From Balneolaceae bacterium (lineage in GTDB: Bacteria; Bacteroidota; Rhodothermia; Balneolales; Balneolaceae), in contig JAEPNO010000008.1 of the NCBI GenBank assembly GCA_017643365.1, positions 62,001 through 126,000 on the forward strand: a stretch of DNA of 64,000 bases, read 5' to 3'. The translations under genes and the position numbers were made by a program. Every line of letters starts with the position of its first letter. Positions within the stretch are counted from its first letter, which is position 1. Below the pieces are notes generated by a model. It saw nothing but the letters and a program-made list of their open reading frames with translations. It was not told where the DNA came from and did not search any database. Of this stretch, positions 1 through 64,000 are shown piece after piece.

Positions 1-437
1 TCATGAAACCAACTTTCGATAAAATAAATGAAGAAGCGATACAGCCTTACACCAACGACGAAATGACCCAATGGGAGGCGTTATCGGCAGCAGCTGTTCC
101 GCTAAAAGAATTCATGATTCGCCAAACCTCCGACAACGATCTGCTGTATTTCATGGATATGGCCGGATTAGAAACGATTGGATCGGCCGAAACACTGCCA
201 CTTTACGTAGCCGTTCCGGCATATACACTAAGTGAGCTCCGCATCGCCTTTCAAATTGGGTTTATGATTTACATCCCGTTTATGGTGATTGATCTCGTGG
301 TAGCATCCATACTTCTGGCGATGGGTATCATGTTCTTGCCGCCGGTAATGGTTTCGTTGCCCTTCAAAATTCTGGTTTTTGTACTTACCGATGGTTGGTA
401 CTTACTGGTTTCGTCACTTGTAGAAAGTTTTAAATAA
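1..437 (+). CDS. fliP: FliP, flagellar export gate protein (3' part only)
   Basis: This is the C-terminal part (about 144 residues) of FliP, an integral membrane subunit of the flagellar type III export gate, which forms the export channel with FliQ and FliR. The reading frame is open from the window edge, so the start lies upstream. Visible hallmarks are the segment YVAVPAYTLSELRIAFQIGF, the hydrophobic stretch IPFMVIDLVVASILLAMG and the downstream FLPPVMVSLPFKILVFVL helix, all typical of the FliP C-terminal half. The stop codon is 5 bases before fliQ, so fliPQR is one operon. The first ATG in view is an internal Met and not the true start. Confidence 0.95.
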   Translation, partial: MKPTFDKINEEAIQPYTNDEMTQWEALSAAAVPLKEFMIRQTSDNDLLYFMDMAGLETIGSAETLPLYVAVPAYTLSELRIAFQIGFMIYIPFMVIDLVVASILLAMGIMFLPPVMVSLPFKILVFVLTDGWYLLVSSLVESFK

Positions 438-442
438 GCATT

Positions 443-712
443 ATGAATATAGATACCGCACTATTTTGGGTTCAGGAAATGTTAACAGCCGTGGTAGTTT
501 TATGTGCCCCGGTTATGATTGCAGCTGTTTCGGTAGGTTTGGGTATTGCCATTTTCCAGGCGGCAACCTCCATTCAAGAAATGACGCTAACGTACGTGCC
601 TAAAATGATCGCTGTTGTTGCCGTTCTATTTTTCATGTTCGGATTTATGCTGCAATTCGCAATCGATTTTACCACACGTGCCTTCGAATTTATCCCGCAA
701 ATAGCCCTCTAG
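443..712 (+). CDS. fliQ: FliQ, flagellar export gate protein
   Basis: This 89-residue protein has the family's normal length and its two membrane helices (about residues 15-40 and 52-78). The signatures GLGIAIFQAATSIQEMTLTY and YVPKMIAVV are those of FliQ. In the basal body it packs with FliP and FliR to form the export gate below the rod. It lies between fliP (5-base gap) and fliR (14-base gap) on the plus strand, the standard fliP-fliQ-fliR order. Confidence 0.96.
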   Translation: MNIDTALFWVQEMLTAVVVLCAPVMIAAVSVGLGIAIFQAATSIQEMTLTYVPKMIAVVAVLFFMFGFMLQFAIDFTTRAFEFIPQIAL

Positions 713-726
713 TCACCGTCTAGAAC

Positions 727-1524
727 ATGGGAACCGAATCACTCACCATCGACGCTATCCTTTCCGTTTTTCTCATTTTTGTGAGAGTGGGTGGAGTTGT
801 GATGACCGCTCCGTTCTTTAATAACAGTGCCTTCCCTCAGCAAATTAAGCTGTATTTTGCGATGGTAACCACCATCGTTTTGTTTTATGTGATTCCAGGC
901 GAAGGAGCTTTTATAAGCGCTTCTGATGGAACCCTTGCCGTATTTATTGCCATCACTGCCGAAGCATTAGTTGGTATGGCATTGGGCATGGTTGGGCAGT
1001 TAGTGTTTGCCGCATTCGAAATGGCCGGAACGTTGATCAGTTATAACACCGGCTTAAGTTTTGCGGTGATGGTAGACAGTGCCTCTGAGCGCCAAAATTC
1101 GATCGTTGCCAATATTTTAGGGATGATTGCGGTCTTGGTTTTTTTAACCATAGGGGGTGATAAAATTTACATCACAGCACTTGCCCGCAGCTACGAAATT
1201 GTACCAGCTGTGAACCATAATGTGTATTTGGCCGGACCTTATATGCTGGAAATTGCCAAGTACTTATTTGTGGTTGGCGTTCAGCTGACTTCTCCATTTA
1301 TGATGGCCATTTTTCTTATTGATGTGTGTATCGCTATTTTTGCCCGCATCATGCCTCAAGCCAATCTAATGTTCATTTCATTACCCGTAAAAATGGGCGT
1401 TGGGCTAGCCATGTTTATGCTGGTGTTACCTTATTTACCCACCGCATTCGATATTATTTTCCAGAATATGTTCTTCTTTTTGGAAGGGATCCTAGGGGAG
1501 ATAATGCCCGCCCCTGCGAATTAA
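727..1524 (+). CDS. fliR: FliR, flagellar export gate protein
   Basis: FliR is a 265-residue polytopic membrane protein completing the FliP-FliQ-FliR export gate. Length and the succession of about six hydrophobic segments fit the family. Recognisable features are the N-terminal FLIFVRVGGVVMTAPFF helix, the EALVGMALGMVGQLVFAAFE segment and the C-terminal PQANLMFISLPVKMGVGL segment. It is the last gene of this plus-strand run; a long spacer full of repeats follows before the convergent flhB-fliA operon. It is not fused to flhB, which is a separate gene at 8.1-9.2 kb. Confidence 0.96.
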   Translation: MGTESLTIDAILSVFLIFVRVGGVVMTAPFFNNSAFPQQIKLYFAMVTTIVLFYVIPGEGAFISASDGTLAVFIAITAEALVGMALGMVGQLVFAAFEMAGTLISYNTGLSFAVMVDSASERQNSIVANILGMIAVLVFLTIGGDKIYITALARSYEIVPAVNHNVYLAGPYMLEIAKYLFVVGVQLTSPFMMAIFLIDVCIAIFARIMPQANLMFISLPVKMGVGLAMFMLVLPYLPTAFDIIFQNMFFFLEGILGEIMPAPAN

Positions 1525-1726
1525 CAACACGATAAGTTTTAAATGTTAAGTGCTAAGTGCTAAATGGATGGGGTTGATACAAATTTCGTATCCGGTTGAT
1601 TTAGGCCATAATGCAAGACCAAGTCTTGCCGAGCGATCAGTGAGAAACAAAGAGGGGTAAGGAACTCGTAATTCGTAATTCTTAACTCGCTTATTCGTAC
1701 TTCCACCGAGTTCAGAACTTAACGAA

Positions 1727-1767
1727 CACCCCCCTAAATCCCCTCTCAAGAGGGGACTTTTAGCACC
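1727..1767. repeat. GC-rich palindromic repeat (CCCCTCTCAAGAGGGG type)
   Basis: The core CCCCTCTCAAGAGGGG is a perfect inverted repeat, flanked by CCCCCCTAAAT on the left and ACTTTTAGCACC on the right. Elements of this look are, to my recollection, scattered between genes in very different bacterial phyla. A related but distinct palindrome with the same AGTCTCCCC edge is at 61806-61858. Confidence 0.55.
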
Positions 1768-1933
1768 AAGAAATGCTATTCCCAAGCACTTTAATAATCT
1801 AACACCAAGTTTTATCGATCTTGATCAAAACTGGTACTTCGTATTTCCTGATTCGCTTATTCGTAATTCTACTAAGTTCGAAGTTCAACCGACCTCACCC
1901 GGATGCTCATCACCAGAGCTAGAAGCGTAGGTG

Positions 1934-1963
1934 ATCCTCTCCTGCAGCAGGAGAGGGAGCTCC
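1934..1963. repeat. Palindromic repeat family B, copy 1
   Basis: CTCTCCTGCAGCAGGAGAG is a hairpin-forming inverted repeat followed by GGAGCTCCT. Similar copies are at 21257-21300, 24785-24829, 61331-61378 and 61929-61976. The sequence to the right (GAGTTTCGATTTTGAAACT and AAATCTTTCGTC, to about 2000) is shared with the copy at 24.8 kb, so the mobile or duplicated unit is longer than the hairpin. Confidence 0.6.
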
Positions 1964-2080
1964 TGAACGAGTTTCGATTTTGAAACTAAATCTTTCGTCT
2001 TTGGTCGTTCGTCATTTGTCGGATTTCGAAGTTCAAAGTTCGACTGTTCGAAGTTCAGCGTTCAATTGATCGATCGTTCT

Positions 2081-2150
2081 CCACCACCCCGTCACGACTC
2101 CTTCGACGGGCTCAGGAAGCGTCGTGCCACCCCTCCACCGGAGGGGAATT
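2081..2150 (-). repeat. Intergenic repeat family A, copy 1
   Basis: The block reads CCACCACCCCGTCACGACTC, then CCTTCGACGGGCTCAGGAA, then CACCCCTCCACCGGAGGGGAA. It is the reverse complement of copies at 35620-35688 and 62092-62161, and a shortened copy is at 61491-61541. The CCCCTCC-ACC-GGAGGGG end forms a hairpin. Confidence 0.65.
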
Positions 2151-2255
2151 ATCTACGATAAAATCGTAATTCGTAATTCTTAACTCGCATATTCGTACTT
2201 CACCCGAGTTCGAAGTTCAGCGTTCGACTGTTCAAAGTTCAATTGTTCTTTCGTT

Positions 2256-2519
2256 CTAAACCTTTATATCCAGCTTAACGCCTTTGCCTTCGTCTTTTTC
2301 TTTGATGATTTCGGGTACATCTGGCAATTTATTGGGCAGATCAACTTCCAGGTGGGCTTTGGAAGCTTGGCTAATGGTAACTTCATCAACGATATGTCGG
2401 GCATTTCTTTCCCGTTCCTGATCGCGCTTTTTTTTGCGCTGTTGCTCCTCTTCCTCTTTTTTGTGCTTGAGAAGCTCAGGAATCTTACTTAATCGTGATA
2501 TTTTGGGTAATAGTGACAT
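2256..2519 (-). CDS. Small charged protein at the end of the fliA operon, function unknown
   Basis: This 87-residue protein is very rich in Lys, Glu and Arg; residues 15-42 (HKKEEEEQQRKKKRDQERER) look like a short charged helix or coiled coil. It contains VDEVTISQASKAHLE. The pattern D-x-V-x-I/L-S recurs in small flagellar proteins, including FlgM-type proteins and the one at 26469-26819, but I would not call this FlgM because no clear sigma-binding C-terminus is visible. It lies about 120 bases downstream of fliA on the same strand, so a link to flagellar regulation or assembly is an inference from position only. Confidence 0.55.
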   Translation of the reverse strand: MSLLPKISRLSKIPELLKHKKEEEEQQRKKKRDQERERNARHIVDEVTISQASKAHLEVDLPNKLPDVPEIIKEKDEGKGVKLDIKV

Positions 2520-2638
2520 ACAACGCCATTCATGGGTAATCGTCTCCTATCACAGTTATCGGTTGGTTTTAACTTTACTAAACTATTTCAAGATTAGACT
2601 CTTCTAACCCGAAAAAAAGATAGCTTTTCTAAGCATTG

Positions 2639-3409
2639 TTAATGCTCAACATACACCACTTCTTCTTTGGTAAGTTCCTGGCGTAATTGCAGCAACAACT
2701 TTCCAACAATTTGCGAAATACGTGCTTCGGTAAGTTCCAGGAGCAAAGCAATTTCGCTCATGGTCATATCTTCGTAATAGTAAAGCATCAAAATTAAACG
2801 ATCGCGTTCTTTCAAGTCGCCGATCTTTTTCATGATGGCTTCAGTGCGCTCTTTTTTCTCTAAATTGTTGTCAGGAACTTCGCTATTCGGATCGATTTGA
2901 GTGTCGTAGTAGGAAGAAGAATCTTTATCATAAGCCGGTCCATCCAGCGATAATAAATTACGTTGTTGAACATTGGATAACAGCTTGTTGTAGGCATGAA
3001 TATCCATATCAAGTTCGTCGGCAATCTCCTGATCAGAAGGCTCGCGACCTAAAATCTGGCTAAGCTGTTCAATTACTTTTTGAACTTCGCCATAGGTTTT
3101 GCGCTGTTTACGAGGCAACTGATCGATACTGCGTAGATAATCAACAATAGCGCCTCTAATGCGGTAATAAGCAAAGGTATTAAACTGAATATTGCGGCTG
3201 CAATCGTACGAGTCCATGGCTTGAAGTAAACCGGTTATAGCGGCACTTTCAAGATCTTCGCGTTGGGAAAGCGGTTGATCGGGGCGGCTAATTTTACCAA
3301 TAATACTACGTACCAAAGGCATCGATTTGCTGATGATTGAATTTCGAAGTGCATCGACAGGATTACTGGCGTATAATTCTATCAGTTCTTGTAATGTTTT
3401 ATTTCCCAT
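2639..3409 (-). CDS. fliA: FliA, flagellar RNA polymerase sigma-28 factor
   Basis: This is a 256-residue sigma factor of the FliA/WhiG group. Region 2 is visible as SQREDLESAAITGLLQAMDS and FNTFAYYRIRGAIVDYLR. Region 3 follows (IDQLPRKQRK and the REPSDQEIADELDM segment), and region 4 has MTMSEIALLLELTEARISQI, a helix-turn-helix that reads the -35 box. It should direct late flagellar transcription. The window itself carries good candidate targets: a repeated box TTTAAG-N16/17-CGATAA before each flagellin gene and also upstream of this operon, suggesting autoregulation. The start codon lies 2 bases after the stop of the small membrane protein gene, so the two are co-transcribed. Confidence 0.95.
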   Translation of the reverse strand: MGNKTLQELIELYASNPVDALRNSIISKSMPLVRSIIGKISRPDQPLSQREDLESAAITGLLQAMDSYDCSRNIQFNTFAYYRIRGAIVDYLRSIDQLPRKQRKTYGEVQKVIEQLSQILGREPSDQEIADELDMDIHAYNKLLSNVQQRNLLSLDGPAYDKDSSSYYDTQIDPNSEVPDNNLEKKERTEAIMKKIGDLKERDRLILMLYYYEDMTMSEIALLLELTEARISQIVGKLLLQLRQELTKEEVVYVEH

Positions 3410-3411
3410 AA

Positions 3412-3636
3412 CTAGTTCTCCTGCTCTGCATTGCTATTACTTCCTCCAACCGGAACTTGCTCAGTTGTATTTGTATCCCTAACCACATTGAGCAGAAAAA
3501 TTGATAAGTACATCACCGAGAACAAGCCCATAAACACAAGCAAGCTACGGTATAATGCAACATCCATCTGTACTCCTGATATTAAAAGAAGCATAAAAAG
3601 AAGTAATGAAATCACTAAAATAAGGCGTAGTAACAT
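3412..3636 (-). CDS. Small two-helix membrane protein between flhG and fliA
   Basis: This 74-residue protein has two hydrophobic helices (about residues 2-22 and 29-51, including LRLILVISLLLFMLLLISGV) and a polar, Asn/Glu-rich tail. I do not recognise a family. It is placed 15 bases after flhG and 2 bases before fliA, so it is clearly part of the flhBAFG-fliA operon. An open frame covers almost the same bases on the opposite strand, but the operon context and membrane-helix pattern favour the minus strand. A role in flagellar placement or in membrane recruitment of FlhG or FliA is only a guess. Confidence 0.6.
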   Translation of the reverse strand: MLLRLILVISLLLFMLLLISGVQMDVALYRSLLVFMGLFSVMYLSIFLLNVVRDTNTTEQVPVGGSNSNAEQEN

Positions 3637-3651
3637 ATTGTTTCCTCTCTA

Positions 3652-4446
3652 CTAATAAGCTAATTTTAATTGTGGTTTTTCGGATAAAGTCGACTCGGCC
3701 ACTATATTTTGGCTGATAAATTCGACTTCGTTATTAATTGGGTTTTCGCTGTCGTAGCCAAGTAACGTATTTTGTTTTCGTACAGCTTTTCGTACCTGAT
3801 CGTTTTCAGGTATAAAACCCAGGTAAGCACTTTCCTTTTCAAGGAAATAGGTTAAAATGGTATTAAATCGGTGGATGGTATCACTCGCCGTTTCTTCACT
3901 TTCAGCAAAGTTTACAATACTGCCAAACTTATACGTTGGGTCGATACTATACACATATTTGCATAGGCGATATACATCCGAGATGGCAGATGGTTCGTCT
4001 ACCAAAACTAACACTCCAAATTCAGCCGCATCCAGCGACCATAACGTCATTTCGCCAACACCGGCGGGAGTATCAATTAATATAAAATCGTGTGTTTGTT
4101 TAAGCGCGTACACCGCTTGGTCTAAGGCATCCATAATAATGTCGGTGCCCAGTTTTAATTCCATGGGGTCATCAGCAGCAGTAACAAGCGTAATGCCATT
4201 GCAATCTTGCATCGTTTTTTCCAGGCTGCATTCGTTCAACACCCACTCGCACAAAGTTGCTTGCACCGGCTGATTGAACATGGTTGCACAATTTGCTAAT
4301 CCAAGATCTACATCAACCACGGCTACTTTATAGCCCATATCATTCAGCATTGCCGCAATATTAACCGTAGTTAAACTTTTGCCAACTCCGCCTTTGCCAC
4401 TGATAACTGAAAACACAAAAGGATCCGAAGGTTCGAATAAATGCAT
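3652..4446 (-). CDS. flhG: FlhG, MinD/ParA-like flagellar number regulator
   Basis: FlhG (YlxH/FleN) is a P-loop ATPase that limits flagellar number together with FlhF. The deviant Walker A motif GKGGVGKS is at residues 17-24 when translation starts at MHLFEPSDPF. Further marks are the VAVVDVDLGLAN segment and IDTPAGVGEMT (Walker B/switch region). I chose the ATG at base 4446 because GGAGG stands 7 bases before it, directly at the end of flhF (stop 2 bases upstream). An upstream in-frame start at 4479 would add 11 residues inside flhF. Length 264 aa fits the family. The pairing with flhF is the usual one. Confidence 0.93.
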   Translation of the reverse strand: MHLFEPSDPFVFSVISGKGGVGKSLTTVNIAAMLNDMGYKVAVVDVDLGLANCATMFNQPVQATLCEWVLNECSLEKTMQDCNGITLVTAADDPMELKLGTDIIMDALDQAVYALKQTHDFILIDTPAGVGEMTLWSLDAAEFGVLVLVDEPSAISDVYRLCKYVYSIDPTYKFGSIVNFAESEETASDTIHRFNTILTYFLEKESAYLGFIPENDQVRKAVRKQNTLLGYDSENPINNEVEFISQNIVAESTLSEKPQLKLAY

Positions 4447-4448
4447 GT

Positions 4449-5921
4449 TTAGGCCTCCAACACTTTTTGAGCGAACCACTGTGGGTTAAACTCCATTAAA
4501 CTGGTTGGCAAAGTAGTGCCGGTGCTCACGTATCGTGCAGCACAATCCATTTCTTTCATAAATGGGATAATTGGTCCCCATTGGGTAATCTCATCCAAAT
4601 GCGTAATCGAAATATAATCAGGCTGCATTGGGTGGTTTTTTGCCGTTGCTTCGGCAAAGTAAAATTTGCTACGGGCTGCGTTAACTACAAAGTGTACTTC
4701 GAGCGGAGTTACCGGCGTAAGCAGCTGTCTGAGTTTCCAATAATCTCTAAACGATTCTTCTTTTTCGATGCTCAACGAAGGCGTGTCGATTAACACGTGA
4801 TCAAATTCCTTCCATTCTTCCAAATAATCGTTTACATCCAGCCCTTTCTTAATTTCGAAAAACGGAATGTTGTTATCCACACAAAAGGCTCCGAGAATAC
4901 TATAATAGTACTCACCTGATTTGTTTTGGGGATGCATGCTAACCACGGCTACATTCTTGTTCAGCATAAATTCGGGATGCGTGCACAGTTTCATAATTTG
5001 AGTAGTTTTGCCCGATCCGGAAGGACCTGCAAACATCATAAACTGCGAAGGCTCTTTAGTAACCTGTTTGCCAATGGAATCGCGTAAAAGTCCCGCAATC
5101 TTGGCCATGAACAATTCGGTTTGATCAAAGGGATCAACGCCATCTTTAATGATATTGCTGAACCAACCACTTACAGTGCTGGTATTAATTCCGGTTTGTA
5201 CCAATTGCTGAAATACTGGATGGCACGCATAATCGATATTCGCAGAAATGAGCGATGAATCCAATAACGACTCTAGTTTGTCGAATCGTTTGTGCAGCGC
5301 CTTAATTGCCTGTTGGTTTTCGATCGGCGTTTGGGTAGCACGTAATAATTCGCGTGGACTTTCTTTTGGCTTTGACTCTTTAAAATGGGTGATGAACTTG
5401 CCCACCGTTTTCGGAATTACGGGCTCGGGAGTCTCATCGCGTAAAATTTCTTCTTCTTGAATATTTTTTTGTGGGGCAGGGCGCAAGTTCGCACGGCGAT
5501 AAAATTGCCCGGAAGTTTTTTCCTGAATTTCTTCTTTCTGCGGTAAAAATGTCGAGCCGGCCATTACAGGCTCTTTCTCTAAAGTCTCTTTCTTTTCTTT
5601 GATAATCTGCTCGGTAGCGTACTTTCTTAGGTTCGCTAATTTCGGACTTTCTCTCTTTTCTTCGGTCGCCATTCGTACTCCGCTGCGTTCGAATTGAACA
5701 CCGCTTTCTTCTTGTTTTAGCGATTCGCGAAACGCTCGGCGGGGGTCTTGAGTAGGTTGTTCAGCCGATTTTTCACTATCCGAAAAAATAGTAATTCTGG
5801 CTTTTTGGCTTTCTGAAGTAGCTTCAGTAGCCTCTAGAATAAGGATATCGTCGCCATACATTTGAAATGCTGTTTTCTTAGCGGCTTCGATGGTTTTGCC
5901 AAAAATATTCTTCAGTATCAT
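4449..5921 (-). CDS. flhF: FlhF, SRP-like GTPase of flagellar placement
   Basis: FlhF is a signal-recognition-particle type GTPase that marks the site of flagellar assembly. The protein has 490 residues: a variable basic and charged N-terminal domain (about 1-200), an N domain, and a G domain with P-loop GPSGSGKT (299-306), DTPSLS (380-385) and THLDE (440-444, the base-specificity motif TKxD in altered form). The THLDE form and the long charged linker (residues 50-200) are within what is known for FlhF. It overlaps flhA by 4 bases upstream and precedes flhG by 2 bases, so translation is likely coupled. Confidence 0.93.
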   Translation of the reverse strand: MILKNIFGKTIEAAKKTAFQMYGDDILILEATEATSESQKARITIFSDSEKSAEQPTQDPRRAFRESLKQEESGVQFERSGVRMATEEKRESPKLANLRKYATEQIIKEKKETLEKEPVMAGSTFLPQKEEIQEKTSGQFYRRANLRPAPQKNIQEEEILRDETPEPVIPKTVGKFITHFKESKPKESPRELLRATQTPIENQQAIKALHKRFDKLESLLDSSLISANIDYACHPVFQQLVQTGINTSTVSGWFSNIIKDGVDPFDQTELFMAKIAGLLRDSIGKQVTKEPSQFMMFAGPSGSGKTTQIMKLCTHPEFMLNKNVAVVSMHPQNKSGEYYYSILGAFCVDNNIPFFEIKKGLDVNDYLEEWKEFDHVLIDTPSLSIEKEESFRDYWKLRQLLTPVTPLEVHFVVNAARSKFYFAEATAKNHPMQPDYISITHLDEITQWGPIIPFMKEMDCAARYVSTGTTLPTSLMEFNPQWFAQKVLEA

Positions 5922-8071
5922 ACTAATTCACTTTCTTGGGTAGTGGGCTGTAGTTGGTTTCCGGAGTTTTGATTTAAGGTCTTAGGCTCCGGTGCTTGCA
6001 TCGTTAAACGATCAAAAGTCTTGAACTGAATGTCTTGGCTGATGTCGTTGTACGAGAGCACATTTATATCTGGCAAAATTGGTGCCAGAAACTCAAACAG
6101 GGTAAATCGAAGGATAGGAGAGGTTAGAAGTACCGGCTCAAAACCCTTTCTTACCATATTGGTAAAAGTTGCCGATGCTGTCTGATAGAGACGCTCCACC
6201 GTATCAGGAGTGAGGCCCAGCGTGTTGCTGTTTAGCATGCCCTGTTGAGCCTGATTAATTAGGTGCGACTCTAACTGAGGCTCCAGCATCACAACCACAA
6301 CTTCGTTCTCCGGAGTTACAAACTGGCGAGTAATGGTTTCCGATAAAGCAGCACGGCAATACTCGTTTAACACATCCGTATTGTTGGTTTGATGGCAATA
6401 ATCGGCCAGCGTTTCTAGGATGGTAATTAAATCTCGAATAGGAACACGCTCGCGTAATAAGCGGCGAAGAACTTTCTGGATATCACCGATTTTCATTCCA
6501 TCAGGAACTAATTCTTCTACTAATGCCGGTGCCTGCTCCTTCACATTTTCAACCAGCTTCTGCACCATTTGTCGGTCGATGAGCTTGTGGGCATTTTTCT
6601 TCAACACTTCCATTAAATGTGTTGTGATAACCGCACCCGCTTCGATCACGGCAAGCCCATATTTTTCCGCTTCCGACTTATTTTTTCCGCTCACCCAAAC
6701 GGCGTCCATTCCAAAAGTCGGGTCTTTGGTTTCGATTCCTTGAATGTTCGGTCGGAAATCTTCGGGAAGTAAAGTGAGGTAATAACCGGGTAGTAATTCG
6801 CCTGAACCTTGTTCAACACCGCGCATTTTTATGGTGTATCGATTAGCATCGAGCTGCACATTATCTCTAATACGAATGGAAGGGATGATGATGCCCAATT
6901 CGGCGGCAAGTTGCTTACGGAGTGAAGTCATACGCTCCAGGAGATCTCCACCTTGGGTAACTTCGACCATTGGGATTAAACTGTAGCCGATTTCGAGCTC
7001 CAGCGTATCCATCATTAAATAGTTTTCTACCGGATCTTCTTTTTTCTGAACTACCGCATCCGATTTTTCTGCTTCTATCGCCTCGTTTTCTTCCCGCTCT
7101 GCTTTTCGATAATTCTTAAAAGCCATAAACAGGAGGAATCCACCGATGCCCCAAAATGGTACGACCGGTAGACCGGGCATCATCCCCATGAAAATTACAA
7201 ACACGGCTGCAATGGTCACGGTTTTAGGATTACCTAGAAGTTGGTCGGTAAGTTCGTTACTAAGGTTCCCTTCCGATGCTGCTCTAGATACGATCATACC
7301 GGAAGCGGTAGAAATGAGCAGTCCGGGAATTTGCGACACCAATCCATCACCAATAGTCATTAAGGTATAAGTGGATGCCGCTTCGGCTAAAGGCATGCGT
7401 AATTGAACCGTCCCGATAATCAAGCCACCAATTATATTGATGAAGGTGATTAATAAACCTGCTACCACATCGCCACGAACAAATTTAGAAGCACCATCCA
7501 TCGCCCCATAAAAATCGGCTTCGCGAGCAATTTCTTCACGACGCTTTTTTGCTTCTTCATCGGTAAGTAATCCGGCGGCTAAATCGGCATCAATCGACAT
7601 CTGTTTACCGGGCATGGCGTCCAGCGTAAATCGAGCGGCAACCTCGGCAATACGCGTAGCACCTTTGGTAATTACTACAAAGTTGATGATTACCAACACC
7701 GAGAAGATGATGATCCCGATTACAAAATTACCTTGCACGATAAACCCACCAAAGGCTTCGATGATATTACCGGCATCGCCCTCACTTAGAATCAATCGGG
7801 TAGTGGCAACGTTTAGCGACAGCCGGAACAGCGTTAAAATTAGAAGCATGCCGGGGAAAACGGCAAATTGCAGCGGTTTTAGGGCATAAAAAGCTACCAA
7901 CAACACAATGAGCGAGAAGGTGATGTTGAGCGCCAGGAAAAAATCCATTAATGCGGTTGGAAATGGAATAATCATGATCAAAAGAATCATGATTAAGCCC
8001 GACGATATCAGTACATCCGTTTGAAAGAATGTGTCTTTAAGTCTTTTTAAGTCTAATCCGCCAAAATTCAT
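5918..8071 (-). CDS. flhA: FlhA, flagellar export gate nonameric ring protein
   Basis: FlhA is the largest export-gate subunit: about eight membrane helices (residues 20-330) followed by a cytoplasmic domain that docks chaperone-substrate complexes. At 717 residues it has normal family length. The cytoplasmic FHIPEP-type loop is recognisable as ARFTLDAMPGKQMSIDADLA, together with EADFYGAMDGASKFVRGDV. The C-terminal half contains typical LVPDGMKIGDIQKVLRRLLR and RDLITILETLADY segments. The gene sits 5 bases after flhB and overlaps flhF by 4 bases. Confidence 0.97.
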   Translation of the reverse strand: MNFGGLDLKRLKDTFFQTDVLISSGLIMILLIMIIPFPTALMDFFLALNITFSLIVLLVAFYALKPLQFAVFPGMLLILTLFRLSLNVATTRLILSEGDAGNIIEAFGGFIVQGNFVIGIIIFSVLVIINFVVITKGATRIAEVAARFTLDAMPGKQMSIDADLAAGLLTDEEAKKRREEIAREADFYGAMDGASKFVRGDVVAGLLITFINIIGGLIIGTVQLRMPLAEAASTYTLMTIGDGLVSQIPGLLISTASGMIVSRAASEGNLSNELTDQLLGNPKTVTIAAVFVIFMGMMPGLPVVPFWGIGGFLLFMAFKNYRKAEREENEAIEAEKSDAVVQKKEDPVENYLMMDTLELEIGYSLIPMVEVTQGGDLLERMTSLRKQLAAELGIIIPSIRIRDNVQLDANRYTIKMRGVEQGSGELLPGYYLTLLPEDFRPNIQGIETKDPTFGMDAVWVSGKNKSEAEKYGLAVIEAGAVITTHLMEVLKKNAHKLIDRQMVQKLVENVKEQAPALVEELVPDGMKIGDIQKVLRRLLRERVPIRDLITILETLADYCHQTNNTDVLNEYCRAALSETITRQFVTPENEVVVVMLEPQLESHLINQAQQGMLNSNTLGLTPDTVERLYQTASATFTNMVRKGFEPVLLTSPILRFTLFEFLAPILPDINVLSYNDISQDIQFKTFDRLTMQAPEPKTLNQNSGNQLQPTTQESELV

Positions 8072-8076
8072 AAGTG

Positions 8077-9153
8077 CTAGATTCTGTGTTTGTTTTTCAG
8101 CTTAAATACGTAGGCCAATATTTCGGCCACTACTCGGAAAAGGTCTTCCGGGATAAATTGATCTTCTTCGGCCGTTGCAAATAATGCACGTGCCACCGGC
8201 TTGTTCTCTACAATCGGTATCTCATATTCTTTGGCCAGTTCTTTTATTTTAAGCGCACGCAAACGCTGGCCTTTTACCATTACAATAGGAGCGTTGTTTT
8301 GCTCCGGATCGTATTTGAGCGCTACGGCGTAATGCGTTGGGTTGGTAACCACAACATCGCTGGCTAATACAGCATGATCCATTCTCTTTTGTTGAATCAG
8401 CTTTAATCCAAACCGTTTTCGCTGCCCCTTAACATGTGGATCTCCTTCCATTTGCTTGAATTCATCCTTTATTTCCTGCTTGGTCATTTTCAGGTTTTTG
8501 TTGTACTCGTATTTCTGATAAACAGCATCAGCAATAGAAAGAATGAGAAGGGCAGACAGCACTTTTACCACAAAACTGAGCAAGTGACCGCCCATATCAC
8601 TTAGGCTTGATTGGATGGGCACAACTACAAAGCCAACGTATTCATTAACATCCCCTTTTATCGAGTAATATCCGATGATGCCCACAATGCCGAGTTTCGA
8701 AAATCCTTTAATCAACTCAACCATCCCTTTCATAGAGATAATTTTTTTAACGCCTTCGATAGGGTTGAGTTTTTTTCCTTTAAACTCTAAAGCTTTTACA
8801 GAAAACAAGCCTTTGGTTTGCGCCAGATTCACTCCCAGTGTAACAATCAATAGCATGGTTAAAAGGGGCATCACAATCTGTAAGCCGAAGTACAAAGCCG
8901 TTTTTAGATAACTTTCGGCTTGGCTCTGATCTTCGAAGCCAAATCCGGAGTTGTAGAAAAAGCTTTGGAACAGATAGGCAAGTCGGTCATACATCATGCC
9001 GCTTACGCCCATAAACATAAGTAGAGCCGCAATCATCAGAACTACCGACGACACCTCTTTACTCATTGCAACCTGTCCGTCTTCACGCGCCTTTTCGAGA
9101 CGCCGAGCCGTCGGTTCTTCGGTTTTTTCCTGATCTGAACTTTTATCTGCCAT
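8077..9153 (-). CDS. flhB: FlhB, flagellar export specificity switch
   Basis: FlhB has four membrane helices (residues about 35-210) and a cytoplasmic domain cleaved at NPTH, here at residues 271-274 (VVVTNPTHYAVAL). Autocleavage there switches export from hook to filament substrates. The N-terminus (QEKTEEPTARRLEKAREDGQ) is diagnostic. Length 358 aa is normal. It is the first gene of the minus-strand operon flhB-flhA-flhF-flhG-(small membrane protein)-fliA. A 423-base divergent region separates it from flgF and carries two candidate FliA promoters pointing this way. Confidence 0.97.
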   Translation of the reverse strand: MADKSSDQEKTEEPTARRLEKAREDGQVAMSKEVSSVVLMIAALLMFMGVSGMMYDRLAYLFQSFFYNSGFGFEDQSQAESYLKTALYFGLQIVMPLLTMLLIVTLGVNLAQTKGLFSVKALEFKGKKLNPIEGVKKIISMKGMVELIKGFSKLGIVGIIGYYSIKGDVNEYVGFVVVPIQSSLSDMGGHLLSFVVKVLSALLILSIADAVYQKYEYNKNLKMTKQEIKDEFKQMEGDPHVKGQRKRFGLKLIQQKRMDHAVLASDVVVTNPTHYAVALKYDPEQNNAPIVMVKGQRLRALKIKELAKEYEIPIVENKPVARALFATAEEDQFIPEDLFRVVAEILAYVFKLKNKHRI

Positions 9154-9341
9154 GCCTGCCTTATTTCAAAAACGATACCACAGAATCGAATTTTACCTGC
9201 ATTCAATAACAGAATAAGGTTAAGAGGCTATTGCGGCTTGATTTGAAGTGGAAAAAAAGAGTGTAGTGCGCCGATTTGAGAATGAGAGTGGAAAATATTT
9301 ACTCCCTTTTTTTCCAGTGTGTGGAAAACTTTTCTACCAAC

Positions 9342-9369
9342 CAATCGGACGGTTTTATGAAAACTTAAG
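9342..9369 (-). promoter_or_regulatory. Second FliA-like promoter facing flhB (weaker)
   Basis: Read on the minus strand the box is CTTAAG-N16-CGATTG, matching 9 of the 12 positions of TTTAAG/CGATAA with the same 16-base spacing as the flagellin promoters. It lies closer to flhB than the perfect box at 9523-9550. Confidence 0.35.
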
Positions 9370-9485
9370 TTTTTGGCAAAAATTTTAATGAAAACGAAAA
9401 TCAGCCTTTATTGTGCTCTTTGAGCCTGTTTTTGACTGCTTTCCGACACCCTTTTACTATCGGTTTAGATCAGATAAATATTTAA

Positions 9486-9501
9486 TGGCACAAAGTTTGA
9501 T
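9486..9501 (+). promoter_or_regulatory. Sigma-54-type promoter for flgF operon
   Basis: TGGCACAAAGTTTGAT matches the -24/-12 pattern TGGCAC-N5-TTGCW except for the C of the -12 GC. It is about 75 bases upstream of the flgF ATG, in the right orientation, and the window encodes a sigma-54 activator (24915-26336). Confidence 0.5.
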
Positions 9502-9522
9502 GATTTGAGCGTGAACTGTCGC

Positions 9523-9550
9523 TTATCGGCAGGTTCATCGAAACCTTAAA
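9523..9550 (-). promoter_or_regulatory. FliA-type promoter facing the flhB-fliA operon
   Basis: On the minus strand this reads TTTAAG, 16 bases, CGATAA: identical in both boxes and in spacing to the flagellin promoters. It points to flhB and hence to fliA at the operon's far end, which would close a positive loop. It overlaps the region just downstream of the sigma-54 box for flgF. Confidence 0.6.
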
Positions 9551-9576
9551 TCTTTCACCACTTTTTTAATAATCCC

Positions 9577-10317
9577 ATGCTAGATCGAATTTACATGCAG
9601 ATGCAAGCCATGCAGGTTCTCCAGCGATCCCAGGATGTAACGGCTGATAACTTGGCCAACATCAACACCCCGGGGTTTAAGGGAAATAAATTGTTTTACC
9701 GCATGGTTCGAGAGAACATGAATGGTCAAGAGATTATGAAGAGTGTTCCAATGAGTCAGATAAATTTAGATCAAGGGATATTGGAACCCACCGGAAATGT
9801 ATTCGATGTGGCGATTAACGGAAGTGGATTTTTTAAAGTAGAGCAAGACGACCGGGAATATTTAACAAGAGATGGCCGGTTTTCGCTGAATTCGGATGGA
9901 TTCTTGGTAAACAGTAACGGAGCTAAGGTTCTTGGAGAATCCGGCCCGATCCAGCTATCCGACCTGTTTCAGAAAAACAACGAAACGGGTGGTCAAAATG
10001 TGCTGGAGATAGCAAAAGACGGCACATTACTGATCAACGGCGAGTCGCGGGATAAACTGCGCATAGTAAATGTGGAAGACCCACAAATGCTCATACGTCA
10101 AGGGAGCGCCTACTTTACAGTGAAAGATGAGATTGCATTAAGCGAGGATGGAATAGGCAAGGTGCAACAGGGCTATTTCGAAAAAGGCAATGTACAGCCA
10201 CTTAACGAAATGGTAGACATGATGCGAACCATGCAAACTTTCGAGTCGCAACAACGCGCCATGAAAACCACCGATGATATGCTGTCGCAAGTAACCTCAA
10301 GACTTGGCCGACTATAA
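9577..10317 (+). CDS. flgF: FlgF, flagellar proximal rod protein
   Basis: This 246-residue rod protein belongs to the flagellar basal body rod family. The N-terminal motif TADNLANINTPGFKGNKLFY (residues 22-41) is the family signature, and the C-terminus (NEMVDMMRTMQTFESQQRAM) is the conserved amphipathic helix of axial proteins. It is shorter than and distinct from the following FlgG, so FlgF is the best assignment by order and length. It is the first gene of the plus-strand hook-region operon, and a sigma-54-like box lies upstream. The ATG at 9577 begins directly with the conserved N-terminal helix. Confidence 0.9.
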   Translation: MLDRIYMQMQAMQVLQRSQDVTADNLANINTPGFKGNKLFYRMVRENMNGQEIMKSVPMSQINLDQGILEPTGNVFDVAINGSGFFKVEQDDREYLTRDGRFSLNSDGFLVNSNGAKVLGESGPIQLSDLFQKNNETGGQNVLEIAKDGTLLINGESRDKLRIVNVEDPQMLIRQGSAYFTVKDEIALSEDGIGKVQQGYFEKGNVQPLNEMVDMMRTMQTFESQQRAMKTTDDMLSQVTSRLGRL

Positions 10318-10344
10318 TGAACACGCAAATAAACACCTACAATT

Positions 10345-11136
10345 ATGTTTAGAGCACTAAGTACAGCCGCATTGGGCATGAGCGCCCAACAACGTTCGGT
10401 TGATAATATCGCGAACAATCTTGCTAACGTCGGTACAACCGGCTTTAAACGATCTACCATCGCATTTCAGGATTTGTTTTATGAAAACATAGCGTCTTCT
10501 AAGCTAGGTAGTTCTTCGAGCCGAAGTTCCAGCGACGGTCCGATGCTTCAAATCGGGCATGGCTCAAGAGCTGTGGCAACCATCAGGAACTTTATGCAAG
10601 GTTCGGTAGCCGAAACCGGCAACGCACTCGATTTAGCCATCAGTGGCGATGGGTTTTTTCAGGTTGAATTGCCTGACGGATCTACCGCTTATACAAGAGA
10701 TGGAAATTTCAGCCGCGATTCGTCCGGTTTATTGGTGAATAACTCCGGCTTGCCTTTGGCAGGTCAGATTGAAGTACCCACCGATGCATTAGCCATCGAA
10801 GTAAACCAGGATGGAACCGTATCGGCACGCTTAAGTGATAACTCGGAAGTTGAAATCGGACAGATTGAATTGGCAAAATTTGCAAACAGTGGCGGATTAG
10901 AAGCCATTGGGGATAACCTCTTTGTAGAAACCGAATCCTCTGGCCTTGCTTTTTTCGGTACACCCGGTGAAGAAGGATTTGGAGTAGTTCGTCAGGGTTA
11001 TTTAGAGCAGTCGAATGTAGACATCGTAACCGAAATGGTTCGATTGATCGAAGCTCAGCGCGCATATGAAACCAATTCAAAAATGGTTCAGGCTGCTGAA
11101 GATATGATGCAGGTTACAAATTCTATCAAACGATAA
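10345..11136 (+). CDS. flgG: FlgG, flagellar distal rod protein
   Basis: FlgG builds the distal rod, the drive shaft crossing the periplasm and outer membrane. The 263-residue length is typical. The N-terminus MFRALSTAALGMSAQQRSVD and the motif NIANNLANVGTTGFKRS are signatures, as is the C-terminal MVRLIEAQRAYETNSKMVQA. It follows flgF by 27 bases and precedes flgA by 1 base, the usual rod and ring gene order. Confidence 0.96.
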   Translation: MFRALSTAALGMSAQQRSVDNIANNLANVGTTGFKRSTIAFQDLFYENIASSKLGSSSSRSSSDGPMLQIGHGSRAVATIRNFMQGSVAETGNALDLAISGDGFFQVELPDGSTAYTRDGNFSRDSSGLLVNNSGLPLAGQIEVPTDALAIEVNQDGTVSARLSDNSEVEIGQIELAKFANSGGLEAIGDNLFVETESSGLAFFGTPGEEGFGVVRQGYLEQSNVDIVTEMVRLIEAQRAYETNSKMVQAAEDMMQVTNSIKR

Positions 11137-11137
11137 C

Positions 11138-11830
11138 ATGATATTTAACGCACTCATAGCTCTCGTTCTATTGTTTTCATCATCGGTAAACGATGGGGAA
11201 GACACAAAGCAACGAATTCTGGAGTTGGCTGAGGCAACCATCAGCAAACATTTGGATACAGATGTTGTGCGTTTTGAAGTGAAAGCTCGTTGGATTCCGG
11301 GAAGTGTTTTGGCCTCGGAGCCCAACGACGTGCTTTCTGTTTCGCTGGATGGAAGTATCCAAAAATATACTCGTTTTAAAGTGAATTACAGTTCACGAGC
11401 GGGCAACCAATCAGCTGATATTCAATTGTTGATAGAAACACAGCAGCTCATCCCTGTTGCTCTTCGCCGAATCAAGAGCGGCGAAAATGTGCAGGCTTCA
11501 GACTTTGAGCTGCAATGGACACCGGTTGAACTAGGGAGAGATCGTTTTGTAGAGCAACTCGAAGAACTGGAAGGAAAATCCATCCGAAGAACCATTCTTG
11601 CCGGCCAGCCGGTACGAGCGCATGAAGTTAGCAGTCGGATTTTAGTAAAAGCCGGTGAGCCTGTTTACATGCACTTTTCTGATGGAACCATATCACTAGC
11701 TCTACAATGCGAAGCAAGAAATAACGGAAGTGCAGGAGAGGAAATTCAAATTTACTGCCGAGAGACAAGAAAAAAATACACGACTAAAATTATAGCTGCC
11801 GGAGAAGTAAAATGGCTACGAACAAATTAA
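11138..11830 (+). CDS. flgA: FlgA, P-ring assembly chaperone
   Basis: FlgA is the periplasmic chaperone needed to assemble the FlgI ring around the rod. The 230-residue protein has an N-terminal hydrophobic signal (MIFNALIALVLLFSSS) and a C-terminal SAF-type domain visible as VALRRIKSGENVQASDFELQ and GKSIRRTILAGQPVRAHEV. Its 3' end overlaps flgH by 19 bases, indicating coupled expression. The presence of flgA, flgH and flgI shows a Gram-negative type basal body with P and L rings. Confidence 0.9.
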   Translation: MIFNALIALVLLFSSSVNDGEDTKQRILELAEATISKHLDTDVVRFEVKARWIPGSVLASEPNDVLSVSLDGSIQKYTRFKVNYSSRAGNQSADIQLLIETQQLIPVALRRIKSGENVQASDFELQWTPVELGRDRFVEQLEELEGKSIRRTILAGQPVRAHEVSSRILVKAGEPVYMHFSDGTISLALQCEARNNGSAGEEIQIYCRETRKKYTTKIIAAGEVKWLRTN

Positions 11831-12444
11831 ATAAGAACTTAATTACACTAACTATATTGGGTTTTCTATGCCTATCGGGTGATGTTCTCGCGCAATTTTC
11901 GATGTACAGCGATGTAAAAGCGAAAAGGGTGGGAGACATCATTACGGTAGTTTTAAAAGAGAATATGCAAGGGAGTTCAACCACCGATTCGAATGTGCAA
12001 TCGAGTGTAAACGGGCAGGCCAGTGGCTCGCTTTCGGGTAATTTTATGCCATTTGAGCCGGTTTTCGGAAGTGGCGCTAGCGTGAATTATGGCAACGATC
12101 AAAAGAACGTAGCAACCCAACGGCAATTACTCGAAGGGTACGTGAGTGTTCAGATTGTTGAAGTAACTGAGCAGGGCGATTTAATAGTTCAAGGGAAGCG
12201 CCAAACCGAAATTAACGGCGAAGTTCATGAAATGTCGATCTCGGGAACCGTTCGGGTAAACGATGTTGACGGACGAAACCAAGTGCTTTCTTACCGAATT
12301 GCGAACGCACACATCAGCTACCAAAAAATGGGTGGCATGAAAGATAATAAACGCTCGAAAGGGCTCATCAAGAAAGTGATTTTTGGTGGAATTGGAGCCG
12401 GACTTACCGCCGCAGCCATTCTAAAATCTCAATCAGGTAACTAA
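11812..12444 (+). CDS. flgH: FlgH, flagellar L-ring protein without an obvious lipobox
   Basis: FlgH forms the outer-membrane L ring. The signature SMYSDVKAKRVGDIITVVLKE is present, and the RQLLEGYVSVQIVEV and VSYRIANAHISYQ-like (here LSYRIANAHISY) segments complete the family pattern. At 210 residues it is of normal size. Unlike enterobacterial FlgH, which is a lipoprotein, the signal peptide (ITLTILGFLCLSGDVLAQ) seems to end at a VLA-Q type cleavage site with no Cys at +1. The single Cys is inside the hydrophobic core. It overlaps flgA and is followed 5 bases later by flgI. Confidence 0.93.
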   Translation: MATNKLNKNLITLTILGFLCLSGDVLAQFSMYSDVKAKRVGDIITVVLKENMQGSSTTDSNVQSSVNGQASGSLSGNFMPFEPVFGSGASVNYGNDQKNVATQRQLLEGYVSVQIVEVTEQGDLIVQGKRQTEINGEVHEMSISGTVRVNDVDGRNQVLSYRIANAHISYQKMGGMKDNKRSKGLIKKVIFGGIGAGLTAAAILKSQSGN

Positions 12445-12449
12445 TTACC

Positions 12450-13583
12450 ATGAAACTAAATAAACCAACATCCATTTTCTTTTGTGCGATTGCAATCGTT
12501 GCCTTCTCATCGGGCAATGCAAATGCACAGTCGCGCCTTTCAGATCTGGTAGAAATCCAGAATACCGGAAGCAAAGAATTGATCGGCTATGGTTTAGTAA
12601 CCGGTTTAGATAGAACCGGCGATCGATCGTCGAGCAGTAGAGGGGCCGTTTTTACCATTCAATCTATCGCAAATATGCTTGAAAACTTCGGCATTACCGT
12701 AGATGCCGATCGGCTTAGAACCAGAAACGTAGCCGCGGTAATGGTAACTGCTAAACTGAGCCCATACCATGCACCGGGCAGCGAAATTGATATTACGGTT
12801 TCTTCTTTAGGGGATGCGAGTTCGTTACAAGGCGGGGTGCTATTACAAACCCCATTGTTCGATCCATCAACCGAAGAAATGTATGCGAAAGCACAGGGAT
12901 CGCTGATTGTTGGCGGTATTACTGCCGAAGTGCAGGGAGCCAGAGTGAGCCGAAATCAAACGCTAACGGCAACTATTCCGGGTGGAGCAACAGTAGAAAA
13001 AAATGAAGAATATATTTTGAATCCAGATGAACCTCTTGGCTTAGTGTTGCGTGATCCAAGTTTTGCCAATGCCCGCAGTATTGTGGAAGTGATTAATGCA
13101 ACTTTTGATGAAGAACTCGCCATGATGCATCATCCCGGTTTGATAAAAGTAACCTGGCCGGATGCTTTTCAGGATCAAGGCGCAATGAATGTTTTTACCA
13201 GCATTATTCTGGAACAAGAAATAGAAGTTGAAACGATCGCAAGAGTTGTGATCAACGAACGTACGGGTACTATTGTAGCCGGTGGCGATGTAATAATCGA
13301 TGATGTGATGATTTCGCATGGCAGTATTCAGGTTCGAACACAAAGTACACCACTTGTAAGTCAACCACCGGCATTTAGTACCGGACAAACGATTGTAGCA
13401 AATGCACAGGAAGCAGCTATTTCAGAGCAACCTGCTCAAACCATTGTGTTAGATCCGCAGACAACCGTGCAACAATTAGCAGCCTCATTAAACGCACTCG
13501 GGCTTAGTCCACGAGATATCATCGCCATATTTCAGGCATTGAATCGAGCAGGTGTGTTGCGTGGTAAACTCATTGTAATGTAA
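12450..13583 (+). CDS. flgI: FlgI, flagellar P-ring protein
   Basis: FlgI polymerises around the distal rod in the periplasm. The protein has 377 residues with a signal peptide (IFFCAIAIVAFSSGNANAQ). The signatures LSDLVEIQNTGSKELIGYGL, VTGLDRTGDRSSSSRG and the C-terminal LSPRDIIAIFQALNRAGVL are diagnostic. It sits between flgH and flgJ with gaps of 5 and 6 bases. Confidence 0.96.
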   Translation: MKLNKPTSIFFCAIAIVAFSSGNANAQSRLSDLVEIQNTGSKELIGYGLVTGLDRTGDRSSSSRGAVFTIQSIANMLENFGITVDADRLRTRNVAAVMVTAKLSPYHAPGSEIDITVSSLGDASSLQGGVLLQTPLFDPSTEEMYAKAQGSLIVGGITAEVQGARVSRNQTLTATIPGGATVEKNEEYILNPDEPLGLVLRDPSFANARSIVEVINATFDEELAMMHHPGLIKVTWPDAFQDQGAMNVFTSIILEQEIEVETIARVVINERTGTIVAGGDVIIDDVMISHGSIQVRTQSTPLVSQPPAFSTGQTIVANAQEAAISEQPAQTIVLDPQTTVQQLAASLNALGLSPRDIIAIFQALNRAGVLRGKLIVM

Positions 13584-13589
13584 AGGACC

Positions 13590-13934
13590 ATGAAAGTAGA
13601 TAATCAATTTACGTTGGAGCAATCCACCTTATCAGAAGCACGAAAGCAGAGAAATGAAAGAGAAAATGCAGCTGTGCAATTCGAAGAGATTTTTGCCAAG
13701 CATTTGGTAAAAGAGCTCACCAAAGACTCCTTTAAAATGGAAGGTGGAGTGATGGGCGGAGCCAATAACATGTATCGGGAATTTGTAACCGATGCCTTGG
13801 CTACCGAGCTAGCCGCACAAAGAAAATTAGGAATGGCGGATCTGGTAAGTACCTACTGGAAACATGATACAGCACCGCTAAATATCGACCAATCTCAAAT
13901 ATCAAGCATAAGCAAAGAGGAAGACAATGAATAA
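13590..13934 (+). CDS. flgJ: FlgJ-like rod-binding protein (no muramidase domain)
   Basis: This 114-residue protein corresponds to the N-terminal rod-capping domain of FlgJ: AAVQFEEIFAKHLVKELTKD and VTDALATELAAQRKLGMADL are the recognisable blocks. The peptidoglycan hydrolase domain found in enterobacterial FlgJ is absent, as in many other phyla, so another enzyme must open the wall for the rod. It overlaps the next gene by 8 bases. Confidence 0.88.
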   Translation: MKVDNQFTLEQSTLSEARKQRNERENAAVQFEEIFAKHLVKELTKDSFKMEGGVMGGANNMYREFVTDALATELAAQRKLGMADLVSTYWKHDTAPLNIDQSQISSISKEEDNE

Positions 13935-14430
13935 GATGCCCAAAGAAATACAGGCTATTTCGGAAAAAGTGGAACTATTGCACGAGAGTTCAAACCGAAT
14001 GATTGATGTAATGGAGCGCCAAATTGAGGCCATCATTTCGTCGAACACGAATCAGATTGAGGAGTTGGCGAATCTTCATTCAACACTGACGATCCGCTAC
14101 ACCGAAAACGAGCAGGATTTTATTGAAGAATTGAGTGCTATTCTTTCATCCAATAAAGAGGCAAAAGGCCTAAAGTTGATCGCTCTTAAAGAGATGTTTC
14201 CGGCGTATGCAAAACAAATTGAATACTGGCAATCGATTCTGCATGCAAACGTAAGCAGATTGCAGCAAAAGCATCACCAGGTGGTTGAATTGTTGGAATT
14301 TGCTATGAATAATAATGCCAAAATGCTTGAGACTTTGTACAGCAAAAGCACTGAAAAGAATAAGCATTATGGCCCAACCGGCACTACCCAGTCTGTAATG
14401 CCCGGACTTAGCTTAAACCAACAAGCCTGA
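13927..14430 (+). CDS. flgN: FlgN-like export chaperone for hook-associated proteins
   Basis: This 167-residue mostly helical protein stands between flgJ and flgK, where the FlgK/FlgL chaperone FlgN is normally found. The long N-terminal helices (residues 1-130) and the short tail with YGPTGTTQS fit FlgN, although the sequence is weakly conserved and I rely on position and composition. It should bind the C-terminal helices of FlgK and FlgL (encoded next) and hand them to FlhA. It overlaps flgJ by 8 bases. Confidence 0.75.
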   Translation: MNKMPKEIQAISEKVELLHESSNRMIDVMERQIEAIISSNTNQIEELANLHSTLTIRYTENEQDFIEELSAILSSNKEAKGLKLIALKEMFPAYAKQIEYWQSILHANVSRLQQKHHQVVELLEFAMNNNAKMLETLYSKSTEKNKHYGPTGTTQSVMPGLSLNQQA

Positions 14431-14440
14431 GTATAGCCTA

Positions 14441-15796
14441 ATGAAAACGCTATTCGAAATATCAAAAAGCGGCCTTGCAGGTGCACAACGCTCACTTAGT
14501 GTTACCTCCAATAATATTGTAAACGCCGACACCGAAGGTTATACCCGCCAGCGGGTTGATAGAACTCCGGTTGGCTACAATTCGGCATACGGCAATGTAG
14601 GCCTTGGCGTAAATATTTCGACGGCAAACCGATTACGCAACGAGATGAACGATCAGCTGACGAATCAAAATCGCCAGGATCTCGGCTCGATGACCTATAA
14701 AAATCAGGTGTTCGAACGCCTACAAGCGGCAATGACTACTGATTCGGGTGGAGATTTGGATGTTCGAATTAGTTCATTTTTTGACAGTTTTAGCGATTTA
14801 GCGAACAATCCGCAGGATATGAGTGTGAGAAACAGCTTGTTGACTGAAGCACAACAGCTGAGTTCGAAATTGAATAATCTGGATCAGCATTTGGTGGAAA
14901 CCGGCGATTTGATTGCACAATCAACAGCAACCACAATTTCTGATGTAAACACCTTACTGGCTGAGATCTATGAGCTGAATACTTCCATCACCCGCAGTAC
15001 AAGTATGGGCACCATGGATAGCGCAAGTCTGGATCTTCGGGTTCAAAAACTTGAAGAACTTTCCGGTCTGGTAGATTTTACCCAAATGACAGCCGACAGC
15101 GGAGCTACCGAAATTAGAATCGGCGGGGTTCGAGTTTTAGATGAAGAGAAGCTTTTACCCATTAAAAGTGAGTATAACCCGAACGAACAACAGCTGTTTT
15201 TACGCATTTCGGGCGGAACTATGATTGACGTGAGTGGCGGTGAATTGGGGGCTCAAATCGATATGTACGAAAACGACATTCCCGATTTGAAAGCCAAACT
15301 CGATTTAATTGCCTCAACCATTGTATCGGAAGTGAACGCAATTCACCAATCGGGTTTTGGATTAAATGATGCCACGCCACGAGCCTTTTTCGATCCAACC
15401 GGAGTGAGTGCAGGCAGCATCAGCGTAAATCCTGATTTGCTCGCGAATCCGGAAAACATTGCTGCAAGTACGGTTTCAGGAGAGGCAGGGAATGGATCTT
15501 TAGCTGCACAAATCAACGATTTGAGAGAAAATGGCATCGTAAATGGAAGAAAATTAATTGATTTCACCATTGAAGCAATTAGCAAGCCCGGCGCCCAAAT
15601 ATTTACACTCAGTTCCCAAATTGAAACGAAAGAAGCTGAGATAGCCATGTTGCAAACTCAGCAGGAACGGCAAGCCGGTGTAAATATAGATGAGGAACTG
15701 GCAAATATGATTCAGTTTCAGAATTCCTATCAGGGCGCGGCGCGGGTGATGCAAACTGCTACCGAATTGTACGACACCTTGTTAAGCATAGTTTAA
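14441..15796 (+). CDS. flgK: FlgK, hook-associated protein 1
   Basis: FlgK is the first hook-filament junction protein. The 451-residue sequence begins with the axial-protein signature (SVTSNNIVNADTEGYTRQRV) and ends with MIQFQNSYQGAARVMQTATE, the conserved FlgK C-terminal helix. The middle region is shorter than in Salmonella FlgK. The gene lies 10 bases after the flgN-like gene and 10 bases before flgL. Confidence 0.95.
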   Translation: MKTLFEISKSGLAGAQRSLSVTSNNIVNADTEGYTRQRVDRTPVGYNSAYGNVGLGVNISTANRLRNEMNDQLTNQNRQDLGSMTYKNQVFERLQAAMTTDSGGDLDVRISSFFDSFSDLANNPQDMSVRNSLLTEAQQLSSKLNNLDQHLVETGDLIAQSTATTISDVNTLLAEIYELNTSITRSTSMGTMDSASLDLRVQKLEELSGLVDFTQMTADSGATEIRIGGVRVLDEEKLLPIKSEYNPNEQQLFLRISGGTMIDVSGGELGAQIDMYENDIPDLKAKLDLIASTIVSEVNAIHQSGFGLNDATPRAFFDPTGVSAGSISVNPDLLANPENIAASTVSGEAGNGSLAAQINDLRENGIVNGRKLIDFTIEAISKPGAQIFTLSSQIETKEAEIAMLQTQQERQAGVNIDEELANMIQFQNSYQGAARVMQTATELYDTLLSIV

Positions 15797-15806
15797 TGGA
15801 TGAATT

Positions 15807-16700
15807 ATGAGAGTTACGAATAAAATAGTTTTCGACAGTTTTATGCGCGATATCAATCGCAACCGAACACAGATGGCGGAAATTCAATCAAGCTTGTCTA
15901 GTGCTAAAGCTGTTCGTTTTCCATCTCAGGATCCCGTTTCGTTTCAACGCAGCCGGGCTATTGAAGAGGATATCCGCGAATCGGAGCAATTTCAGGATAA
16001 TATAAACAGCGGGCTGTTACAGAGCCGGTTGGCACAGGATGCGTTGGATACTTCGATCGATGATTTGATCGAGATTAAACGAATTTTAGTACAATCCTCA
16101 TCCGATACTTACAGCGCTGAAGATCGCAGTAATATGGCCGATCAAATTTCCGGAATTCGCGATTCGCTTATTGCCACTTTGAATTTGAGTTATGGCGATC
16201 GTTATTTATTTGCCGGTACAAACAGCGGTACAGAACCATTTACTCTTGACGCCACCGCTACCGGCGGAGTTGCGGATACCAGCAATGCAAATGCGCTGCA
16301 AGTTGCCATCGATAACAATGTGAATATCGATATAAGTATTACCGGAGCAGAAATAAGAAATACCGACGAGGGCGATTTCTTTGAAATTATACAGAATATA
16401 GAGAATGCGCTTCGAAACAACGACGGAGATGCTCTTAACAGTTTATTAGACGGTGCCGACGAGTTGATCGACAATACCACCGATGCAACGTCGCGATTGG
16501 GGAATAACATTGCTCGTATGGAATACATGTACGAGCAATACGAGAATACCAAAGTTACGCAGAATTCCGAGATCAGTAAGCTGGTAGACACCGACTACGC
16601 TGAGGCTATTTCTGATCTGCAGCAAAATCAAACCATTTATGAATCGGCCATGGCCGTTCACACGCGAATGTTTAACAACTCATTGTTGAACTATATCTAA
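15807..16700 (+). CDS. flgL: FlgL, hook-associated protein 3
   Basis: FlgL is the second junction protein and a flagellin relative. The 297-residue sequence starts MRVTNKIVFDSFMRDINRNR and has the flagellin-like N-terminal helices (LSSAKAVRFPSQDPVSFQRS). The conserved segment YGDRYLFAGTNSGTEPF and a C-terminal helical domain (DTDYAEAISDLQQNQTIYES) complete the picture. It is followed 29 bases later by a glycosyltransferase-like/TPR gene in the same operon. Confidence 0.95.
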   Translation: MRVTNKIVFDSFMRDINRNRTQMAEIQSSLSSAKAVRFPSQDPVSFQRSRAIEEDIRESEQFQDNINSGLLQSRLAQDALDTSIDDLIEIKRILVQSSSDTYSAEDRSNMADQISGIRDSLIATLNLSYGDRYLFAGTNSGTEPFTLDATATGGVADTSNANALQVAIDNNVNIDISITGAEIRNTDEGDFFEIIQNIENALRNNDGDALNSLLDGADELIDNTTDATSRLGNNIARMEYMYEQYENTKVTQNSEISKLVDTDYAEAISDLQQNQTIYESAMAVHTRMFNNSLLNYI

Positions 16701-16729
16701 CCAAGAACAAAACCAGAGAGGTTGTTGTA

Positions 16730-18082
16730 ATGAACAACATTCAAAACGATACAAACAATAATAATAAAGCTACTTGGGTAGATGTAGTTTGGTACCTAAG
16801 CGATACTAAATATCTAACCGAAGAACGCCTTGAAGAACTTAAGTCGACCTTCGGCAATGTTGTGGTAGCCACCCCGGAGCATAGCCCATTAATGGCTTCG
16901 CAAAAAGTTATTTGGCATCAATATCACCCGGAATCTCCAAAAGTAGAAGTGTGGAACGCAATGCTTAACAAAGGCAGCAACGCATGGAAAATGTATCTGC
17001 AAGATGATGAATTCCTTCGCATTCCTGAACTGGATGCCCAAATTGAAATGAATACCAAAGAGTGGCCGGCAACACTGATTATTCATCGTGGTAGTGATAA
17101 GAACTATCAGTATTACCAAATGCGCCTCATCCATAATTTCGAAGGCTTTCATTTTGATGGGGTTAATCTGCCTGATGCAACCCGAAGCATCATAAACCAT
17201 GGCATTACCTTATCGAATGTTCCTGTTGAGGTTATTGCTACAAAAAACCCCAATGCTGAGCTTGATATCGAAGAGGAGCTATCGGTAGCTAATAACGCGC
17301 CACAGTTGTTTATCGAAAATGGATATCGATTATTCAAAGCCAAAAAGTACATTCATGCCGCTGCTCAGTATCGGCAAATTGCGAATTCGGACATGGTTAT
17401 GCCATTCGATCGTTTGAGTGCACTTAATGGCATCGCGAGTTGCCACGCTGAAACATTCCGTTGGGATCAGGCACTTTCAGCTGCTGATCAATCGATTGCT
17501 GAAGATTCATTCCAGAATCTGCCGTATCTCATCAAATTCAAAGTATCTCAGCTTAATAAAGAGTGGGATGATGCGTACATGTCGCTGAAAAAGTACTACA
17601 AAAACACTTTTTATGAGCGCATTAAGCTGCATTCACGAGCTAACTACGATGTGCGAATTACTATCGACGAGACCTTAATAAGCTTGGTTGATTTGGCATT
17701 CAAGGCCGGATATTTGGAAGAGGCGTCTGAGCATTTGGAAGAGTTATTCGATCTTAAAGAAGGGAAGCTCGAAAATTCACTGGTGAAACAGTTACTCGTG
17801 CTTTCAATTGAATTGAAAGATCAAGAAAAGTCGGATTTCTATTTTAAGAAGTTATATGCCGGCAAGTTTCCTAAAAATCTAACTGAAAAAGAAACCAATC
17901 AGTTGAACGACCACATGGAAATGTTCATTAAAAATGGCTGGTATGAAAATGTGTATGAAGTATATTCGAAGTTGCACTATAACTACCCGCAGAATGACGA
18001 ATTCCGCCGCCGACTGATTGTAACCCTGGTAAAAACAGGTCGCCTTGAACAGGCGAGAAATCTTGCGTCGAAAGTAGCGTAA
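16730..18082 (+). CDS. GT2-like domain fused to TPR-like helices, last gene of the flg operon
   Basis: This 450-residue protein is not a standard flagellar component. Residues about 15-170 resemble a divergent family-2 glycosyltransferase: a beta-strand start WVDVVWYLSD, then VWNAMLNKGSNAWKMYLQDD followed by E (positions 74-95), which aligns in pattern with the ARN-GxxxAxGEWxxxLDxDE block, and QMRLIHNFEGFHFDG like the later RLF-H segment. Residues about 190-450 are helical repeats of TPR type (GYRLFKAKKYIHAAAQYRQI). It ends the operon before a clear terminator. Given flagellin-modification genes at 29-35 kb, a role in glycosylating flagellar axial proteins is plausible. The Asp-rich LQDDE site suggests it may be active, but this is inference. 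RBS AGAGAGG precedes the ATG. Confidence 0.6.
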   Translation: MNNIQNDTNNNNKATWVDVVWYLSDTKYLTEERLEELKSTFGNVVVATPEHSPLMASQKVIWHQYHPESPKVEVWNAMLNKGSNAWKMYLQDDEFLRIPELDAQIEMNTKEWPATLIIHRGSDKNYQYYQMRLIHNFEGFHFDGVNLPDATRSIINHGITLSNVPVEVIATKNPNAELDIEEELSVANNAPQLFIENGYRLFKAKKYIHAAAQYRQIANSDMVMPFDRLSALNGIASCHAETFRWDQALSAADQSIAEDSFQNLPYLIKFKVSQLNKEWDDAYMSLKKYYKNTFYERIKLHSRANYDVRITIDETLISLVDLAFKAGYLEEASEHLEELFDLKEGKLENSLVKQLLVLSIELKDQEKSDFYFKKLYAGKFPKNLTEKETNQLNDHMEMFIKNGWYENVYEVYSKLHYNYPQNDEFRRRLIVTLVKTGRLEQARNLASKVA

Positions 18083-18120
18083 CGTAACGCAAGTAGCCCT
18101 TATCTAACTATACAGAAGAA

Positions 18121-18147
18121 GCAGGTCTTAACGGCCTGCTTTTTTTG
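18121..18147 (+). terminator. Intrinsic terminator of the flgF-flgL operon
   Basis: GCAGGTC-TTAAC-GGCCTGC forms a GC-rich hairpin directly followed by seven T residues. It is 38 bases after the stop of the GT2/TPR gene. Confidence 0.9.
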
Positions 18148-18274
18148 TTTGTGGGTGTGGGAGTAAATAGACGCCTTTTATTGGATTCCATTAATTTGAT
18201 CTAATGGAATCATTTAGATATTAGACAAAATCTGTTAGGTTATTGGGTAGTATTAAATCTGTATCATTGTTTAG

Positions 18275-19771
18275 TTAGTGATCTTTATCAATCTTAATGA
18301 AACTATAATAAAAACCTTTGCAATGATTCCTTTCTCCTCGAAGTACTTTATTAATTCCACTCCCATTCTTGTAACCTAATGTTCTTGCTGCTTCAGCTGC
18401 AGATACAAATTCTTGAATAAACGTTGATTTGTTTTTGGTGTACTGATAGATTGTTTTTGTTAATTTCTTATTTATAGTCTCTCTAGACTTTACTTTTTTT
18501 TCAAGTCGTTTTTTTATTTCTAAGAGTGTTAACTCTTTATATGACCATACATAGCCCAAGTAAGTCTTTTGATATATTCCATTGGCCGCAGATGAAATTT
18601 GTTTGTAGTTCCAATTTGAATTTTTTCTACACGCTTCCCTTGCTGAATTCCAGCTTCCAACTAGATTTCCAGATTTAGGATCGTATTGAAAAACTATTTT
18701 TGATTGAGGAATAGTATATGGTGCAATTTTTTTAGGATAATTATCAGACATTTTATATTTCCACTGGAAATTACCTGCATGATAATATTCCCCAGAAGCT
18801 ACTTTTTGGATTGTTACTCTAGAAATACCTGTAATTTCTTCAGCTTCATCTGTTGTTCGAAAAGTATTGACAAAATTACCTTCTAAATCATATTGAATAA
18901 CAGGTTTTGCAGTTTTTGCATAATGTTTGAGCAATCCATTCAATTCGGTAGCAGATTGTATTTTTTTTAAAATGCCATCTTCTTCTTTGTATTTCCATTG
19001 ATAACCATATGCTGTTATCAAATAATCATTTCGAGCACATTCTGAAATTTTACTTCCCCCATTTTTAACTCCAATCATTTCTGCGGCAATAGTAGGTGAT
19101 CTAAATTCATTTAAAAAATTACCAAGTTTATCATATTGTAAAACCCAATAATCACTCGGAGCTGGCGAAATTTTTCTAGGATACTTATTTGTTTTCTTGT
19201 AATGCCATTGAAAACCAAATGCAATTTTAGAAAGACCTAAACAAACACGTGGAATTCCTGAAACTGAATTACTGTTAACATTTAATTCAATATTTGCCGA
19301 TTTAATCGAATCCCATTCTCTTATAAATTTACCGTCGATATCATATTGTAAAACTGCAGTTGTATAATTATAAATTCCCTCTCCGCCTTCAGTTTGATTA
19401 TATCCATTATCAAGTGTGTTTAGTTTTTTAATCCAATAAATTTCCTTTTCAGATAGTTTTTCCTCATATATCTCTTTATTAGAGTATTGGAAATCTGAAT
19501 CGACTTCCAAATAGTCAATGATTTGGTAATGAAATTTATCTAATCCAATCTCTCTCATTGCCGAGATAATGCCATTTTTGGATACAAGTTGGTTTGATTT
19601 AACTTCGTATTTTCTTCCTCTTATTCTTTCTCTTAAATCAATAGTTTTTCCAACATAAATTTTGCTATTGACATCATTGGTTACTTTATAAATCACACCA
19701 TAGATACGGAGCTCTCTTAATTCATTATTAGTATATTTTTTAGTAGGATTTATTTTTATATACGAATTCAT
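18275..19771 (-). CDS. GIY-YIG domain protein with five C-terminal NUMOD-like repeats
   Basis: This 498-residue protein begins with a GIY-YIG nuclease-like domain: YGVIYKVTNDVNSKIYVGKT (residues 24-43) with DLRERIRGR after it and GYNQTEGGEG closing the domain (123-132). The rest is five imperfect repeats of about 52 residues (about 140-192, 209-262, 291-340, 360-412, 441-492). Each starts like VLQYDxxGNF, holds a helix-turn-helix-like SAxEAAxxxG core and ends FQWKYK, which resembles nuclease-associated modular DNA-binding repeats of homing endonucleases. Base composition is markedly AT-rich against the neighbouring flg genes, a sign of transfer. No intron or interrupted gene is evident around it, so it seems free-standing. 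Confidence 0.75.
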   Translation of the reverse strand: MNSYIKINPTKKYTNNELRELRIYGVIYKVTNDVNSKIYVGKTIDLRERIRGRKYEVKSNQLVSKNGIISAMREIGLDKFHYQIIDYLEVDSDFQYSNKEIYEEKLSEKEIYWIKKLNTLDNGYNQTEGGEGIYNYTTAVLQYDIDGKFIREWDSIKSANIELNVNSNSVSGIPRVCLGLSKIAFGFQWHYKKTNKYPRKISPAPSDYWVLQYDKLGNFLNEFRSPTIAAEMIGVKNGGSKISECARNDYLITAYGYQWKYKEEDGILKKIQSATELNGLLKHYAKTAKPVIQYDLEGNFVNTFRTTDEAEEITGISRVTIQKVASGEYYHAGNFQWKYKMSDNYPKKIAPYTIPQSKIVFQYDPKSGNLVGSWNSAREACRKNSNWNYKQISSAANGIYQKTYLGYVWSYKELTLLEIKKRLEKKVKSRETINKKLTKTIYQYTKNKSTFIQEFVSAAEAARTLGYKNGSGINKVLRGERNHCKGFYYSFIKIDKDH

Positions 19772-19891
19772 ACAATCTAACGATTCAGCATTTTATGGCA
19801 CTGATTCTCGATTTAAATTGAAGCAACTGAATGTTTTTATCGCACACAAGTTATCCAGCTTACCTCGAATATTTCTGATTTAAACATATAA

Positions 19892-20293
19892 CTATGTTCG
19901 GCTAAACGGATATTCAAGAAGCTCAATATCTGGTAAAAACTTATAGTGCTTCTGATTTTTGCTAATCATTTTTGTTTTCTTGACTAAAGAGGTTGCGGCA
20001 ATCAGCATATCGTTAATCTCCACACCATGACTTGATCTAAATTTCTTCATCAACTGAAAGGCTGTTTTTGAAATCGATTCTGAAACAAATTCAACGTAAA
20101 TATCTCCAAGTAATTCATCGACCCTTTTTAAATCTCTCTTACTACGACACCCAGAATAAAGCTCCATGGCTGTAATTACACTGACACTAAGTATGAATTG
20201 ATCTTCAAGAAGGGCTAATGTTTGTGTCGCATCAGTTCTATCCATGCTAAAATCGATGAAAATATCTGTATCAATTATTACGGGCTCAGCCAT
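19892..20293 (-). CDS. vapC: VapC-like PIN-domain toxin
   Basis: This 133-residue protein is a PIN-domain ribonuclease: the first acidic residue is in VIIDTDIFIDF, a Glu in VITAMELYSG, and the third acidic centre in GVEINDMLIAATSLV. That is the order and spacing expected for VapC toxins, which cut RNA. The partner antitoxin gene lies 8 bases upstream on the same strand. The symbol is a family name, and the target is unknown. Confidence 0.88.
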   Translation of the reverse strand: MAEPVIIDTDIFIDFSMDRTDATQTLALLEDQFILSVSVITAMELYSGCRSKRDLKRVDELLGDIYVEFVSESISKTAFQLMKKFRSSHGVEINDMLIAATSLVKKTKMISKNQKHYKFLPDIELLEYPFSRT

Positions 20294-20301
20294 AAGGTTG
20301 A

Positions 20302-20541
20302 TTATTCAGAAAAACGGCTTTTTCTAAGTTCTCGAACCCATTTGGTACTATCCTGCATATCTACCCGATCTTTCCAAATTCCCCGAAATGAACTTTTTAA
20401 GATAGACTTTTTAATTGATGGGTCAGTTTCATCAGATGGTTGGAGATACTTTTTAGATAAAAATTCGACAAAAACCGCTGCTTCTTTTTGAGCTTCGGTT
20501 GGAAGTTTCTTGAGTTGTTTTATGAGTTCTTTTTCCGACAT
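20302..20541 (-). CDS. DUF2281/VapB-like antitoxin
   Basis: This 79-residue protein begins MSEKELIKQLKKLPTEAQKE and continues AAVFVEFLSKKY, a pattern seen in the short proteins (DUF2281) that accompany PIN toxins. It should bind and neutralise the VapC-like protein and repress the promoter of the pair. The two genes are 8 bases apart in antitoxin-first order, as usual. Confidence 0.8.
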   Translation of the reverse strand: MSEKELIKQLKKLPTEAQKEAAVFVEFLSKKYLQPSDETDPSIKKSILKSSFRGIWKDRVDMQDSTKWVRELRKSRFSE

Positions 20542-20702
20542 ATATTAATGTAATTAATCTAAAACACATTTAAAACGAACGAATAGAGAACTGTGTATAA
20601 ACACTAACCACTCGGAGTAAAAGTGGTGCAGGTGCTAAGTTATTTATGAAGTAATCAAAAAAAATTTATAGTTCGAAGTATAAATGTAATGCCTACATAA
20701 GT

Positions 20703-21131
20703 TCAATTTATGCCGCTTTGTTTAACATTGAATCCAAAGACAGTGACAGTAATGAGCTGCCAGAGACACCAAAGTAAATACCAGCTAAAGATTACAGACC
20801 CGAACTCTCCATTTATATCATATTGAAAAGGTGAAAAGGCATTTTCAAATCCTTCGAAATAGGTAAAGCAAAGAAGTAATACATCAGCAAAAAGTGCTAT
20901 TGAAACAGCTATGGTTGAATACTTTTTTCCCTTATTCGTTTTTCTGTACAGCCAAGCAAAGCCGGCAATTGGTAGCGAAAAAATTATTAAGCAAGAAGCC
21001 CAAAATGAAGAATTCCAACCATGTCCGCCACCCGCCATAAACAAAGCTAATCCAATAATTAGGATGCTATAAACAAATGAAATGCCTATGAAGCTTAGTT
21101 TTAGATAAATATTTGAGTTCGAAGATACCAT
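20703..21131 (-). CDS. Four-helix membrane protein of unknown function
   Basis: A 142-residue protein with four hydrophobic segments (about residues 10-30, 42-62, 72-92 and 112-135) and no recognised family. Charged residues are confined to short loops, including the YRKTNKGKK loop between helices 2 and 3. It stands alone between the VapBC-like and HigBA pairs in the accessory block, on the same strand as both. No RBS or promoter could be assigned with confidence. Confidence 0.5.
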   Translation of the reverse strand: MVSSNSNIYLKLSFIGISFVYSILIIGLALFMAGGGHGWNSSFWASCLIIFSLPIAGFAWLYRKTNKGKKYSTIAVSIALFADVLLLCFTYFEGFENAFSPFQYDINGEFGSVIFSWYLLWCLWQLITVTVFGFNVKQSGIN

Positions 21132-21256
21132 TCGGAGCTAAATGTATAAGATTGATCAGGTTTATGCACCTAAACAACTGAAATACTTTTGCTTGAGGAA
21201 TTGAACAGGTGATTTGTAATGTGGGCAAGAAACTGAATCTAATTCAATTATGTGAA

Positions 21257-21300
21257 CAAGGAGTTCCCTCTCCGGATGCAGGAGAGGGTCGGGGTGAGGT
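21257..21300. repeat. Palindromic repeat family B, copy 2
   Basis: Reads GGAGTTCCCTCTCCGGATGC and AGGAGAGGGTCGGGGTGAGG. It lies just downstream of the antitoxin gene higA and shares the GGTCGGGGTGAGG tail with the other family-B copies. Confidence 0.65.
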
Positions 21301-21338
21301 AGTAAAAATTGGATGGTGAATGGATGTTATTACAATAC

Positions 21339-21704
21339 TTAAGCCGGCTCAGATTCTTGGATTAATACTTCCGCCGGAATCCCGAGTTTTTTGTACAGTA
21401 ATTTTATGTGACGTAGAGAAAGAGAGCGCTTGCCCGAAAGTATCTCACTTGCCCGTGATTTTGATCCCAATAATTTGGACAAATCTTTCTGCTCCATCCC
21501 CAATTGATCCATGCGGAATTTAATAGCATCAACCGGATTAGGTGCTTCAATAGGGAAATGCCTGTTTTCGAATTCATTTACTAAAATCCCCAGAATTTCT
21601 AATTCATCGCCTTCTTCACTACCTGGTTTGGCATCGAAAATTTCTTCAATTCGATCTAGTGCTTTTTGGTAATCGTATTCGGTATGTATAGGCTGAATCT
21701 GCAT
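21339..21704 (-). CDS. higA: HigA-like antitoxin (XRE helix-turn-helix)
   Basis: This 121-residue protein has an XRE-type helix-turn-helix in its C-terminal half: MDQLGMEQKDLSKLLGSKSR followed by ASEILSGKRSLSLRHIKLLY, and the tail GIPAEVLIQ. That is the HigA pattern in HigB-first (inverted) toxin-antitoxin loci. It lies 14 bases downstream of the toxin gene and should neutralise the toxin and repress the operon. Confidence 0.88.
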   Translation of the reverse strand: MQIQPIHTEYDYQKALDRIEEIFDAKPGSEEGDELEILGILVNEFENRHFPIEAPNPVDAIKFRMDQLGMEQKDLSKLLGSKSRASEILSGKRSLSLRHIKLLYKKLGIPAEVLIQESEPA

Positions 21705-21718
21705 AATTAAAAACCACT

Positions 21719-22012
21719 TTAAATTGTTGTTGCATCAATCTTGTCGTATTCGGCGTGAGTACCTACAAAACGGATGAAAACCTGTCCGTAGTCGTAATTG
21801 ATTTTGACTACCAAACGATAGCTATTGCCCTTGATATTGAAAACTACTCGGTTATCAGGGAGAATACTGGCGAGAGGATATTTTTTCTTTATATCAGACG
21901 GTGATTCCCACTGGGAATTAACTGCTTCAGAAAACCATGATTTTAAAGCACCTTCACTGTCCGAATGGTTAATCCAAAACTCACGTATTGTTTTTCGGGC
22001 AATTACTCGCAT
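21719..22012 (-). CDS. higB: HigB-like mRNA interferase toxin
   Basis: HigB toxins are small ribosome-associated RNases of the RelE fold. The start is set at base 22012, giving MRVIARKTIREFWINHSDSE, the usual N-terminus of the family (97 residues). A longer frame begins at 22051 but adds 13 residues unlike the family. The segments LKSWFSEAVNSQWESPSDIK, VVFNIKGNSYRLVVKINY and VFIRFVGTHAEYDKIDA are typical. The toxin gene precedes the antitoxin, as in hig loci. Confidence 0.88.
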   Translation of the reverse strand: MRVIARKTIREFWINHSDSEGALKSWFSEAVNSQWESPSDIKKKYPLASILPDNRVVFNIKGNSYRLVVKINYDYGQVFIRFVGTHAEYDKIDATTI

Positions 22013-22250
22013 CCAGCAATATAGAAAGTTCCAATTTTGGGAACAAATCAAAGATCAGGGCGAGGTCACATCTAAAGTACAGAGAGAACAACTAAACAAG
22101 TGATTCAGTGAATCGCTTCGATAGAGTGAGTGTTTAATGAGTCTACTTTGGTCTCACACTCGTCTAGATCCTTCTGAAGAATCTTCAGGATGGCGGAACA
22201 CTAATTAAAATCGAATGTTGAGTGTTGAATATTGAACGTTGCTTGCTCGC

Positions 22251-22718
22251 TCACGAATACCCTTGCATGGAAAAATGATTCCGGATAACAAGAACGCATA
22301 GCAGTAGGACTGGGCTATTTTCATCATACATTTCCGTATAGCCCTCTTTTCTACTCTTTCCTGAAAGCCTGATTCTATTCCCTCGATCTAAAACTACCCA
22401 CTTTCGAGTTAACATGTGCTCAAATCGCCATTTGTAAACCTCGGATCCAAGCTTGATCGTAGCTCGAGGTACAAATAAAGCACAAGAAATCTTCCCAATT
22501 TCAGCTCGGTCGTTTAGGTTTATGATTGAGATGCTTGTCTTAACAAACCCGTTTTTCTCGAAAAGATATTTCTGACCATAGAGTGTGGCTTTTACCGATC
22601 GATGAAGGGTTTTATCTTTGATTTCACCAACCAACTCTGCCCCGGAAAAAATACTGTGATTGTACTTAAATGCGTCTTTGGTCCAGTATAATTTTTGAGG
22701 CGTAATCGAATTATCCAT
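22251..22718 (-). CDS. Unknown protein, possibly LURP/tubby-like fold
   Basis: This 155-residue protein has alternating short beta-type segments (LVGEIKDKTLHRSVKATLYG, QKYLFEKNGFVKTSISI, ATIKLGSEVYKWRFEHML) and a hydrophobic final stretch (PVLLLCVLVIRNHF). The layout recalls small Bacteroidota-type LURP-one/tubby-like proteins, but I cannot confirm this by eye. Its start codon overlaps the stop of the histidine kinase gene (TAATG), so it is the second gene of that transcript. Confidence 0.5.
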   Translation of the reverse strand: MDNSITPQKLYWTKDAFKYNHSIFSGAELVGEIKDKTLHRSVKATLYGQKYLFEKNGFVKTSISIINLNDRAEIGKISCALFVPRATIKLGSEVYKWRFEHMLTRKWVVLDRGNRIRLSGKSRKEGYTEMYDENSPVLLLCVLVIRNHFSMQGYS

Positions 22719-24478
22719 TACCCGTTATTCGTATCAGGATGAGGTTCATTTTTAGCTTTAACATTTCTTTTGAAACGAACTTCGATACTACTGCCATCCT
22801 CATTGGTTAGCGAATAAGTTCCCTTAAGTTGCTTCACCAGCACGTTTATTAATTTCATGCCTAGTGCCGTAGGTTCTAGTTCAAATCGAATGTTTTCTAA
22901 TTCAGATTTGGCAAGTACTTTTAAGCAAAGTTCATTTTCAAGCTCTACAAATTGGGTAGTTATACACCCACCACCGGTTGTATTTTGGGCCAGAATACAA
23001 TAACTCTCTAGTATCTCATTTAGAAGCAATCCAACCGACATTGCTTGCTTTATTCCCAAATATACTTGTTCGGGCTGCGCTTCAGCTTTCCAGCTATCCG
23101 AAGGTAATTTGCTGTCGCATACATTTTGTACGATGTCGTTGATACAGCCTTCCATATCGATACTCGAAAACGACTCGGTAGCATAAACCCGTTCATGTAC
23201 AAGAGCCATCGAATGCACCCGGGAAACGGTACGATCCCAGTACACTTTCTGTTCTTTATCAGTAATAGAAATACGTTGAAGTTGAATCAACGTAGAAATA
23301 AGAGCGAGGTTATTTTTAACCCGATCGTGGACCTCAGCAAGTAATTCTGTTTTTTCTACCAGCTGTGCCTCAATTTGCTGTTTGGCTAATTCTCGCTCGG
23401 TTATATCATGAATAATGCCGTAAACACCGGTTATTTCACCATCGATATAAATAGGGAGGGACGTGATTTCAGAATACATGCGCTCCCCGTTTTTCTTTAT
23501 ACCTACGGTTTCGTAGGTCTGAGGCTCGCCTTCTAATGTGCGTAGAAAAATGGGCTCAATTCGCTCAAGCTCATAAGCCTCAAAAAACTGAATAAAATTT
23601 TCTCCCATCAGTTCTTCTTTGGTATAACCCGTAACTTCTGTAAGTACATCATTCCCTTCTACAAACTCACCTCGTTTCGAAATGAGGCAAACGGCATTTG
23701 GGTTTTGTTCGAACAATGAACGGTATTGCTGTTCACTAACTTCAATGGCACGGTGCCATTTCTTCATCGACTTAGCAAACCGGAATGAAAGTAAGAATCC
23801 GGTAATAAGCAGAATGAGTCCGATGGAGATCGAAATCCACAGAATAAGCGTGTTTAATAAATGAGCACCATCAGAGAGTGAAGCCGCCAAAGCATGCTGC
23901 ATGCGAGTGAGTTCACGATCTAAATAAAAGAGTTCTTTTATGGCAGCCTGACGAGTTGCATCATCAAACTCAGCGCTTTCCATTTTGTTTTTACTGAATG
24001 CTGCCAAATCTTGCATCTCTTTGATGTATCCATCAGAAACATCCCAAACGTGAATAGCCTCTTTAAAATCCGGGAAAGTGTGGAAATTCTCGAACGCCGT
24101 AATCATAAAATCGAGATCCTGTGGCACTGTGTAGATATCGCCCATTTGGCGTTTAACAGAAGTGTGATCCGAATTGTCTTTCATCAACTCAACACGTACC
24201 GATTCGGCTTTTTGCATATAAAGCATGGCACTATCGAATCGGGCAAAATATTGGGGGTCCTCCGATTCAATATAATTTGCCAGTTGCAGGGAGGCCTCTT
24301 TCCGGGCTTCAGTCCAATATGTTTGTAGAGATGCAAATCCCCGTAAGCCTGAAAGGGTATTTGTAGCAATTACGATTGTAAAAACCAGGCATACTCCAAG
24401 TACTGCAAATACAGAAAGGATTCCAATCATTGCTCGGTCGATATCCAACCGTCTGGAATCATTGTTAAGTTTACTCAT
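22718..24478 (-). CDS. PAS-containing sensor protein with HisKA_2-type site and degenerate ATPase domain
   Basis: A 586-residue membrane sensor with helix 1 (about 17-39), an extracytoplasmic helical region (45-205), helix 2 (LLNTLILWISISIGLILLIT and on), a PAS domain (about 250-365, NPNAVCLISKRGEFVEGNDV) and a HisKA_2-like phosphoacceptor site with His385 in LLAEVHDRVKNNLALI. The ATPase domain is odd. Its N box reads LLLNEILESYCILAQ, where most members have NELxxNAxKH. The DxGxG motif is missing (KVLAKSELENIRFELEPTAL), while the LGMKLINVLVKQLKG block is kept. It may be a pseudokinase or bind nucleotide unusually. It lies downstream of the sigma-54 activator, on the same strand, in FleS/FleR manner. 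Confidence 0.8.
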   Translation of the reverse strand: MSKLNNDSRRLDIDRAMIGILSVFAVLGVCLVFTIVIATNTLSGLRGFASLQTYWTEARKEASLQLANYIESEDPQYFARFDSAMLYMQKAESVRVELMKDNSDHTSVKRQMGDIYTVPQDLDFMITAFENFHTFPDFKEAIHVWDVSDGYIKEMQDLAAFSKNKMESAEFDDATRQAAIKELFYLDRELTRMQHALAASLSDGAHLLNTLILWISISIGLILLITGFLLSFRFAKSMKKWHRAIEVSEQQYRSLFEQNPNAVCLISKRGEFVEGNDVLTEVTGYTKEELMGENFIQFFEAYELERIEPIFLRTLEGEPQTYETVGIKKNGERMYSEITSLPIYIDGEITGVYGIIHDITERELAKQQIEAQLVEKTELLAEVHDRVKNNLALISTLIQLQRISITDKEQKVYWDRTVSRVHSMALVHERVYATESFSSIDMEGCINDIVQNVCDSKLPSDSWKAEAQPEQVYLGIKQAMSVGLLLNEILESYCILAQNTTGGGCITTQFVELENELCLKVLAKSELENIRFELEPTALGMKLINVLVKQLKGTYSLTNEDGSSIEVRFKRNVKAKNEPHPDTNNG

Positions 24479-24914
24479 TACCTCGTTTTAAGCCCTATAT
24501 CTATTAACTGCAATCTACGTTGTACGCTACCCCAAATTTGCTGATCTAATGTATCACTCCATTATAATTCGATACATTTTTTCTGAAGAGCACTACCGTA
24601 GATTTAACCCTTACAAAAAAACAGAATTTCTCTATCAGCTAAAAGTTAAAATATATAAACCTATTTCGTGCAGTAACTTGGCGGATTCTAACCGAAATCA
24701 TTATCAATGAGTTTTGGTCGTTAGTTTAGAGGAATTGATTAATTCGCCTTTCGTAAATACAGACTCGCATATTCGTATTTCTCCCGACCTCACCCCGACC
24801 CTCTCCTGCATCAGGAGAGGGAGCTCCTTAAAGAGTTTCGATTTTGAAACTAAATCTTTCGTCGTTGCTCGAATGTTCGAAGTTCAACTGTTCGATATTC
24901 TTCTGTTCAACAGT
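24479..24914. other. 436-base spacer between sensor and regulator genes
   Basis: No gene is visible. The half next to the sensor gene is AT-rich and presumably holds its promoter. The half next to the regulator stop codon carries a family-B palindrome (24785-24829) and GTTCGAAGTTCAACTGTTCG-type degenerate repeats. The repeat insertion separates two genes that are often adjacent in one operon. Confidence 0.5.
24785..24829. repeat. Palindromic repeat family B, copy 3
   Basis: Reads GACCTCACCCCGACCCTCTC then CTGCATCAGGAGAGGGAGCT. It is followed by GAGTTTCGATTTTGAAACT and AAATCTTTCGTCG (to about 24863), also found after copy 1 near 1965-2005. Confidence 0.65.
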
Positions 24915-26336
24915 TCACCCGTCTTCGCCATATTGCTTTAGTTTATTACGAATGGTTCGATCAGAAATGCCTAATAACTCGGCGGCTTTTTTCTGATTCC
25001 CCTGCGTTTTTTCAAGCGCTTTACGGATGAGCTTCATCTCGGCTTCCTCAATCGACATTAACGGCAGATCTTCGCTTTCCATTTTTTCGTTGCTGAGGTT
25101 TTCATCCACACTCGAAAACATTTCGTTGTCAATGTGCTCGATTTTTATTTCATCGCTATCCTGTGCCAGGATTATTCCACGGTGCATTTTGTTATTCAGC
25201 TCACGCACATTTCCCCGCCAATCTTGCGCCACCATATAATCCATCAATTCTTTCGACACCTCTTTCTGTTCCAAACCATATCGTTTGGTGTAATGCTCGG
25301 CAAAATAGTTAACCAACAACGGGATGTCGCTTTTACGTTGACGAAGAGGTGGGATTTCGATCGGAAACACATTCAATCGATAGTATAAATCTTCTCGGAA
25401 TTGCTTGTCTGCAATCGACTCGGCAATATTTCTGTTCGAGGTGGCCAATATCCTAACATTTGCTTTGATAGGTTTTTGGCTGCCAACGCGATAAAACTCA
25501 TTTTCCTGGAGTACTCGCAAAAGTTTTGCCTGTACGTTAATGTCAATTTCAGTGATTTCATCTAACAAAAGAGTTCCACCTTCAGCGGCATCGAATGCTC
25601 CCTTCCGATCTGAGATTGCTCCTGTAAAAGCGCCTTTAATGTGTCCAAAAAGGGTGCTTTCAACAAGTTCTGAAGGCAAGTTTGCACAATTTATTTTGAT
25701 ATACGGGCCGTCAGATCTATTACTGTGCACATGAATCTGGTGTGCAAATACTTCCTTCCCGGTTCCACTTTCCCCTTGAATTAAAACCGGTGCAACATTC
25801 TTGGCAATCTGAGGAAGTACGCGCATCAGTTTTTTAATTTGAGGATCTTCTCCGATAAACTGATTCTCACCTTTTTTCGAGGCATTAACCGGGCTGATAG
25901 CTTCCGCTTTTTCTGTCTTAATTGACGGCGCTGTAGTTGTTGCCGGTTTTCTTTTAGCTGATTCCTCTTCGGGATCGGCTTCGAAAAATCTATTTACCCG
26001 GAAAAGAATTTCTTTTGCCTTAAATGGCTTTGTGATGTAATCGAAAGCGCCTTTATGCAATGCGCGAACAGCATGATTGATGTTACCAAAGCCGGTAATC
26101 ATGATTACACCAATATTCGGATATTCTTTTTTTACGGTGGTTAGTACTTCATCGCCTGTTAATTCATTCATTTTAACATCAGTAATAACCAAGTCTACGG
26201 CATCTTTTTTAAGATGATCTAAAGCTTTTACAGGCGAACTGTAAGCCGAGACCTGATAACCGGTAGCAGTAAGTATTTCTTCAATAAATCCGAGAAGGAG
26301 TTCGTCGTCGTCAATAACGAGAATAGATCGTTTCAT
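24915..26336 (-). CDS. Sigma-54-dependent response regulator (FleR/FlrC/NtrC type)
   Basis: A 473-residue activator with three domains. A receiver domain (1-120) has phosphoacceptor Asp53 in VDLVITDVKMNE. An AAA+ domain (about 165-400) has Walker A GESGTGKE (188-195), GAFTGA (235-240, the sigma-54 contact loop) and GGTLLLDEI (Walker B). A Fis-type helix-turn-helix closes the protein (KAAELLGISDRTIRNKLKQY). It should open sigma-54 promoters; candidate -24/-12 boxes are before flgF, fliS and the giant glycosyltransferase gene. Location between flagellar gene blocks makes it the likely master activator of middle flagellar genes. Its partner sensor is probably the PAS protein downstream. Confidence 0.93.
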   Translation of the reverse strand: MKRSILVIDDDELLLGFIEEILTATGYQVSAYSSPVKALDHLKKDAVDLVITDVKMNELTGDEVLTTVKKEYPNIGVIMITGFGNINHAVRALHKGAFDYITKPFKAKEILFRVNRFFEADPEEESAKRKPATTTAPSIKTEKAEAISPVNASKKGENQFIGEDPQIKKLMRVLPQIAKNVAPVLIQGESGTGKEVFAHQIHVHSNRSDGPYIKINCANLPSELVESTLFGHIKGAFTGAISDRKGAFDAAEGGTLLLDEITEIDINVQAKLLRVLQENEFYRVGSQKPIKANVRILATSNRNIAESIADKQFREDLYYRLNVFPIEIPPLRQRKSDIPLLVNYFAEHYTKRYGLEQKEVSKELMDYMVAQDWRGNVRELNNKMHRGIILAQDSDEIKIEHIDNEMFSSVDENLSNEKMESEDLPLMSIEEAEMKLIRKALEKTQGNQKKAAELLGISDRTIRNKLKQYGEDG

Positions 26337-26411
26337 ATATCAAATGGTTTACCAGAAAATTAGCTTTGATAGCCGTTCACGGTTGGATGGTAATCAATGT
26401 AATTGGTAGAT

Positions 26412-26442
26412 AAAAAAAAAGAGAGCATATAGCTCTCTTTTT
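26412..26442 (-). terminator. Terminator after the fliS-fliD operon (may act both ways)
   Basis: AGAGAGCATATAGCTCTCT is a near-perfect hairpin with an A run on its left and T run on its right, so it has a T tract on either strand. On the minus strand it ends the fliS-fliD operon, about 30 bases after its last stop codon. Confidence 0.85.
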
Positions 26443-26468
26443 CTTGTCCAAAAAATTAAAATGTTGGC

Positions 26469-26819
26469 TTAACGGAACATGTTTTCAGCCATCTTCTCCC
26501 AAACTGCAGGATCATTCAGCATTTTACCAAGCTCTGTTTCTTTAGCAGCTTCCGGCGAAACCTGGCGTGCTTGATCGTATTCTTGAATACGAGCTTTGTA
26601 TTGTTTCAATTTAGAAAATGCAGCAGAATTTGCTTTTTCAAGTTCAATACGGGCAAATTGATCTTCGGTGCTCTGGATACCCTCTTTGCTGATCGAAACT
26701 TTGTCGGATAAATTGCCCGACTCCGTTTTTTCTGGCACTTGTTGGGCGGCGCGAGCTTCGTTGGCTTTGGCGCCATCGATTTGACCGTTAAGTTGGGTTG
26801 ATAAGTTATTGATTTCCAT
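26469..26819 (-). CDS. Small flagellar-operon protein, function unknown
   Basis: This 116-residue, mostly helical and charged protein is the last gene of the fliS-fliD-fliT-like operon. Its N-terminus MEINNLSTQLNGQ and the segment NLSDKVSISKEGIQ resemble the start of several small flagellar proteins (FlaG, FlgM), but the C-terminal half (KMLNDPAVWEKMAENMFR) does not look like a FlgM sigma-binding helix. An anti-sigma role is therefore only one possibility, noted because no other flgM candidate is in the window. It is 21 bases downstream of the FliT-like gene. Confidence 0.55.
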   Translation of the reverse strand: MEINNLSTQLNGQIDGAKANEARAAQQVPEKTESGNLSDKVSISKEGIQSTEDQFARIELEKANSAAFSKLKQYKARIQEYDQARQVSPEAAKETELGKMLNDPAVWEKMAENMFR

Positions 26820-26840
26820 GGTGGTGTTTTTTAGTAGATA

Positions 26841-27230
26841 TTAAAAATATGAAATATTGGGAGTTTTAGAAATCCCATAACTCTCTTGAACTTTTCGCTG
26901 TTTGGTTGCAACAGCCATTTTATCAAGTTGGGTATTCATGAGAGTTGATATTCGTTGTTGTATTTCATCATTCATGGTGATGAAAGCATCAAATAGAGGT
27001 CGTAGTATTTGTACATCCTCTGTGCTAAGGTTCATTTCCTTCTTATTGTTTTGAATAATGGAAAGCACCTTAAGGTGTTCTTCGCGTTCACTCATACCTT
27101 TGCGAATAGCTTCAAGCGACGGAGCATCATTTCCTAATTCGGATAAGATTCCGGCACTTAGTTCATTCAATTGCGATATGGAGTGTTTTAGTTGTTTCAA
27201 AATCTTAGTAATAGAAGCTGCTTGCGGCAA
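26841..27230 (-). CDS. fliT: FliT-like chaperone
   Basis: This 129-residue helical protein overlaps the end of fliD by 26 bases, exactly where the FliD chaperone FliT is usually encoded (fliD-fliS-fliT clusters). It is predicted to be helices throughout, with repeating hydrophobic heptads (KILKQLKHSISQLNELSAGI). FliT sequences are poorly conserved, so the name rests on position, size and helicity. Confidence 0.6.
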   Translation of the reverse strand: MPQAASITKILKQLKHSISQLNELSAGILSELGNDAPSLEAIRKGMSEREEHLKVLSIIQNNKKEMNLSTEDVQILRPLFDAFITMNDEIQQRISTLMNTQLDKMAVATKQRKVQESYGISKTPNISYF

Positions 27231-28608
27231 ACTGTGTTACCTGATCAAATTGCTGTTGGCCTTCTTCAAGTAAGGCATCCAGTTCGTTAAAAATCCTGCG
27301 TTGGTCTTCTTCATATTTCGTTAGATAATCTTCTTCTCGTTCAATTAAACGATCAAGATTGTCCACTTTGTCGTCGAGGCTATCTTCGAGCGAACTCAGG
27401 ATACCATCCGATTTGGTATAACTCTCGGCCATTGCAAGCATAGTTGCGATCGGAGAGGTAGGATCCATGAAGAAAGCTGCGATCTCTTCCGGTCGATTCT
27501 GTAAGATGTCATCGAGCACATCAGAATCATCGATTTTCATTTCGCCATCGTTTTCGAAGGTAATACCCAAATCAGAGAAATTAGCAACATTACCACTTGG
27601 AATACCTGAGGCTCCCAAAATAACCGTTTGGCGTAAATTTGAACTTAAATTTCGAACAGAGCGGTATTTTTGAAGCGGCCCTTTATTACCAGTTTCGGCG
27701 TTAATGAAGGTGCGTTCCCGAATGGTTTCGTTCACTTCATTATAAGCTTTGATGAAATCTTCTAAATTCGATTTCGATGCAGCAATATCTCGTGAAACCG
27801 TCATTTGTTCCTGAGTTCCGGTTGCATCAAGAAGGGTAAAATCTAATCCTTCAATCGCATCATCAACATTGTTAGAACCGCGGGTAAAAGTTACCCCATC
27901 GATAGTGAACTGGGAATCAAGCTCGCTATCAGGTACTAATTCTGTCATGCCACCGGTAATCTCAGCTAGTACGCCGGTAGCGCCACTCCATTGAATTCGA
28001 TTGTCGAAGCCTGTCTCTAAGCTTTGAACCGAAAACTGAACATCAGTACTGTTTGTATTAAATACATTCGCACTGGCTTCATCACCAAATTTGTCGGCAA
28101 TTTCGGTAGCAAAGGCTTCCAAAATTTCCTGGTTAGTCATGCTAACAGGACCACTACCTTCATCTTTGGTAGTAACCACATTTATGGTCTCGGTTTTATC
28201 ACCAATGGTTAGAGTTACTTCTCCATCGCCAAAAGCGGCAAGATCGGTATCGGCAGCTGTGCGGGTTCCATCGAGTGCAACGTCTTTTTTAGCAAGACGA
28301 TCGACAGTTATATTAAAAGTGTTTTCTCGATCTAGGGCCGAGATGGAATTTATCTTTACAATCTGGCTATCTGATACAGTGGATGTAAACTGTTCAAAAG
28401 AATTGTTACTGGCATCAGTGAATTCAGCAATTTTTGCCTCAAAATCAGTAATGGCCTTACTTACTTTTCCAATCGCAGTAATGCTCTCTTTAACATCGCT
28501 TTTGTCCGATTCGTAACGAAGTTTCTTCTGGCTCTCAACTTCTACTAATTGAGTTACAAAAGTCTCGTACGAGGATGTTTGAGCAAATAAACTGGAAATG
28601 GTTGCCAT
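27205..28608 (-). CDS. fliD: FliD, filament cap protein (HAP2)
   Basis: FliD caps the growing filament and helps flagellin fold onto the tip. The 467-residue protein has the N-terminal helical region with YETFVTQLVEVESQKKLRYE, the RENTFNITVDRLAKKDVAL segment of the FliD N domain, and the C-terminal block LSSNLRQTVILGASGIPSGN plus LGITFENDGEMKIDDSDVLD. The final coiled-coil tail is typical. It lies 18 bases downstream of fliS. Confidence 0.93.
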   Translation of the reverse strand: MATISSLFAQTSSYETFVTQLVEVESQKKLRYESDKSDVKESITAIGKVSKAITDFEAKIAEFTDASNNSFEQFTSTVSDSQIVKINSISALDRENTFNITVDRLAKKDVALDGTRTAADTDLAAFGDGEVTLTIGDKTETINVVTTKDEGSGPVSMTNQEILEAFATEIADKFGDEASANVFNTNSTDVQFSVQSLETGFDNRIQWSGATGVLAEITGGMTELVPDSELDSQFTIDGVTFTRGSNNVDDAIEGLDFTLLDATGTQEQMTVSRDIAASKSNLEDFIKAYNEVNETIRERTFINAETGNKGPLQKYRSVRNLSSNLRQTVILGASGIPSGNVANFSDLGITFENDGEMKIDDSDVLDDILQNRPEEIAAFFMDPTSPIATMLAMAESYTKSDGILSSLEDSLDDKVDNLDRLIEREEDYLTKYEEDQRRIFNELDALLEEGQQQFDQVTQFAASSFYY

Positions 28609-28626
28609 ATTATTGCCGGATTACGG

Positions 28627-28950
28627 TTATACCGTGAGTTGGTGAATGTTAACCTGATTGTTAGCTACTTCTTCCCAAGTATTGCGAAGAGGTTCTAAAA
28701 TTTCTCTTACTTCGTCGAAGCGATGCTTTCTCGACAATTCCTGACAGTATCGATAAAGTTCAAAAAGTTGCCCTGCCGGCTCATAATCAAAATTCAATCC
28801 CTGAATTAGTCCGGATAGAATTTCACGTACTTTCTTGTCGTCTTCGCGATAGCTCGCTTGAATAAGCAAATCGTACATCTTTACCACCAGCTTAAGTGGC
28901 GATGCGTTCATTATTGCTTGTCTTTGATATACTAGAGTTGCGTTCTGCAT
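28627..28950 (-). CDS. fliS: FliS, flagellin export chaperone
   Basis: FliS binds the C-terminal helix of flagellin and prevents premature polymerisation. The 107-residue protein has normal length and the conserved ASPLKLVVKMYDLLIQAS segment near the N-terminus. It is the first gene of the minus-strand operon. Upstream are a FliA-like box 30 bases away and a sigma-54-like box further up, so it may be expressed in both the middle and late class. Five flagellin clients are encoded at 36-42 kb. Confidence 0.93.
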   Translation of the reverse strand: MQNATLVYQRQAIMNASPLKLVVKMYDLLIQASYREDDKKVREILSGLIQGLNFDYEPAGQLFELYRYCQELSRKHRFDEVREILEPLRNTWEEVANNQVNIHQLTV

Positions 28951-28980
28951 GACATTAATATTGTTTAGAACTTATTTAGG

Positions 28981-29008
28981 TTATCGGAGTGCTCACATTA
29001 TAGTTAAT
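28981..29008 (-). promoter_or_regulatory. FliA-like promoter for fliS-fliD
   Basis: On the minus strand: ATTAAC, 16 bases, CGATAA. The -10-like box is identical to that of the flagellin promoters and the spacing matches; the -35-like box matches at 4 of 6 positions. It ends about 30 bases before the fliS start. Confidence 0.45.
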
Positions 29009-29078
29009 ACCATTCGGGTAGTATTAATGAACTCTAATGCCGCTTTCCGGTAGCCTGCCCAAGTTTGTTAGTAATTAT

Positions 29079-29094
29079 GACAACTATTGTGCCA
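29079..29094 (-). promoter_or_regulatory. Sigma-54-type promoter facing fliS
   Basis: On the minus strand: TGGCAC, 5 bases, TTGTC, with the full -24 box and correct spacing; the -12 GC is GT. About 115 bases would separate the start of transcription from the fliS ATG. Confidence 0.45.
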
Positions 29095-29326
29095 ACCTGT
29101 TAGATGGAGGCTTTCGGCACATGTAGCGTTTTAGGTGTTATCAGCACAGGTAAGCTATTCCTTAAGGGCGGAAAAAAATTCATTAATGGAAAACTTTTCT
29201 AGATGTGCTGTATGGCTGATCTGAGAATGGATAAATCCACTTTTCATTGGTTCAAGACAACCATCGGCACAATTAGCACGGTTTCTATCAGCCAAAGAGT
29301 AAAAAACTAAAGTGGAAAAATTGTAG

Positions 29327-29342
29327 TGGCATCATTTTTGGA
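29327..29342 (+). promoter_or_regulatory. Sigma-54-type promoter for the giant glycosyltransferase gene
   Basis: TGGCATCATTTTTGGA fits TGGCAC-N5-TTGCA with two substitutions (C to T in the -24 box, C to G in the -12 box) and exact spacing. It is 35 bases upstream of the ATG. Confidence 0.4.
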
Positions 29343-29377
29343 ATCCTCTCTGCAGAATCTAACTAAATGGAAACTTT

Positions 29378-32300
29378 ATGCAGGTAGAAATAGCTCGAGT
29401 GCAAGCACTTTTAAGCAAAAAGCACCCGAATTCGGATAAAGCAATTAAAATGCTGCGCCCGCTCCTTAAGCGTGGAAACTGTCCGTGGATGGTTTACCAT
29501 TATATGGGAGTTGCTCTGCTGCAAAAAGCCGATCATAAAAAAGCACTAGAATATTTACAGCGAGCTTTAGAAGTAGGCGGTACCGAACCGGAAGTTTTTC
29601 ATTTAGTATCCGTTGCTCATTACAATCTCAATCACTTTGAGCAAGCTATTAAATTCGGTTTTGAAGCAGTTAAACGTAAAGATGATTTCCTGGAAGCCTG
29701 GATAAACATCGGGGCAGCACACCGCGCAATGGCGAATTTGGATGAAGCCATGAAGGCGTACACCAAAGCGAATAATATTGATCCCAAAAATGCAGGGATT
29801 GCCTACCGCATTGGTTCTATTTATTTCGATCAGGGAGATTTTAAGAAGGCAAGGGAGTTATACGAGATTTCGGCCAAAATGGAGCCTGATTTTATAGAAG
29901 CACACCTCGGTCAGGCACTCATCGATCTGAAACTTCAGAAATACACCGATGCTGAAGCCAAGATCAAAAAAACGCTGGAAATTGCGCCAAACAACCGCTT
30001 ATGCAGAATTCAGTTAGCCGTTGTTTATAAAGAATGGGGGCATTACAGCGAGGCCATCAGGCTTAATGAGCAATTATTACGCGAAAACCCAAAAGACGGA
30101 CGATTAAGGGTTAACTATGCGCTGTGTTTGCTCGAAGTTGGTCGGTTTAATGAAGCAGAGCATAATTATATGCGAGCGTTAAAAGACTCGCCCGATGCAC
30201 ACGAGTCGCTTTCGAATTATTTAATGGGTATCCATTACAATCCGGAGCGAACCAAAGAAGAAATTTTTGATGCTCATGCTTTGTGGGATCAACATTTTGC
30301 TCCAAAAACTAGAAATGAGCGTCCGGTTCCAGCTAATCTAGATCCCTATAAAAAACTTCGAGTCGGATTTATCTCTGGTGGCTTTAGAAAACATCCCGTT
30401 GGTTGGATGATTACGCGCGCACTTGAAAATCTACCATCCGAATTATTCGAAATTTATGGGTATAACACCCATTCGGTGCACGACGAATTTACCATGCGCA
30501 TTCGCAATTGCTGCGAAAAATGGACCACCGTTATTGGATATAACGACGAAGTAGTTGCTAAAATCATTCGGGATGATGAAGTTGATATTTTAGTTGAACT
30601 CTCAGGGCACTCTGCGTTTAATCGACTTAAAACCGTTGCACTTGAACCGGTACCAATTACCATTAAATGGGTGGGTGGACTGTTTAACACCACAGGATTG
30701 GAAAGCATGGATTACCTGCTTACCGATCACTATGAGTCGCCAAAAGGGGAGGAAGCATTTTATACCGAAAAGTTAGTGCGTATGCCCGACGATTATGTGT
30801 GCTACGAGCCACCGGCGTACGATATTAAAGTGGCGGAACTTCCGGCCTTATTTAACGGATTTGTTACGTTTGGGTGTTTCAATAACCCATCGAAATTGAA
30901 TGATCAATTGATTGAGCAATGGTCTCAAATTCTGCATTCGGTTGAAGGAAGTAAATTATTTCTGAAAAGTAAGCAGTACGACACTCCAGACTTTGTTAAA
31001 CAAGTTGTAGATGAGTTTGAGAAAAATGGAATCGAAAAATCCCGATTGATATTTGAAGGTTACGCCATGCACGAAGATCTGCTGGCCTCGTACAATCAAG
31101 TGGATATTGCGCTAGATCCGTGGCCATATTCGGGTGGCTTAACAACCTGCGAAGCTCTTTGGATGGGAGTTCCTGTGATAACCTGTGCAGGTCCCACTTT
31201 TGCCGGGCGACACTCAGTAACGCATTTATCAAATACCGGAAACAGCGATTGGGTTACTTATAACTGGGAAGATTACAAAGCGAAGGCATTGGAACTTGCC
31301 TCAGATATCGAAGCCTTAAAACACACACGTGCCGGTTTAAGAGATCAATTATTGAACTCCCCGTTATGTGATGGTGCTCGATTTGGGGCACACTTAAGTA
31401 CTGCGTTCCGCGAGATGTGGAAGCAACGAGTTGAAGGATATAAACAAAATCTGCCCGAAGGCGAGTGGCAGAATCATATTGATGTGAGAGCTTTAAATGA
31501 AGCCGCATTGGATGTTTTTTGTAAAGATCATGCACTTAGTAAAGAGCCACCGGTTTTACAGAATTACCATCAAATTGAATGGGATAATGGCCTTAAAGTG
31601 GCAGTTCCCAAATCGAAAGAAAATTTTACGCATTACACACTCATTGAAAATCCTGAGAAGCATCAGCGATTATTCGAGGTATTCTCTGAAATCCTGAATC
31701 AAAACGATCAAGTTTTGGAAGTGGGATCTGGATATGGTGTACTAACCATGCATTTAGCTCATTTGGTTGGGGAAAACGGAACAGTTGTAGCCGTTGAACC
31801 AAATCCGAGGATTGTTCCTTTTTTAAAGGAAAGCAAACGTATCAATAGGCTAGATCAGGTTGCAATAAAAGAAGTAGCCGCCGATACTAATGATGGGGCT
31901 TCGTATTTATTGGTGGGAAGCATCCAAGAAAATGGGATGCTTAATCAAGAATTGGGAACCATTCCGGTTGACGCAAAAACTTTACAACAAATAGCCGATG
32001 ATCATCAAGCGTTCGACCCAAAACTTGTTATTATTGATGTTGCTGGTGATTTATCACCAATTTTAGAATGTGTTGATTCACTCGAGAAGAACGAAAAACC
32101 TATTATTTGTTTGGGCAATTTCGGTGAATTTGATTCCGATCAAGCACACGCCTTAAAGTCAGAGGGCTACAAATTTTTCGAGCATATCGAGGAAGTTGGA
32201 GTACTTTCGGCAGTGGAAGAAAACCATACTTCAACAGCCCGCTGGATTTTTGCTTTAAACCAAGATCATATTCAAAAACTCACGGACAAGGGATTCGTTT

Positions 32301-34060
32301 TTGGAGGCGAAGCCAATACTATAGAAGTGAGCAGAAATTATGTGCAGGAAGTTCAGAGCCAACCTTGGGCTACGAATTTTTCACTCAGCTGGATAACCGA
32401 GGCTGAGTCAGAAGCCGAAGCCAATTATTTCAAAGCAATTAATATGCTTTGGGAGGTTGAGCAAAATCAAGAACTCACGCCTTCTCAAAAAGCATCACTT
32501 TCGGTAGAAGCTGCCATTATATTGCTTGAATTGTACTCGGCAAATCCCGGTGTGCTCTCGGTGGCAAGTAGTTTGAGTCGCGCATTTTTAAATATTGGAA
32601 AGCGAAAAGATGCCGCCAGTATTTTAAAAAGCACATTCGAGCATGTAATGACCTCGAACCAGCCGATTGATTTAAGTCTGCCATTTTTATTGCCACTTAC
32701 CGAGCAAGAAAAGTATCCGATTGCCGGAAATGCTGTTGATTGGCTTAAAATAAAAATAGCCGAAGCATGGTTGCTCCTACAACATGAAAGCACTTTCTTT
32801 TTAGATCAAAAAGAGCTGAACATTCTTAAACAGATTAATGGTAACCCACATGCATTACCGATTATAAAAACCATTGCCGAAAGTTTATTGGTACATGGCG
32901 AAATGGAGGTAGTGCCTGCATCGAGCCGAAAAGCTGACGGAAAGTTCATACACATTTGCTTCAATCACACTTATGCGAAAGGGTTGAACGATATGTTGAT
33001 GCGAGCGAACGAGCTTTCATCGCAGGAACATCATTTAGTGTTAGAACGGCACACCGCAATCGACAATTTTTTTGTTGATGTGAGTGATAATTCGCTTGCA
33101 GTGGTTCTAAATCATAAGCATGATATCGATCGTATTAAGAGAATATGTACAGCCGCTGATGTTGATGGAATTATTTTTCATGGAATCTTCCAGGAATGGC
33201 AAAAGAAGCTGGTAAAACACATTGGTTTCAATAAACATATCAGCTGGGTTCTTTGGGGTGGTGATTTGTACAACCCAATCAAGTTTGGGCGCCCAATGCG
33301 ATTTATTGCCGGTTTTGTCGACAGTATTATGTCCAGCATTGAAGGTGATATTGAAGTGTTTAATGCAAACTATGGAAATCGCAAAACATTCAATTTTGGC
33401 TATCCTTACGCCGGTTTATATGGCGAAATCACTATTAGTAATGAAAAATCGGATCCTCCGGTAATCATCGTTGGGAACTCAGGAGATCGAGGGAACGAGC
33501 ATCTTCCGGTACTTAAAATATTATCCGAAAAAACGGACATCAGTAATTTCAAAATCCTTCTGCCGGTTGCTTATAACCTGAGTGACGAATATGAAGCGGA
33601 ATTATTGGATGGAATTAAAAAGCTCGGTTTAGAAAAGAATACCGTACTTCAAAAAGAGTTTCTACCTGCCGACGAATACATTCAGTTGGTAGCTTCAAGT
33701 TACCTGTTTATCGGCGCACATAATCGCCAACAGGCAATGGGTAATATTTTGGGATCGGTGTATGGCGGTAATCATACGGTGATCCGGAAGCAGATTCTTG
33801 TGAATAAGAATTTACGAAGCAATCCAAGCTGGGACTTTTTAAAGAAATACGATTTCCAAATTACCGATCTAAGCTCTTTGATGAATGTAAAGGCGTTAAT
33901 AGACTTGCCGGAAATAAACGAAGAGCAGAAGAAAAAGCACCAACAGGTAATCGAAAATGATTTTTCGCTCGATGCTAGAGTTGATCAATTAACCAAAGCA
34001 TGTGCTCAGATTTTAGAAGGGATCAGAAATCCACAAACCAAAGAATTGGTAAACGTTTAA
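29378..34060 (+). CDS. Multidomain glycosyltransferase: TPR - OGT (GT41) - FkbM-like methyltransferase - WecF-like (GT56)
   Basis: A 1560-residue fusion. (1) TPR repeats, residues 1-285, bind protein substrates in this family. (2) OGT/SPINDLY-type GT41 catalytic region, about 326-690: LRVGFISGGFRKHPVGW with His339, VDILVELSGHS with His411, FGCFNNPSKLND with Lys506, and DPWPYSGGLTTCEALWMGVP (580-599). (3) FkbM-like methyltransferase, about 735-960: SAM motif VLEVGSGYG (779-787), then AVEPNPR and a LVIIDVAGD segment in place of the family's IKIDVEG. (4) Helical linker, 1005-1150. (5) WecF-type domain, 1190-1550: GIIFHGIF, SWVLWGGDLYNP, VIIVGNSGDRGNEH and NRQQAMGN, all matching known WecF. It lies between fliS and the flagellins with a WecE-type gene 12 bases downstream. 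Inferred role: cytoplasmic flagellin O-glycosylation and glycan extension. Confidence 0.88.
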   Translation: MQVEIARVQALLSKKHPNSDKAIKMLRPLLKRGNCPWMVYHYMGVALLQKADHKKALEYLQRALEVGGTEPEVFHLVSVAHYNLNHFEQAIKFGFEAVKRKDDFLEAWINIGAAHRAMANLDEAMKAYTKANNIDPKNAGIAYRIGSIYFDQGDFKKARELYEISAKMEPDFIEAHLGQALIDLKLQKYTDAEAKIKKTLEIAPNNRLCRIQLAVVYKEWGHYSEAIRLNEQLLRENPKDGRLRVNYALCLLEVGRFNEAEHNYMRALKDSPDAHESLSNYLMGIHYNPERTKEEIFDAHALWDQHFAPKTRNERPVPANLDPYKKLRVGFISGGFRKHPVGWMITRALENLPSELFEIYGYNTHSVHDEFTMRIRNCCEKWTTVIGYNDEVVAKIIRDDEVDILVELSGHSAFNRLKTVALEPVPITIKWVGGLFNTTGLESMDYLLTDHYESPKGEEAFYTEKLVRMPDDYVCYEPPAYDIKVAELPALFNGFVTFGCFNNPSKLNDQLIEQWSQILHSVEGSKLFLKSKQYDTPDFVKQVVDEFEKNGIEKSRLIFEGYAMHEDLLASYNQVDIALDPWPYSGGLTTCEALWMGVPVITCAGPTFAGRHSVTHLSNTGNSDWVTYNWEDYKAKALELASDIEALKHTRAGLRDQLLNSPLCDGARFGAHLSTAFREMWKQRVEGYKQNLPEGEWQNHIDVRALNEAALDVFCKDHALSKEPPVLQNYHQIEWDNGLKVAVPKSKENFTHYTLIENPEKHQRLFEVFSEILNQNDQVLEVGSGYGVLTMHLAHLVGENGTVVAVEPNPRIVPFLKESKRINRLDQVAIKEVAADTNDGASYLLVGSIQENGMLNQELGTIPVDAKTLQQIADDHQAFDPKLVIIDVAGDLSPILECVDSLEKNEKPIICLGNFGEFDSDQAHALKSEGYKFFEHIEEVGVLSAVEENHTSTARWIFALNQDHIQKLTDKGFVFGGEANTIEVSRNYVQEVQSQPWATNFSLSWITEAESEAEANYFKAINMLWEVEQNQELTPSQKASLSVEAAIILLELYSANPGVLSVASSLSRAFLNIGKRKDAASILKSTFEHVMTSNQPIDLSLPFLLPLTEQEKYPIAGNAVDWLKIKIAEAWLLLQHESTFFLDQKELNILKQINGNPHALPIIKTIAESLLVHGEMEVVPASSRKADGKFIHICFNHTYAKGLNDMLMRANELSSQEHHLVLERHTAIDNFFVDVSDNSLAVVLNHKHDIDRIKRICTAADVDGIIFHGIFQEWQKKLVKHIGFNKHISWVLWGGDLYNPIKFGRPMRFIAGFVDSIMSSIEGDIEVFNANYGNRKTFNFGYPYAGLYGEITISNEKSDPPVIIVGNSGDRGNEHLPVLKILSEKTDISNFKILLPVAYNLSDEYEAELLDGIKKLGLEKNTVLQKEFLPADEYIQLVASSYLFIGAHNRQQAMGNILGSVYGGNHTVIRKQILVNKNLRSNPSWDFLKKYDFQITDLSSLMNVKALIDLPEINEEQKKKHQQVIENDFSLDARVDQLTKACAQILEGIRNPQTKELVNV

Positions 34061-34072
34061 AGAGGGCATGCC

Positions 34073-35287
34073 ATGGAACGGTTAGACATACCATTTAATA
34101 AACCATTTATCACCGGCAACGAGTTGGAATACATTAAAGATGCCGTTGAACAGGGCCACATCAGTGGTAATGGAAAATACACAAAGCTCACCCAACAGTT
34201 TTTTGAGCGACAGTATGGATTTAAAAAATGTTTGCTAACTACATCTTGCACCGATGCGCTTGAAATGTGTGCTCTACTGCTAAATATTAAGCCCGGCGAT
34301 GAAATAATAATGCCGTCGTTTACTTTTGTAAGTACGGCAAATGCCTTTGAACTGCGAGGTGGAGTAATCCGTTTTGTGGATTCGCGTGAAGATCACCCCG
34401 GTATTGATGAAGAAGCCATCGAAGCTCTGGTTACCGAAAAAACCAAAGCAATTGTAGTAGTGCACTATGCCGGCGTTGCTACTGATATGGATAAAGTGAT
34501 GGCAGTAGCAGAAAAGTATAATCTAAAAGTTGTGGAAGATGCGGCACAATCAATCAACAGTTTTTATACGCACGCGGATGGGAGCGTAAGTCCGTTAGGT
34601 TCAATTGGTCACTTAGGAACATTCTCTTTTCACGAAACCAAAAATATTATGGCCGGCGAAGGAGGGATGTTAATTTTGAATGACGATGAATTTGTCCACC
34701 GTGCCGAGATTATTTGGGAAAAAGGTACCAACCGAACGGCGTTTTTTCGTGGTGAAGTTGATAAATATGGCTGGGTTGATATCGGATCATCATTTTTGCC
34801 ATCAGAATTAAATGCGGCTTTTTTATATGCCCAACTCAGTAATTTGATAAGAATCCAACATAAGCGAATGGCTATTTGGAACAAGTATCATAAAGGGCTG
34901 GAAAATAGTTGTGCCCGTTTGGACATCAAACAGCCTAGTATGCCCGATTTTGCTACGAATAATGGACACATGTATTACTTGGTTTGTAAATCAGAAACTC
35001 AGCGTAATAATTTAATCGAGCATTTACGCGAGATGGGAATTCACAGCGTATTTCATTATCAATCGTTACATAAATCAGAATTTTTCACAAAGAAGCATGA
35101 TGGCAGGGTTCTTGCTAATACAGAACGGTATAGCGATCGATTGGTACGGCTCCCATTTTATTACGAGCTAAGCACGACAGATCAGGATTTGATAATTGAA
35201 GCTATAAATAGCTTTGGTGGTAACCGACAGAGTTTAATTGAAAAAACCTGGCCGGATACCTACGGTGAGCACGCGGCCACCGGATAA
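34073..35287 (+). CDS. wecE: WecE-type dTDP-4-keto-6-deoxyhexose aminotransferase
   Basis: A 404-residue PLP enzyme of the DegT/DnrJ/EryC1/StrS class. The N-terminus DIPFNKPFITGNELEYIKDA and GNGKYT, the MPSFTFVSTANAF segment, VVEDAAQS and the PLP-binding Lys190 in GTFSFHETKN are present. The FHETKN motif is that of WecE, which converts dTDP-4-keto-6-deoxyglucose to dTDP-4-amino-4,6-dideoxygalactose (Fuc4N). Its neighbour upstream ends in a WecF-type domain, the transferase that uses the acetylated form, so both act in one sugar pathway. No acetyltransferase (WecD-type) gene is nearby. The ATG at 34073 is preceded by GAGG and follows the fusion gene by 12 bases. A terminator follows at 35361. 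Confidence 0.85.
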   Translation: MERLDIPFNKPFITGNELEYIKDAVEQGHISGNGKYTKLTQQFFERQYGFKKCLLTTSCTDALEMCALLLNIKPGDEIIMPSFTFVSTANAFELRGGVIRFVDSREDHPGIDEEAIEALVTEKTKAIVVVHYAGVATDMDKVMAVAEKYNLKVVEDAAQSINSFYTHADGSVSPLGSIGHLGTFSFHETKNIMAGEGGMLILNDDEFVHRAEIIWEKGTNRTAFFRGEVDKYGWVDIGSSFLPSELNAAFLYAQLSNLIRIQHKRMAIWNKYHKGLENSCARLDIKQPSMPDFATNNGHMYYLVCKSETQRNNLIEHLREMGIHSVFHYQSLHKSEFFTKKHDGRVLANTERYSDRLVRLPFYYELSTTDQDLIIEAINSFGGNRQSLIEKTWPDTYGEHAATG

Positions 35288-35360
35288 AAGAAACTGTGCA
35301 AACAGTACTGGTAAATCGGGACACCGATTTCACCTTTTATTTTAAATATGTTGCTTGAAT

Positions 35361-35394
35361 CGCCTCGACATGGAAATGTGGAGGCGTTTTTTTT
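35361..35394 (+). terminator. Terminator of the glycosyltransferase-wecE operon
   Basis: CGCCTC and GAGGCG form a stem around a loop containing GACATGGAAATGTG, followed by eight T residues. It stands 73 bases after the aminotransferase stop. Confidence 0.85.
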
Positions 35395-35448
35395 GGTATA
35401 CAGTTTTGAGCTTTGAATTCGCGAGATATACGAATTTACTTACGCCAC

Positions 35449-35488
35449 TTTGTTTCTCCCCTGCAACAGGGGAGAAGACTTCGATATT
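35449..35488. repeat. Palindromic repeat family C, copy 1
   Basis: TTTGTTTCTCCCCTGCAACA followed by GGGGAGAAGACTTCGATATT. The CTCCCCTG-CAA-CAGGGGAG core is a perfect hairpin. A near-identical copy is at 61668-61709. Confidence 0.7.
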
Positions 35489-35537
35489 TGTTCTTATTCA
35501 TGAATTAATTAGTAAGTCAATAGCTACCCAGTTTTTG

Positions 35538-35565
35538 GTCATCCCTGCGGAGGCAGGGATCTGGG
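35538..35565. repeat. Palindrome ATCCCTGC-GGAG-GCAGGGAT
   Basis: Perfect 8-base arms around GGAG, preceded by GTC and followed by CTGG. Elements of the form GTCATCCCTGCGGAGGCAGG are, to my knowledge, found scattered in genomes of unrelated bacteria. Only one copy is in this window. Confidence 0.6.
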
Positions 35566-35619
35566 GTTGCAATAAATGGCAGTAAGCGATATTTCAATTT
35601 TCTTGTCACGATTAAACTA

Positions 35620-35688
35620 ATTCCCCTCCGGTGGAGGGGTGGCACGACGGTTCCTGAGCCCGTCGAAGGAGTCGTGACGGGGTGGTGA
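35620..35688 (+). repeat. Intergenic repeat family A, copy 2
   Basis: Begins TTCCCCTCCGGTGGAGGGGT and continues GGCACGACGGTTCCTGAGCC, ending GTCGTGACGGGGTGGTGAAA. Same orientation as copies at 61491 and 62092, opposite to that at 2081. Its TGGCACGACGGTTCC segment mimics a sigma-54 box by chance. Confidence 0.7.
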
Positions 35689-36038
35689 AAAAACAATCGA
35701 GAACCCACAGTTAATCATCTACGAATAGCACGTTTCAAATTTAATATCGGATCATAAAATCTGCTATAAATGAAGTCGGTGAAATCCAAAATTCAAGGTG
35801 ATTTTCAGCTACTTATAATCTGCTAAGAACTAGCTATTTCAACCCCTGTATTTATAGCCCAAAAACACCCCCGAAAAACCACTCTCAAAAAACGGTTATT
35901 TTGCTGAAAAAAAGTTCAATTTTTTAAAAATCGAGAAGATTTGTAAATAAAAATTATCCTAATAAACAGCCTTAATGATATCAAAAACGTCGAAATTGAA
36001 GGTTTAAAAAAATTTTCTAAAAAAATTTAAGTCGAACA

Positions 36039-36066
36039 TTTAAGACTGCCCATAACCGTGCGATAA
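36039..36066 (+). promoter_or_regulatory. FliA-type promoter of flagellin gene 1
   Basis: TTTAAG, 16 bases, CGATAA. The start of transcription would be near 36073, about 60 bases before the ATG. Confidence 0.75.
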
Positions 36067-36135
36067 CTCTTACAACTAACGTATGCAATTAACTAACTAT
36101 TTACACAAACAACTAAACTATATTGGTGATAAATT

Positions 36136-37092
36136 ATGGCAAGTTTTGGAGATTTAAACAGAGTAGGAACAAATGTTCAATCAATCGACGCGCAGTTATC
36201 TCTTAACCGAATTAACCGCAGCTTATCAAACAGCCAGGAGCGCTTAACTACTGGTAGTAAAATTAACCGAGCTGAAGACAATGCAGCCGGATACTCGATC
36301 GCAACTAAATTAAAAAGTAGAGTTGCCGGACTAGAGCAGTCTTTACAAAATGTGAGTGACGCGAAGTCAGTATTAGATATCGCAGAATCAAGCTTTGATA
36401 TTGTAATGGACAGCTTGATCGAAATGAAAGCCCTTGCAACACAGGCAGCTAACGATACTTTAGGATCAACCGAGCGTAGCTATATCGGCGATCAACTTAG
36501 CGCAATCGGATCTGACATCAACGAAATTGCGAACCAAACTATTTATCAGGATCAAAACCTATTAAATGGTACTGACAACTCAGGAAGCATCTCATTAACC
36601 TTCCAAACCGGCGAGCGTCAGGAAGACACCATCACTGCTACAATTAATGCAGTAAACATTGGTGAATTGTTCGCAGCCTCAGGCGATGCTTCGCTTGGCG
36701 CAACAACAACAGCAGGTGGTGCCTCTGCAAGTGGTGGAGCCATCTCAGTAACCGCTTCTACAGCATCCGATCAAGGTACTTTTACCTTCGCATCTACAGC
36801 AACGGGCGCCGATTACAACGCTTTTATCACAGCCATCGACTCAGCAATCGATTCAATGGCAGAAAATGTGAACCAAATTGGTATCACTCAGTCTTCACTA
36901 TCTCTTAGAGAAGAAACCCTATCCGAATCTATCTCGGCGAACGAATCTGCGAAAAGCCGAATAATGGATACCGATTTTGCCAAAGAACAGGCCGAAACTG
37001 TAAGACTTCAGATCTTGCAGCAAACTGCGACCTCAGCCTTAGCCCAGGCTAACAACGGTCCGCAGGCGGTACTTGGATTCTTAGGCCAGTAA
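36136..37092 (+). CDS. fliC: Flagellin 1
   Basis: A 318-residue flagellin. The conserved D0/D1 ends are complete (N-terminus SLNRINRSLSNSQERLTTGS and INRAEDNAAGYSIATKLKSR; C-terminus DTDFAKEQAETVRLQILQQT). The central part (about 165-235) is short, Ala/Ser/Thr/Gly-rich (SGGAISVTASTASDQGTFTF), and should be the exposed surface and the likely O-glycosylation site. This copy is the most divergent of the five: it alone has QSIDAQLSLNRINRSLS and ends VLGFLGQ. It has its own FliA promoter and terminator. RBS-like GGTGA precedes the ATG. Confidence 0.96.
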   Translation: MASFGDLNRVGTNVQSIDAQLSLNRINRSLSNSQERLTTGSKINRAEDNAAGYSIATKLKSRVAGLEQSLQNVSDAKSVLDIAESSFDIVMDSLIEMKALATQAANDTLGSTERSYIGDQLSAIGSDINEIANQTIYQDQNLLNGTDNSGSISLTFQTGERQEDTITATINAVNIGELFAASGDASLGATTTAGGASASGGAISVTASTASDQGTFTFASTATGADYNAFITAIDSAIDSMAENVNQIGITQSSLSLREETLSESISANESAKSRIMDTDFAKEQAETVRLQILQQTATSALAQANNGPQAVLGFLGQ

Positions 37093-37109
37093 TTCAAGCA
37101 ACGTAGACA

Positions 37110-37150
37110 AGAAAATCCATACTTCTCCTGATAGGGGGGTATGGTTTTCT
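37110..37150 (+). terminator. Terminator-like hairpin after flagellin 1
   Basis: AGAAAATCCATAC pairs with GTATGGTTTTCT across a loop containing a run of G. The T tract lies within the right arm, so this may be a weaker terminator or an RNA 3'-end stabiliser. Confidence 0.6.
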
Positions 37151-37343
37151 GTTTAGTTACTTTTCTCCTGTATCTTTTAAGTGAAAATGCCCGGATAATT
37201 TTGTTCGGGCACTTTTTACGCGCAGGAATTTTGCTTTTCTAAAATCTTTTTTTTCAGATTTCAATTTGACCGTCTTGCTTAAGCCGCTGTTTATTTTGAA
37301 ATATTAGCTTGTAAATTTAATCGAATAATTTTTTTTAGTTCGA

Positions 37344-37372
37344 TTTAAGATCGCTTTTCCGATCCTCGATAA
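37344..37372 (+). promoter_or_regulatory. FliA-type promoter of flagellin gene 2
   Basis: TTTAAG, 17 bases, CGATAA. This is the only one of the five flagellin promoters with a 17-base spacer. Confidence 0.7.
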
Positions 37373-37420
37373 AAATTTCACAAAGCAACGTATTTCAAAA
37401 TAAACAAGAGGTGAAATAAA

Positions 37421-38371
37421 ATGGCAAGTTTTGGAGATCTTAACAGAGTGAATACCAATGTGCAGTCGCTTGACTCACAATTATCACTAAACCGTGTTAA
37501 CCGCGATTTGGCTAATAGCCGTGAGCGATTAACTACCGGTAAACAAATTAATAAGGCAGAAGACAATGCTGCCGGGTATTCAATCGCTACTAAGTTAAAA
37601 AGTAGAGTAGCAGGTCTAGAGCAATCACTACAAAACGTAGGTGATGCTAAATCGGTACTGGATATTGCAGAATCAAGTTTTGATGTTGTTATGGACAGTC
37701 TTATCGAAATGAAAAGTCTGGCTACGCAGGCTGCTAACGATACGCTAGGTGATACCGAGCGTGGTTATATCGGTGATCAGATTGCTGCAATCGGTAACGA
37801 TATCAACGAAATCGCAAACCAAACGATCTATCAGGATACCGAACTATTAAACGGTACTGATAATTCTGGAAGCGTATCTCTTACATTCCAAACCGGAGAG
37901 CGAGCTGAAGATACTATTACTGCAACTATCGCTGCGGTAAATGTTGGTGAGCTTTTTGCGGCTTCTGGTGATGCATCTTTAGGTGCTACAACAACTGCCG
38001 GTGGTGGAGCTGCTTCAGGCGGTGCAATTTCAGTAACTGCAGCAACGGCTTCCGATCAAGGTACTTTTACCTTCGCATCTACTGCAACTTCTGCTGATTT
38101 CAACGCATTTATCAGTTCAGTTGATTCGGCGATTGATACTATGGCTACTAACGTAAACGACATTGGTATTACTCAGTCGTCGCTATCTTTACGTGAGGAT
38201 ACCTTAAGTGAGTCGATCTCGGCTACGGAATCTGCCAAATCCAGGATAATGGATACCGACTTTGCGAAAGAGCAATCAGAATCGGTTCGATTGCAGATCT
38301 TGCAACAAACTGCAACTTCATCATTAGCTCAGGCTAACAATGCTCCTCAAGCAGTATTAGGATTTATCTAA
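37421..38371 (+). CDS. fliC: Flagellin 2
   Basis: A 316-residue flagellin, closely similar to copies 3-5. N-terminal QSLDSQLSLNRVNRDLANSR and C-terminal MDTDFAKEQSESVRLQILQQ blocks form D0/D1. The variable part is again VNVGELFAASGDASLGATTT with AGGGAASGGAISVTAATA. It ends VLGFI, two bases earlier in effect than copies 4 and 5, because the codon after Ile is TAA instead of GGA. Preceded by AGGTGA and its own FliA-type promoter. Confidence 0.96.
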   Translation: MASFGDLNRVNTNVQSLDSQLSLNRVNRDLANSRERLTTGKQINKAEDNAAGYSIATKLKSRVAGLEQSLQNVGDAKSVLDIAESSFDVVMDSLIEMKSLATQAANDTLGDTERGYIGDQIAAIGNDINEIANQTIYQDTELLNGTDNSGSVSLTFQTGERAEDTITATIAAVNVGELFAASGDASLGATTTAGGGAASGGAISVTAATASDQGTFTFASTATSADFNAFISSVDSAIDTMATNVNDIGITQSSLSLREDTLSESISATESAKSRIMDTDFAKEQSESVRLQILQQTATSSLAQANNAPQAVLGFI

Positions 38372-38405
38372 TAATAAATAGATAAAAACGTACTAAAAAT
38401 TCGAA

Positions 38406-38439
38406 AATTCTACATCATTTATGGTGTAGAATTTTTTTT
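38406..38439 (+). terminator. Terminator of flagellin 2
   Basis: AATTCTACATCA pairs with TGGTGTAGAATT and is followed by a run of T. Confidence 0.85.
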
Positions 38440-38524
38440 ATTTATATATAATAAATAAATTTTTTATAGTTTATCTAAATCCTTATAAAACATGATATTT
38501 ATTTAAATTATTATTATAAAAAAA

Positions 38525-38552
38525 TTTAAGTAATATTGATTCGGTTCGATAA
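38525..38552 (+). promoter_or_regulatory. FliA-type promoter of flagellin gene 3
   Basis: TTTAAG, 16 bases, CGATAA. Confidence 0.75.
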
Positions 38553-38597
38553 GGTTTATACCAAAGCAACTTATATAAAATAAAAAGGTGAAATAAA

Positions 38598-39548
38598 ATG
38601 GCAAGTTTTGGAGATCTAAACCGAGTGAATACCAACGTGCAATCGTTAGATGCACAATTATCACTAAACCGAGTTAACCGCGACCTCTCTAACAGTAGAG
38701 AACGACTAACAACCGGTAAAAAAATCAATAAAGCAGAAGACAATGCAGCAGGTTATTCAATTGCAACAAAATTGAAAAGCCGTGCGGCCGGTCTTGAGCA
38801 GTCGCTATCAAATGTAGGCGATGCTAAATCAGTATTGGATATTGCAGAATCAAGTTTTGATGTTGTAATGGACAGTCTTATCGAAATGAAAAGTTTGGCA
38901 ACGCAGGCTGCCAACGATACGCTAGGTGATACCGAGCGTGGCTACATTGGCGATCAAATTGCTGCTATCGGAAACGATATCAACGAAATCGCGAACCAAA
39001 CCATTTATCAGGATACCGAATTATTAAATGGTGCTGATAACTCAGGTAGTGTGTCGCTTACTTTCCAAACAGGAGAGAGAGCTGAAGATACTATCACTGC
39101 GACCATTGCAGCAGTGAATGTTGGTGAACTTTTTGCAGCTTCGGGCGATGCTTCGCTTGGTGCTACTACAACTGCCGGTGGTGGAGCCGCTTCAGGTGGA
39201 GCGATCTCAGTTACCGCAGCAACTGCATCAGATCAAGGTACTTTTACCTTCGCATCTACCGCAACTTCTGCCGATTTCAATGCATTTATCGCAGATGTTG
39301 ACACCGCAATTGATACGATGGCAACCAACGTAAATACCATTGGTATTACGCAGTCATCCCTGTCTTTAAGAGAGGATACATTGTCAGAATCTATTTCCGC
39401 AACGGAATCTGCTAAATCCAGGATAATGGATACTGACTTTGCGAAAGAGCAATCTGAATCGGTTCGATTACAGATTTTGCAGCAGACCGCAACCTCAGCA
39501 TTAGCTCAGGCAAATAACGGTCCACAGTCGGTTCTTGGATTTATCTAA
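38598..39548 (+). CDS. fliC: Flagellin 3
   Basis: A 316-residue flagellin almost identical to copies 2, 4 and 5 in D0/D1 and in the short central domain. Distinguishing features are RDLSNSRERLTTGKKINKAE, KSRAAGLEQSLSNVGDAKSV and AFIADVDTAIDTMATNVNTI. It ends VLGFI. AGGTGA stands six bases before the ATG. It has its own promoter and terminator. Confidence 0.96.
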   Translation: MASFGDLNRVNTNVQSLDAQLSLNRVNRDLSNSRERLTTGKKINKAEDNAAGYSIATKLKSRAAGLEQSLSNVGDAKSVLDIAESSFDVVMDSLIEMKSLATQAANDTLGDTERGYIGDQIAAIGNDINEIANQTIYQDTELLNGADNSGSVSLTFQTGERAEDTITATIAAVNVGELFAASGDASLGATTTAGGGAASGGAISVTAATASDQGTFTFASTATSADFNAFIADVDTAIDTMATNVNTIGITQSSLSLREDTLSESISATESAKSRIMDTDFAKEQSESVRLQILQQTATSALAQANNGPQSVLGFI

Positions 39549-39570
39549 GAGTAACTGATTGAACTTTACA

Positions 39571-39606
39571 AAGCCATGCATTGAGATCAGTGCATGGCTT
39601 TTTTTA
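39571..39606 (+). terminator. Terminator of flagellin 3
   Basis: AAGCCATGCA and TGCATGGCTT make a perfect stem around TTGAGATCAG, followed by T residues. Confidence 0.92.
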
Positions 39607-39721
39607 TACCCTAAATATCAATATTGTTTACGAATGTGTGGAAGTTGAAATAAAATTATTGGAGTATAAGTAGAATAAAATCAGTGATTGGGTGCCTGGT
39701 ATTTATTTATTTTTCAAAAAG

Positions 39722-39749
39722 GTTAAGAGTGAGTTTTTGAGTTCGATAA
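39722..39749 (+). promoter_or_regulatory. FliA-type promoter of flagellin gene 4
   Basis: GTTAAG, 16 bases, CGATAA (one mismatch in the -35-like box). Confidence 0.72.
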
Positions 39750-39802
39750 TTCTATTGACCGAGCAAATTAAAACTATAATTAACTATAAAAGGTGAACTC
39801 AG

Positions 39803-40756
39803 ATGGCAAGTTTTGGCGATCTAAACCGAGTGAATACCAACGTGCAGTCGCTCGACGCACAACTTTCACTAAACCGTGTTAACCGTGACTTGGCGAATAG
39901 CCGTGAGCGTTTAACAACCGGTAAAAAAATTAATAAAGCAGAAGACAACGCTGCAGGATATTCAATTGCAACTAAATTGAAAAGCCGCGTGGCAGGCTTA
40001 GAGCAATCTCTACAAAATGTAGGTGATGCTAAATCAGTTCTCGATATTGCGGAATCAAGTTTTGATGTAGTGATGGACAGTCTTATCGAAATGAAAAGTT
40101 TAGCAACGCAAGCAGCGAACGACACACTTGGCGATACCGAGCGTGGATACATTGGCGATCAGCTTGCAGCTATTGGTTCTGATATCAATGAAATTGCGAA
40201 CCAAACCATTTATCAGGAAACAGAGCTGCTTAATGGAACAGATTACAGCGGAGCGATATCACTTACTTTCCAAACCGGTGAACGAGCGCAGGATACGATT
40301 ACTGCAACCGTAAACGCCGTAAACGTTGGTGAGCTTTTCGCAGCTTCCGGTGATGCATCTCTTGGTGCTACAACAACAGCCGGTGGTGGAGCCGCTTCGG
40401 GTGGAGCGATCTCAGTTACTGCAGCAACTGCATCCGATCAAGGTACTTTTACCTTCGCATCTACTGCTACTTCTGCCGATTACAATGCATTTATCAGTTC
40501 GGTGGATACAGCAATTGATACTATGGCTACCAACGTAAATACCATTGGTATTACGCAGTCGTCGCTTTCGCTTAGAGAAGATACATTGAGTGAGTCGATC
40601 TCGGCTTCTGAGTCTGCGAAATCCAGAATAATGGATACTGACTTTGCGAAAGAACAATCCGAATCTGTTCGACTTCAGATCTTACAACAGACCGCAACCT
40701 CGGCACTAGCCCAGGCAAATAATGGTCCACAATCTGTACTAGGATTTATTGGATAA
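39803..40756 (+). CDS. fliC: Flagellin 4
   Basis: A 317-residue flagellin. Small differences from the others are ETELLNGTDYSGAISLTFQT, QDTITATVNAVNVGELFAAS and SADYNAFISSVDTAIDTMAT; otherwise D0/D1 and the central domain are shared with copies 2, 3 and 5. It ends VLGFIG. AGGTGA lies six bases before the ATG. Confidence 0.96.
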   Translation: MASFGDLNRVNTNVQSLDAQLSLNRVNRDLANSRERLTTGKKINKAEDNAAGYSIATKLKSRVAGLEQSLQNVGDAKSVLDIAESSFDVVMDSLIEMKSLATQAANDTLGDTERGYIGDQLAAIGSDINEIANQTIYQETELLNGTDYSGAISLTFQTGERAQDTITATVNAVNVGELFAASGDASLGATTTAGGGAASGGAISVTAATASDQGTFTFASTATSADYNAFISSVDTAIDTMATNVNTIGITQSSLSLREDTLSESISASESAKSRIMDTDFAKEQSESVRLQILQQTATSALAQANNGPQSVLGFIG

Positions 40757-40785
40757 TTAATATAATAACAGATTATTTATTAAAG

Positions 40786-40817
40786 CCCTCACACTGCAAA
40801 GTGATGAGGGTTTTTTT
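40786..40817 (+). terminator. Terminator of flagellin 4
   Basis: CCCTCA-CACT-GCAA-AGTG-A-TGAGGG hairpin followed by seven T residues. Confidence 0.92.
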
Positions 40818-40936
40818 ATGTTATTGTATATGCAAAAATAAAGTGATTAATCAATATTTAATATCAATTTAACGTGTGTTTTCACATTTATAAGCACATA
40901 TAAATTAGGTTTTTACGAAAAAAGTTTATCTAAAAA

Positions 40937-40964
40937 TTTAAGACCGAAATTTTCGGATCGATAA
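40937..40964 (+). promoter_or_regulatory. FliA-type promoter of flagellin gene 5
   Basis: TTTAAG, 16 bases, CGATAA. The spacer ACCGAAATTTTCGGAT contains the inverted repeat CCGAAAATTTTCGG-like sequence (CCGAAATTTTCGG), not shared by the other copies. Confidence 0.75.
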
Positions 40965-41018
40965 CTGGAGTAACCAGAGCAATATGTATAAATAAAAACA
41001 ACTAAAAGGTGACATAAT

Positions 41019-41972
41019 ATGGCTAGTTTTGGAGATCTAAACCGAGTGAATACCAACGTGCAATCGTTAGATGCACAGCTTTCACTAAACCGTGTTAACC
41101 GTGACTTGGCGAATAGCCGTGAGCGATTAACCACCGGTAAAAAAATCAATAAAGCAGAAGACAACGCAGCGGGTTATTCAATTGCAACAAAATTGAAAAG
41201 CCGTGCAGCAGGTTTGGAGCAATCACTACAAAACGTAGGTGATGCAAAATCAGTGTTGGATATCGCAGAATCAAGCTTCGATATTGTAATGGACAGCTTA
41301 ATTGAAATGAAAAGTTTAGCAACGCAAGCTGCTAACGACACATTGGGTGAAACCGAGCGTGGTTATATTGGCGATCAGATTGCCGCTATCGGAACGGATA
41401 TCAACGAAATCGCAAATCAAACCATTTATCAGGATACTGAGTTATTAAATGGTGCTGATAATAGTGGATCTATTACACTTACTTTCCAAACCGGAGAGCG
41501 TGCACAGGATACCATTACAGCTACAATTGATGCAGTAAACGTAGGAGAGTTGTTTGCGGCTTCCGGCGATGCATCTTTAGGTGCTACAACTACAGCAGGT
41601 GGTGGAGCCGCTTCCGGTGGAGCCATTTCTGTAACTGCAGCTACGGCGTCTGATCAAGGTACTTTTACCTTCGCATCTACCGCTACTTCGGCTGATTTCA
41701 ATTCCTTCATCAGCGCAGTTGATTCGGCGATTGATACCATGGCTACTAACGTAAATACCATTGGTATTACGCAGTCTTCACTTTCTTTACGTGAGGATAC
41801 GTTGAGTGAGTCAATTTCAGCAACTGAATCTGCGAAATCCAGAATTATGGATACCGACTTCGCGAAAGAGCAATCAGAATCTGTGCGTCTTCAGATTCTA
41901 CAGCAAACTGCTACTTCAGCTCTTGCGCAGGCGAATAACGGACCTCAGTCTGTTCTTGGATTTATCGGATAA
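41019..41972 (+). CDS. fliC: Flagellin 5
   Basis: A 317-residue flagellin, last of the tandem array, closest by eye to copies 3 and 4. Distinguishing features are SRAAGLEQSLQNVGDAKSVL, GETERGYIGDQIAAIGTDIN and ADFNSFISAVDSAIDTMATN. It ends VLGFIG. AGGTGA precedes the ATG and a strong terminator follows. Together the five genes suggest a composite filament or dose-controlled expression. Confidence 0.96.
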   Translation: MASFGDLNRVNTNVQSLDAQLSLNRVNRDLANSRERLTTGKKINKAEDNAAGYSIATKLKSRAAGLEQSLQNVGDAKSVLDIAESSFDIVMDSLIEMKSLATQAANDTLGETERGYIGDQIAAIGTDINEIANQTIYQDTELLNGADNSGSITLTFQTGERAQDTITATIDAVNVGELFAASGDASLGATTTAGGGAASGGAISVTAATASDQGTFTFASTATSADFNSFISAVDSAIDTMATNVNTIGITQSSLSLREDTLSESISATESAKSRIMDTDFAKEQSESVRLQILQQTATSALAQANNGPQSVLGFIG

Positions 41973-41998
41973 TAACACTCCGATTCCAACAAAATCAG

Positions 41999-42030
41999 CC
42001 CATACTGCTTTACGCGGTATGGGTTTTTTT
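41999..42030 (+). terminator. Terminator of flagellin 5
   Basis: CCCATAC and GTATGGG arms around TGCTTTACGCG, then seven T residues. Confidence 0.93.
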
Positions 42031-42114
42031 GTATTTCTGATTTGAGGAACAATTCAATAGGTTCGAACTTCAATGGGCTTCGATAACTCAATTTCCGATT
42101 GGTACATACAACCT

Positions 42115-43668
42115 ATGGCAAGAATAATGGCGGGCGTTTTAACTAAACTAAGTGCGATATTTGTGTTGGTGATGTGTTCATCAGTAATAGTGCAGGCGCA
42201 AACGTTCGAAGAATGGAAAAAGCAGCAGCAGGAAGAATTTCAAGCCTACAAAGATAAGTTCGACGAAGACTTCATAAAGATGCTAAAATCCACTTGGGAA
42301 GAAGTTGGTGTGAACTCAGGGGCAGGATTTTATAACGAACTCAAACCCATCGATATTCCGATTTATACACCGCCAGAACGTCCTGAAAATGAACTTCCTG
42401 ATGAGGTTGTAATCGAAGAGAACGTAACCATTAATCTAAATTTCGATTTGGATACCGAGCCGATCGACTTGCCCACTCCAGCGCCTGATATCGAAATTAA
42501 AGATGAAGCGACGGTAGAAAAGGCATTTAACTTTTTTGGTGATGTGGATACCCGGTTTCATCAATTAGAATTCTTTTCTAATGCTATTCCTTTTAGTTAT
42601 CCGGCAATGATTTTCCGAAAATTGAATCCATCAAAATACCGAAATGGAGAAATTGATAACGATCGCATCGCTGAATTTTGGGAAGAGGTGAGTAGTGTAA
42701 ACCATACCGAGTTTGTGAATCACACAAAGAACTTAAAATCAGAATTAGCCCTTAACGATTGGGGATATATCCTGCTTATCAATTCAATTTCGAAAGACAT
42801 CGTAGGAGAGCAAAACCCAAATCTGGTACGTTTGATGAATTGGTTTTTGCTTACAAAAGCGGGTTATAGAACAAAAGTGGGATACGATCAAAATGGGGTG
42901 TACAACTTGTTTGCCGTTTCAGGGAATGTCTTCGATTGCAAATATTATATCCTGGATGGAGAGAAGTATTTCCCGATTAATTTTAACGATGAGTATCAAA
43001 CTCCGAATTCAATTTTCACGTACTTGGGTGGACATCAGGCACAAGTTCGTAAGTTGGATTTATCTATCGAAAAATATCCTGTTTTCGATAATCAGGCCAA
43101 TACATTCCAAAAAACACTGCGTTTCGAATTCAAGAATCGACATTATGAATTCCCTGTTACCGCCAGCAAAGATCTGATCTCGTACTTTGAATATTATCCT
43201 CGAACCGATTTGCCGGTGTTCTTTTCTGCTTCGATGTCGGAATCCACCAAAAAGCAGCTATACACGCAGTTAGAGCCGATTTTAGAAACCATGAATGAGC
43301 TTCAGGCAGTGAACTTTCTACTTCGAATGGTGCAAACTTCCTTCGAATATAAAGCGGATCAGGATCAATTTGATCGCGAGAAATACATGCTTCCGGATGA
43401 GATTTTCTATTACAAGTATTCAGATTGTGATGATCGAGCGATCTTTTTCGCAACCTTGGTAAAAGAACTATTGGGCTTGGATGTGATTGCCCTCAGGTAC
43501 AGTCGGCACCTGGCAACCGCCGTAAAATTCACGCATACAGTTCCCGGCGATTATCACATCTCCCAAGGCCAAAAATATGTGGTTGCCGATCCAACCTATG
43601 TGAATGCTCCCGTTGGGCTAACGATGACATCCTACCGAAACGAACGCCCCGAAATTATTCGGTTTTAA
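42115..43668 (+). CDS. Exported transglutaminase-like (cysteine protease fold) protein
   Basis: A protein of about 517 residues with a signal peptide (VLTKLSAIFVLVMCSSVIVQ, then AQ). A Lys/Glu/Gln-rich helix follows (FEEWKKQQQEEFQAYKDKFD), then a Pro-rich linker, and a C-terminal transglutaminase-like core: Cys in YKYSDCDDRAIFFATLVKEL, His in LRYSRHLATAVKF, Asp in VVADPTYVNAPVG, the Cys-His-Asp triad of the superfamily. Such proteins act outside the cytoplasm as proteases or linkers. The start is uncertain: ATG at 42115 gives the best signal peptide, but in-frame ATGs exist at 42073 and 42127. It follows the last flagellin terminator by 85 bases with no FliA-like box, so a flagellar role is unproven. 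Confidence 0.7.
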   Translation: MARIMAGVLTKLSAIFVLVMCSSVIVQAQTFEEWKKQQQEEFQAYKDKFDEDFIKMLKSTWEEVGVNSGAGFYNELKPIDIPIYTPPERPENELPDEVVIEENVTINLNFDLDTEPIDLPTPAPDIEIKDEATVEKAFNFFGDVDTRFHQLEFFSNAIPFSYPAMIFRKLNPSKYRNGEIDNDRIAEFWEEVSSVNHTEFVNHTKNLKSELALNDWGYILLINSISKDIVGEQNPNLVRLMNWFLLTKAGYRTKVGYDQNGVYNLFAVSGNVFDCKYYILDGEKYFPINFNDEYQTPNSIFTYLGGHQAQVRKLDLSIEKYPVFDNQANTFQKTLRFEFKNRHYEFPVTASKDLISYFEYYPRTDLPVFFSASMSESTKKQLYTQLEPILETMNELQAVNFLLRMVQTSFEYKADQDQFDREKYMLPDEIFYYKYSDCDDRAIFFATLVKELLGLDVIALRYSRHLATAVKFTHTVPGDYHISQGQKYVVADPTYVNAPVGLTMTSYRNERPEIIRF

Positions 43669-43728
43669 CTAAATATTGAATTAGTGTTGGATAGCTCTAT
43701 TTTTGAGCAAAACTTCACTTATTCAAAC

Positions 43729-44712
43729 ATGATTAAACCCGATTACAATCGAATTCCATATCGCAAATGCGGGAATTCAGGACTTTATCTCCCCATTCTT
43801 TCTCTAGGACTTTGGCATAATTTCGGCGGACAGCAAACGCCCGAAAAAGTGGATCAAATGCTAACCAGAGCTTTCGAGCTTGGTATTACTCACTTTGATC
43901 TGGCAAATAATTACGGTCCGCCTCCGGGAAGTGCCGAAGAACAATTCGGTAGAGCACTCAAAACCATTTTTCATGGCCGGCGCGATGAGTTGATCATTTC
44001 CAGCAAAGCGGGTTTTGGGATGTGGGAAGGTCCGTATGGCGACGGCGGTTCTCGTAAGTATTTGATTTCAAGCTGCGATCAAAGCCTCAAGCGTATGGGA
44101 TTGGAATACGTGGATATTTTCTATCATCACCGCCCGGATTACGACACACCGCTGGAAGAAAGCATGCGCGCCTTAGAACAAATTGTTCGATCGGGTAAAG
44201 CGTTGTACGCAGGGATTTCCAATTACCCCGCTGATCGAACTCGGGAAGCCATTCAAATGTTAAAATCATGGGGGGTGCCGATCGTGATTCATCAGCCGAA
44301 ATACAATATGTTCCATCGCGAGCCGGAGTTGGAAGGGACTTTTGATGTGATTCAAGAAGAAGGCGTAGGCAGCATTCCGTTTTCGCCATTGGCACAAGGT
44401 TTACTCACCAACAAGTATCTGCACGGAATTCCTGAAAACTCACGAATTGCAGATCCAGATGGATTTTTACAGGAAGGAGATTTAACCGATGCTGTGCTAC
44501 AAAAAATCAAAGACTTGAATGCAGTCGCAGAATCACGCGGACAAAGTCTTGCCCAGCTTGCGTTGGTATGGATTTTACGTCACCCGGCAGTTACTACAGC
44601 CTTGATTGGAATCAGCAGCATCAATCAATTGGAAAACAATGTGGAAGCCATAGACAATCTGGAATTAAGCGCTGAAGAACAGCAACGAATCGAAGAAATC
44701 TTGAATGCTTAA
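43729..44712 (+). CDS. Aldo/keto reductase (YghZ/Gpr type)
   Basis: A 327-residue NADPH-dependent reductase of the AKR14-like group, close in pattern to L-glyceraldehyde 3-phosphate reductase: N-terminus YRKCGNSGLYLPILSLGLWH, THFDLANNYGPPPGSAEEQF (Asp and Tyr of the catalytic tetrad), LIISSKAGFGMWEGPYGDGG (Lys), YVDIFYHHRPDYDTPLEES (His), and NADPH site LIGISSINQLENNV. The start is set at the ATG 43729, where similarity to the family begins. A GTG 45 bases earlier is possible. Its 3' end overlaps that of the convergent hydrolase gene by 4 bases. Confidence 0.88.
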   Translation: MIKPDYNRIPYRKCGNSGLYLPILSLGLWHNFGGQQTPEKVDQMLTRAFELGITHFDLANNYGPPPGSAEEQFGRALKTIFHGRRDELIISSKAGFGMWEGPYGDGGSRKYLISSCDQSLKRMGLEYVDIFYHHRPDYDTPLEESMRALEQIVRSGKALYAGISNYPADRTREAIQMLKSWGVPIVIHQPKYNMFHREPELEGTFDVIQEEGVGSIPFSPLAQGLLTNKYLHGIPENSRIADPDGFLQEGDLTDAVLQKIKDLNAVAESRGQSLAQLALVWILRHPAVTTALIGISSINQLENNVEAIDNLELSAEEQQRIEEILNA

Positions 44713-45635
44713 TTCAGGAATTCAAGAATAGCTTTATTGGTAGCGGCTGGTTTTTCGAATTGCACAAAATGTCCGGCATTTTCAAAAAGGATAGATCTCG
44801 AATTCTGGATCATTTCCTCGGCTGTTTTTGCAATTTGTTGAGTGGTTAGCGTTGGATTCAGATATTTATTCGGAATCAACGCATCATTCTCACCAAAGAT
44901 GATCAATGTTGGTTGAGTGATTTCTGCTAGGCGATCATAAACCGGTTCATCCAACATAGCAGCTACGCTACCGGAAACACTTGCGCAGTACTGTTCGAAA
45001 TCTTTCCGCTTTTCCATCGCAAAACGATCTTCGATCATAAACAGTGCACTTTCAGGCATTTGGTAAAAATTAAGGCGATAATTTGCCAGTGATTGTTCCT
45101 GGCTTGTATTGCAAACACTGGCAGGTGTAACAAACGATTTTAACATCGTTGCCTGCTGTGCATTAAACGTTTCGATACCGGCAGGGGCAACCAAAACAAG
45201 CTTTTCAACTAAGCTGGGATTTTCAAGAGCAAGAGTCATTGCAATTTGCCCACCCATCGAATGTCCGGCCAAAGTTACTTTTTCGATTTCGAGATGATTT
45301 ATTAACTCAGAGATCGCTTCAGCAAAAGATATTAAAGAAACAGGTTGCAGATTTTTAGACGACATTCCGTATCCAGGCAAATCAGGAACAATTACACGAT
45401 ACCGCTCAGATAATGCCTCGATGTTATGGGTCCATGCCGGACCATAACTCCCCAAGCCGTGTATCAATATTATTGTTTCGTTGCCAACTTTGGTGTCCAT
45501 ATAGGCAATGGATACAGAATCTTTTACCGTGATTTCATTTACGGGATAAGGATAAGAATCTGAAATCTGGGCTTGCGTTGAAATGCACAGAATTAAGGTG
45601 ATAAAGATCGATAAGAGGGAGGCTAGGCGTTTCAT
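44709..45635 (-). CDS. Exported alpha/beta-hydrolase
   Basis: A 308-residue hydrolase with a signal peptide (LASLLSIFITLILCISTQAQ). Oxyanion-hole HGLGSYGPAW, nucleophile elbow GHSMGG (Ser), acid in IFGENDALIPN and His in ENAGHFVQFEKP are present. The substrate is unknown; esterases and dienelactone-type hydrolases look alike. Its start overlaps the acyl-CoA ligase stop by 4 bases, so it is co-transcribed with the acyl-activation genes. Confidence 0.85.
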   Translation of the reverse strand: MKRLASLLSIFITLILCISTQAQISDSYPYPVNEITVKDSVSIAYMDTKVGNETIILIHGLGSYGPAWTHNIEALSERYRVIVPDLPGYGMSSKNLQPVSLISFAEAISELINHLEIEKVTLAGHSMGGQIAMTLALENPSLVEKLVLVAPAGIETFNAQQATMLKSFVTPASVCNTSQEQSLANYRLNFYQMPESALFMIEDRFAMEKRKDFEQYCASVSGSVAAMLDEPVYDRLAEITQPTLIIFGENDALIPNKYLNPTLTTQQIAKTAEEMIQNSRSILFENAGHFVQFEKPAATNKAILEFLN

Positions 45636-47152
45636 TTATCCTTGGTTTGAATGATCCAGTGATGTAATTCTTTTCGATTAATTTTTCCGGTATCGCCCTT
45701 AGGTAATTCCTCAATGAAGCTCACATATTTAGGGATTTTGTACTTGGCAAGATTGCCAACACAAAAATTGAGGATGTCTGATTCGCTCAGCTCAATACCT
45801 TCTTTTTTAACCACAAAAGCGTGTCCTACCTCTCCCCATTTCTTATCAGGAACGCCGATTACAGCTACTTCGAGGATGCCTGAATGGGAGTAGAGAAAGT
45901 TTTCAACTTCTACGGGATATACATTTTCGCCCCCTGAAATGTACATGTGTTTTTTCCGATCAACGATGTACAAAAAACCGTCTTCGTCTTTGCGTACCAT
46001 ATCGCCGGTTTTAAAGAATCCGTTTTCGATGGCTTGTGCGGTTGCTTCATCATTGTGCCAATAACCGGGAGTTTGAACCGGACCTTTTAGCCAGAATTCT
46101 CCAATCTCGCCTTGAGGCGTTGGGTTTCCGTGTTCATCAGCGATGAAATACTCCACGTAGAAATTCGGCTTTCCTATCGACCCAATTTTTCGATCTGCAT
46201 CTTTGTGATCAAGGCTGGTTACATTGGGTCCAAATTCTGTCAATCCGTAACCCTGTCGGATCGGGACTCCTTTGTTATGCCAAGTTTCGATTACAGGCAA
46301 AGGCAAAGCTTCGCCGCCAATCAGCATATATCGCAATTTCGGGAAATTAGCTGAATTGAAATTGTCGGTTTCCGCAAGCATTTTTAGCATGGTCGGTACT
46401 ACCATTTGGATGGTGACCGCATCTTCCTGTAAAGCTTGAATCAGATCTTCAGGCTCAAATTTGTTCATCAACAATATATATCCGCCGTGATGCAGAATCG
46501 GAGTAAGTAGCACATTCCATCCGCCCGTATGAAAAAACGGCAAACTGATAATTGTTCGATCGTTTTCGGTGAGTTCGCATCGCAAAGAAGTGTTCAGGCT
46601 GTTCCAGAACATCATTTTATGTGTGTACATAGCACCTTTGGGCGTGCCCGTAGTTCCGGAAGTGTAGAGGATGAAAACAGGGGTATCTTCGCTAAAACTA
46701 GCTTCAGTGTTCAACTTTTCTATTGTCTGTTTTGATGCATAAACTTCATCCCCAAACCTCTGAATATCAATCTTATGGGGAATATTTTGGCAAGCTTTAC
46801 AGGAGTTTATTGCCTCAGCAAATTCCGGATCGTAAAAAAGGAGAGAAGGGGAGCAGTCTTCGAGCAAAAAATCTAATTCACGAGGAGCCAGACGAAAATT
46901 GAGTGGCACCAAAGTGACTCCTGTTTTCTGAGCGGCGATGAACAGCATAACAAACTCGAGTCTGTTTTTTGACAGAATGGCTACCCGATCACCAACCCCG
47001 AGATTATACTCTTTGGTAAATAAGTTGGCGATGCGGTTGCCGAAGTTTTCTAGTTCTTGATAGCTGAGCGTTCGCCCGGTTTCATATTCCCGAATCGCCG
47101 TTTTATCAGGTTGGTAAATACTCCATTTTTTGATCCAGTCGAATGTATTCAT
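45632..47152 (-). CDS. Acyl-CoA ligase (AMP-forming)
   Basis: A 506-residue member of the ANL superfamily: AMP-binding P-loop FILYTSGTTGTPKGAMYTHK, VPTMLKMLAETDNF segment, GYGLTEFGPNV, TGDMVRKDEDGFLYIVDRKK and the C-terminal lysine motif PKYVSFIEELPKGDTGKINR. It activates a carboxylic acid, probably a fatty or aromatic acid, to an acyl-CoA. The exact substrate cannot be read. It lies between the FabH-like gene (10 bases upstream) and the hydrolase gene. Confidence 0.9.
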   Translation of the reverse strand: MNTFDWIKKWSIYQPDKTAIREYETGRTLSYQELENFGNRIANLFTKEYNLGVGDRVAILSKNRLEFVMLFIAAQKTGVTLVPLNFRLAPRELDFLLEDCSPSLLFYDPEFAEAINSCKACQNIPHKIDIQRFGDEVYASKQTIEKLNTEASFSEDTPVFILYTSGTTGTPKGAMYTHKMMFWNSLNTSLRCELTENDRTIISLPFFHTGGWNVLLTPILHHGGYILLMNKFEPEDLIQALQEDAVTIQMVVPTMLKMLAETDNFNSANFPKLRYMLIGGEALPLPVIETWHNKGVPIRQGYGLTEFGPNVTSLDHKDADRKIGSIGKPNFYVEYFIADEHGNPTPQGEIGEFWLKGPVQTPGYWHNDEATAQAIENGFFKTGDMVRKDEDGFLYIVDRKKHMYISGGENVYPVEVENFLYSHSGILEVAVIGVPDKKWGEVGHAFVVKKEGIELSESDILNFCVGNLAKYKIPKYVSFIEELPKGDTGKINRKELHHWIIQTKDK

Positions 47153-47162
47153 TCTTTTGGTT

Positions 47163-48164
47163 CTAGTATTTGAACAAGGTTCCTGCGAAGGCTAATCCGC
47201 CACCGGATCCCAGGAAAATCACATAATCGCCCTTTTCAGGCTTCCCCGATTTCATTGCATCATGAAATGCCATCGGTACACAAGCAGATCCGGTGTAGCC
47301 ATATTCTTTCATGATGGTGTGAGCACGGGAACGATCAACTCCCAAGCGATCCATGGTTTCGTGAATCCCGTTGATGTTGATTTGAGTCAAGAAATAATGC
47401 GAAACCTCTTCCGGTGTAATTCCGGCTCGGGTACACATATCGGTGATTATCTCAGGCCAAATTTCGGGATTTATTTCAGCTGGTATGCGCTTAACAAACT
47501 TCAATTTATGATCTTTGTTATCTATCACTTCTTGGTTTGATGGCTGATTGGTTCCGCCGCCATAAATTCCCATCCAGCTGTTGTACTGCCCATCGGTTCT
47601 TAACTCACCGGTTAAGTATCCATTTTTTTGCTCGGATTCTTCAGCGCTTAAAATCACTGCTCCGGCGCCATCTGCAAAAAGCGTAACCGTTTTCTTGTCG
47701 TTCATGTCCAGGTACTTGCTCATGGCATATGCTCCGATTACCAACGCATTCGTGTACTGATCGTCGCTTTTAATGTATTTCGAAGCTACATCCATTGCTG
47801 TAACAAAACCAGCGCAAGCGGTATTCATATCGAAAGTACCGGTTTTTTTTGCACCCAATCGGTGTTGCAATACCGATGCCGTAGATGGCGAGATATACTC
47901 CGGTGTATCGGTGGCTACAATCAATAAATCAATGTCATTGGGCGTCAAGCCTGCATTTTCGATGGCTTGCTTTGCCGCCGCTTCACAAAGATCGGCGGTA
48001 GACTCGTCGTCCTCGCACCAATGGCGGCGTTCGATGGTTAGGTTTTCGCGCAACCAAGTATCTACATCGGTACCCAGTAACTCGTTGAAATAACTGTTTT
48101 CGAGTACCCGACCCGGAGCATACATTCCGGAACCTGTAATAATTACATTTCTGTTCATACTCAT
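47163..48164 (-). CDS. FabH-like ketoacyl synthase III homologue with altered active site
   Basis: A 333-residue thiolase-fold protein of the FabH class: nucleophile Cys117 in FDMNTACAGFVTAMD, LFADGAGAVILSAEE and C-terminal GSGGGLAFAGTLFKY. By eye alignment, the FabH catalytic His (HQANxRI) is Thr here (LTQININGI), and the catalytic Asn (GNTSAA) is Tyr (GYTGSACVPMAF). Loss of both residues argues against ordinary decarboxylative condensation and for acyl transfer or another reaction. Flanked by acyl-CoA ligase and SDR genes in one operon; its stop and start overlap or abut its neighbours. Confidence 0.85.
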   Translation of the reverse strand: MSMNRNVIITGSGMYAPGRVLENSYFNELLGTDVDTWLRENLTIERRHWCEDDESTADLCEAAAKQAIENAGLTPNDIDLLIVATDTPEYISPSTASVLQHRLGAKKTGTFDMNTACAGFVTAMDVASKYIKSDDQYTNALVIGAYAMSKYLDMNDKKTVTLFADGAGAVILSAEESEQKNGYLTGELRTDGQYNSWMGIYGGGTNQPSNQEVIDNKDHKLKFVKRIPAEINPEIWPEIITDMCTRAGITPEEVSHYFLTQININGIHETMDRLGVDRSRAHTIMKEYGYTGSACVPMAFHDAMKSGKPEKGDYVIFLGSGGGLAFAGTLFKY

Positions 48165-48907
48165 TAAATTGTCAAACCTCCATCAACACTCAGCGTAATG
48201 CCCGAGATAAATGCGGCTTCATCACTGGCTAGAAATGTGTAGGCGTTTGCGATGTCTTCCATGCTGCCTAAACGGCCGAGTGGCGTATTACCGGTGATGC
48301 CTGCAATCACTTTTTCAGGCACTGTCTTTATCATTTCTGTTTCGATAAAGCCCGGGGCAACGGCATTTACTGTAATTCCTTTCCGGCCCAATTCACGGCT
48401 CCAAACTTTGGTCATGCCGATCACACCGGATTTGGTTGCAACATAATTACTTTGCCCAAAATTGCCGTAAATACCCACAATCGACGATGCATTGATGATT
48501 CGGCCATAGTTTTGTTCAATCATAAACTCAGAAACAGCCTTAGTGCAATTGAAAACTCCGGTCAGGTTCACATCGATTACTTGTTGCCATTCTTCGGGAG
48601 TCATTTTTACCAAGCGTGCATCGCGAGTTATGCCGGCGTTGTTTATCAGAATGTCGATTTTGCCATATTTTTCTTTCGTTTTGGCAGCTGCAGTCTGTAC
48701 ATCTTCAAAAGAAGTGACATTTACTTTTTGGAAGGATGCTTTTTCGCCATTAGCATTTAACTGATCAAGAACAGCCTGACCTTTTTCAACGTTAACGTCC
48801 CAAATTTCTACAAATGCGCCTTCTTGAATAAATTTTTCTACGGTAGCCAGCCCTATTCCCTGAGCTCCACCGGTTACTATCGCCACTTTTTCAGATAATC
48901 TGTTCAT
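48164..48907 (-). CDS. Short-chain dehydrogenase (FabG-like)
   Basis: A 247-residue SDR: cofactor motif TGGAQGIGLATVEKF, NNAGITRDARLVKMTPEEWQ, catalytic Ser in INASSIVGIYGNFG, Tyr and Lys in YVATKSG, and PGFIETEMIKTVP. Closest in look to 3-oxoacyl-ACP reductases and related 3-ketoacyl or hydroxyacyl dehydrogenases. It is the first gene of the operon, overlapping the FabH-like gene by a single base, and would reduce or oxidise the ketone or alcohol group of the acyl substrate. Confidence 0.9.
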   Translation of the reverse strand: MNRLSEKVAIVTGGAQGIGLATVEKFIQEGAFVEIWDVNVEKGQAVLDQLNANGEKASFQKVNVTSFEDVQTAAAKTKEKYGKIDILINNAGITRDARLVKMTPEEWQQVIDVNLTGVFNCTKAVSEFMIEQNYGRIINASSIVGIYGNFGQSNYVATKSGVIGMTKVWSRELGRKGITVNAVAPGFIETEMIKTVPEKVIAGITGNTPLGRLGSMEDIANAYTFLASDEAAFISGITLSVDGGLTI

Positions 48908-48975
48908 GAAATGAGTTTAGAATTTTATTGTTTTGAAATTTTTAAAATGATGGGGCTAAAAAAATTAAGTGCTAA

Positions 48976-49473
48976 TTATTCGCCCGGTTTTTGATAAAGC
49001 TTTTTGCGTTCGGTAGCCCATTCGTCCAGAAAGTTTTGATAGTGTTTTTCCATGATGGTATAAAAGTGTTCCATCTCGTTAACACGATCGTATAACACAC
49101 CAATTTCGGGATCATCTGAACTCTCAATTTTGTCACGTATTTTTTTAGCGAGCTTGGTGTTCTTTTTTATCTGATCGAAATTGTTCTTAAACGCCTGGCT
49201 GAATACTTCCGGTTCGATTTCGTAGAAATCTTTCCGGCTTCCCGGTTTCCACACTTTTCGAATTAGATAATGGTCCCGTAATCGACGAGTGATTTGGCTT
49301 ATTGGTCCTTTGCTCATGTGCAATTCATCCGCAATTTCATCAAGTGAAAGTGGCTTGTCGTGTGCCATCAGCAGGCCAACAACGCGCCCCATAAGTTTGC
49401 TTAATCCAAACGACTGATATCCGTTTGCAAAATCCTGTACTAGCTCGTTTTTTATTTCTTTAGATGTAGCCAT
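48976..49473 (-). CDS. GbsR/MarR-type transcriptional regulator
   Basis: A 165-residue winged helix-turn-helix protein. The N-terminal DNA-binding part shows LMGRVVGLLMAHDKPLSLDE followed by IADELHMSKGPISQITRRLR, then a helical C-terminal dimerisation part (KLAKKIRDKIESSDDPE). Close in pattern to GbsR regulators. It lies between the SDR operon and the sodium symporter gene on the same strand, 31 bases after the symporter gene, and probably controls one or both. Confidence 0.85.
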   Translation of the reverse strand: MATSKEIKNELVQDFANGYQSFGLSKLMGRVVGLLMAHDKPLSLDEIADELHMSKGPISQITRRLRDHYLIRKVWKPGSRKDFYEIEPEVFSQAFKNNFDQIKKNTKLAKKIRDKIESSDDPEIGVLYDRVNEMEHFYTIMEKHYQNFLDEWATERKKLYQKPGE

Positions 49474-49504
49474 GTTTATACTGCAAGTGCTTTTATAAGT
49501 CTAT

Positions 49505-51025
49505 TTATCTCTGTGGCAGGGCTTTTGTTTTTTCCTTATTAAGTCGTTCCAAAAACCAAATAAGTAACACGCCCGGAATAGCTCCGACAATTAACGCTAA
49601 AGATGCTGTAACTCCCGGATTAGCGAATGTAAGAGAAATTTGAGGAAATAACTCAGCTCCGAAAAAGTACAGGAAAAAGTGAACAAACAAGGTTATGGCT
49701 GAAATCCACCAGGTTATTTTAAGGGATGCGTCTTCCCAGAATATCCCAATCAGCAATGGAGGAACAGCGGCTACAGCCATTCCATACACACCAACCTGGC
49801 CAAAAATTCCGAGCAGTTGTGGTGGATTTAAAGCAATCAGAAAAGCGACAATGGCAATAACTACCAGTATTACATGGCTCCACGTATAGGCTTTTTTCAA
49901 CTGTTCTTCGTTAGTTGCAGTGCCTTTCGATTTAGCCGCGATAATTGGCAAAATCATGTCGTTGGCAGTGATTGTTGAAAGGGAAACCAAAAGTCCATCT
50001 AATGTTGACATCCCCGCAGCCAAAAGAACCACGCTTATAACGGTGAACAGCCATTCCGGAAATGCATTTTTGATGTAGGCAGTCATCACCAAATCCTGGC
50101 GGAAAGCCCCGGAAGCAGCATCAACCAACTGATCAGCCGGAACGGTTAGCCGCGCGTAAAAACCCGCTGCAGGTAATAAAAAGAATAATACCAGAGCGAC
50201 AATACCGAATATCAGGTACTGCTTTACTTGTTTGTCGGATTTCATGTACAACGCTTTGGTAAGGATGTGCGGCTGACATACCAGCGCCGTTCCGATCAAA
50301 AATCCGCTTAGATACACCGAAAAGAAATCGTTAAACAAATTACTTTCGGGATTGATAGGAGCGATGAGGTTTTTATCCTGCTCGGCCAGCATCGAAATAA
50401 AACTCTGATCTTCGAAGAACAAATAAGCCCCGGATGCAAGAATAAGGACGGTAACGCCGAGCATCAAACTACCTTGCAAGGTATTTGTGAATACGTGGGC
50501 GTAGGTACCACCAATAAAGACGTAACCGGTAACAAAGGTTAGAATGATGATGAGTGACATCACATTGGTTAAGCCGAGCAGTTCTTGCATCACAATAGAT
50601 AAACCGCCTACAATCAGAACCACGAATGCCAGAGCGAATAAATTGACGATAGAAAAATAAACACCAAACGCTTTGGATTTGAACTGCTTGCTGATCCAAT
50701 CGGGCATGGTGAGTGCTTTCGAGCTTTCTCCGAGTTGCCTGAATTTGAAGGAAAGGATAATGAGCATGGTGCAAAATCCAATACAAAGCGCCAGTCCCAT
50801 ATGGATCAGTGCTGAAAATCCGTGTACATAAATAAAGCCGGGATTAATGATAAAGGTAGCAGCCGATGCTACACTGGCAGCCATAGTAATGCCAACCACA
50901 AAGGGATGCATATCGCCCAATCCAATAGCGAAAGCACTGAAATTGTCGGTTTTTTTAAATCCCAGCCAACCTAAGTAGGTAGTTCCGGCAATGTAGAGCA
51001 GAAACAGGCCCCAAGCTAAACTCAT
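49505..51025 (-). CDS. Sodium:solute symporter (SSS family)
   Basis: A 506-residue membrane transporter with about 13 hydrophobic segments. Family features are LGWLGFKKTDNFSAFAIGLG, the MAASVASAATFIINPGFIYV loop, AAGMSTLDGLLVSLSTITAN (the typical SSS signature) and DASLKITWW. It moves a solute with sodium. Substrate unknown; the neighbouring acyl-CoA ligase and TonB receptor suggest an organic acid. A terminator hairpin follows the TonB receptor gene just upstream. Confidence 0.9.
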   Translation of the reverse strand: MSLAWGLFLLYIAGTTYLGWLGFKKTDNFSAFAIGLGDMHPFVVGITMAASVASAATFIINPGFIYVHGFSALIHMGLALCIGFCTMLIILSFKFRQLGESSKALTMPDWISKQFKSKAFGVYFSIVNLFALAFVVLIVGGLSIVMQELLGLTNVMSLIIILTFVTGYVFIGGTYAHVFTNTLQGSLMLGVTVLILASGAYLFFEDQSFISMLAEQDKNLIAPINPESNLFNDFFSVYLSGFLIGTALVCQPHILTKALYMKSDKQVKQYLIFGIVALVLFFLLPAAGFYARLTVPADQLVDAASGAFRQDLVMTAYIKNAFPEWLFTVISVVLLAAGMSTLDGLLVSLSTITANDMILPIIAAKSKGTATNEEQLKKAYTWSHVILVVIAIVAFLIALNPPQLLGIFGQVGVYGMAVAAVPPLLIGIFWEDASLKITWWISAITLFVHFFLYFFGAELFPQISLTFANPGVTASLALIVGAIPGVLLIWFLERLNKEKTKALPQR

Positions 51026-51050
51026 GCGCTAATAGTGTAAATAATTAGGT

Positions 51051-51081
51051 AAAAACCAGATGGAATTTCATTTCCATCTGG
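51051..51081 (-). terminator. Terminator of the TonB receptor gene
   Basis: CCAGATGGAA-TTTCAT-TTCCATCTGG is a perfect 10-base stem. On the minus strand it is followed by TTTTTACC, as expected for the receptor gene upstream on that strand. Confidence 0.88.
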
Positions 51082-51130
51082 AAAGGATCTTATGATATTA
51101 GTCATCTTGTACATTCAAAAGTAAGTGGTA

Positions 51131-53581
51131 CTAGAATTTTACTTTTAATTCTACCGAAACTAATCGCTCGATAAAAGGTGAGGCAGTGAATTCGCGTACT
51201 TCGTTGTTAAAGAGGTTAGTAACCTGACCGGAAACCGTGAACATCTCGTTGATGTGATAGCCAAGGCCAAGATCAACATTTACGAAACCACCAAGTGGAC
51301 CATAATTGAAAGAGTCGGTGCTGCGAGCATTTTCAACAATTGGGGTGCCACGGTAAGTAGCATCCTGAGTTTTGGCTGCAATCTGGAAACTTGAGAAGTA
51401 ATCGTATTCTTCAACCCAGCGGCCGAATATGTTTCCAAAGAATTTATCTTGGAATACTTTTACGCCAACGCCAACTTTATTGTGCGGAGAGTTAACGAGA
51501 ACATCAAATTTGTCCACTTTTCCATCTTTATTGAAGTCGTTTTCGAGGTTATCTTCGTCGTAACTCCAATCGAAGAATGAATAGTTAGCATCGATCGAGA
51601 TATTTTTATTTACTGCATAAGTAATTCCAAGATCAAAACCGTAGGTATTCACTTTACCAAAGTTCACGTAGGTTAAAACTAAACCACCCCATGTGCTGTA
51701 TCCACTTTGCACTTCTTGAATGGGAGTGTCGCCTCGTTCAGTAGCGAAACCAATAGCTGTTACCGGGCTAAGGAAATTTTCCGACATGTTATAGTACGTG
51801 TTGGCATCAACATATAAGCGATCGTTAACCATGCCTTTGTATCCAATTTCGAAGGTCTGAAGTTTCTCAACCGATTGTTTTTCAATCTTGCTTCCATCAT
51901 TTAAAGTGAAGCCTTCTGCATTACCCAAAATCAAACCGCTAAATAAATCACCGTACATATTTAGGATTGTTGGAGTTGCAATACCCATTCCATAGGTAAA
52001 TCTGGCGGTACCATTTTCGAAGTCTTTCAGAATGCCGAATTTTGGTAGAATGTGGAAATCATACACATCATGATTGTCTGCACGGATTGCACCGGTTGCT
52101 CTGTAACCGTCTCCAATGATATAATCACCTTGTATATAGGCACCAATTTGATCGAGTGTGATGAAATCATCTTCATCTTCATCCAATAAATAAGAGCTGT
52201 GCGAGTTTGCCATATCACGTTGCCATTGCAAGCCGGTTACTAGCTCAAATGCACCCCAACTGTCGTTGTATTGCACTTCTGCATTCCAGCGTTGCGAATC
52301 ATCGATAAAGCGAGCACCTGTTGAGTATGACATTTCGCCTCGTGCTTCGGCATCAGAAAAACCGGCGTCTAAAAATGCATAATAAGCCTTGGTTCTGTCA
52401 TCAATGGAATAAGTGTCTTCGGTAGCACTATGAGTTCTGTAAACCTGAGCAAATATTTTTGGGGAAACATATTTCAACTGGAAGTAATTTATTTTCCAAT
52501 CAATAATTTGGTTTCGGCCAACATTCGTTGGAGCTAGATACGTGCTGTTGCTGTGGCCATAGTTTAGGATTAGATCTGTATCATCACTAAGGCTGTAGTA
52601 CAAACCTGCTTCGGCACGAAGAAATTGGAAGTCTCGATCCAGCTCAAGTTCAGGATATCCTTCTTTGCCCGGTGTTCCATCGCGATCGATGTAAACTGAA
52701 TCGACATATTCGAATTCCTCGCCACGTGAAAATTCACCGGTCACTTTAAAAGCAAATTTATCGTTTACAACTTGCGCATGGCGAGCTCTGGCAGAAAATA
52801 CGCTTTGATTTCCAGCTCCAACTGCGATAGTTGTTCCTTCCGAAGATCTTGGATCTTTTGAGATAATGTTCACTAAACCACTATGGGCATTAGGACCGTA
52901 AAGTGCAGAATTTGGACCCAGAATTACCTCTACGCGTTCGATATCTTCTTTTATTTGAGTATTTAAAGGCCCAAACGGCAAACCTGTGGCAACGAGTGTC
53001 GCTAAACGGCCATCAGCAACCTGCAGGTTTTTCGAATTAAAGTTACTATTAAATCCACGCACGTTGATGCCTGTTCCAACAATCCCCGATCGAACATATT
53101 CTACCCCTTTTAGTCGGCTCAATAATTCGCCGGGATTAAAAGTTGGAGTGTTTTCAATAAGTTCGGCTGTTATAACCTGTATAGTTGCAGGAGATTCGGT
53201 AATCTTTTCCGGCCTACGTGTACCGGAAATTACTACAGGCTCACTAAAAATGTTTGTAGTAATCAGCGCAACAGTGACTTCAGTAGTTTGATTAGCACTA
53301 ACAGTTACTTCAGTTTCAGATTTTTCATACCCAATAAAAAGCACCTCTATTGTGTAGGTGCCGCTAGCTAAGTTTTTGAATGTAAACATTCCATCTACAT
53401 CGGTTGAAGCACCTTTATGAGTTCCTTGTATAAGCACATTAGCGCCCGGAAGTACTTCTCCCGTTTCAGCATCTGTAACTACCCCGGTTAATGTGCCCTG
53501 TGCGTATGTAAGTCCGCCGGGCAAGACCGAAATGACTGCAATTAAGAATGGTATTGCAGCCTTGAATAGATTTTGATACAT
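51131..53581 (-). CDS. TonB-dependent outer membrane receptor
   Basis: An 816-residue outer membrane receptor: signal peptide (FLIAVISVLPGGLTYAQG), carboxypeptidase-regulatory-like domain (LTGVVTDAETGEVLPGANVL), plug domain (VVISGTRRPEKITESPATIQ and GINVRGFNSNFNSKNLQVAD) and a C-terminal beta-barrel ending in the aromatic-terminated strand LVSVELKVKF. The N-terminal domain type is characteristic of the FCB group. The ligand is not evident. Located between the symporter and a second alpha/beta-hydrolase, all on the minus strand. Confidence 0.92.
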   Translation of the reverse strand: MYQNLFKAAIPFLIAVISVLPGGLTYAQGTLTGVVTDAETGEVLPGANVLIQGTHKGASTDVDGMFTFKNLASGTYTIEVLFIGYEKSETEVTVSANQTTEVTVALITTNIFSEPVVISGTRRPEKITESPATIQVITAELIENTPTFNPGELLSRLKGVEYVRSGIVGTGINVRGFNSNFNSKNLQVADGRLATLVATGLPFGPLNTQIKEDIERVEVILGPNSALYGPNAHSGLVNIISKDPRSSEGTTIAVGAGNQSVFSARARHAQVVNDKFAFKVTGEFSRGEEFEYVDSVYIDRDGTPGKEGYPELELDRDFQFLRAEAGLYYSLSDDTDLILNYGHSNSTYLAPTNVGRNQIIDWKINYFQLKYVSPKIFAQVYRTHSATEDTYSIDDRTKAYYAFLDAGFSDAEARGEMSYSTGARFIDDSQRWNAEVQYNDSWGAFELVTGLQWQRDMANSHSSYLLDEDEDDFITLDQIGAYIQGDYIIGDGYRATGAIRADNHDVYDFHILPKFGILKDFENGTARFTYGMGIATPTILNMYGDLFSGLILGNAEGFTLNDGSKIEKQSVEKLQTFEIGYKGMVNDRLYVDANTYYNMSENFLSPVTAIGFATERGDTPIQEVQSGYSTWGGLVLTYVNFGKVNTYGFDLGITYAVNKNISIDANYSFFDWSYDEDNLENDFNKDGKVDKFDVLVNSPHNKVGVGVKVFQDKFFGNIFGRWVEEYDYFSSFQIAAKTQDATYRGTPIVENARSTDSFNYGPLGGFVNVDLGLGYHINEMFTVSGQVTNLFNNEVREFTASPFIERLVSVELKVKF

Positions 53582-53648
53582 GTTATTCCTCCAATTATTG
53601 TGATTAAGTGAATGTATTATTTGTTTTAAATAATGCTTTTAGTAGATG

Positions 53649-54449
53649 TTAACCGGTTGATAGAAATTTGATCACATCCCGGTTAAATGGCTCAGGGGCC
53701 TCAACAAAAAATTGGTGACCTAACCCGGGGTAGATCACCAATTCGCTGTTTTCAATTTGGTTATTAAGTAGAATCGAGTTTCCTGATGAGACCACGAGGT
53801 CGCCCGATGCTGCTACAATCAAAGTAGGTGCTTGTATATTTTTTAGATCATGCCACCCATCAAATGCTGATCCGGCTTTAGCCTGCGATAAAAAACTGGC
53901 CGATGGTTGTTTCGTTTTGCTTCTGTGATTGAGTAAATCCTCAAATTCTTCGGTAGCTCTAAAATCATTAGAAAAAGCCAGACCCATTTTTTCCCGAATT
54001 AATTGCTGATCTCCTTTTGTGGATACTAGCAACTGTTCAACGATCTCTTCGCTCATTGGGATTTGATGCTCACCGCCGGGTGCTGTAGATACCAATACCA
54101 ACCTATCTACTCGATCAGGATAATTTGCTGCAAAATGCTGTGCGATAAATCCGCCAAGCGAAACACCTAGCACATGCGCTTTTTCAACGTTTAGTTCGCT
54201 CAAAAGCGCTTCCAAGTCTTGGGCAAATAAAGAAACACTGTAATCTTCGTTAGGCTTATCCGAGTTACCCGATCCTCTTAGATCGTAAATAATAGTGGTG
54301 AAATGCCGGGCAAATGCTTCGATTTGTTTTTCCCAAAGCCAGGTAGCAACGCCAAGTCCTTCTACCAATACTAGCGCAGGACCGGTACCATGAACCTCGT
54401 AATAAGTAGATATCCCGTTAGTAGAAGCGTACCCGAAATCGTTTGGCAT
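53649..54449 (-). CDS. Alpha/beta-hydrolase
   Basis: A 266-residue cytoplasmic alpha/beta hydrolase without signal peptide: nucleophile Ser97 in HVLGVSLGGFIAQHFAA, acid Asp near LIVAASGDLVVSSGN, His in YPGLGHQFFVEAPEPFN. The oxyanion loop reads VLVEGLGVATW in place of HG. Similar to 3-oxoadipate enol-lactonase and proline-iminopeptidase type enzymes; the specific substrate is not clear. It is the upstream neighbour of the TonB receptor on the same strand with 67 bases between. Confidence 0.85.
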   Translation of the reverse strand: MPNDFGYASTNGISTYYEVHGTGPALVLVEGLGVATWLWEKQIEAFARHFTTIIYDLRGSGNSDKPNEDYSVSLFAQDLEALLSELNVEKAHVLGVSLGGFIAQHFAANYPDRVDRLVLVSTAPGGEHQIPMSEEIVEQLLVSTKGDQQLIREKMGLAFSNDFRATEEFEDLLNHRSKTKQPSASFLSQAKAGSAFDGWHDLKNIQAPTLIVAASGDLVVSSGNSILLNNQIENSELVIYPGLGHQFFVEAPEPFNRDVIKFLSTG

Positions 54450-54617
54450 TGGTAATGTTTGTAACGTTTGGTTTTTTTCAAATGAATCAAATTAACCGTG
54501 CTTTGTCAAGTAAAACTTTTGCAGGCCATGAATTAACAGCTTATTGAATGATGAATTTTGTATACATTTGTGGGTTGAATACATCGAAATAAGGAATTCT
54601 CATCCGGTAATTTTTTT

Positions 54618-55127
54618 ATGAAAACTCTGAGCTCTCTCTTTCTGTTTTTTATCGCCACCACTTTTCAAGCCCAAGCTCAGTACCAATCAGACACCTAATC
54701 CATACAGTCTACCATCGACGTTTTATATGCGGTAATCTCGGGTGAGGCGGGTGAAGCCAGAGATTGGGATAGATTTAGAAATCTGTTTACTCCCGATGCC
54801 AAGCTTATCCCAACCTTTACAAATCGTGAGGGGAATGTAGCATACGTGAGTTGGTCGCCCGATGAGTACATCGAACGAGCGGGAGCCGGTTTGGAGCGAG
54901 ATGGTTTTTTCGAATCCGAAATTGGGCAACAAGTTGAGCAGTTCGGGAATATCGCTCATGTATTCAGCACGTATGATTCGCGCCGTACTGCAGAAGGCGA
55001 AGTTTTTATGCGTGGAATCAACAGTATCCAGCTGTTTAATGATGGAAATCGTTGGTGGATTATGTAGGTATATTGGTCTTCAGAAAATCCGGATCATCCA
55101 ATTCCGGAAAAGTACATCGACGGATAA
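54618..55127 (+). pseudogene. Exported NTF2/SnoaL-like protein gene with two in-frame stop codons
   Basis: One uninterrupted frame from ATG 54618 to TAA 55125 would give 169 codons, but codon 27 is TAA (54696-54698) and codon 150 is TAG (55065-55067). Before the first stop is a signal peptide (TLSSLFLFFIATTFQAQAQ). Between them is an NTF2/SnoaL-like domain (SGEAGEARDWDRFRNLFTPD and SPDEYIERAGAGLERDGFFE). After the second stop is VYWSSENPDHPIPEKYIDG, which continues the domain's last strand. Both stops are one C-to-T change from Gln codons (CAA, CAG). It is most simply a recently inactivated gene. Confidence 0.75.
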
Positions 55128-55207
55128 ATTTTACAGCATATCCTACAATAATTATTTACCCTGTATTGTCATTTTGGGAGATCCCATCAACTAAACAGGT
55201 ACAAGGT

Positions 55208-58200
55208 ATGCGGAAATTTATCACGGGGTGCACGCTAGCACTTTTTCTACTATTCTCGGTTTCATTAGAATCTCAAGCTCAAGACAAATCGGACGATCCA
55301 CGGTATTCAACGTCTATGTCGGCCTTTAAATTCAGAAGCATTGGTCCGGCTTTTACTTCAGGGCGGATTTCTGACTTCGCCGTTAATCCCGACAATCACA
55401 GCGAATTTTACATTGCCACATCTTCGGGAGGAGTTTGGAAAACCACCAATCGCGGCATAACTCTAGAACCTGTTTTCGATTCACAAGGCTCGTACAGCAT
55501 CGGTTTTGTGGCGATGGACCCAAATAATCACAATGTGGTTTGGGTTGGAACCGGTGAGAATAATAACCAGCGTTCGGTAGCTTACGGTGATGGAGTGTAT
55601 AAGAGCGTAGACGGCGGAAAGAGTTGGAAACACATGGGGCTGAAGAATTCTGAGCACATTGGAATGATCGAAATTGACCCCCGAGATTCGGATGTTGTAT
55701 ATGTAGCTGCAACCGGACCGCTTTGGAGTTCAGGAGGAGATCGTGGCTTATATAAAACGGTAGATGGTGGCGAAAACTGGGAGAAAATCCTTGAGATCAG
55801 CGAGCATACCGGTGTGAACGAAGTACATCTTGATCCTCGAAATCCGGATGTAATTTATGCAGCAGCGCATCAACGTCGGCGACATGTGTTCACGTACATC
55901 AGTGGTGGACCGGAATCAGCGGTGTACAAATCTACCGATGGTGGAAATACCTTTCGCAAAATCATGAAAGGCATGCCCTCGGGCGATATTGGCCGAATCG
56001 GGCTGGATATTTCTCCGGCTAATCCGGATGTGGTGTACGCAACAGTAGAAGCTCAAACCGGCAAAAGCGGCTTTTATCGGTCTACTGATCGCGGTGAAAG
56101 TTGGGAGCGTAGAAGCAGTTATTCATCCAGTGGAAATTACTATCAAGAAGTAGTGGCAGATCCGGTAGATGTTGATTTAGTTTATGTGATGAATACCTTT
56201 TCAGGAGTATCGGATGATGGTGGGGCTGCGTTTGAAAATCTGGGGGAATTGAACAAGCACATCGATAATCACGCTTTGTGGATTAATCCTGAGGACCCAA
56301 ATTATCTGTTAAACGGTAATGATGGTGGGGTTTATGAAAGCTACGATCGTGGCAAAACCTGGCGTTTTTATACCAATCTACCCGTTACCCAATTCTACAA
56401 AGTGGCCGTTGATAACGATTATCCATTCTACAATGTGTACGGTGGAACACAGGATAACTTTACGATTGGTGGCCCGACTCGCTCTATCGAGCCAACCGGT
56501 TTAACCTTCAAAGATTGGCAGGTTACTTTATTAGGTGATGGATTTGAACCGCATGTAGATCCTGAAGATCCGAATATCGTTTACAGTCAGGCTCAATATG
56601 GAAATTTATATCGATTTGACCGTCAAAGCGGTGAAACTCAAAACATTATCCCTCAACCGCCGGCAGGTGCAGATTATGTGTACAACTGGAACTGGGATTC
56701 TCCGTTTTTTATAAGCGTTCATGATAATAAACGCTTGTATTATGCTTCCGATAGAGTACATCGCAGCGACGACCAAGGACAAAGTTGGAGAGAAATTTCA
56801 GGCGATTTAACAAGGCAAATTGATCGAAATCGACTTGAAGTAATGGACAAAGTGTGGCCGATGGATGCAGTGGCAAAAAATGCGAGCACCACACAGTACG
56901 GAAACATTGTTGCGTTGGCAGAATCGCCTATTGATGAAAATCTGATCTATGCCGGAACCGACGATGGGCTTATCCATGTATCTACCGATGGTGGTGAAAC
57001 CTGGTCTAAGTACGATGAATTTCCAACCGTGCCCAGCATGACTTACGTGAATGAGATTATTCCTTCATCGCATGATGTAAATGTGGTTTATGCGGCTTTC
57101 AACAATCACAAACGTGGTGATTTTAAGCCATATTTACTAAAGAGCACCAATCAAGGTCGAAGATGGACTTCCATCACCAATAACCTGCCTGAGCGTGGCT
57201 CGATCTATGCGATTGAAGAAGATCCGGAAGTAGCTGATTTATTGTTTATTGGTACGGAATTCAGTTTGTTCATGAGTATGGATGGGGGCAATTATTGGAA
57301 GAAATTTGCCAGTGGATTGCCTACCGTAGCCGTGCGCGACATCAACATTCAAACTAGAGAGAATGATCTTGTGTTGGGTACTTTTGGTCGCGGATTCTAC
57401 ATTTTGGATGATTATTCGGCACTTCGCGATTTCACACAAGAAGTAGAAGAAAACGAAGCTCATCTATTTGGTGTGCGGGATGCATTTCAGTATATCCCTT
57501 ACAGCCCGATTGCGGCGAGTTCAACCATTTCCTGGCTAGGACCAAAAGGTTTTCAGGGCGAGGATTTTTATCTGGGTGAGAATCCCGAGTTCGGTGCGGC
57601 CTTCACCTATTATTTAAAAGAAGGATTTAAATCACTTGAAGATCAGCGCAAAGAAGATGAAAAAGAGCGCCGTGATGAAGGCGAGACCGTTTACTATCCA
57701 ACCTATGAGCAGTTAGAAGCTGAAGCGGATGATGAATCTGATTACCTAATTTTTACCATACGGGATGCAAACGGTGATGTGGTAAACGAGCTCAGAACTT
57801 CTGGGAAAAAAGGAATAAATCGTATTCATTGGGATTTGACGTATCCGGATATGGATCAAATTCGAACCAATACGGCCAATCCAACTCGAAATCTGGAATC
57901 CGGGATTATGGTATTGCCGGGAACGTATTCAGTGCAGCTATCGAAACATGTTGATGGCAAGACAACCACGCTTTCAGAACCGGTTTCTTTTCAGGTGAAA
58001 TCGTTGAATAATGTCACCTTGCCTGCATCAAATCCGCAGGAAGTGCTAGCCTATCAAAAAGAATTGATGGAGCTGTCGAAAGCCGCGAATAGTGCCCGCA
58101 GAGCGTATGATGAACTCAACGATCGATTGGAATACTATCAGGCAGCGGCTCGAGTGGTAGAAAGTGATGCACTTACTTCTATGATTGATGAACTGGAATC

Positions 58201-58498
58201 AAAACTCGACGAAATCCGATTGGCTGTGTTTGGTGATCCGATCAAACGATCGCTAGAAATAAATCAGGCGCCTTCACTGAATAATCGCATTAACACGGCC
58301 ATTGGTTCTGGATTAGGAACAACACAAGATCCAACCGAGACATCTGCAATGGTTAAGGCGATTGCCGAGGATCAATTAAAGCCGGTCATCGACAGTCTGA
58401 AATCTATTCTGGAAAATGATATTCCGGCTATTGATGCAGAACTAACTCGACTTGATGCACCTTGGACACCGGGAAGAATCATCGACATCGATAACTAA
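55208..58498 (+). CDS. Exported BNR/VPS10-type beta-propeller protein
   Basis: A 1096-residue secreted protein. The start is set at base 55208, where a signal peptide begins (KFITGCTLALFLLFSVSLES, then QAQ); the longer frame upstream is not plausible. Residues about 50-720 hold many BNR/Asp-box repeats such as YKSVDGGKSWKHMG, YKTVDGGENWEKI, YRSTDRGESWERR and VSTDGGETWSKYDEFP, folding as beta-propellers. The C-terminal part includes a helical region (residues about 980-1050). Proteins of this class are abundant in this bacterial group and are called sortilin-like glycosyl hydrolases, though catalytic activity is not proven. A terminator follows. Confidence 0.88.
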   Translation: MRKFITGCTLALFLLFSVSLESQAQDKSDDPRYSTSMSAFKFRSIGPAFTSGRISDFAVNPDNHSEFYIATSSGGVWKTTNRGITLEPVFDSQGSYSIGFVAMDPNNHNVVWVGTGENNNQRSVAYGDGVYKSVDGGKSWKHMGLKNSEHIGMIEIDPRDSDVVYVAATGPLWSSGGDRGLYKTVDGGENWEKILEISEHTGVNEVHLDPRNPDVIYAAAHQRRRHVFTYISGGPESAVYKSTDGGNTFRKIMKGMPSGDIGRIGLDISPANPDVVYATVEAQTGKSGFYRSTDRGESWERRSSYSSSGNYYQEVVADPVDVDLVYVMNTFSGVSDDGGAAFENLGELNKHIDNHALWINPEDPNYLLNGNDGGVYESYDRGKTWRFYTNLPVTQFYKVAVDNDYPFYNVYGGTQDNFTIGGPTRSIEPTGLTFKDWQVTLLGDGFEPHVDPEDPNIVYSQAQYGNLYRFDRQSGETQNIIPQPPAGADYVYNWNWDSPFFISVHDNKRLYYASDRVHRSDDQGQSWREISGDLTRQIDRNRLEVMDKVWPMDAVAKNASTTQYGNIVALAESPIDENLIYAGTDDGLIHVSTDGGETWSKYDEFPTVPSMTYVNEIIPSSHDVNVVYAAFNNHKRGDFKPYLLKSTNQGRRWTSITNNLPERGSIYAIEEDPEVADLLFIGTEFSLFMSMDGGNYWKKFASGLPTVAVRDINIQTRENDLVLGTFGRGFYILDDYSALRDFTQEVEENEAHLFGVRDAFQYIPYSPIAASSTISWLGPKGFQGEDFYLGENPEFGAAFTYYLKEGFKSLEDQRKEDEKERRDEGETVYYPTYEQLEAEADDESDYLIFTIRDANGDVVNELRTSGKKGINRIHWDLTYPDMDQIRTNTANPTRNLESGIMVLPGTYSVQLSKHVDGKTTTLSEPVSFQVKSLNNVTLPASNPQEVLAYQKELMELSKAANSARRAYDELNDRLEYYQAAARVVESDALTSMIDELESKLDEIRLAVFGDPIKRSLEINQAPSLNNRINTAIGSGLGTTQDPTETSAMVKAIAEDQLKPVIDSLKSILENDIPAIDAELTRLDAPWTPGRIIDIDN

Positions 58499-58510
58499 TT
58501 AATCCATTCA

Positions 58511-58548
58511 ACCTGCTTTTCGAATCCGTTTGAGAAGCAGGTGTTTTA
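58511..58548 (+). terminator. Terminator overlapping the start of the next gene
   Basis: ACCTGCTT and AAGCAGGT pair around a 16-base loop, followed by GTTTTA. The right arm contains AGGTG, the probable RBS of the following gene (ATG 58550), so the hairpin could also hide that RBS. Confidence 0.7.
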
Positions 58549-58549
58549 T

Positions 58550-59263
58550 ATGTTTTTCAGAAAGCCAAAGGCAAGAACCATTCAAACTACGATCGAAGAT
58601 TTTCAGGTTGAAGTGTCTTTCAAACCGATTAAGAATATGTACCTGAAAGTGTCGCGTTCAACGGGTAAGATTCGGGTGTCTGCACCGTTGAGAACCTCCC
58701 CAAATGTAATTGAAGATTTCGTGAATTCACGCGCGAACTGGATTCGAAAGCATCTCTCAAAAAAGATCGAAAAAAAGATCGATCACAATTATGTTGATGG
58801 TGAATTGATTCGAGTATTCGGTACTGAATACCCTTTAAAAGTTGATTATTCATATAAAAACATATTAGCATATATACATAATGAGCAACTCTTTCTTCGG
58901 ATAAAAGAGAATTATGATCACAAAAAACGAGAGAAAGTTGTGGAAGCGTTTTATCGAAAAGAGTTGAAAAAACTAGTGGGAGAGATGATCGAAAAGTGGG
59001 AGCCGGTGATGGGAGTGAAAGTGAATGAATTCGGCATCAAAAAAATGAAAACACGGTGGGGAACTTGCAACGTAAACGACCATCGGGTTTGGATAAATTT
59101 GCATCTTGCCAAAGAGAAACCGGAAGTCATCGAGTTGGTGGTTGTCCACGAAATGGTGCATCTACTTGAGCGTTTGCACAACAAAAGATTCTATGCTTTG
59201 ATGGATAAGTTTTTGCCCAATCACCGAGCATTGGAAAAAGCGCTCGATGGCAAAGTGTGTTAA
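58550..59263 (+). CDS. YgjP/SprT-like zinc metalloprotease (DUF45)
   Basis: A 237-residue protein of the YgjP family: VFGTEYPLKVDYSYKNILAY, then TRWGTCNVNDHRVWINLHLA and the zinc motif VVVHEMVHLLERLHNKRFY (HExxH with a later His). The N-terminal segment SRSTGKIRVSAPLRTSPNVI fits. The ATG at 58550 is preferred over the GTG at 58541 because the latter lies in the hairpin. Its physiological substrate is unknown. The 3' end overlaps the convergent ABC-F gene by 4 bases. Confidence 0.85.
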   Translation: MFFRKPKARTIQTTIEDFQVEVSFKPIKNMYLKVSRSTGKIRVSAPLRTSPNVIEDFVNSRANWIRKHLSKKIEKKIDHNYVDGELIRVFGTEYPLKVDYSYKNILAYIHNEQLFLRIKENYDHKKREKVVEAFYRKELKKLVGEMIEKWEPVMGVKVNEFGIKKMKTRWGTCNVNDHRVWINLHLAKEKPEVIELVVVHEMVHLLERLHNKRFYALMDKFLPNHRALEKALDGKVC

Positions 59264-61152
59264 GCTCGATCAGCTAATTCTAACCAACGCATTTCTTTCT
59301 CTTCGATTTGTTCTTTCACTTCAGCAAAAGCATTCGAAAGCTCTTGAAGTTTTTCGTAATCAGTGATTCCGGAATTCATTTCGGCCTGAAGCTTAGCTTT
59401 TTTATCCTCGAGCTTAGCAATCTCAGTTTCCAGTTTATTGTATTCCTTGCGCTCGTTGTAGGTTAGTTTTTCTGCTTTTGGAGAACTCTTTGGTGCGGAT
59501 GGTTTCTTTTCTTTCTTTACCATTGCAGATTTTCGCTCTTCTGCTACTTTTTCTTCCATCGCCTTAAGCGTTTTGTATTCCTCGTAGGTGCCGTTGAAAT
59601 CGTTAATCACACCATCACCTTCAAACACAAAATAGTGTTCCACCAGATTATCCATGAAATACCTGTCGTGGGAAACGATAATCAAGCAACCGCCAAAATC
59701 AGCGAGGAAAGATTCCAGTTTTTCCAGGGTGATAATATCGAGGTCGTTGGTAGGCTCATCCAAAACAAGAAAATTCGGATTCTTGATCAAAACCATCATC
59801 AAACCAAGCCGTCGTTTTTCGCCACCGCTGAGCTTAGCAACCGGTGTATATTGCATGTTGGAATCGAACATGAAATGCTCTAAAAACTGAGAAACTGAGA
59901 TAGTGTCGCCATTGGCTAGCTGTATAACTTCCGCCACTTCTTTTATCACATCAATCACCCGTGCACTTTCTTTAAATTTGTGCCCCGTTTGTTTGTAATG
60001 ACCAAAAATCATGGTTTGTCCGGCAAGAACCTCTCCCGAATCAGCCGATTCTTCGCCCATAATTATTTTCAGGAAGGTACTTTTTCCAACTCCGTTTTTG
60101 CCAATAATCCCAATCTTCTCACCTTTGTTGAAATTGTAGTTAAAGGAATCGAGAATGGTTAAATCGCCATAGCTTTTAGAAATATTCTTAAGTTCTAGAA
60201 TCTGTCCTCCCATGCGTGAGACGCCCACTTCCAGCTTGATCTCTTTCTTTACTTTACCCGAGTTCGCCTTCTTTTCCGTTTCGTAAAATGCGTCGATGCG
60301 TGATTTGGATTTCGTTGTTCGCGCTTTTGGCTGTCGGCGCATCCACTCTAATTCTCTCTTAGCAAGTTTGCCCGCCTTGGCAACCTCAGTAGCGTACACC
60401 GCTTCCCGCTCTTCTTTATTCTGCAGAAACAGTTCGTAATTTCCTTTATGGTGATAAAGCTCACCATCCTCGATTTCGAAAATGTGATTACAAACCCGAT
60501 CCAGGAAATAGCGATCGTGAGTTACCATCAAGAGAGTCATGGTACTTTTACTCAGATATTGCTCCAGCCATTCGATCATTTCAACGTCAAGGTGGTTGGT
60601 AGGCTCATCCAGAATCAATAAATCAGGGTCGTCGAGCAGAGCAAATGCTAGCGCAACTCGTTTTCGCTGTCCACCAGATAACGAGCTTATATGTTGATCG
60701 AGATCGTGGATATTCAAGTGACCCAAAATCTGTTGCAAACGCTGCTCGTAATCCCAGGCGTTGTTGGCGTCCATTTGAGCCAATGCTTTATCGAAGGCTT
60801 TTTGAGTAGCCTCAGAATAATTTTCGGCCTGAGCATCCACGGCTTGTTCATAATTTCGAACAATCCTCACCATTTCGTTATCCCCGTGGGTGATAAACTC
60901 GTTGATGGTGAGCGCGTTGTCTAGCTCGGGCTCTTGTTCCAACAAACTAACGCGGATTCCATTACGAACCATCACTTCACCATTATCCGGTTCCTCTTCA
61001 CCCGCAAGAATTCGCAACAAAGTTGACTTCCCGGTTCCATTTTGAGCGATTAAAGCAGTTTTGTCGCCTTTCGAAATGCCAAAAGTGATGCCTTCGAACA
61101 GCGTTTTTAAGCCAAATTTTTTAGATAGATTTTCTACCGAGAGGTACGTCAT
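59260..61152 (-). CDS. uup: ABC-F family ATPase (Uup-like)
   Basis: A 630-residue soluble protein with two ABC domains and no membrane segments. Walker A: IAQNGTGKSTLLRILAGEEE and IGKNGVGKSTFLKIIMGEE. Signatures: LSGGQRKRVALAFALLDDP and LSGGEKRRLGLMMVLIKNP, with Walker B LLILDEPTNHLDVEMIEWLE. A linker lies between the domains and the C-terminus is a coiled coil (KLETEIAKLEDKKAKLQAEM). This is the Uup branch, linked to ribosome or DNA structure quality control. Gene order gives no further hint. Confidence 0.9.
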   Translation of the reverse strand: MTYLSVENLSKKFGLKTLFEGITFGISKGDKTALIAQNGTGKSTLLRILAGEEEPDNGEVMVRNGIRVSLLEQEPELDNALTINEFITHGDNEMVRIVRNYEQAVDAQAENYSEATQKAFDKALAQMDANNAWDYEQRLQQILGHLNIHDLDQHISSLSGGQRKRVALAFALLDDPDLLILDEPTNHLDVEMIEWLEQYLSKSTMTLLMVTHDRYFLDRVCNHIFEIEDGELYHHKGNYELFLQNKEEREAVYATEVAKAGKLAKRELEWMRRQPKARTTKSKSRIDAFYETEKKANSGKVKKEIKLEVGVSRMGGQILELKNISKSYGDLTILDSFNYNFNKGEKIGIIGKNGVGKSTFLKIIMGEESADSGEVLAGQTMIFGHYKQTGHKFKESARVIDVIKEVAEVIQLANGDTISVSQFLEHFMFDSNMQYTPVAKLSGGEKRRLGLMMVLIKNPNFLVLDEPTNDLDIITLEKLESFLADFGGCLIIVSHDRYFMDNLVEHYFVFEGDGVINDFNGTYEEYKTLKAMEEKVAEERKSAMVKKEKKPSAPKSSPKAEKLTYNERKEYNKLETEIAKLEDKKAKLQAEMNSGITDYEKLQELSNAFAEVKEQIEEKEMRWLELADRA

Positions 61153-61330
61153 GGAGGAGTGTATTCAGAATCTTGATGAGCAATGAATATACGGGGAAGA
61201 AAGGAACATCGAACAGAGGAACTTTGAACATTTGAACATTTGATCAACTACGCTAAAGCTTCGTTGATTAAAAACATCGAACCTCGAAAAACGACGAACG
61301 AAGATAGATCTAGTATCCAAATCAAGATAA

Positions 61331-61378
61331 CTACAGGAGCTCCCTCTCCTATTGTAGGAGAGGGTCGGGGTGAGGTCG
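61331..61378. repeat. Palindromic repeat family B, copy 4
   Basis: CTACAGGAGCTCCCTCTCCT followed by ATTGTAGGAGAGGGTCGGGG and TGAGGTC. Confidence 0.7.
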
Positions 61379-61490
61379 GTTGAACATTCTAATTACGAAT
61401 ATGCGAGGTACGATCAACTACGCTGAAGTTTACTAATCGAAGCTTTAGCATAGATTAGCTTCGTTGATTAAAATTTACGAATCAACTAAT

Positions 61491-61541
61491 TCCCCTCCGG
61501 TGGAGGGGTGGTTCGACGAACGTCAAAGCGGGGTGGTGAAG
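61491..61541 (+). repeat. Intergenic repeat family A, copy 3 (shortened)
   Basis: TTCCCCTCCGGTGGAGGGGT then GGTTCGACGAACGTCAAAGC and GGGGTGGTGA. The middle CGACGGTTCCTGAGCCCGTC part of the full element is missing or changed. Confidence 0.7.
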
Positions 61542-61667
61542 AACAGCGGAACAGTTGATCAACTACGTCAAGACTTCGTTGATTAAAAACATCGAACTTC
61601 GAACTTTGAATGATTGAATTACGAATATGGGATTTAGGATTCACGAGTTACGAATTACTGACCCCTC

Positions 61668-61709
61668 TTTGTTTCTCCCCTGCCACAGGGGAGAAGACTT
61701 TGATATTTA
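61668..61709. repeat. Palindromic repeat family C, copy 2
   Basis: TTTGTTTCTCCCCTGCCACA followed by GGGGAGAAGACTTTGATATT. One base of the hairpin loop differs from the copy at 35449-35488. Confidence 0.7.
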
Positions 61710-61805
61710 TATAATTTCATGAATAAATTTCTGCCTGAAAAGTATCCGCAATTAATTGAGAGATAAATCTATAAGCGCTTTTCAGGTTTGGCGGTTCGAT
61801 TTCAT

Positions 61806-61858
61806 AAGTCTCCCCTTGAGGGGAGTGCCTTCAGCCAACCGGCGGACGGCGAGGGGTG
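61806..61858. repeat. GC-rich palindrome with CTTCAGCCAACCGGCGGACG tail
   Basis: AAGTCTCCCCTTGAGGGGAG forms the hairpin, followed by TGCCTTCAGCCAACCGGCGG and ACGGCGAGGGGTGTA. Single copy here; the edge resembles the element at 1727-1767. Confidence 0.55.
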
Positions 61859-61928
61859 TAAAACATTTGAACTTCGAACATTTGAACTTTGAACAACGTC
61901 GAATGATCTTGTTCCCAAATCAAGATTA

Positions 61929-61976
61929 CTACAGGAGCTCCCTCTCCTATTGTAGGAGAGGGTCGGGGTGAGGTCA
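61929..61976. repeat. Palindromic repeat family B, copy 5
   Basis: Identical in the core to copy 4: CTACAGGAGCTCCCTCTCCT, ATTGTAGGAGAGGGTCGGGG, TGAGGTC. Confidence 0.7.
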
Positions 61977-62091
61977 GTAGAACTTCGAATTACGAAAATG
62001 CGAGGTACGATCAACTACGCTGAAGCTTACTAATCGAAGCTTTAGCATAGATTAGCTTCGTTGATTAAAATTCACGATTTACGAAGTAATA

Positions 62092-62161
62092 AATTCCCCT
62101 CCGGTGGTGGGGTGGCACGACGGTTCCTGAGCCCGTCGAAGGAGTCGTGACGGGGTGGTGA
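62092..62161 (+). repeat. Intergenic repeat family A, copy 4
   Basis: Full-length element with TCCCCTCCGGTGGTGGGGTG, GCACGACGGTTCCTGAGCCC and GTCGTGACGGGGTGGTG. One change in the hairpin arm (GGTGGTGGGG for GGTGGAGGGG). Confidence 0.7.
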
Positions 62162-62362
62162 AGAACAGCGGAACAGTTGAACATTTGAACTTCGAACAGC
62201 TGAAACTCCAATACATTGCAACAGTCTTTGTAGCCAATTACTGAAGTTGGTATAATTAGCCCATAGGTTATAGATAAACCAACTGAAAATTCTCGGCTTC
62301 TTCATTGTATATTTAAAAACAATCCTCAGATTCATTTAATTATGTACTGAGGCGAGGAAAAT

Positions 62363-62503
62363 GTGGATGTTCAATATTACATTGTGAGTGATTTCTTAAA
62401 ACAGGCGAAAAGAAATGGGTTAACTACTTCTCTTACACTTATATCAAATTCTTCCCAATGGAATTATTGGGTTGAGCCATTGGAGATGTTTATGCCTAAC
62501 TAA
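62363..62503 (+). pseudogene. Short frame, probable remnant of a larger gene
   Basis: A GTG-started frame of 46 codons ending in WVEPLEMFMPN. Its segment SNSSQWNYWVEP is matched at DNA level by 63279-63316, which reads SNSSHWNYWVDPFQQL. There is no clear RBS and no start ATG. It looks like a leftover 3' end of an AT-rich gene of a kind present again just downstream, but I cannot name the family. Confidence 0.3.
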
Positions 62504-62539
62504 ATTTAAAACCATTTTAATAAATGTATAAATTTCTGA

Positions 62540-63214
62540 GTGATACAAGTTTATAAATATAGCTTATTGATAATATTATTTTTGTTTAGTGTTCGATTAT
62601 CCTATTCTCAAAGTAATAGACTGTACTTATCGTACGGTATTATGAATTTCAGTACCAATTCTGAAATTGGAGGAGAAGAAATATTTTATGAGTATGGTAA
62701 CGATTGGAGTTTGAAATTTGAGTATCCAGTATATAAGTACATATTCATTTCTGTTGGTTTAGGTATCTATGAATCTGCAATAAGTGTTCCATTTATTGGG
62801 TCTTTTGAGAATGGTGAGAGAATAACTATAAAATCTTCACCAATAAAAGTAAGATATTTCCAAAGCCCTATTTCAATTATATATAAATCTAGATCGAAAA
62901 AGATTAACCCAATACTTGAAATTGGAACAGTTTTAGCAAGAAAATATAAATCACAGGAAGGTGAAGTATTGTTATTTGGGAACAGTATCCCAACTTCTAT
63001 TACTCACTTATATAGTGATAATTTAACTAGGTTAAATTTATCTTTTGGATTGGAATATGAATCTCCGAAACAAGTAAAGTTTCAATTTTCTTTCGGTTAT
63101 CATAGAGATTTAAGTCATTCAATAAAAGACAATCAAAGTAATTCAAAAGAAGTATCTAAGATATATTTTGATGGAATTTCATTTAGGTTTGCACTATGCC
63201 TTTTAAGTATCTGA
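62540..63214 (+). CDS. AT-rich exported protein, possible outer-membrane barrel, unknown
   Basis: A 224-residue protein with a signal peptide (YSLLIILFLFSVRLSYSQ) and alternating aromatic and polar beta-type strands (LYLSYGIMNFSTNSEI, RLNLSFGLEYESPKQVKFQF, YFDGISFRFALCLLSI), as in small outer-membrane beta-barrels. The start is a GTG at 62540, which gives the complete signal peptide. No ATG fits. AT content is much higher than in the flanking housekeeping genes, suggesting horizontal origin. It is followed by repeat sequence and a lipoprotein gene. Confidence 0.55.
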   Translation: MIQVYKYSLLIILFLFSVRLSYSQSNRLYLSYGIMNFSTNSEIGGEEIFYEYGNDWSLKFEYPVYKYIFISVGLGIYESAISVPFIGSFENGERITIKSSPIKVRYFQSPISIIYKSRSKKINPILEIGTVLARKYKSQEGEVLLFGNSIPTSITHLYSDNLTRLNLSFGLEYESPKQVKFQFSFGYHRDLSHSIKDNQSNSKEVSKIYFDGISFRFALCLLSI

Positions 63215-63233
63215 TCATCGTAATTATTACCGT

Positions 63234-63315
63234 TTTCCCTCGTGCCGATCAACTTGTCCGGTATGCCTCCTTGAACCGCTGGTTCAAATTCTTCCCATTG
63301 GAATTATTGGGTTGA
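63234..63315. repeat. Degenerate repeat, copy 1 (CCTTGAACC-GCT-GGTTCAA)
   Basis: CGTTTTCCCTCGTGCCGATC, then CTTGTCCGGTATGCCTCCTT and GAACCGCTGGTTCAAATTCT. Copy 2 is at 63743-63804. TTGAACC and GGTTCAA form an inverted repeat. On the plus strand both copies read RYASLNxWFKF and stop soon after, so they may be remnants of coding ends. Confidence 0.6.
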
Positions 63316-63347
63316 TCCGTTCCAACAACTTATAAAAGTTATACTTT

Positions 63348-63707
63348 ATGAATAACTTAATTCTCATATTGATAACATTCTTAATAATAATCTCTTCTTG
63401 TTTTGGAAATATAGATGACGACCCGGTCTTCAACATTACGATAATAGAATTGAAAACGAATCCCGAGATTATAACAACCAACTCCCAAGTGGAGTTTGAG
63501 GTAATTATTTCTGATAGCCTAAATCTAAATAACTATGAATTTACTTGGGTAATTGCCAACTCAGAAGTTAGAACAACTACTACATCAAAGACGGTTTGGG
63601 ATACTCCAGAAAATCCAGGTGAGTATGATTTACTTGTTCATGTTATAGATCAAGACCCGTTATCAAGTGATCCTTTTAAAGAGTATTTAATAACCATAAT
63701 CGACTAA
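63348..63707 (+). CDS. AT-rich putative lipoprotein with Ig/PKD-like part
   Basis: A 119-residue protein with a hydrophobic signal ending in a lipobox-like IISSC (residues 14-18; ILITFLIIISSCFGNIDDDP), followed by a single beta-rich domain (VEFEVIISDSLNLNNYEFTW and ENPGEYDLLVHVIDQDPLSS) that resembles an Ig/PKD-like fold. It should be attached to a membrane. No RBS stands out, and the gene is flanked by the two repeat copies at 63234 and 63743, so it may be part of an acquired unit. Confidence 0.5.
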   Translation: MNNLILILITFLIIISSCFGNIDDDPVFNITIIELKTNPEIITTNSQVEFEVIISDSLNLNNYEFTWVIANSEVRTTTTSKTVWDTPENPGEYDLLVHVIDQDPLSSDPFKEYLITIID

Positions 63708-63742
63708 AAATGAGATAGATTTTAACTTTAAAAACCATTTGC

Positions 63743-63804
63743 TTTTTCCCTCGTCCCAAACAACTTGACCGGTATGCCTCCTTGAACCACTGGTTCAAAT
63801 TCCT
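63743..63804. repeat. Degenerate repeat, copy 2
   Basis: TTTTTCCCTCGTCCCAAACA, ACTTGACCGGTATGCCTCCT and TGAACCACTGGTTCAAATTC. Shares all but a few bases with copy 1. The two copies flank the lipoprotein gene in direct orientation. Confidence 0.6.
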
Positions 63805-63868
63805 TTTCGGATAAAGCTTCAATAATGAAAGCTGGGTTTACTTTGTATCTGAAACTAGAGCTTCCCAA

Positions 63869-64000
63869 ATGGCGCAAACTAAGACGCAACATGCATGGAG
63901 GTTATTCGAACTACCAAGCATGAAGAAATGGTGGAAAGGATTAATCAAAAATAAATGGGTGAAAGTTAGCCTAGCTTTATTATCGGCTGTTCTGATAGTC
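63869..64000 (+). CDS. Start of an unknown membrane protein (cut by window end)
   Basis: An open frame runs to the window edge. From the ATG at 63869 it reads 17 residues before the methionine at 63920, then KKWWKGLIKNKWVKVSLALL and SAVLIV, a positively charged N-terminus followed by a membrane helix, as in signal-anchored proteins. Either ATG could be the start; 63920 gives a conventional signal anchor. The family cannot be told from this part. Confidence 0.5.
   Translation, partial: MAQTKTQHAWRLFELPSMKKWWKGLIKNKWVKVSLALLSAVLIV

Follow-up and report, generated by a model that had tools for sequence, protein, structure and literature searches.

How does a gene for a homing-type endonuclease travel when it sits in neither an intron nor a prophage? 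Such enzymes are usually pictured as riding in introns, inteins and phages. The gene considered here lies in a 64,000-nucleotide stretch of the genome of a Balneolaceae bacterium (GCA_017643365.1, contig JAEPNO010000008.1, positions 62,001 to 126,000 of the forward strand), which we refer to as the window. We favor, with reasonable though far from complete confidence, the view that it is a homing-type GIY-YIG endonuclease gene whose vehicle is an integron cassette, not an intron or a prophage, and that the window copy has been left behind in an eroded cassette cluster. The features on which the argument draws are collected in Table 1.

Table 1. Island, border genes and endonuclease features, in window positions
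Feature	Positions	Strand	Basis or remark
Left border: TPR gene	16730..18082	+	Pfam
Inserted island, 6,832 nt	18083..24914	.	Between TPR gene and response regulator gene
GIY-YIG endonuclease gene with five NUMOD-type repeats	18275..19771	-	498 aa; ORF call, Pfam, TIGR01453, repeat profile
Repeat 5	18290..18460	-	Residues 438-494; I-HmuI_NUMOD-like
Repeat 4	18533..18703	-	Residues 357-413; shuffles and repeat profile
Repeat 3	18746..18910	-	Residues 288-342; best Pfam NUMOD1 stretch 289-323
Repeat 2	18983..19153	-	Residues 207-263; shuffles and repeat profile
Repeat 1	19193..19360	-	Residues 138-193; shuffles and repeat profile
GIY-YIG domain	19397..19699	-	Residues 25-125, including R49 and E110; Pfam PF01541, alignment to 1ln0/1mk0
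Candidate decayed attC 3' half-site (R' side)	19777..19797	-	Just before endonuclease ATG; same-genus matrix
VapC-like PIN gene (19892-20293) and DUF2281 gene (20302-20541)	19892..20541	-	Pfam; 77% DNA match in G002 C11
Second attC-like half-site, weak	20604..20624	-	Upstream of VapBC-like pair; rank 6, same-genus matrix
HigA-like HTH gene and HigB toxin gene	21339..22051	-	Pfam; 82% DNA match in G002 C11
Right border: sigma-54-dependent response regulator gene	24915..26336	-	Pfam

Results

A GIY-YIG endonuclease with five NUMOD-type repeats

An earlier reading made from the sequence alone (the sequence-only reading) had described an AT-rich gene for a free-standing GIY-YIG nuclease-like protein at this position. 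Its coordinates are exact and the ORF is real, and what it overlooked is the strand: the gene runs on the minus strand and is convergent with the TPR gene. The G+C content is 0.29-0.31 over the gene versus 0.41-0.44 at 16.0-17.7 kb, in agreement with the description. The nuclease assignment is likewise borne out by two matches that exceed their cut-offs, one to PF01541 over residues 25-125 (25.6 bits, cut-off 22.6; E 1.6e-5) and one to the group I intron endonuclease family TIGR01453 (72.7 bits, cut-off 56.05). An alignment to two I-TevI structures, weak overall (E 0.008 and 0.0093), places R49 and E110 opposite the two residues mutated in 1ln0 and 1mk0; the positions that differ between these structures are presumably R27 and E75 of I-TevI (R27A, E75A). 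The catalytic arginine and glutamate, on whose retention the sequence-only reading had made its assignment depend, are thus kept here, and they are unchanged in an ortholog in another genome of the phylum (G258). A structure prediction, which had been proposed as a further check, returned a mean pLDDT of 37.8 and is too low for use. No group I intron was recognised around the gene, because nothing between window positions 16000 and 26000 matches an Rfam family at E <= 1, and this is in keeping with a free-standing homing-type gene.

The claim of five repeats also stands. A repeat profile resolves five copies in the window protein (at 138-193, 207-263, 288-341, 357-413 and 438-493) and five in the G258 ortholog, having been built from, and so trained on, the repeats of these same two proteins. 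Independent support comes from Pfam, with NUMOD1 matching over three stretches (E 4.5e-27) and an I-HmuI_NUMOD-like match at residues 453-488. In pairwise comparison, eight of the ten repeat pairs score better than all 1000 shuffles, and the remaining two, pairs 1-5 and 4-5, are equalled by 3/1000 and 1/1000 shuffles, respectively. Some details of the original description need amending: the repetition itself is right but the units are about 55 rather than about 52 residues long, with linkers of 13-24 residues, and the QYDxxGN start and WKYK end are present but degenerate in repeats 4 and 5. As judged from sequence comparison, then, the predicted protein has its domains, intact catalytic residues and five conserved repeats.

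It resembles the GIY-YIG/NUMOD homing endonucleases (I-TevI class; TIGR01453) in having a GIY-YIG domain followed by NUMOD modules and in keeping the catalytic Arg and Glu, and it differs from them in its five modules, in the lack of a recognised intron and in the cassette context of its ortholog. The number of modules does not set it apart as had been supposed. Among 19 homologous loci searched for repeats, 10 showed them, nine with one to three copies and one, L028 of genome G106 in the same phylum, with five; because L028 also carries five, such an arrangement is uncommon among the loci searched but not unique. The L028 protein shares five repeats of the same family (Pfam NUMOD1, E 2.1e-30), but it is without a GIY-YIG domain and has no Pfam nuclease domain at E <= 0.01; by eye, its N-terminal part looks HNH-like.

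A new island at an old gene junction

The TPR gene was found in 19 of 58 genomes. Leaving aside the window's genome (G000) and a sister genome (G002), it adjoins the regulator gene in 16 of the 17 other loci examined, with regulators 53-80% identical and 20-363 nt between match ends; in the seventeenth (L023) the regulator match is weak. The junction is thus of long standing, whereas the island within it is recent. The sister genome is informative in part: its contig breaks inside the same junction, the first ~68 nt of the island (to 18150), with a terminator, are common to both genomes, and the flank of the endonuclease gene on the VapC side is not.

Other contents of the island include a PAS histidine kinase gene at 22718-24478, for which the closest counterparts in G002, G001, G019 and G023 do not exceed 34% identity. 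Copies of a REP-like hairpin with CCTCACCCCGACCCTCTCC occur at window positions 1933-2007, 21258-21300, 24787-24829, 61279-61407 and 61862-61990, and two of these places (21258-21300 and 24787-24829) fall inside the island. These two copies were considered as attC candidates and rejected as REP-like hairpins.

A sporadic gene with two full-length copies

The endonuclease gene is present once in the window's genome. Across the phylum, 15 of 394 genomes match the protein at E 1e-5, its own genome counted, and besides its own gene there is one full-length match, in G258. Within the order, matches are confined to 2 of 128 genomes, and NUMOD1 exceeds its cut-off in 2 of 128, each time in this endonuclease gene. 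Of 72,556 plasmid records a single one matches, over 23%. A scan of genome contigs with both orthologs gave 73 stretches, none of them a relative, and a scan of viral contigs gave 132 stretches with two partial relatives.

Over 492 positions the two proteins share 60% identity; the figure is 65-73% in the repeats, 38-50% in the linkers and 58% in the nuclease core. Between the genes, dN is ~0.31 and dS ~1.6 (ratio ~0.20), dS being near saturation in several parts. Their neighbors differ, with VapC-like and TPR genes in the window versus a ferritin-like gene and unknown ORFs in G258, and a comparison of the flanks of the two copies for a common target site found similarity inside the gene only. 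The stable synteny that the sequence-only reading had named as evidence against itself is not seen, and the gene is sporadic, with a presence in 2 of 128 genomes of the order and differing neighbors.

A rival explanation is that the gene is a remnant of a prophage or transposon. According to the available part of PMC1564403, most bacterial GIY-YIG enzymes of the homing type are located in or near transposons or prophages, and distant relatives of our protein do occur in phages. These relatives are partial, however: 59 of 50,697 phage records match, none of them covers 80% of the protein, and the best aligns with 64% of it, at an identity of 26%. In addition, none of the seven island ORFs tested besides the endonuclease matches a phage or transposase family in Pfam. 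An origin of this kind is already weakened by these results, and we regard it as very unlikely.

The ortholog in a cassette context

The G258 ortholog suggests how such a gene might travel, and it was the integron context that the sequence-only reading missed. In G258 the ORF (L044:9143-10621) is bracketed by attC sites at L044:8991-9117 and 10628-10753, 25 nt before it and 6 nt after it. Both sites are copies of one 126-127 nt repeat, which is found again in arrays throughout the genus of G258. Its anatomy is that of attC, with CTAAC and GTTAG at its opposite ends and arms that covary. An attC model was built from 31 sites; at E <= 0.001 it has 126 matches, in 17 loci that were picked for having them. 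The two flanking sites score 140.3 and 131.9 bits, values that are not independent evidence because both sites were among those that trained the model. Of the cells in the arms of these 31 sites, 97.3% are paired; changes on both sides are seen in 34 cells, a number reached by 0/500 shuffles. Two other counts are unfavorable, namely the three pairs with double changes (reached by 235/500 shuffles) and the six further pair types (498/500), and single-strand DNA folding does not favor the two G258 sites over shuffles (z -0.14 to -0.87).

A check that is independent of the attC model comes from the ends of the cassettes. In an integron cassette, the leading bases are complementary to the beginning of the attC that belongs to it. 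In the G258 endonuclease cassette the complementary ends form a run of 11, or of 12 with the preceding G, and runs of at least 7 are found in 46 of 60 cassettes versus 178 of 3540 mismatched pairs. By its sequence anatomy, the G258 ortholog is an integron cassette, and it is the single proven case. The likeness to integron cassettes and CALINs thus covers the single ORF with its attC, the complementary ends and the array neighbors; the differences are that the window copy has no whole attC and that the cargo is a homing-type endonuclease. The contig also carries an integron integrase (450.3 bits), but at ~163 kb from the gene, which therefore sits in a detached cluster. None of 149 ORFs in cassette arrays matches the repeat profile; these are the part of a set of 182 that excludes the ORFs of L138, L139 and L143.

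Several observations concern the arrays themselves. The 33 attC matches that G258 has at E <= 0.1 occur at many places on several contigs, and the cassettes are therefore dispersed rather than gathered in one array. In the large cassette array L130-L131 (G281:C2:545000-577000), attC sites follow one another at intervals of roughly a kilobase. Among the 149 array ORFs, which come from several genomes, the top Pfam family has three members (among the best 25 of 127 families).

The G258 layout bears directly on another account, in which the gene is an ordinary free-standing homing endonuclease of the Seg or Mob-like kind that inserted itself into an intergenic region when a break made at its cut site was repaired, with the signs of an integron in the window being coincidental or due to its neighbors. 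The protein does belong to the class of free-standing homing endonucleases, and the window gene is flanked by no whole attC, with none recognised on its 3' side. This account has difficulty with the attC sites and matching cassette ends that bracket the G258 gene, and the two copies, in the stretches compared, are alike only within the gene, which is unlike what one shared homing site would give. We consider self-insertion unlikely; the G258 cassette suggests a different route of travel for such genes.

Candidate traces of attC around the window copy

No whole attC was found in the island either by a strict scan for attC palindromes or by the covariance model run without filters, whose top hit scored 8.5 bits (E 0.41). 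Extended to stretches of G002 and G258 along with the island, the strict scan gave one convincing site, near the G258 integrase. What we do find is a candidate half-site just upstream of the endonuclease ATG, a motif spotted by eye before any matrix was built. With a matrix made from 10 distinct attC half-sites from 14 loci of the window's genus, it ranks third of 127,960 positions, behind 63415 and 9662 elsewhere in the window, and its score is equalled by 1/5000 dinucleotide shuffles of the 120-nt gap. A matrix from both genera puts it at rank 5 (9/5000 shuffles) and one from genus g7 alone at rank 52 (218/5000). Counting the weaker second half-site, two of the top six positions fall in the gaps of the island, which total 1,315 nt (P 0.0015 for one strand, 0.006 for both), and no column-shuffled matrix out of 200 reached the score. 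The window copy is only a probable cassette, because no whole attC accompanies it and its own 3' attC was not recognised.

Nor was an integron integrase found in the window's genome, which is 99.81% complete and in which the best match to TIGR02249 reaches 106.6 bits against a cut-off of 265. A cluster of attC sites of the CALIN type by definition needs no integrase. The contig break in G002 is flanked by matches to one of that genome's own attC families (C21:87393-87446 on the minus strand, C33:145831-145877 on the plus strand), and the strands of both matches correspond to the window minus strand. Both toxin-antitoxin pairs of the island, the VapBC-like and the HigBA-like, have counterparts in G002 (77 and 82% DNA identity) that stand in the opposite order, at distances of 3.9 and 5.2 kb from an integron integrase (418.8 bits); a single attC match of 39.2 bits lies between them and that integrase. 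In the same part of G002 (L078, G002:C11:116000-124500), genes resembling Zorya type II (ZorA, ZorB and ZorE matches, 3062-7289) adjoin the integrase.

Discussion

Our preferred explanation is that the island would represent an eroded cassette cluster without an integrase, whose attC sites have decayed. An integron integrase would have moved the endonuclease gene by recombining attC sites, and since it would do so, the gene need not home in order to spread. At the level of the enzyme, the NUMOD modules would read a long DNA site and the GIY-YIG domain would cut beside it. Its target would most likely lie in competing phages or mobile elements, or at a related locus without the gene. A use for the host is plausible because toxin-antitoxin and defence genes are found in its company, and a selfish role is plausible because of the class of enzyme.

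The host-serving version of this idea deserves separate mention: the gene may encode an antiphage nuclease, and the cassette may be kept because the enzyme cuts invading DNA. The toxin-antitoxin pairs in the island and the Zorya type II set next to the G002 integrase are consistent with such a function, as is the label that PADLOC models give the protein, HEase, a class listed in the PADLOC library. Less easily accommodated are its sporadic occurrence in the order and the finding by Pfam of no methyltransferase or immunity gene beside the endonuclease, and we view an antiphage role as a doubtful one. It overlaps with the cassette explanation in that it concerns the target and not the vehicle. 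At the selfish end, one may picture a cassette with two engines, in which the integrase carries the gene from array to array and from lineage to lineage, while the five-module endonuclease cuts cassette junctions or rival elements without it, and the cassette thereby drives its own copying. This strikes us as highly improbable as a full account. A target in the conserved part of attC is argued against by G258, which keeps its 33 attC matches beside an intact gene; within the two-engine scheme, the putative target may instead be a cassette-specific junction.

Nucleases as integron cargo have precedents. In the parts available to us, PMC10609294 describes an ORF with a GIY-YIG domain (orf6) in an integron cassette of Aeromonas, and PMC7370490 lists toxin-antitoxin systems and the endonuclease families PF01844 and PF14279 among cassettes. 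These resemble our case in carrying nuclease domains as cargo, and differ in that no NUMOD modules or homing endonuclease are named in those parts, a distinction drawn from descriptions and not from sequences. The word "homing" is absent from the main texts of PMC7370490, PMC9892861 and PMC7923331. Among the listed papers on integrons with GIY-YIG or homing endonucleases, judged by titles and the starts of abstracts and with most subscription journals outside the scope, none describes a homing-endonuclease cassette.

If a homing endonuclease exists as a discrete integron cassette, the vehicles for such genes would number three, and the known cargo of integrons would come to include a nuclease of the selfish type. 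The two orthologs, 60% identical and with unlike neighbors, form a pair for asking what a five-module reader recognises. The locus further suggests that some cassette clusters escape attC searches because they have worn down, and that they can then be met as variable islands next to housekeeping operons.

Other features of the window

Two further observations concern the window outside the island. Five tandem ORFs of 316-318 aa occupy positions 36136-41972, and the three that were tested match the N- and C-terminal domains of flagellin in Pfam. Beside these flagellin genes, at 29378-34060, is a 1560-aa ORF with TPR repeats, matches to glycosyltransferase families 41 and 56 and a methyltransferase-like stretch, whose product is possibly involved in flagellin glycosylation.

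Follow-up and report, generated by a model that had tools for sequence, protein, structure and literature searches.

The window analysed here, a stretch of 64,000 nucleotides from a contig of a Balneolaceae bacterium, carries a single unbroken open reading frame, from ATG to stop, for a protein of 1560 amino acids, which is followed by a gene for a WecE-class transaminase and by five tandem flagellin genes (Table 1). Divergent from this gene lie two genes which we take to be fliS and fliD (names given by position, not by family search), and a gene for a sigma-54 activator, recognized by Pfam, is located upstream on the opposite strand; the positions of all three are conserved at the loci of related enzymes. 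Between the fliD-like and sigma-54 activator genes, two small open reading frames (26469-26819 and 26841-27230), which gave no Pfam match and are kept at most of the related loci, possibly encode uncharacterized flagellar proteins. After the flagellin genes comes a 531-residue protein (42073-43668), 77% identical in the sister species G002 and without Pfam match over the cut-off, the C-D-H arrangement of which gives the impression, and only the impression, of a transglutaminase-like fold.

Table 1. Features of the flagellin locus (positions in the window)
Feature	Position	Strand	Basis or remark
Fusion gene, TPR-GT41-FkbM-linker-GT56	29378..34060	+	1560 aa; domain profiles, orthologs
TPR repeats	29378..30247	+	residues about 1-290; Pfam TPR models; proposed flagellin-docking part
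SPINDLY-like GT41 domain	30248..31480	+	residues about 291-701; Pfam, sequence comparison
FkbM-family methyltransferase	31643..32227	+	residues about 756-950; TIGR01444
Helical linker	32228..32941	+	residues about 951-1188; common to unsplit relatives, missing in split ones
GT56 (WecF-family) domain	32942..34057	+	residues 1189-1560; Pfam, NCBIfam, alignment, profile comparison
WecE-class dTDP-4-amino-4,6-dideoxygalactose transaminase	34073..35287	+	542.6 bits, equivalog cut-off 375; directly 3' of fusion gene
Five tandem flagellin genes	36136-37092, 37421-38371, 38598-39548, 39803-40756, 41019-41972	+	proposed acceptors
fliS-like gene	28627..28950	-	divergent neighbour; position conserved at loci of the fusion's family
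fliD-like gene	27205..28608	-	position conserved at loci of the fusion's family

The first-pass annotation had described the protein as a four-part fusion of TPR, GT41, FkbM and GT56 domains, and all four indeed exceeded their family cut-offs in Pfam and NCBIfam, while a fifth part, the helical linker, had been missed. The TPR region (residues about 10-285) passed the curated cut-offs of several Pfam models, Glyco_transf_41 scored 127.2 bits (cut-off 25), the FkbM family model TIGR01444 scored 42.0 over residues 779-890 (cut-off 37.7) and Glyco_transf_56 scored 52.0 bits over residues 1196-1479 (cut-off 25). Of the motifs quoted by the annotation, the SAM motif I (VLEVGSGYG, residues 779-787) is intact, and the WecF-like blocks of the C-terminal domain were located at 1290-1298 (WVLWGGDLY), 1366-1375 (GNSGDRGNEH) and 1449-1456 (NRQQAMGN).

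Mis-assembly of two separate genes, under which the fusion would be an artefact, was excluded by a search for the same architecture among relatives, which yielded two further genomes with a fused and four with a split version. The fused orthologs, both at the matching position beside fliS-fliD and flagellin genes, are a 1560-residue protein of G002 (contig JAEPQH010000008.1, L012/L013) with identical architecture and neighbours (76% identity) and a 1600-residue version of G314 (42% identity). In G023, G222, G294 and G429, two adjacent genes encode TPR-GT41-FkbM (974-975 residues) and TPR-GT56 (561-564 residues), followed in order by genes for a hexapeptide acyltransferase, WecE and flagellin. 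The separate GT56 gene carries a TPR of its own, which shares 34-36% identity with the TPR at the N-terminus of the fusion; this kinship argues that the GT41 and GT56 enzymes would dock on one and the same protein.

Comparison of the window protein with its G002 ortholog by module gave 90% identity for TPR plus GT41, 72% for GT56 and 46% for FkbM, the flanks of the last ranging from about 65 to 90%. FkbM is thus the fastest-changing module of the fusion protein, and its low identity beside the 90% of TPR and GT41 indicates that it has been replaced or is fast-evolving. This divergence between sister species, together with the sequence IDVAG in place of the IDTEG or IDVNG of relatives, could also mean that the FkbM domain, or else the GT56 domain, is inactive and serves as a scaffold; since the motifs shared with WecF are kept, the SAM motif I is intact and dN stays well below dS throughout the gene (a qualitative result, synonymous sites being near or at saturation), we consider such a loss of activity very unlikely.

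GT41 enzymes are protein transferases of the GT-B fold. The GT41 domain of the fusion gave the highest score with SPINDLY-type enzymes (262.8 bits; E about 1e-97 in comparison with SPINDLY), followed by the OGT of Thermobaculum (241.8), that of Xanthomonas (127) and human OGT (about 119). Since its closest kin is of the SPINDLY type, the label 'OGT' is not to be taken as GlcNAc transferase, and the original proposal of GlcNAc as the first sugar found no support. Alignment with Arabidopsis SPINDLY (SPY), a GT41 protein O-fucosyltransferase of the same TPR plus GT41 composition, placed H495, N661, K665, H728 and Y744 of SPY at H339, N502, K506, H565 and Y584 of the fusion, and these five residues, as well as T590, are invariant in all 20 GT41 proteins aligned. 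K665 and Y744 are essential in SPY (PMC9715652), and with the equivalent K506 retained, the GT41 domain looks catalytic as far as its residues tell. In contrast, S496 and T748 of SPY are replaced by P340 and L588, the latter again invariant in 20 of 20, so that the sugar donor is not readable from the sequence. The genome includes GMD and a gene resembling GDP-fucose synthase (Fcl-like, 479.5 bits, just below the cut-off of 500), from which GDP-fucose may be available in the cell.

WecF of Escherichia coli is a standalone enzyme of 359 residues that acts on lipid II of the enterobacterial common antigen, and WecE makes its amino-sugar donor. The C-terminal third of the fusion was confirmed as a relative of WecF, since the E. 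coli motifs (HG, WGxDLY, GNSGDxxNxH and RQQ) are kept in an alignment of 19 sequences and the profile of the fusion GT56 matched one built from standalone GT56 sequences and E. coli WecF (hhalign probability 100, E 1.8e-42). The partner gene wecE is likewise shared; the differences are that GT56 is joined in the present protein to a glycosyltransferase acting on proteins and that it falls far below the WecF equivalog cut-offs of NCBIfam (124.9 bits against 457; 55.8 against 525), and therefore the exact donor and acceptor may differ from those of WecF. Profile search gave no solved-structure relative of GT56, no GT56 relatives were detected in viral contigs, and an AlphaFold model of the domain, built from an alignment of two sequences only (window and L012), reached a pLDDT of 39.6, too low for a comparison of folds. 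Two other large GT56 proteins were observed away from this locus. One, encoded in the same genome off the flagellin locus (contig C49, L015:9440-13270), is a second GT56 fusion of 1276 residues with TPR, GT2 and GT56, with an ortholog in G002 (L014) and a matching stretch of G001 (L017) that lies in at least two frames; the other, of G234 (L088:1494-12728), is a single chain of 3744 residues with GT56, FkbM, GT4/GT1-type, GT2 and methyltransferase domains, adjoined by genes for a PglD-like acyltransferase and a DegT aminotransferase.

All seven GT56 flagellin loci include a gene of the WecE class with 49% or more identity to that of the window, and the approximately 20 non-GT56 flagellin loci with the downstream side at least partly readable have none; several of the latter carry a different DegT aminotransferase (26-31% identical). 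The association of GT56 with WecE is suggestive and does not amount to a formal independent test, because, by the GT41-core tree, two acquisitions of GT56 could suffice. RmlA and RmlB, for the substrate of WecE, are present in the genome. A dedicated N-acyltransferase for the 4-amino sugar was not found there: the hexapeptide acyltransferase that stands beside WecE at other GT56 loci is absent from the window locus, and WecD reached only 26.8 bits against a cut-off of 195. We considered whether the AMP-ligase, KASIII and SDR genes at 45632-48907 supply this system with a viosamine-type acyl pathway and rejected the idea, since G002 lacks the block in its syntenic region. The larger stretch 44709-54449, which contains genes for an abhydrolase, AMP-ligase, KASIII, SDR, regulator, symporter and TonB receptor and is missing at the same place in G002, is an apparent insertion or loss relative to that genome.

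The proposal of the first-pass annotation that GT56 has exchanged its lipid carrier for a protein context was strengthened by its presence beside flagellin genes in seven genomes, by the adjoining WecE and by the TPR of the split GT56 gene. Under an alternative, only the GT41 part glycosylates flagellin, GT56 works on a lipid-linked polysaccharide as E. coli WecF does, and the fusion serves co-expression alone; the pairing of GT56 with WecE is in fact found also off flagellin loci, WecE being nearby at 7 of the 9 loci of standalone GT56 genes read in the phylum. In the split relatives, the GT56 gene nevertheless stays in the flagellin gene row and carries at its N-terminus a TPR that is homologous to the TPR of the GT41 enzyme; in the tree, the GT56 domains of flagellin loci group with their paralogs in a starred branch apart from standalone GT56. 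We hold this alternative to be distinctly unlikely. On the acceptor side, the middle of the flagellins (residues 146-232) contains 24-27 Ser/Thr per 87 residues, the flanks about 44 per 230; potential acceptor sites would thus be plentiful, which proves nothing by itself. A Maf-type PF01973 protein gave no match in the genome, in a search whose control set matched only in archaea.

The first reading, correct as to the fusion itself, had missed a larger pattern, the variation of the C-terminal module across the order. When the 129 genomes of the order were searched with the GT41 core, 37 gave a match at E up to 1e-100; 30 of the loci were read, among them that of the window (in G001, G038, G040 and G464 the locus is truncated by a contig end, so that terminal modules or neighbours are partly unseen). 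At all 30 the core lies near fliS, fliD or the sigma-54 activator gene, with a rearranged local order in G427; one weaker match (G007) is away from such a flagellar locus. The 20 aligned proteins show tight conservation of the GT41 core; the unsplit members also share an alignable linker (about 955-1188), which the four split ones lack. The C-terminal module is GT56 in three fused and four split genomes, GT2-like at other loci (weak in G328, 22.8 bits against a cut-off of 23.3), a second FkbM methyltransferase in five genomes, and further a GT-B-like domain (Glyco_trans_1_2), GT2 with GT-B, or GT2 with methyltransferase. At the flagellin loci of G041 (L112:3554-9400, together with a methyltransferase) and, weakly, of G038 (L114:7501-13338), the GT41 enzymes have protein-kinase or LPS-kinase-like C-termini, hinting at phosphorylated glycans. 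Across the order, the TPR-GT41-methyltransferase-linker half forms, beside fliS-fliD, a conserved platform with a variable C-terminal module. In well-supported branches of the GT41-core tree, G314 groups not with the window protein but with G328 (GT2) and G021 (GT-B), so that the GT56 label must have changed at least twice on this tree, indicating module exchange.

Taken together, these findings lead us to propose, with a probability of roughly two in three, that the fusion protein is a cytoplasmic enzyme for assembly of flagellin O-glycan, to which GT56 adds an outer Fuc4N-type sugar. The TPR superhelix, a putative flagellin binder judging from the position of the gene beside the flagellins and by analogy with FlmG, would bind flagellin before export; the SPINDLY-like GT41 would attach the initial sugar to Ser/Thr residues in the Ser/Thr-rich centre of flagellin, and the FkbM domain would O-methylate one sugar of the glycan. 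As the gene coupling suggests, the adjacent WecE would make dTDP-4-amino(acylamido)-4,6-dideoxyhexose of the Fuc4N type from the RmlA/RmlB product, and GT56 would transfer this sugar as the outer residue to the protein-bound glycan rather than to the lipid II of common antigen. Within the order, the front half would serve as the platform, the C-terminal module would be exchanged between strains together with the genes for its donor sugar, and the fusion would represent one setting within a modular arrangement. Another order or division of the reactions, with GT56 adding the first sugar and GT41 extending it, or with the methyltransferase acting on the outer sugar, is in our judgement unlikely: with GT41 enzymes being protein transferases, the catalytic residues invariant and the terminal module variable, a common first and a variable last step are expected, even if the order of domains in the chain does not fix that of the reactions and the methyl group of Pseudomonas syringae flagellin sits on the outer viosamine (PMC3927599). 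As to the wider proposal that, throughout the order, a single polypeptide acts as an assembly line for flagellin glycan, with a fixed TPR-GT41 start, methylation and exchangeable ends (GT56, GT2, GT-B, methyltransferase or kinase-like), in which a swap of the cassette with its donor-sugar genes changes the surface chemistry of the flagellum, we see even odds.

If these proposals hold, GT56 would not be limited to synthesis of lipid-linked antigens, and a single chain would be able to build a protein glycan in the cytoplasm from the first sugar to the cap, modification included, independently of any lipid carrier. With its co-inherited donor pathway, the exchangeable end module would then provide naturally occurring parts on which the rewiring of glycosyltransferase modules could be tested, and the modular system would predict the composition of flagellin glycans in Balneolales from gene content. 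The initial view that no enzyme of this architecture had been described needs to be narrowed, as GT41 joined to a methyltransferase in flagellin islands (PMC4875605) and TPR-glycosyltransferase enzymes for flagellin (PMC7591256) are already known; what looks new is the addition of GT56 to GT41-methyltransferase and a terminal module that can be swapped. In the literature searched, which left out most subscription journals, we found neither GT56 joined to flagellin GT41 enzymes nor a platform with exchangeable ends; for WecF together with flagellin nothing appeared beyond an unrelated microarray study, and no paper was found on flagellin glycosylation in Balneola. A scan of 84,980 species, reaching close relatives only, gave one match to the fusion.

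Among the known systems, FlmG of Caulobacter crescentus glycosylates flagellin after binding it through its TPR (PMC7591256, 2020). The fusion protein likewise combines TPR with a GT-B transferase, and C. crescentus resembles the present genome in an N-terminal TPR joined to a cytoplasmic GT-B glycosyltransferase, a genome without Maf and several flagellins; FlmG differs in its 596 residues, its two parts, the use of pseudaminic acid and the lack of methyltransferase and GT56, and in that its function was shown by experiment (PMC7591256). Flagellin glycosylation islands of Enterobacteriaceae, reported in 2016, encode enzymes with GT41 (SPINDLY-domain, COG3914) and methyltransferase in one chain at the flagellin locus, accompanied by DegT aminotransferases and acetyltransferases; they belong to another phylum and another gene position, and the parts of that paper drawn on here mention neither GT56 nor other exchangeable C-terminal modules attached to a constant platform (PMC4875605). 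In the viosamine island of P. syringae the enzymes are separate proteins, the first sugar is a rhamnose added by Fgt1, and the genes for the acyl group are without conserved counterpart at the present locus; the glycan cap is a methylated 4-acylamido-4,6-dideoxyhexose, and, as proposed for GT56, a large transferase (VioT) completes the flagellin glycan with an outer sugar derived from 4-amino-4,6-dideoxyhexose (PMC3927599).
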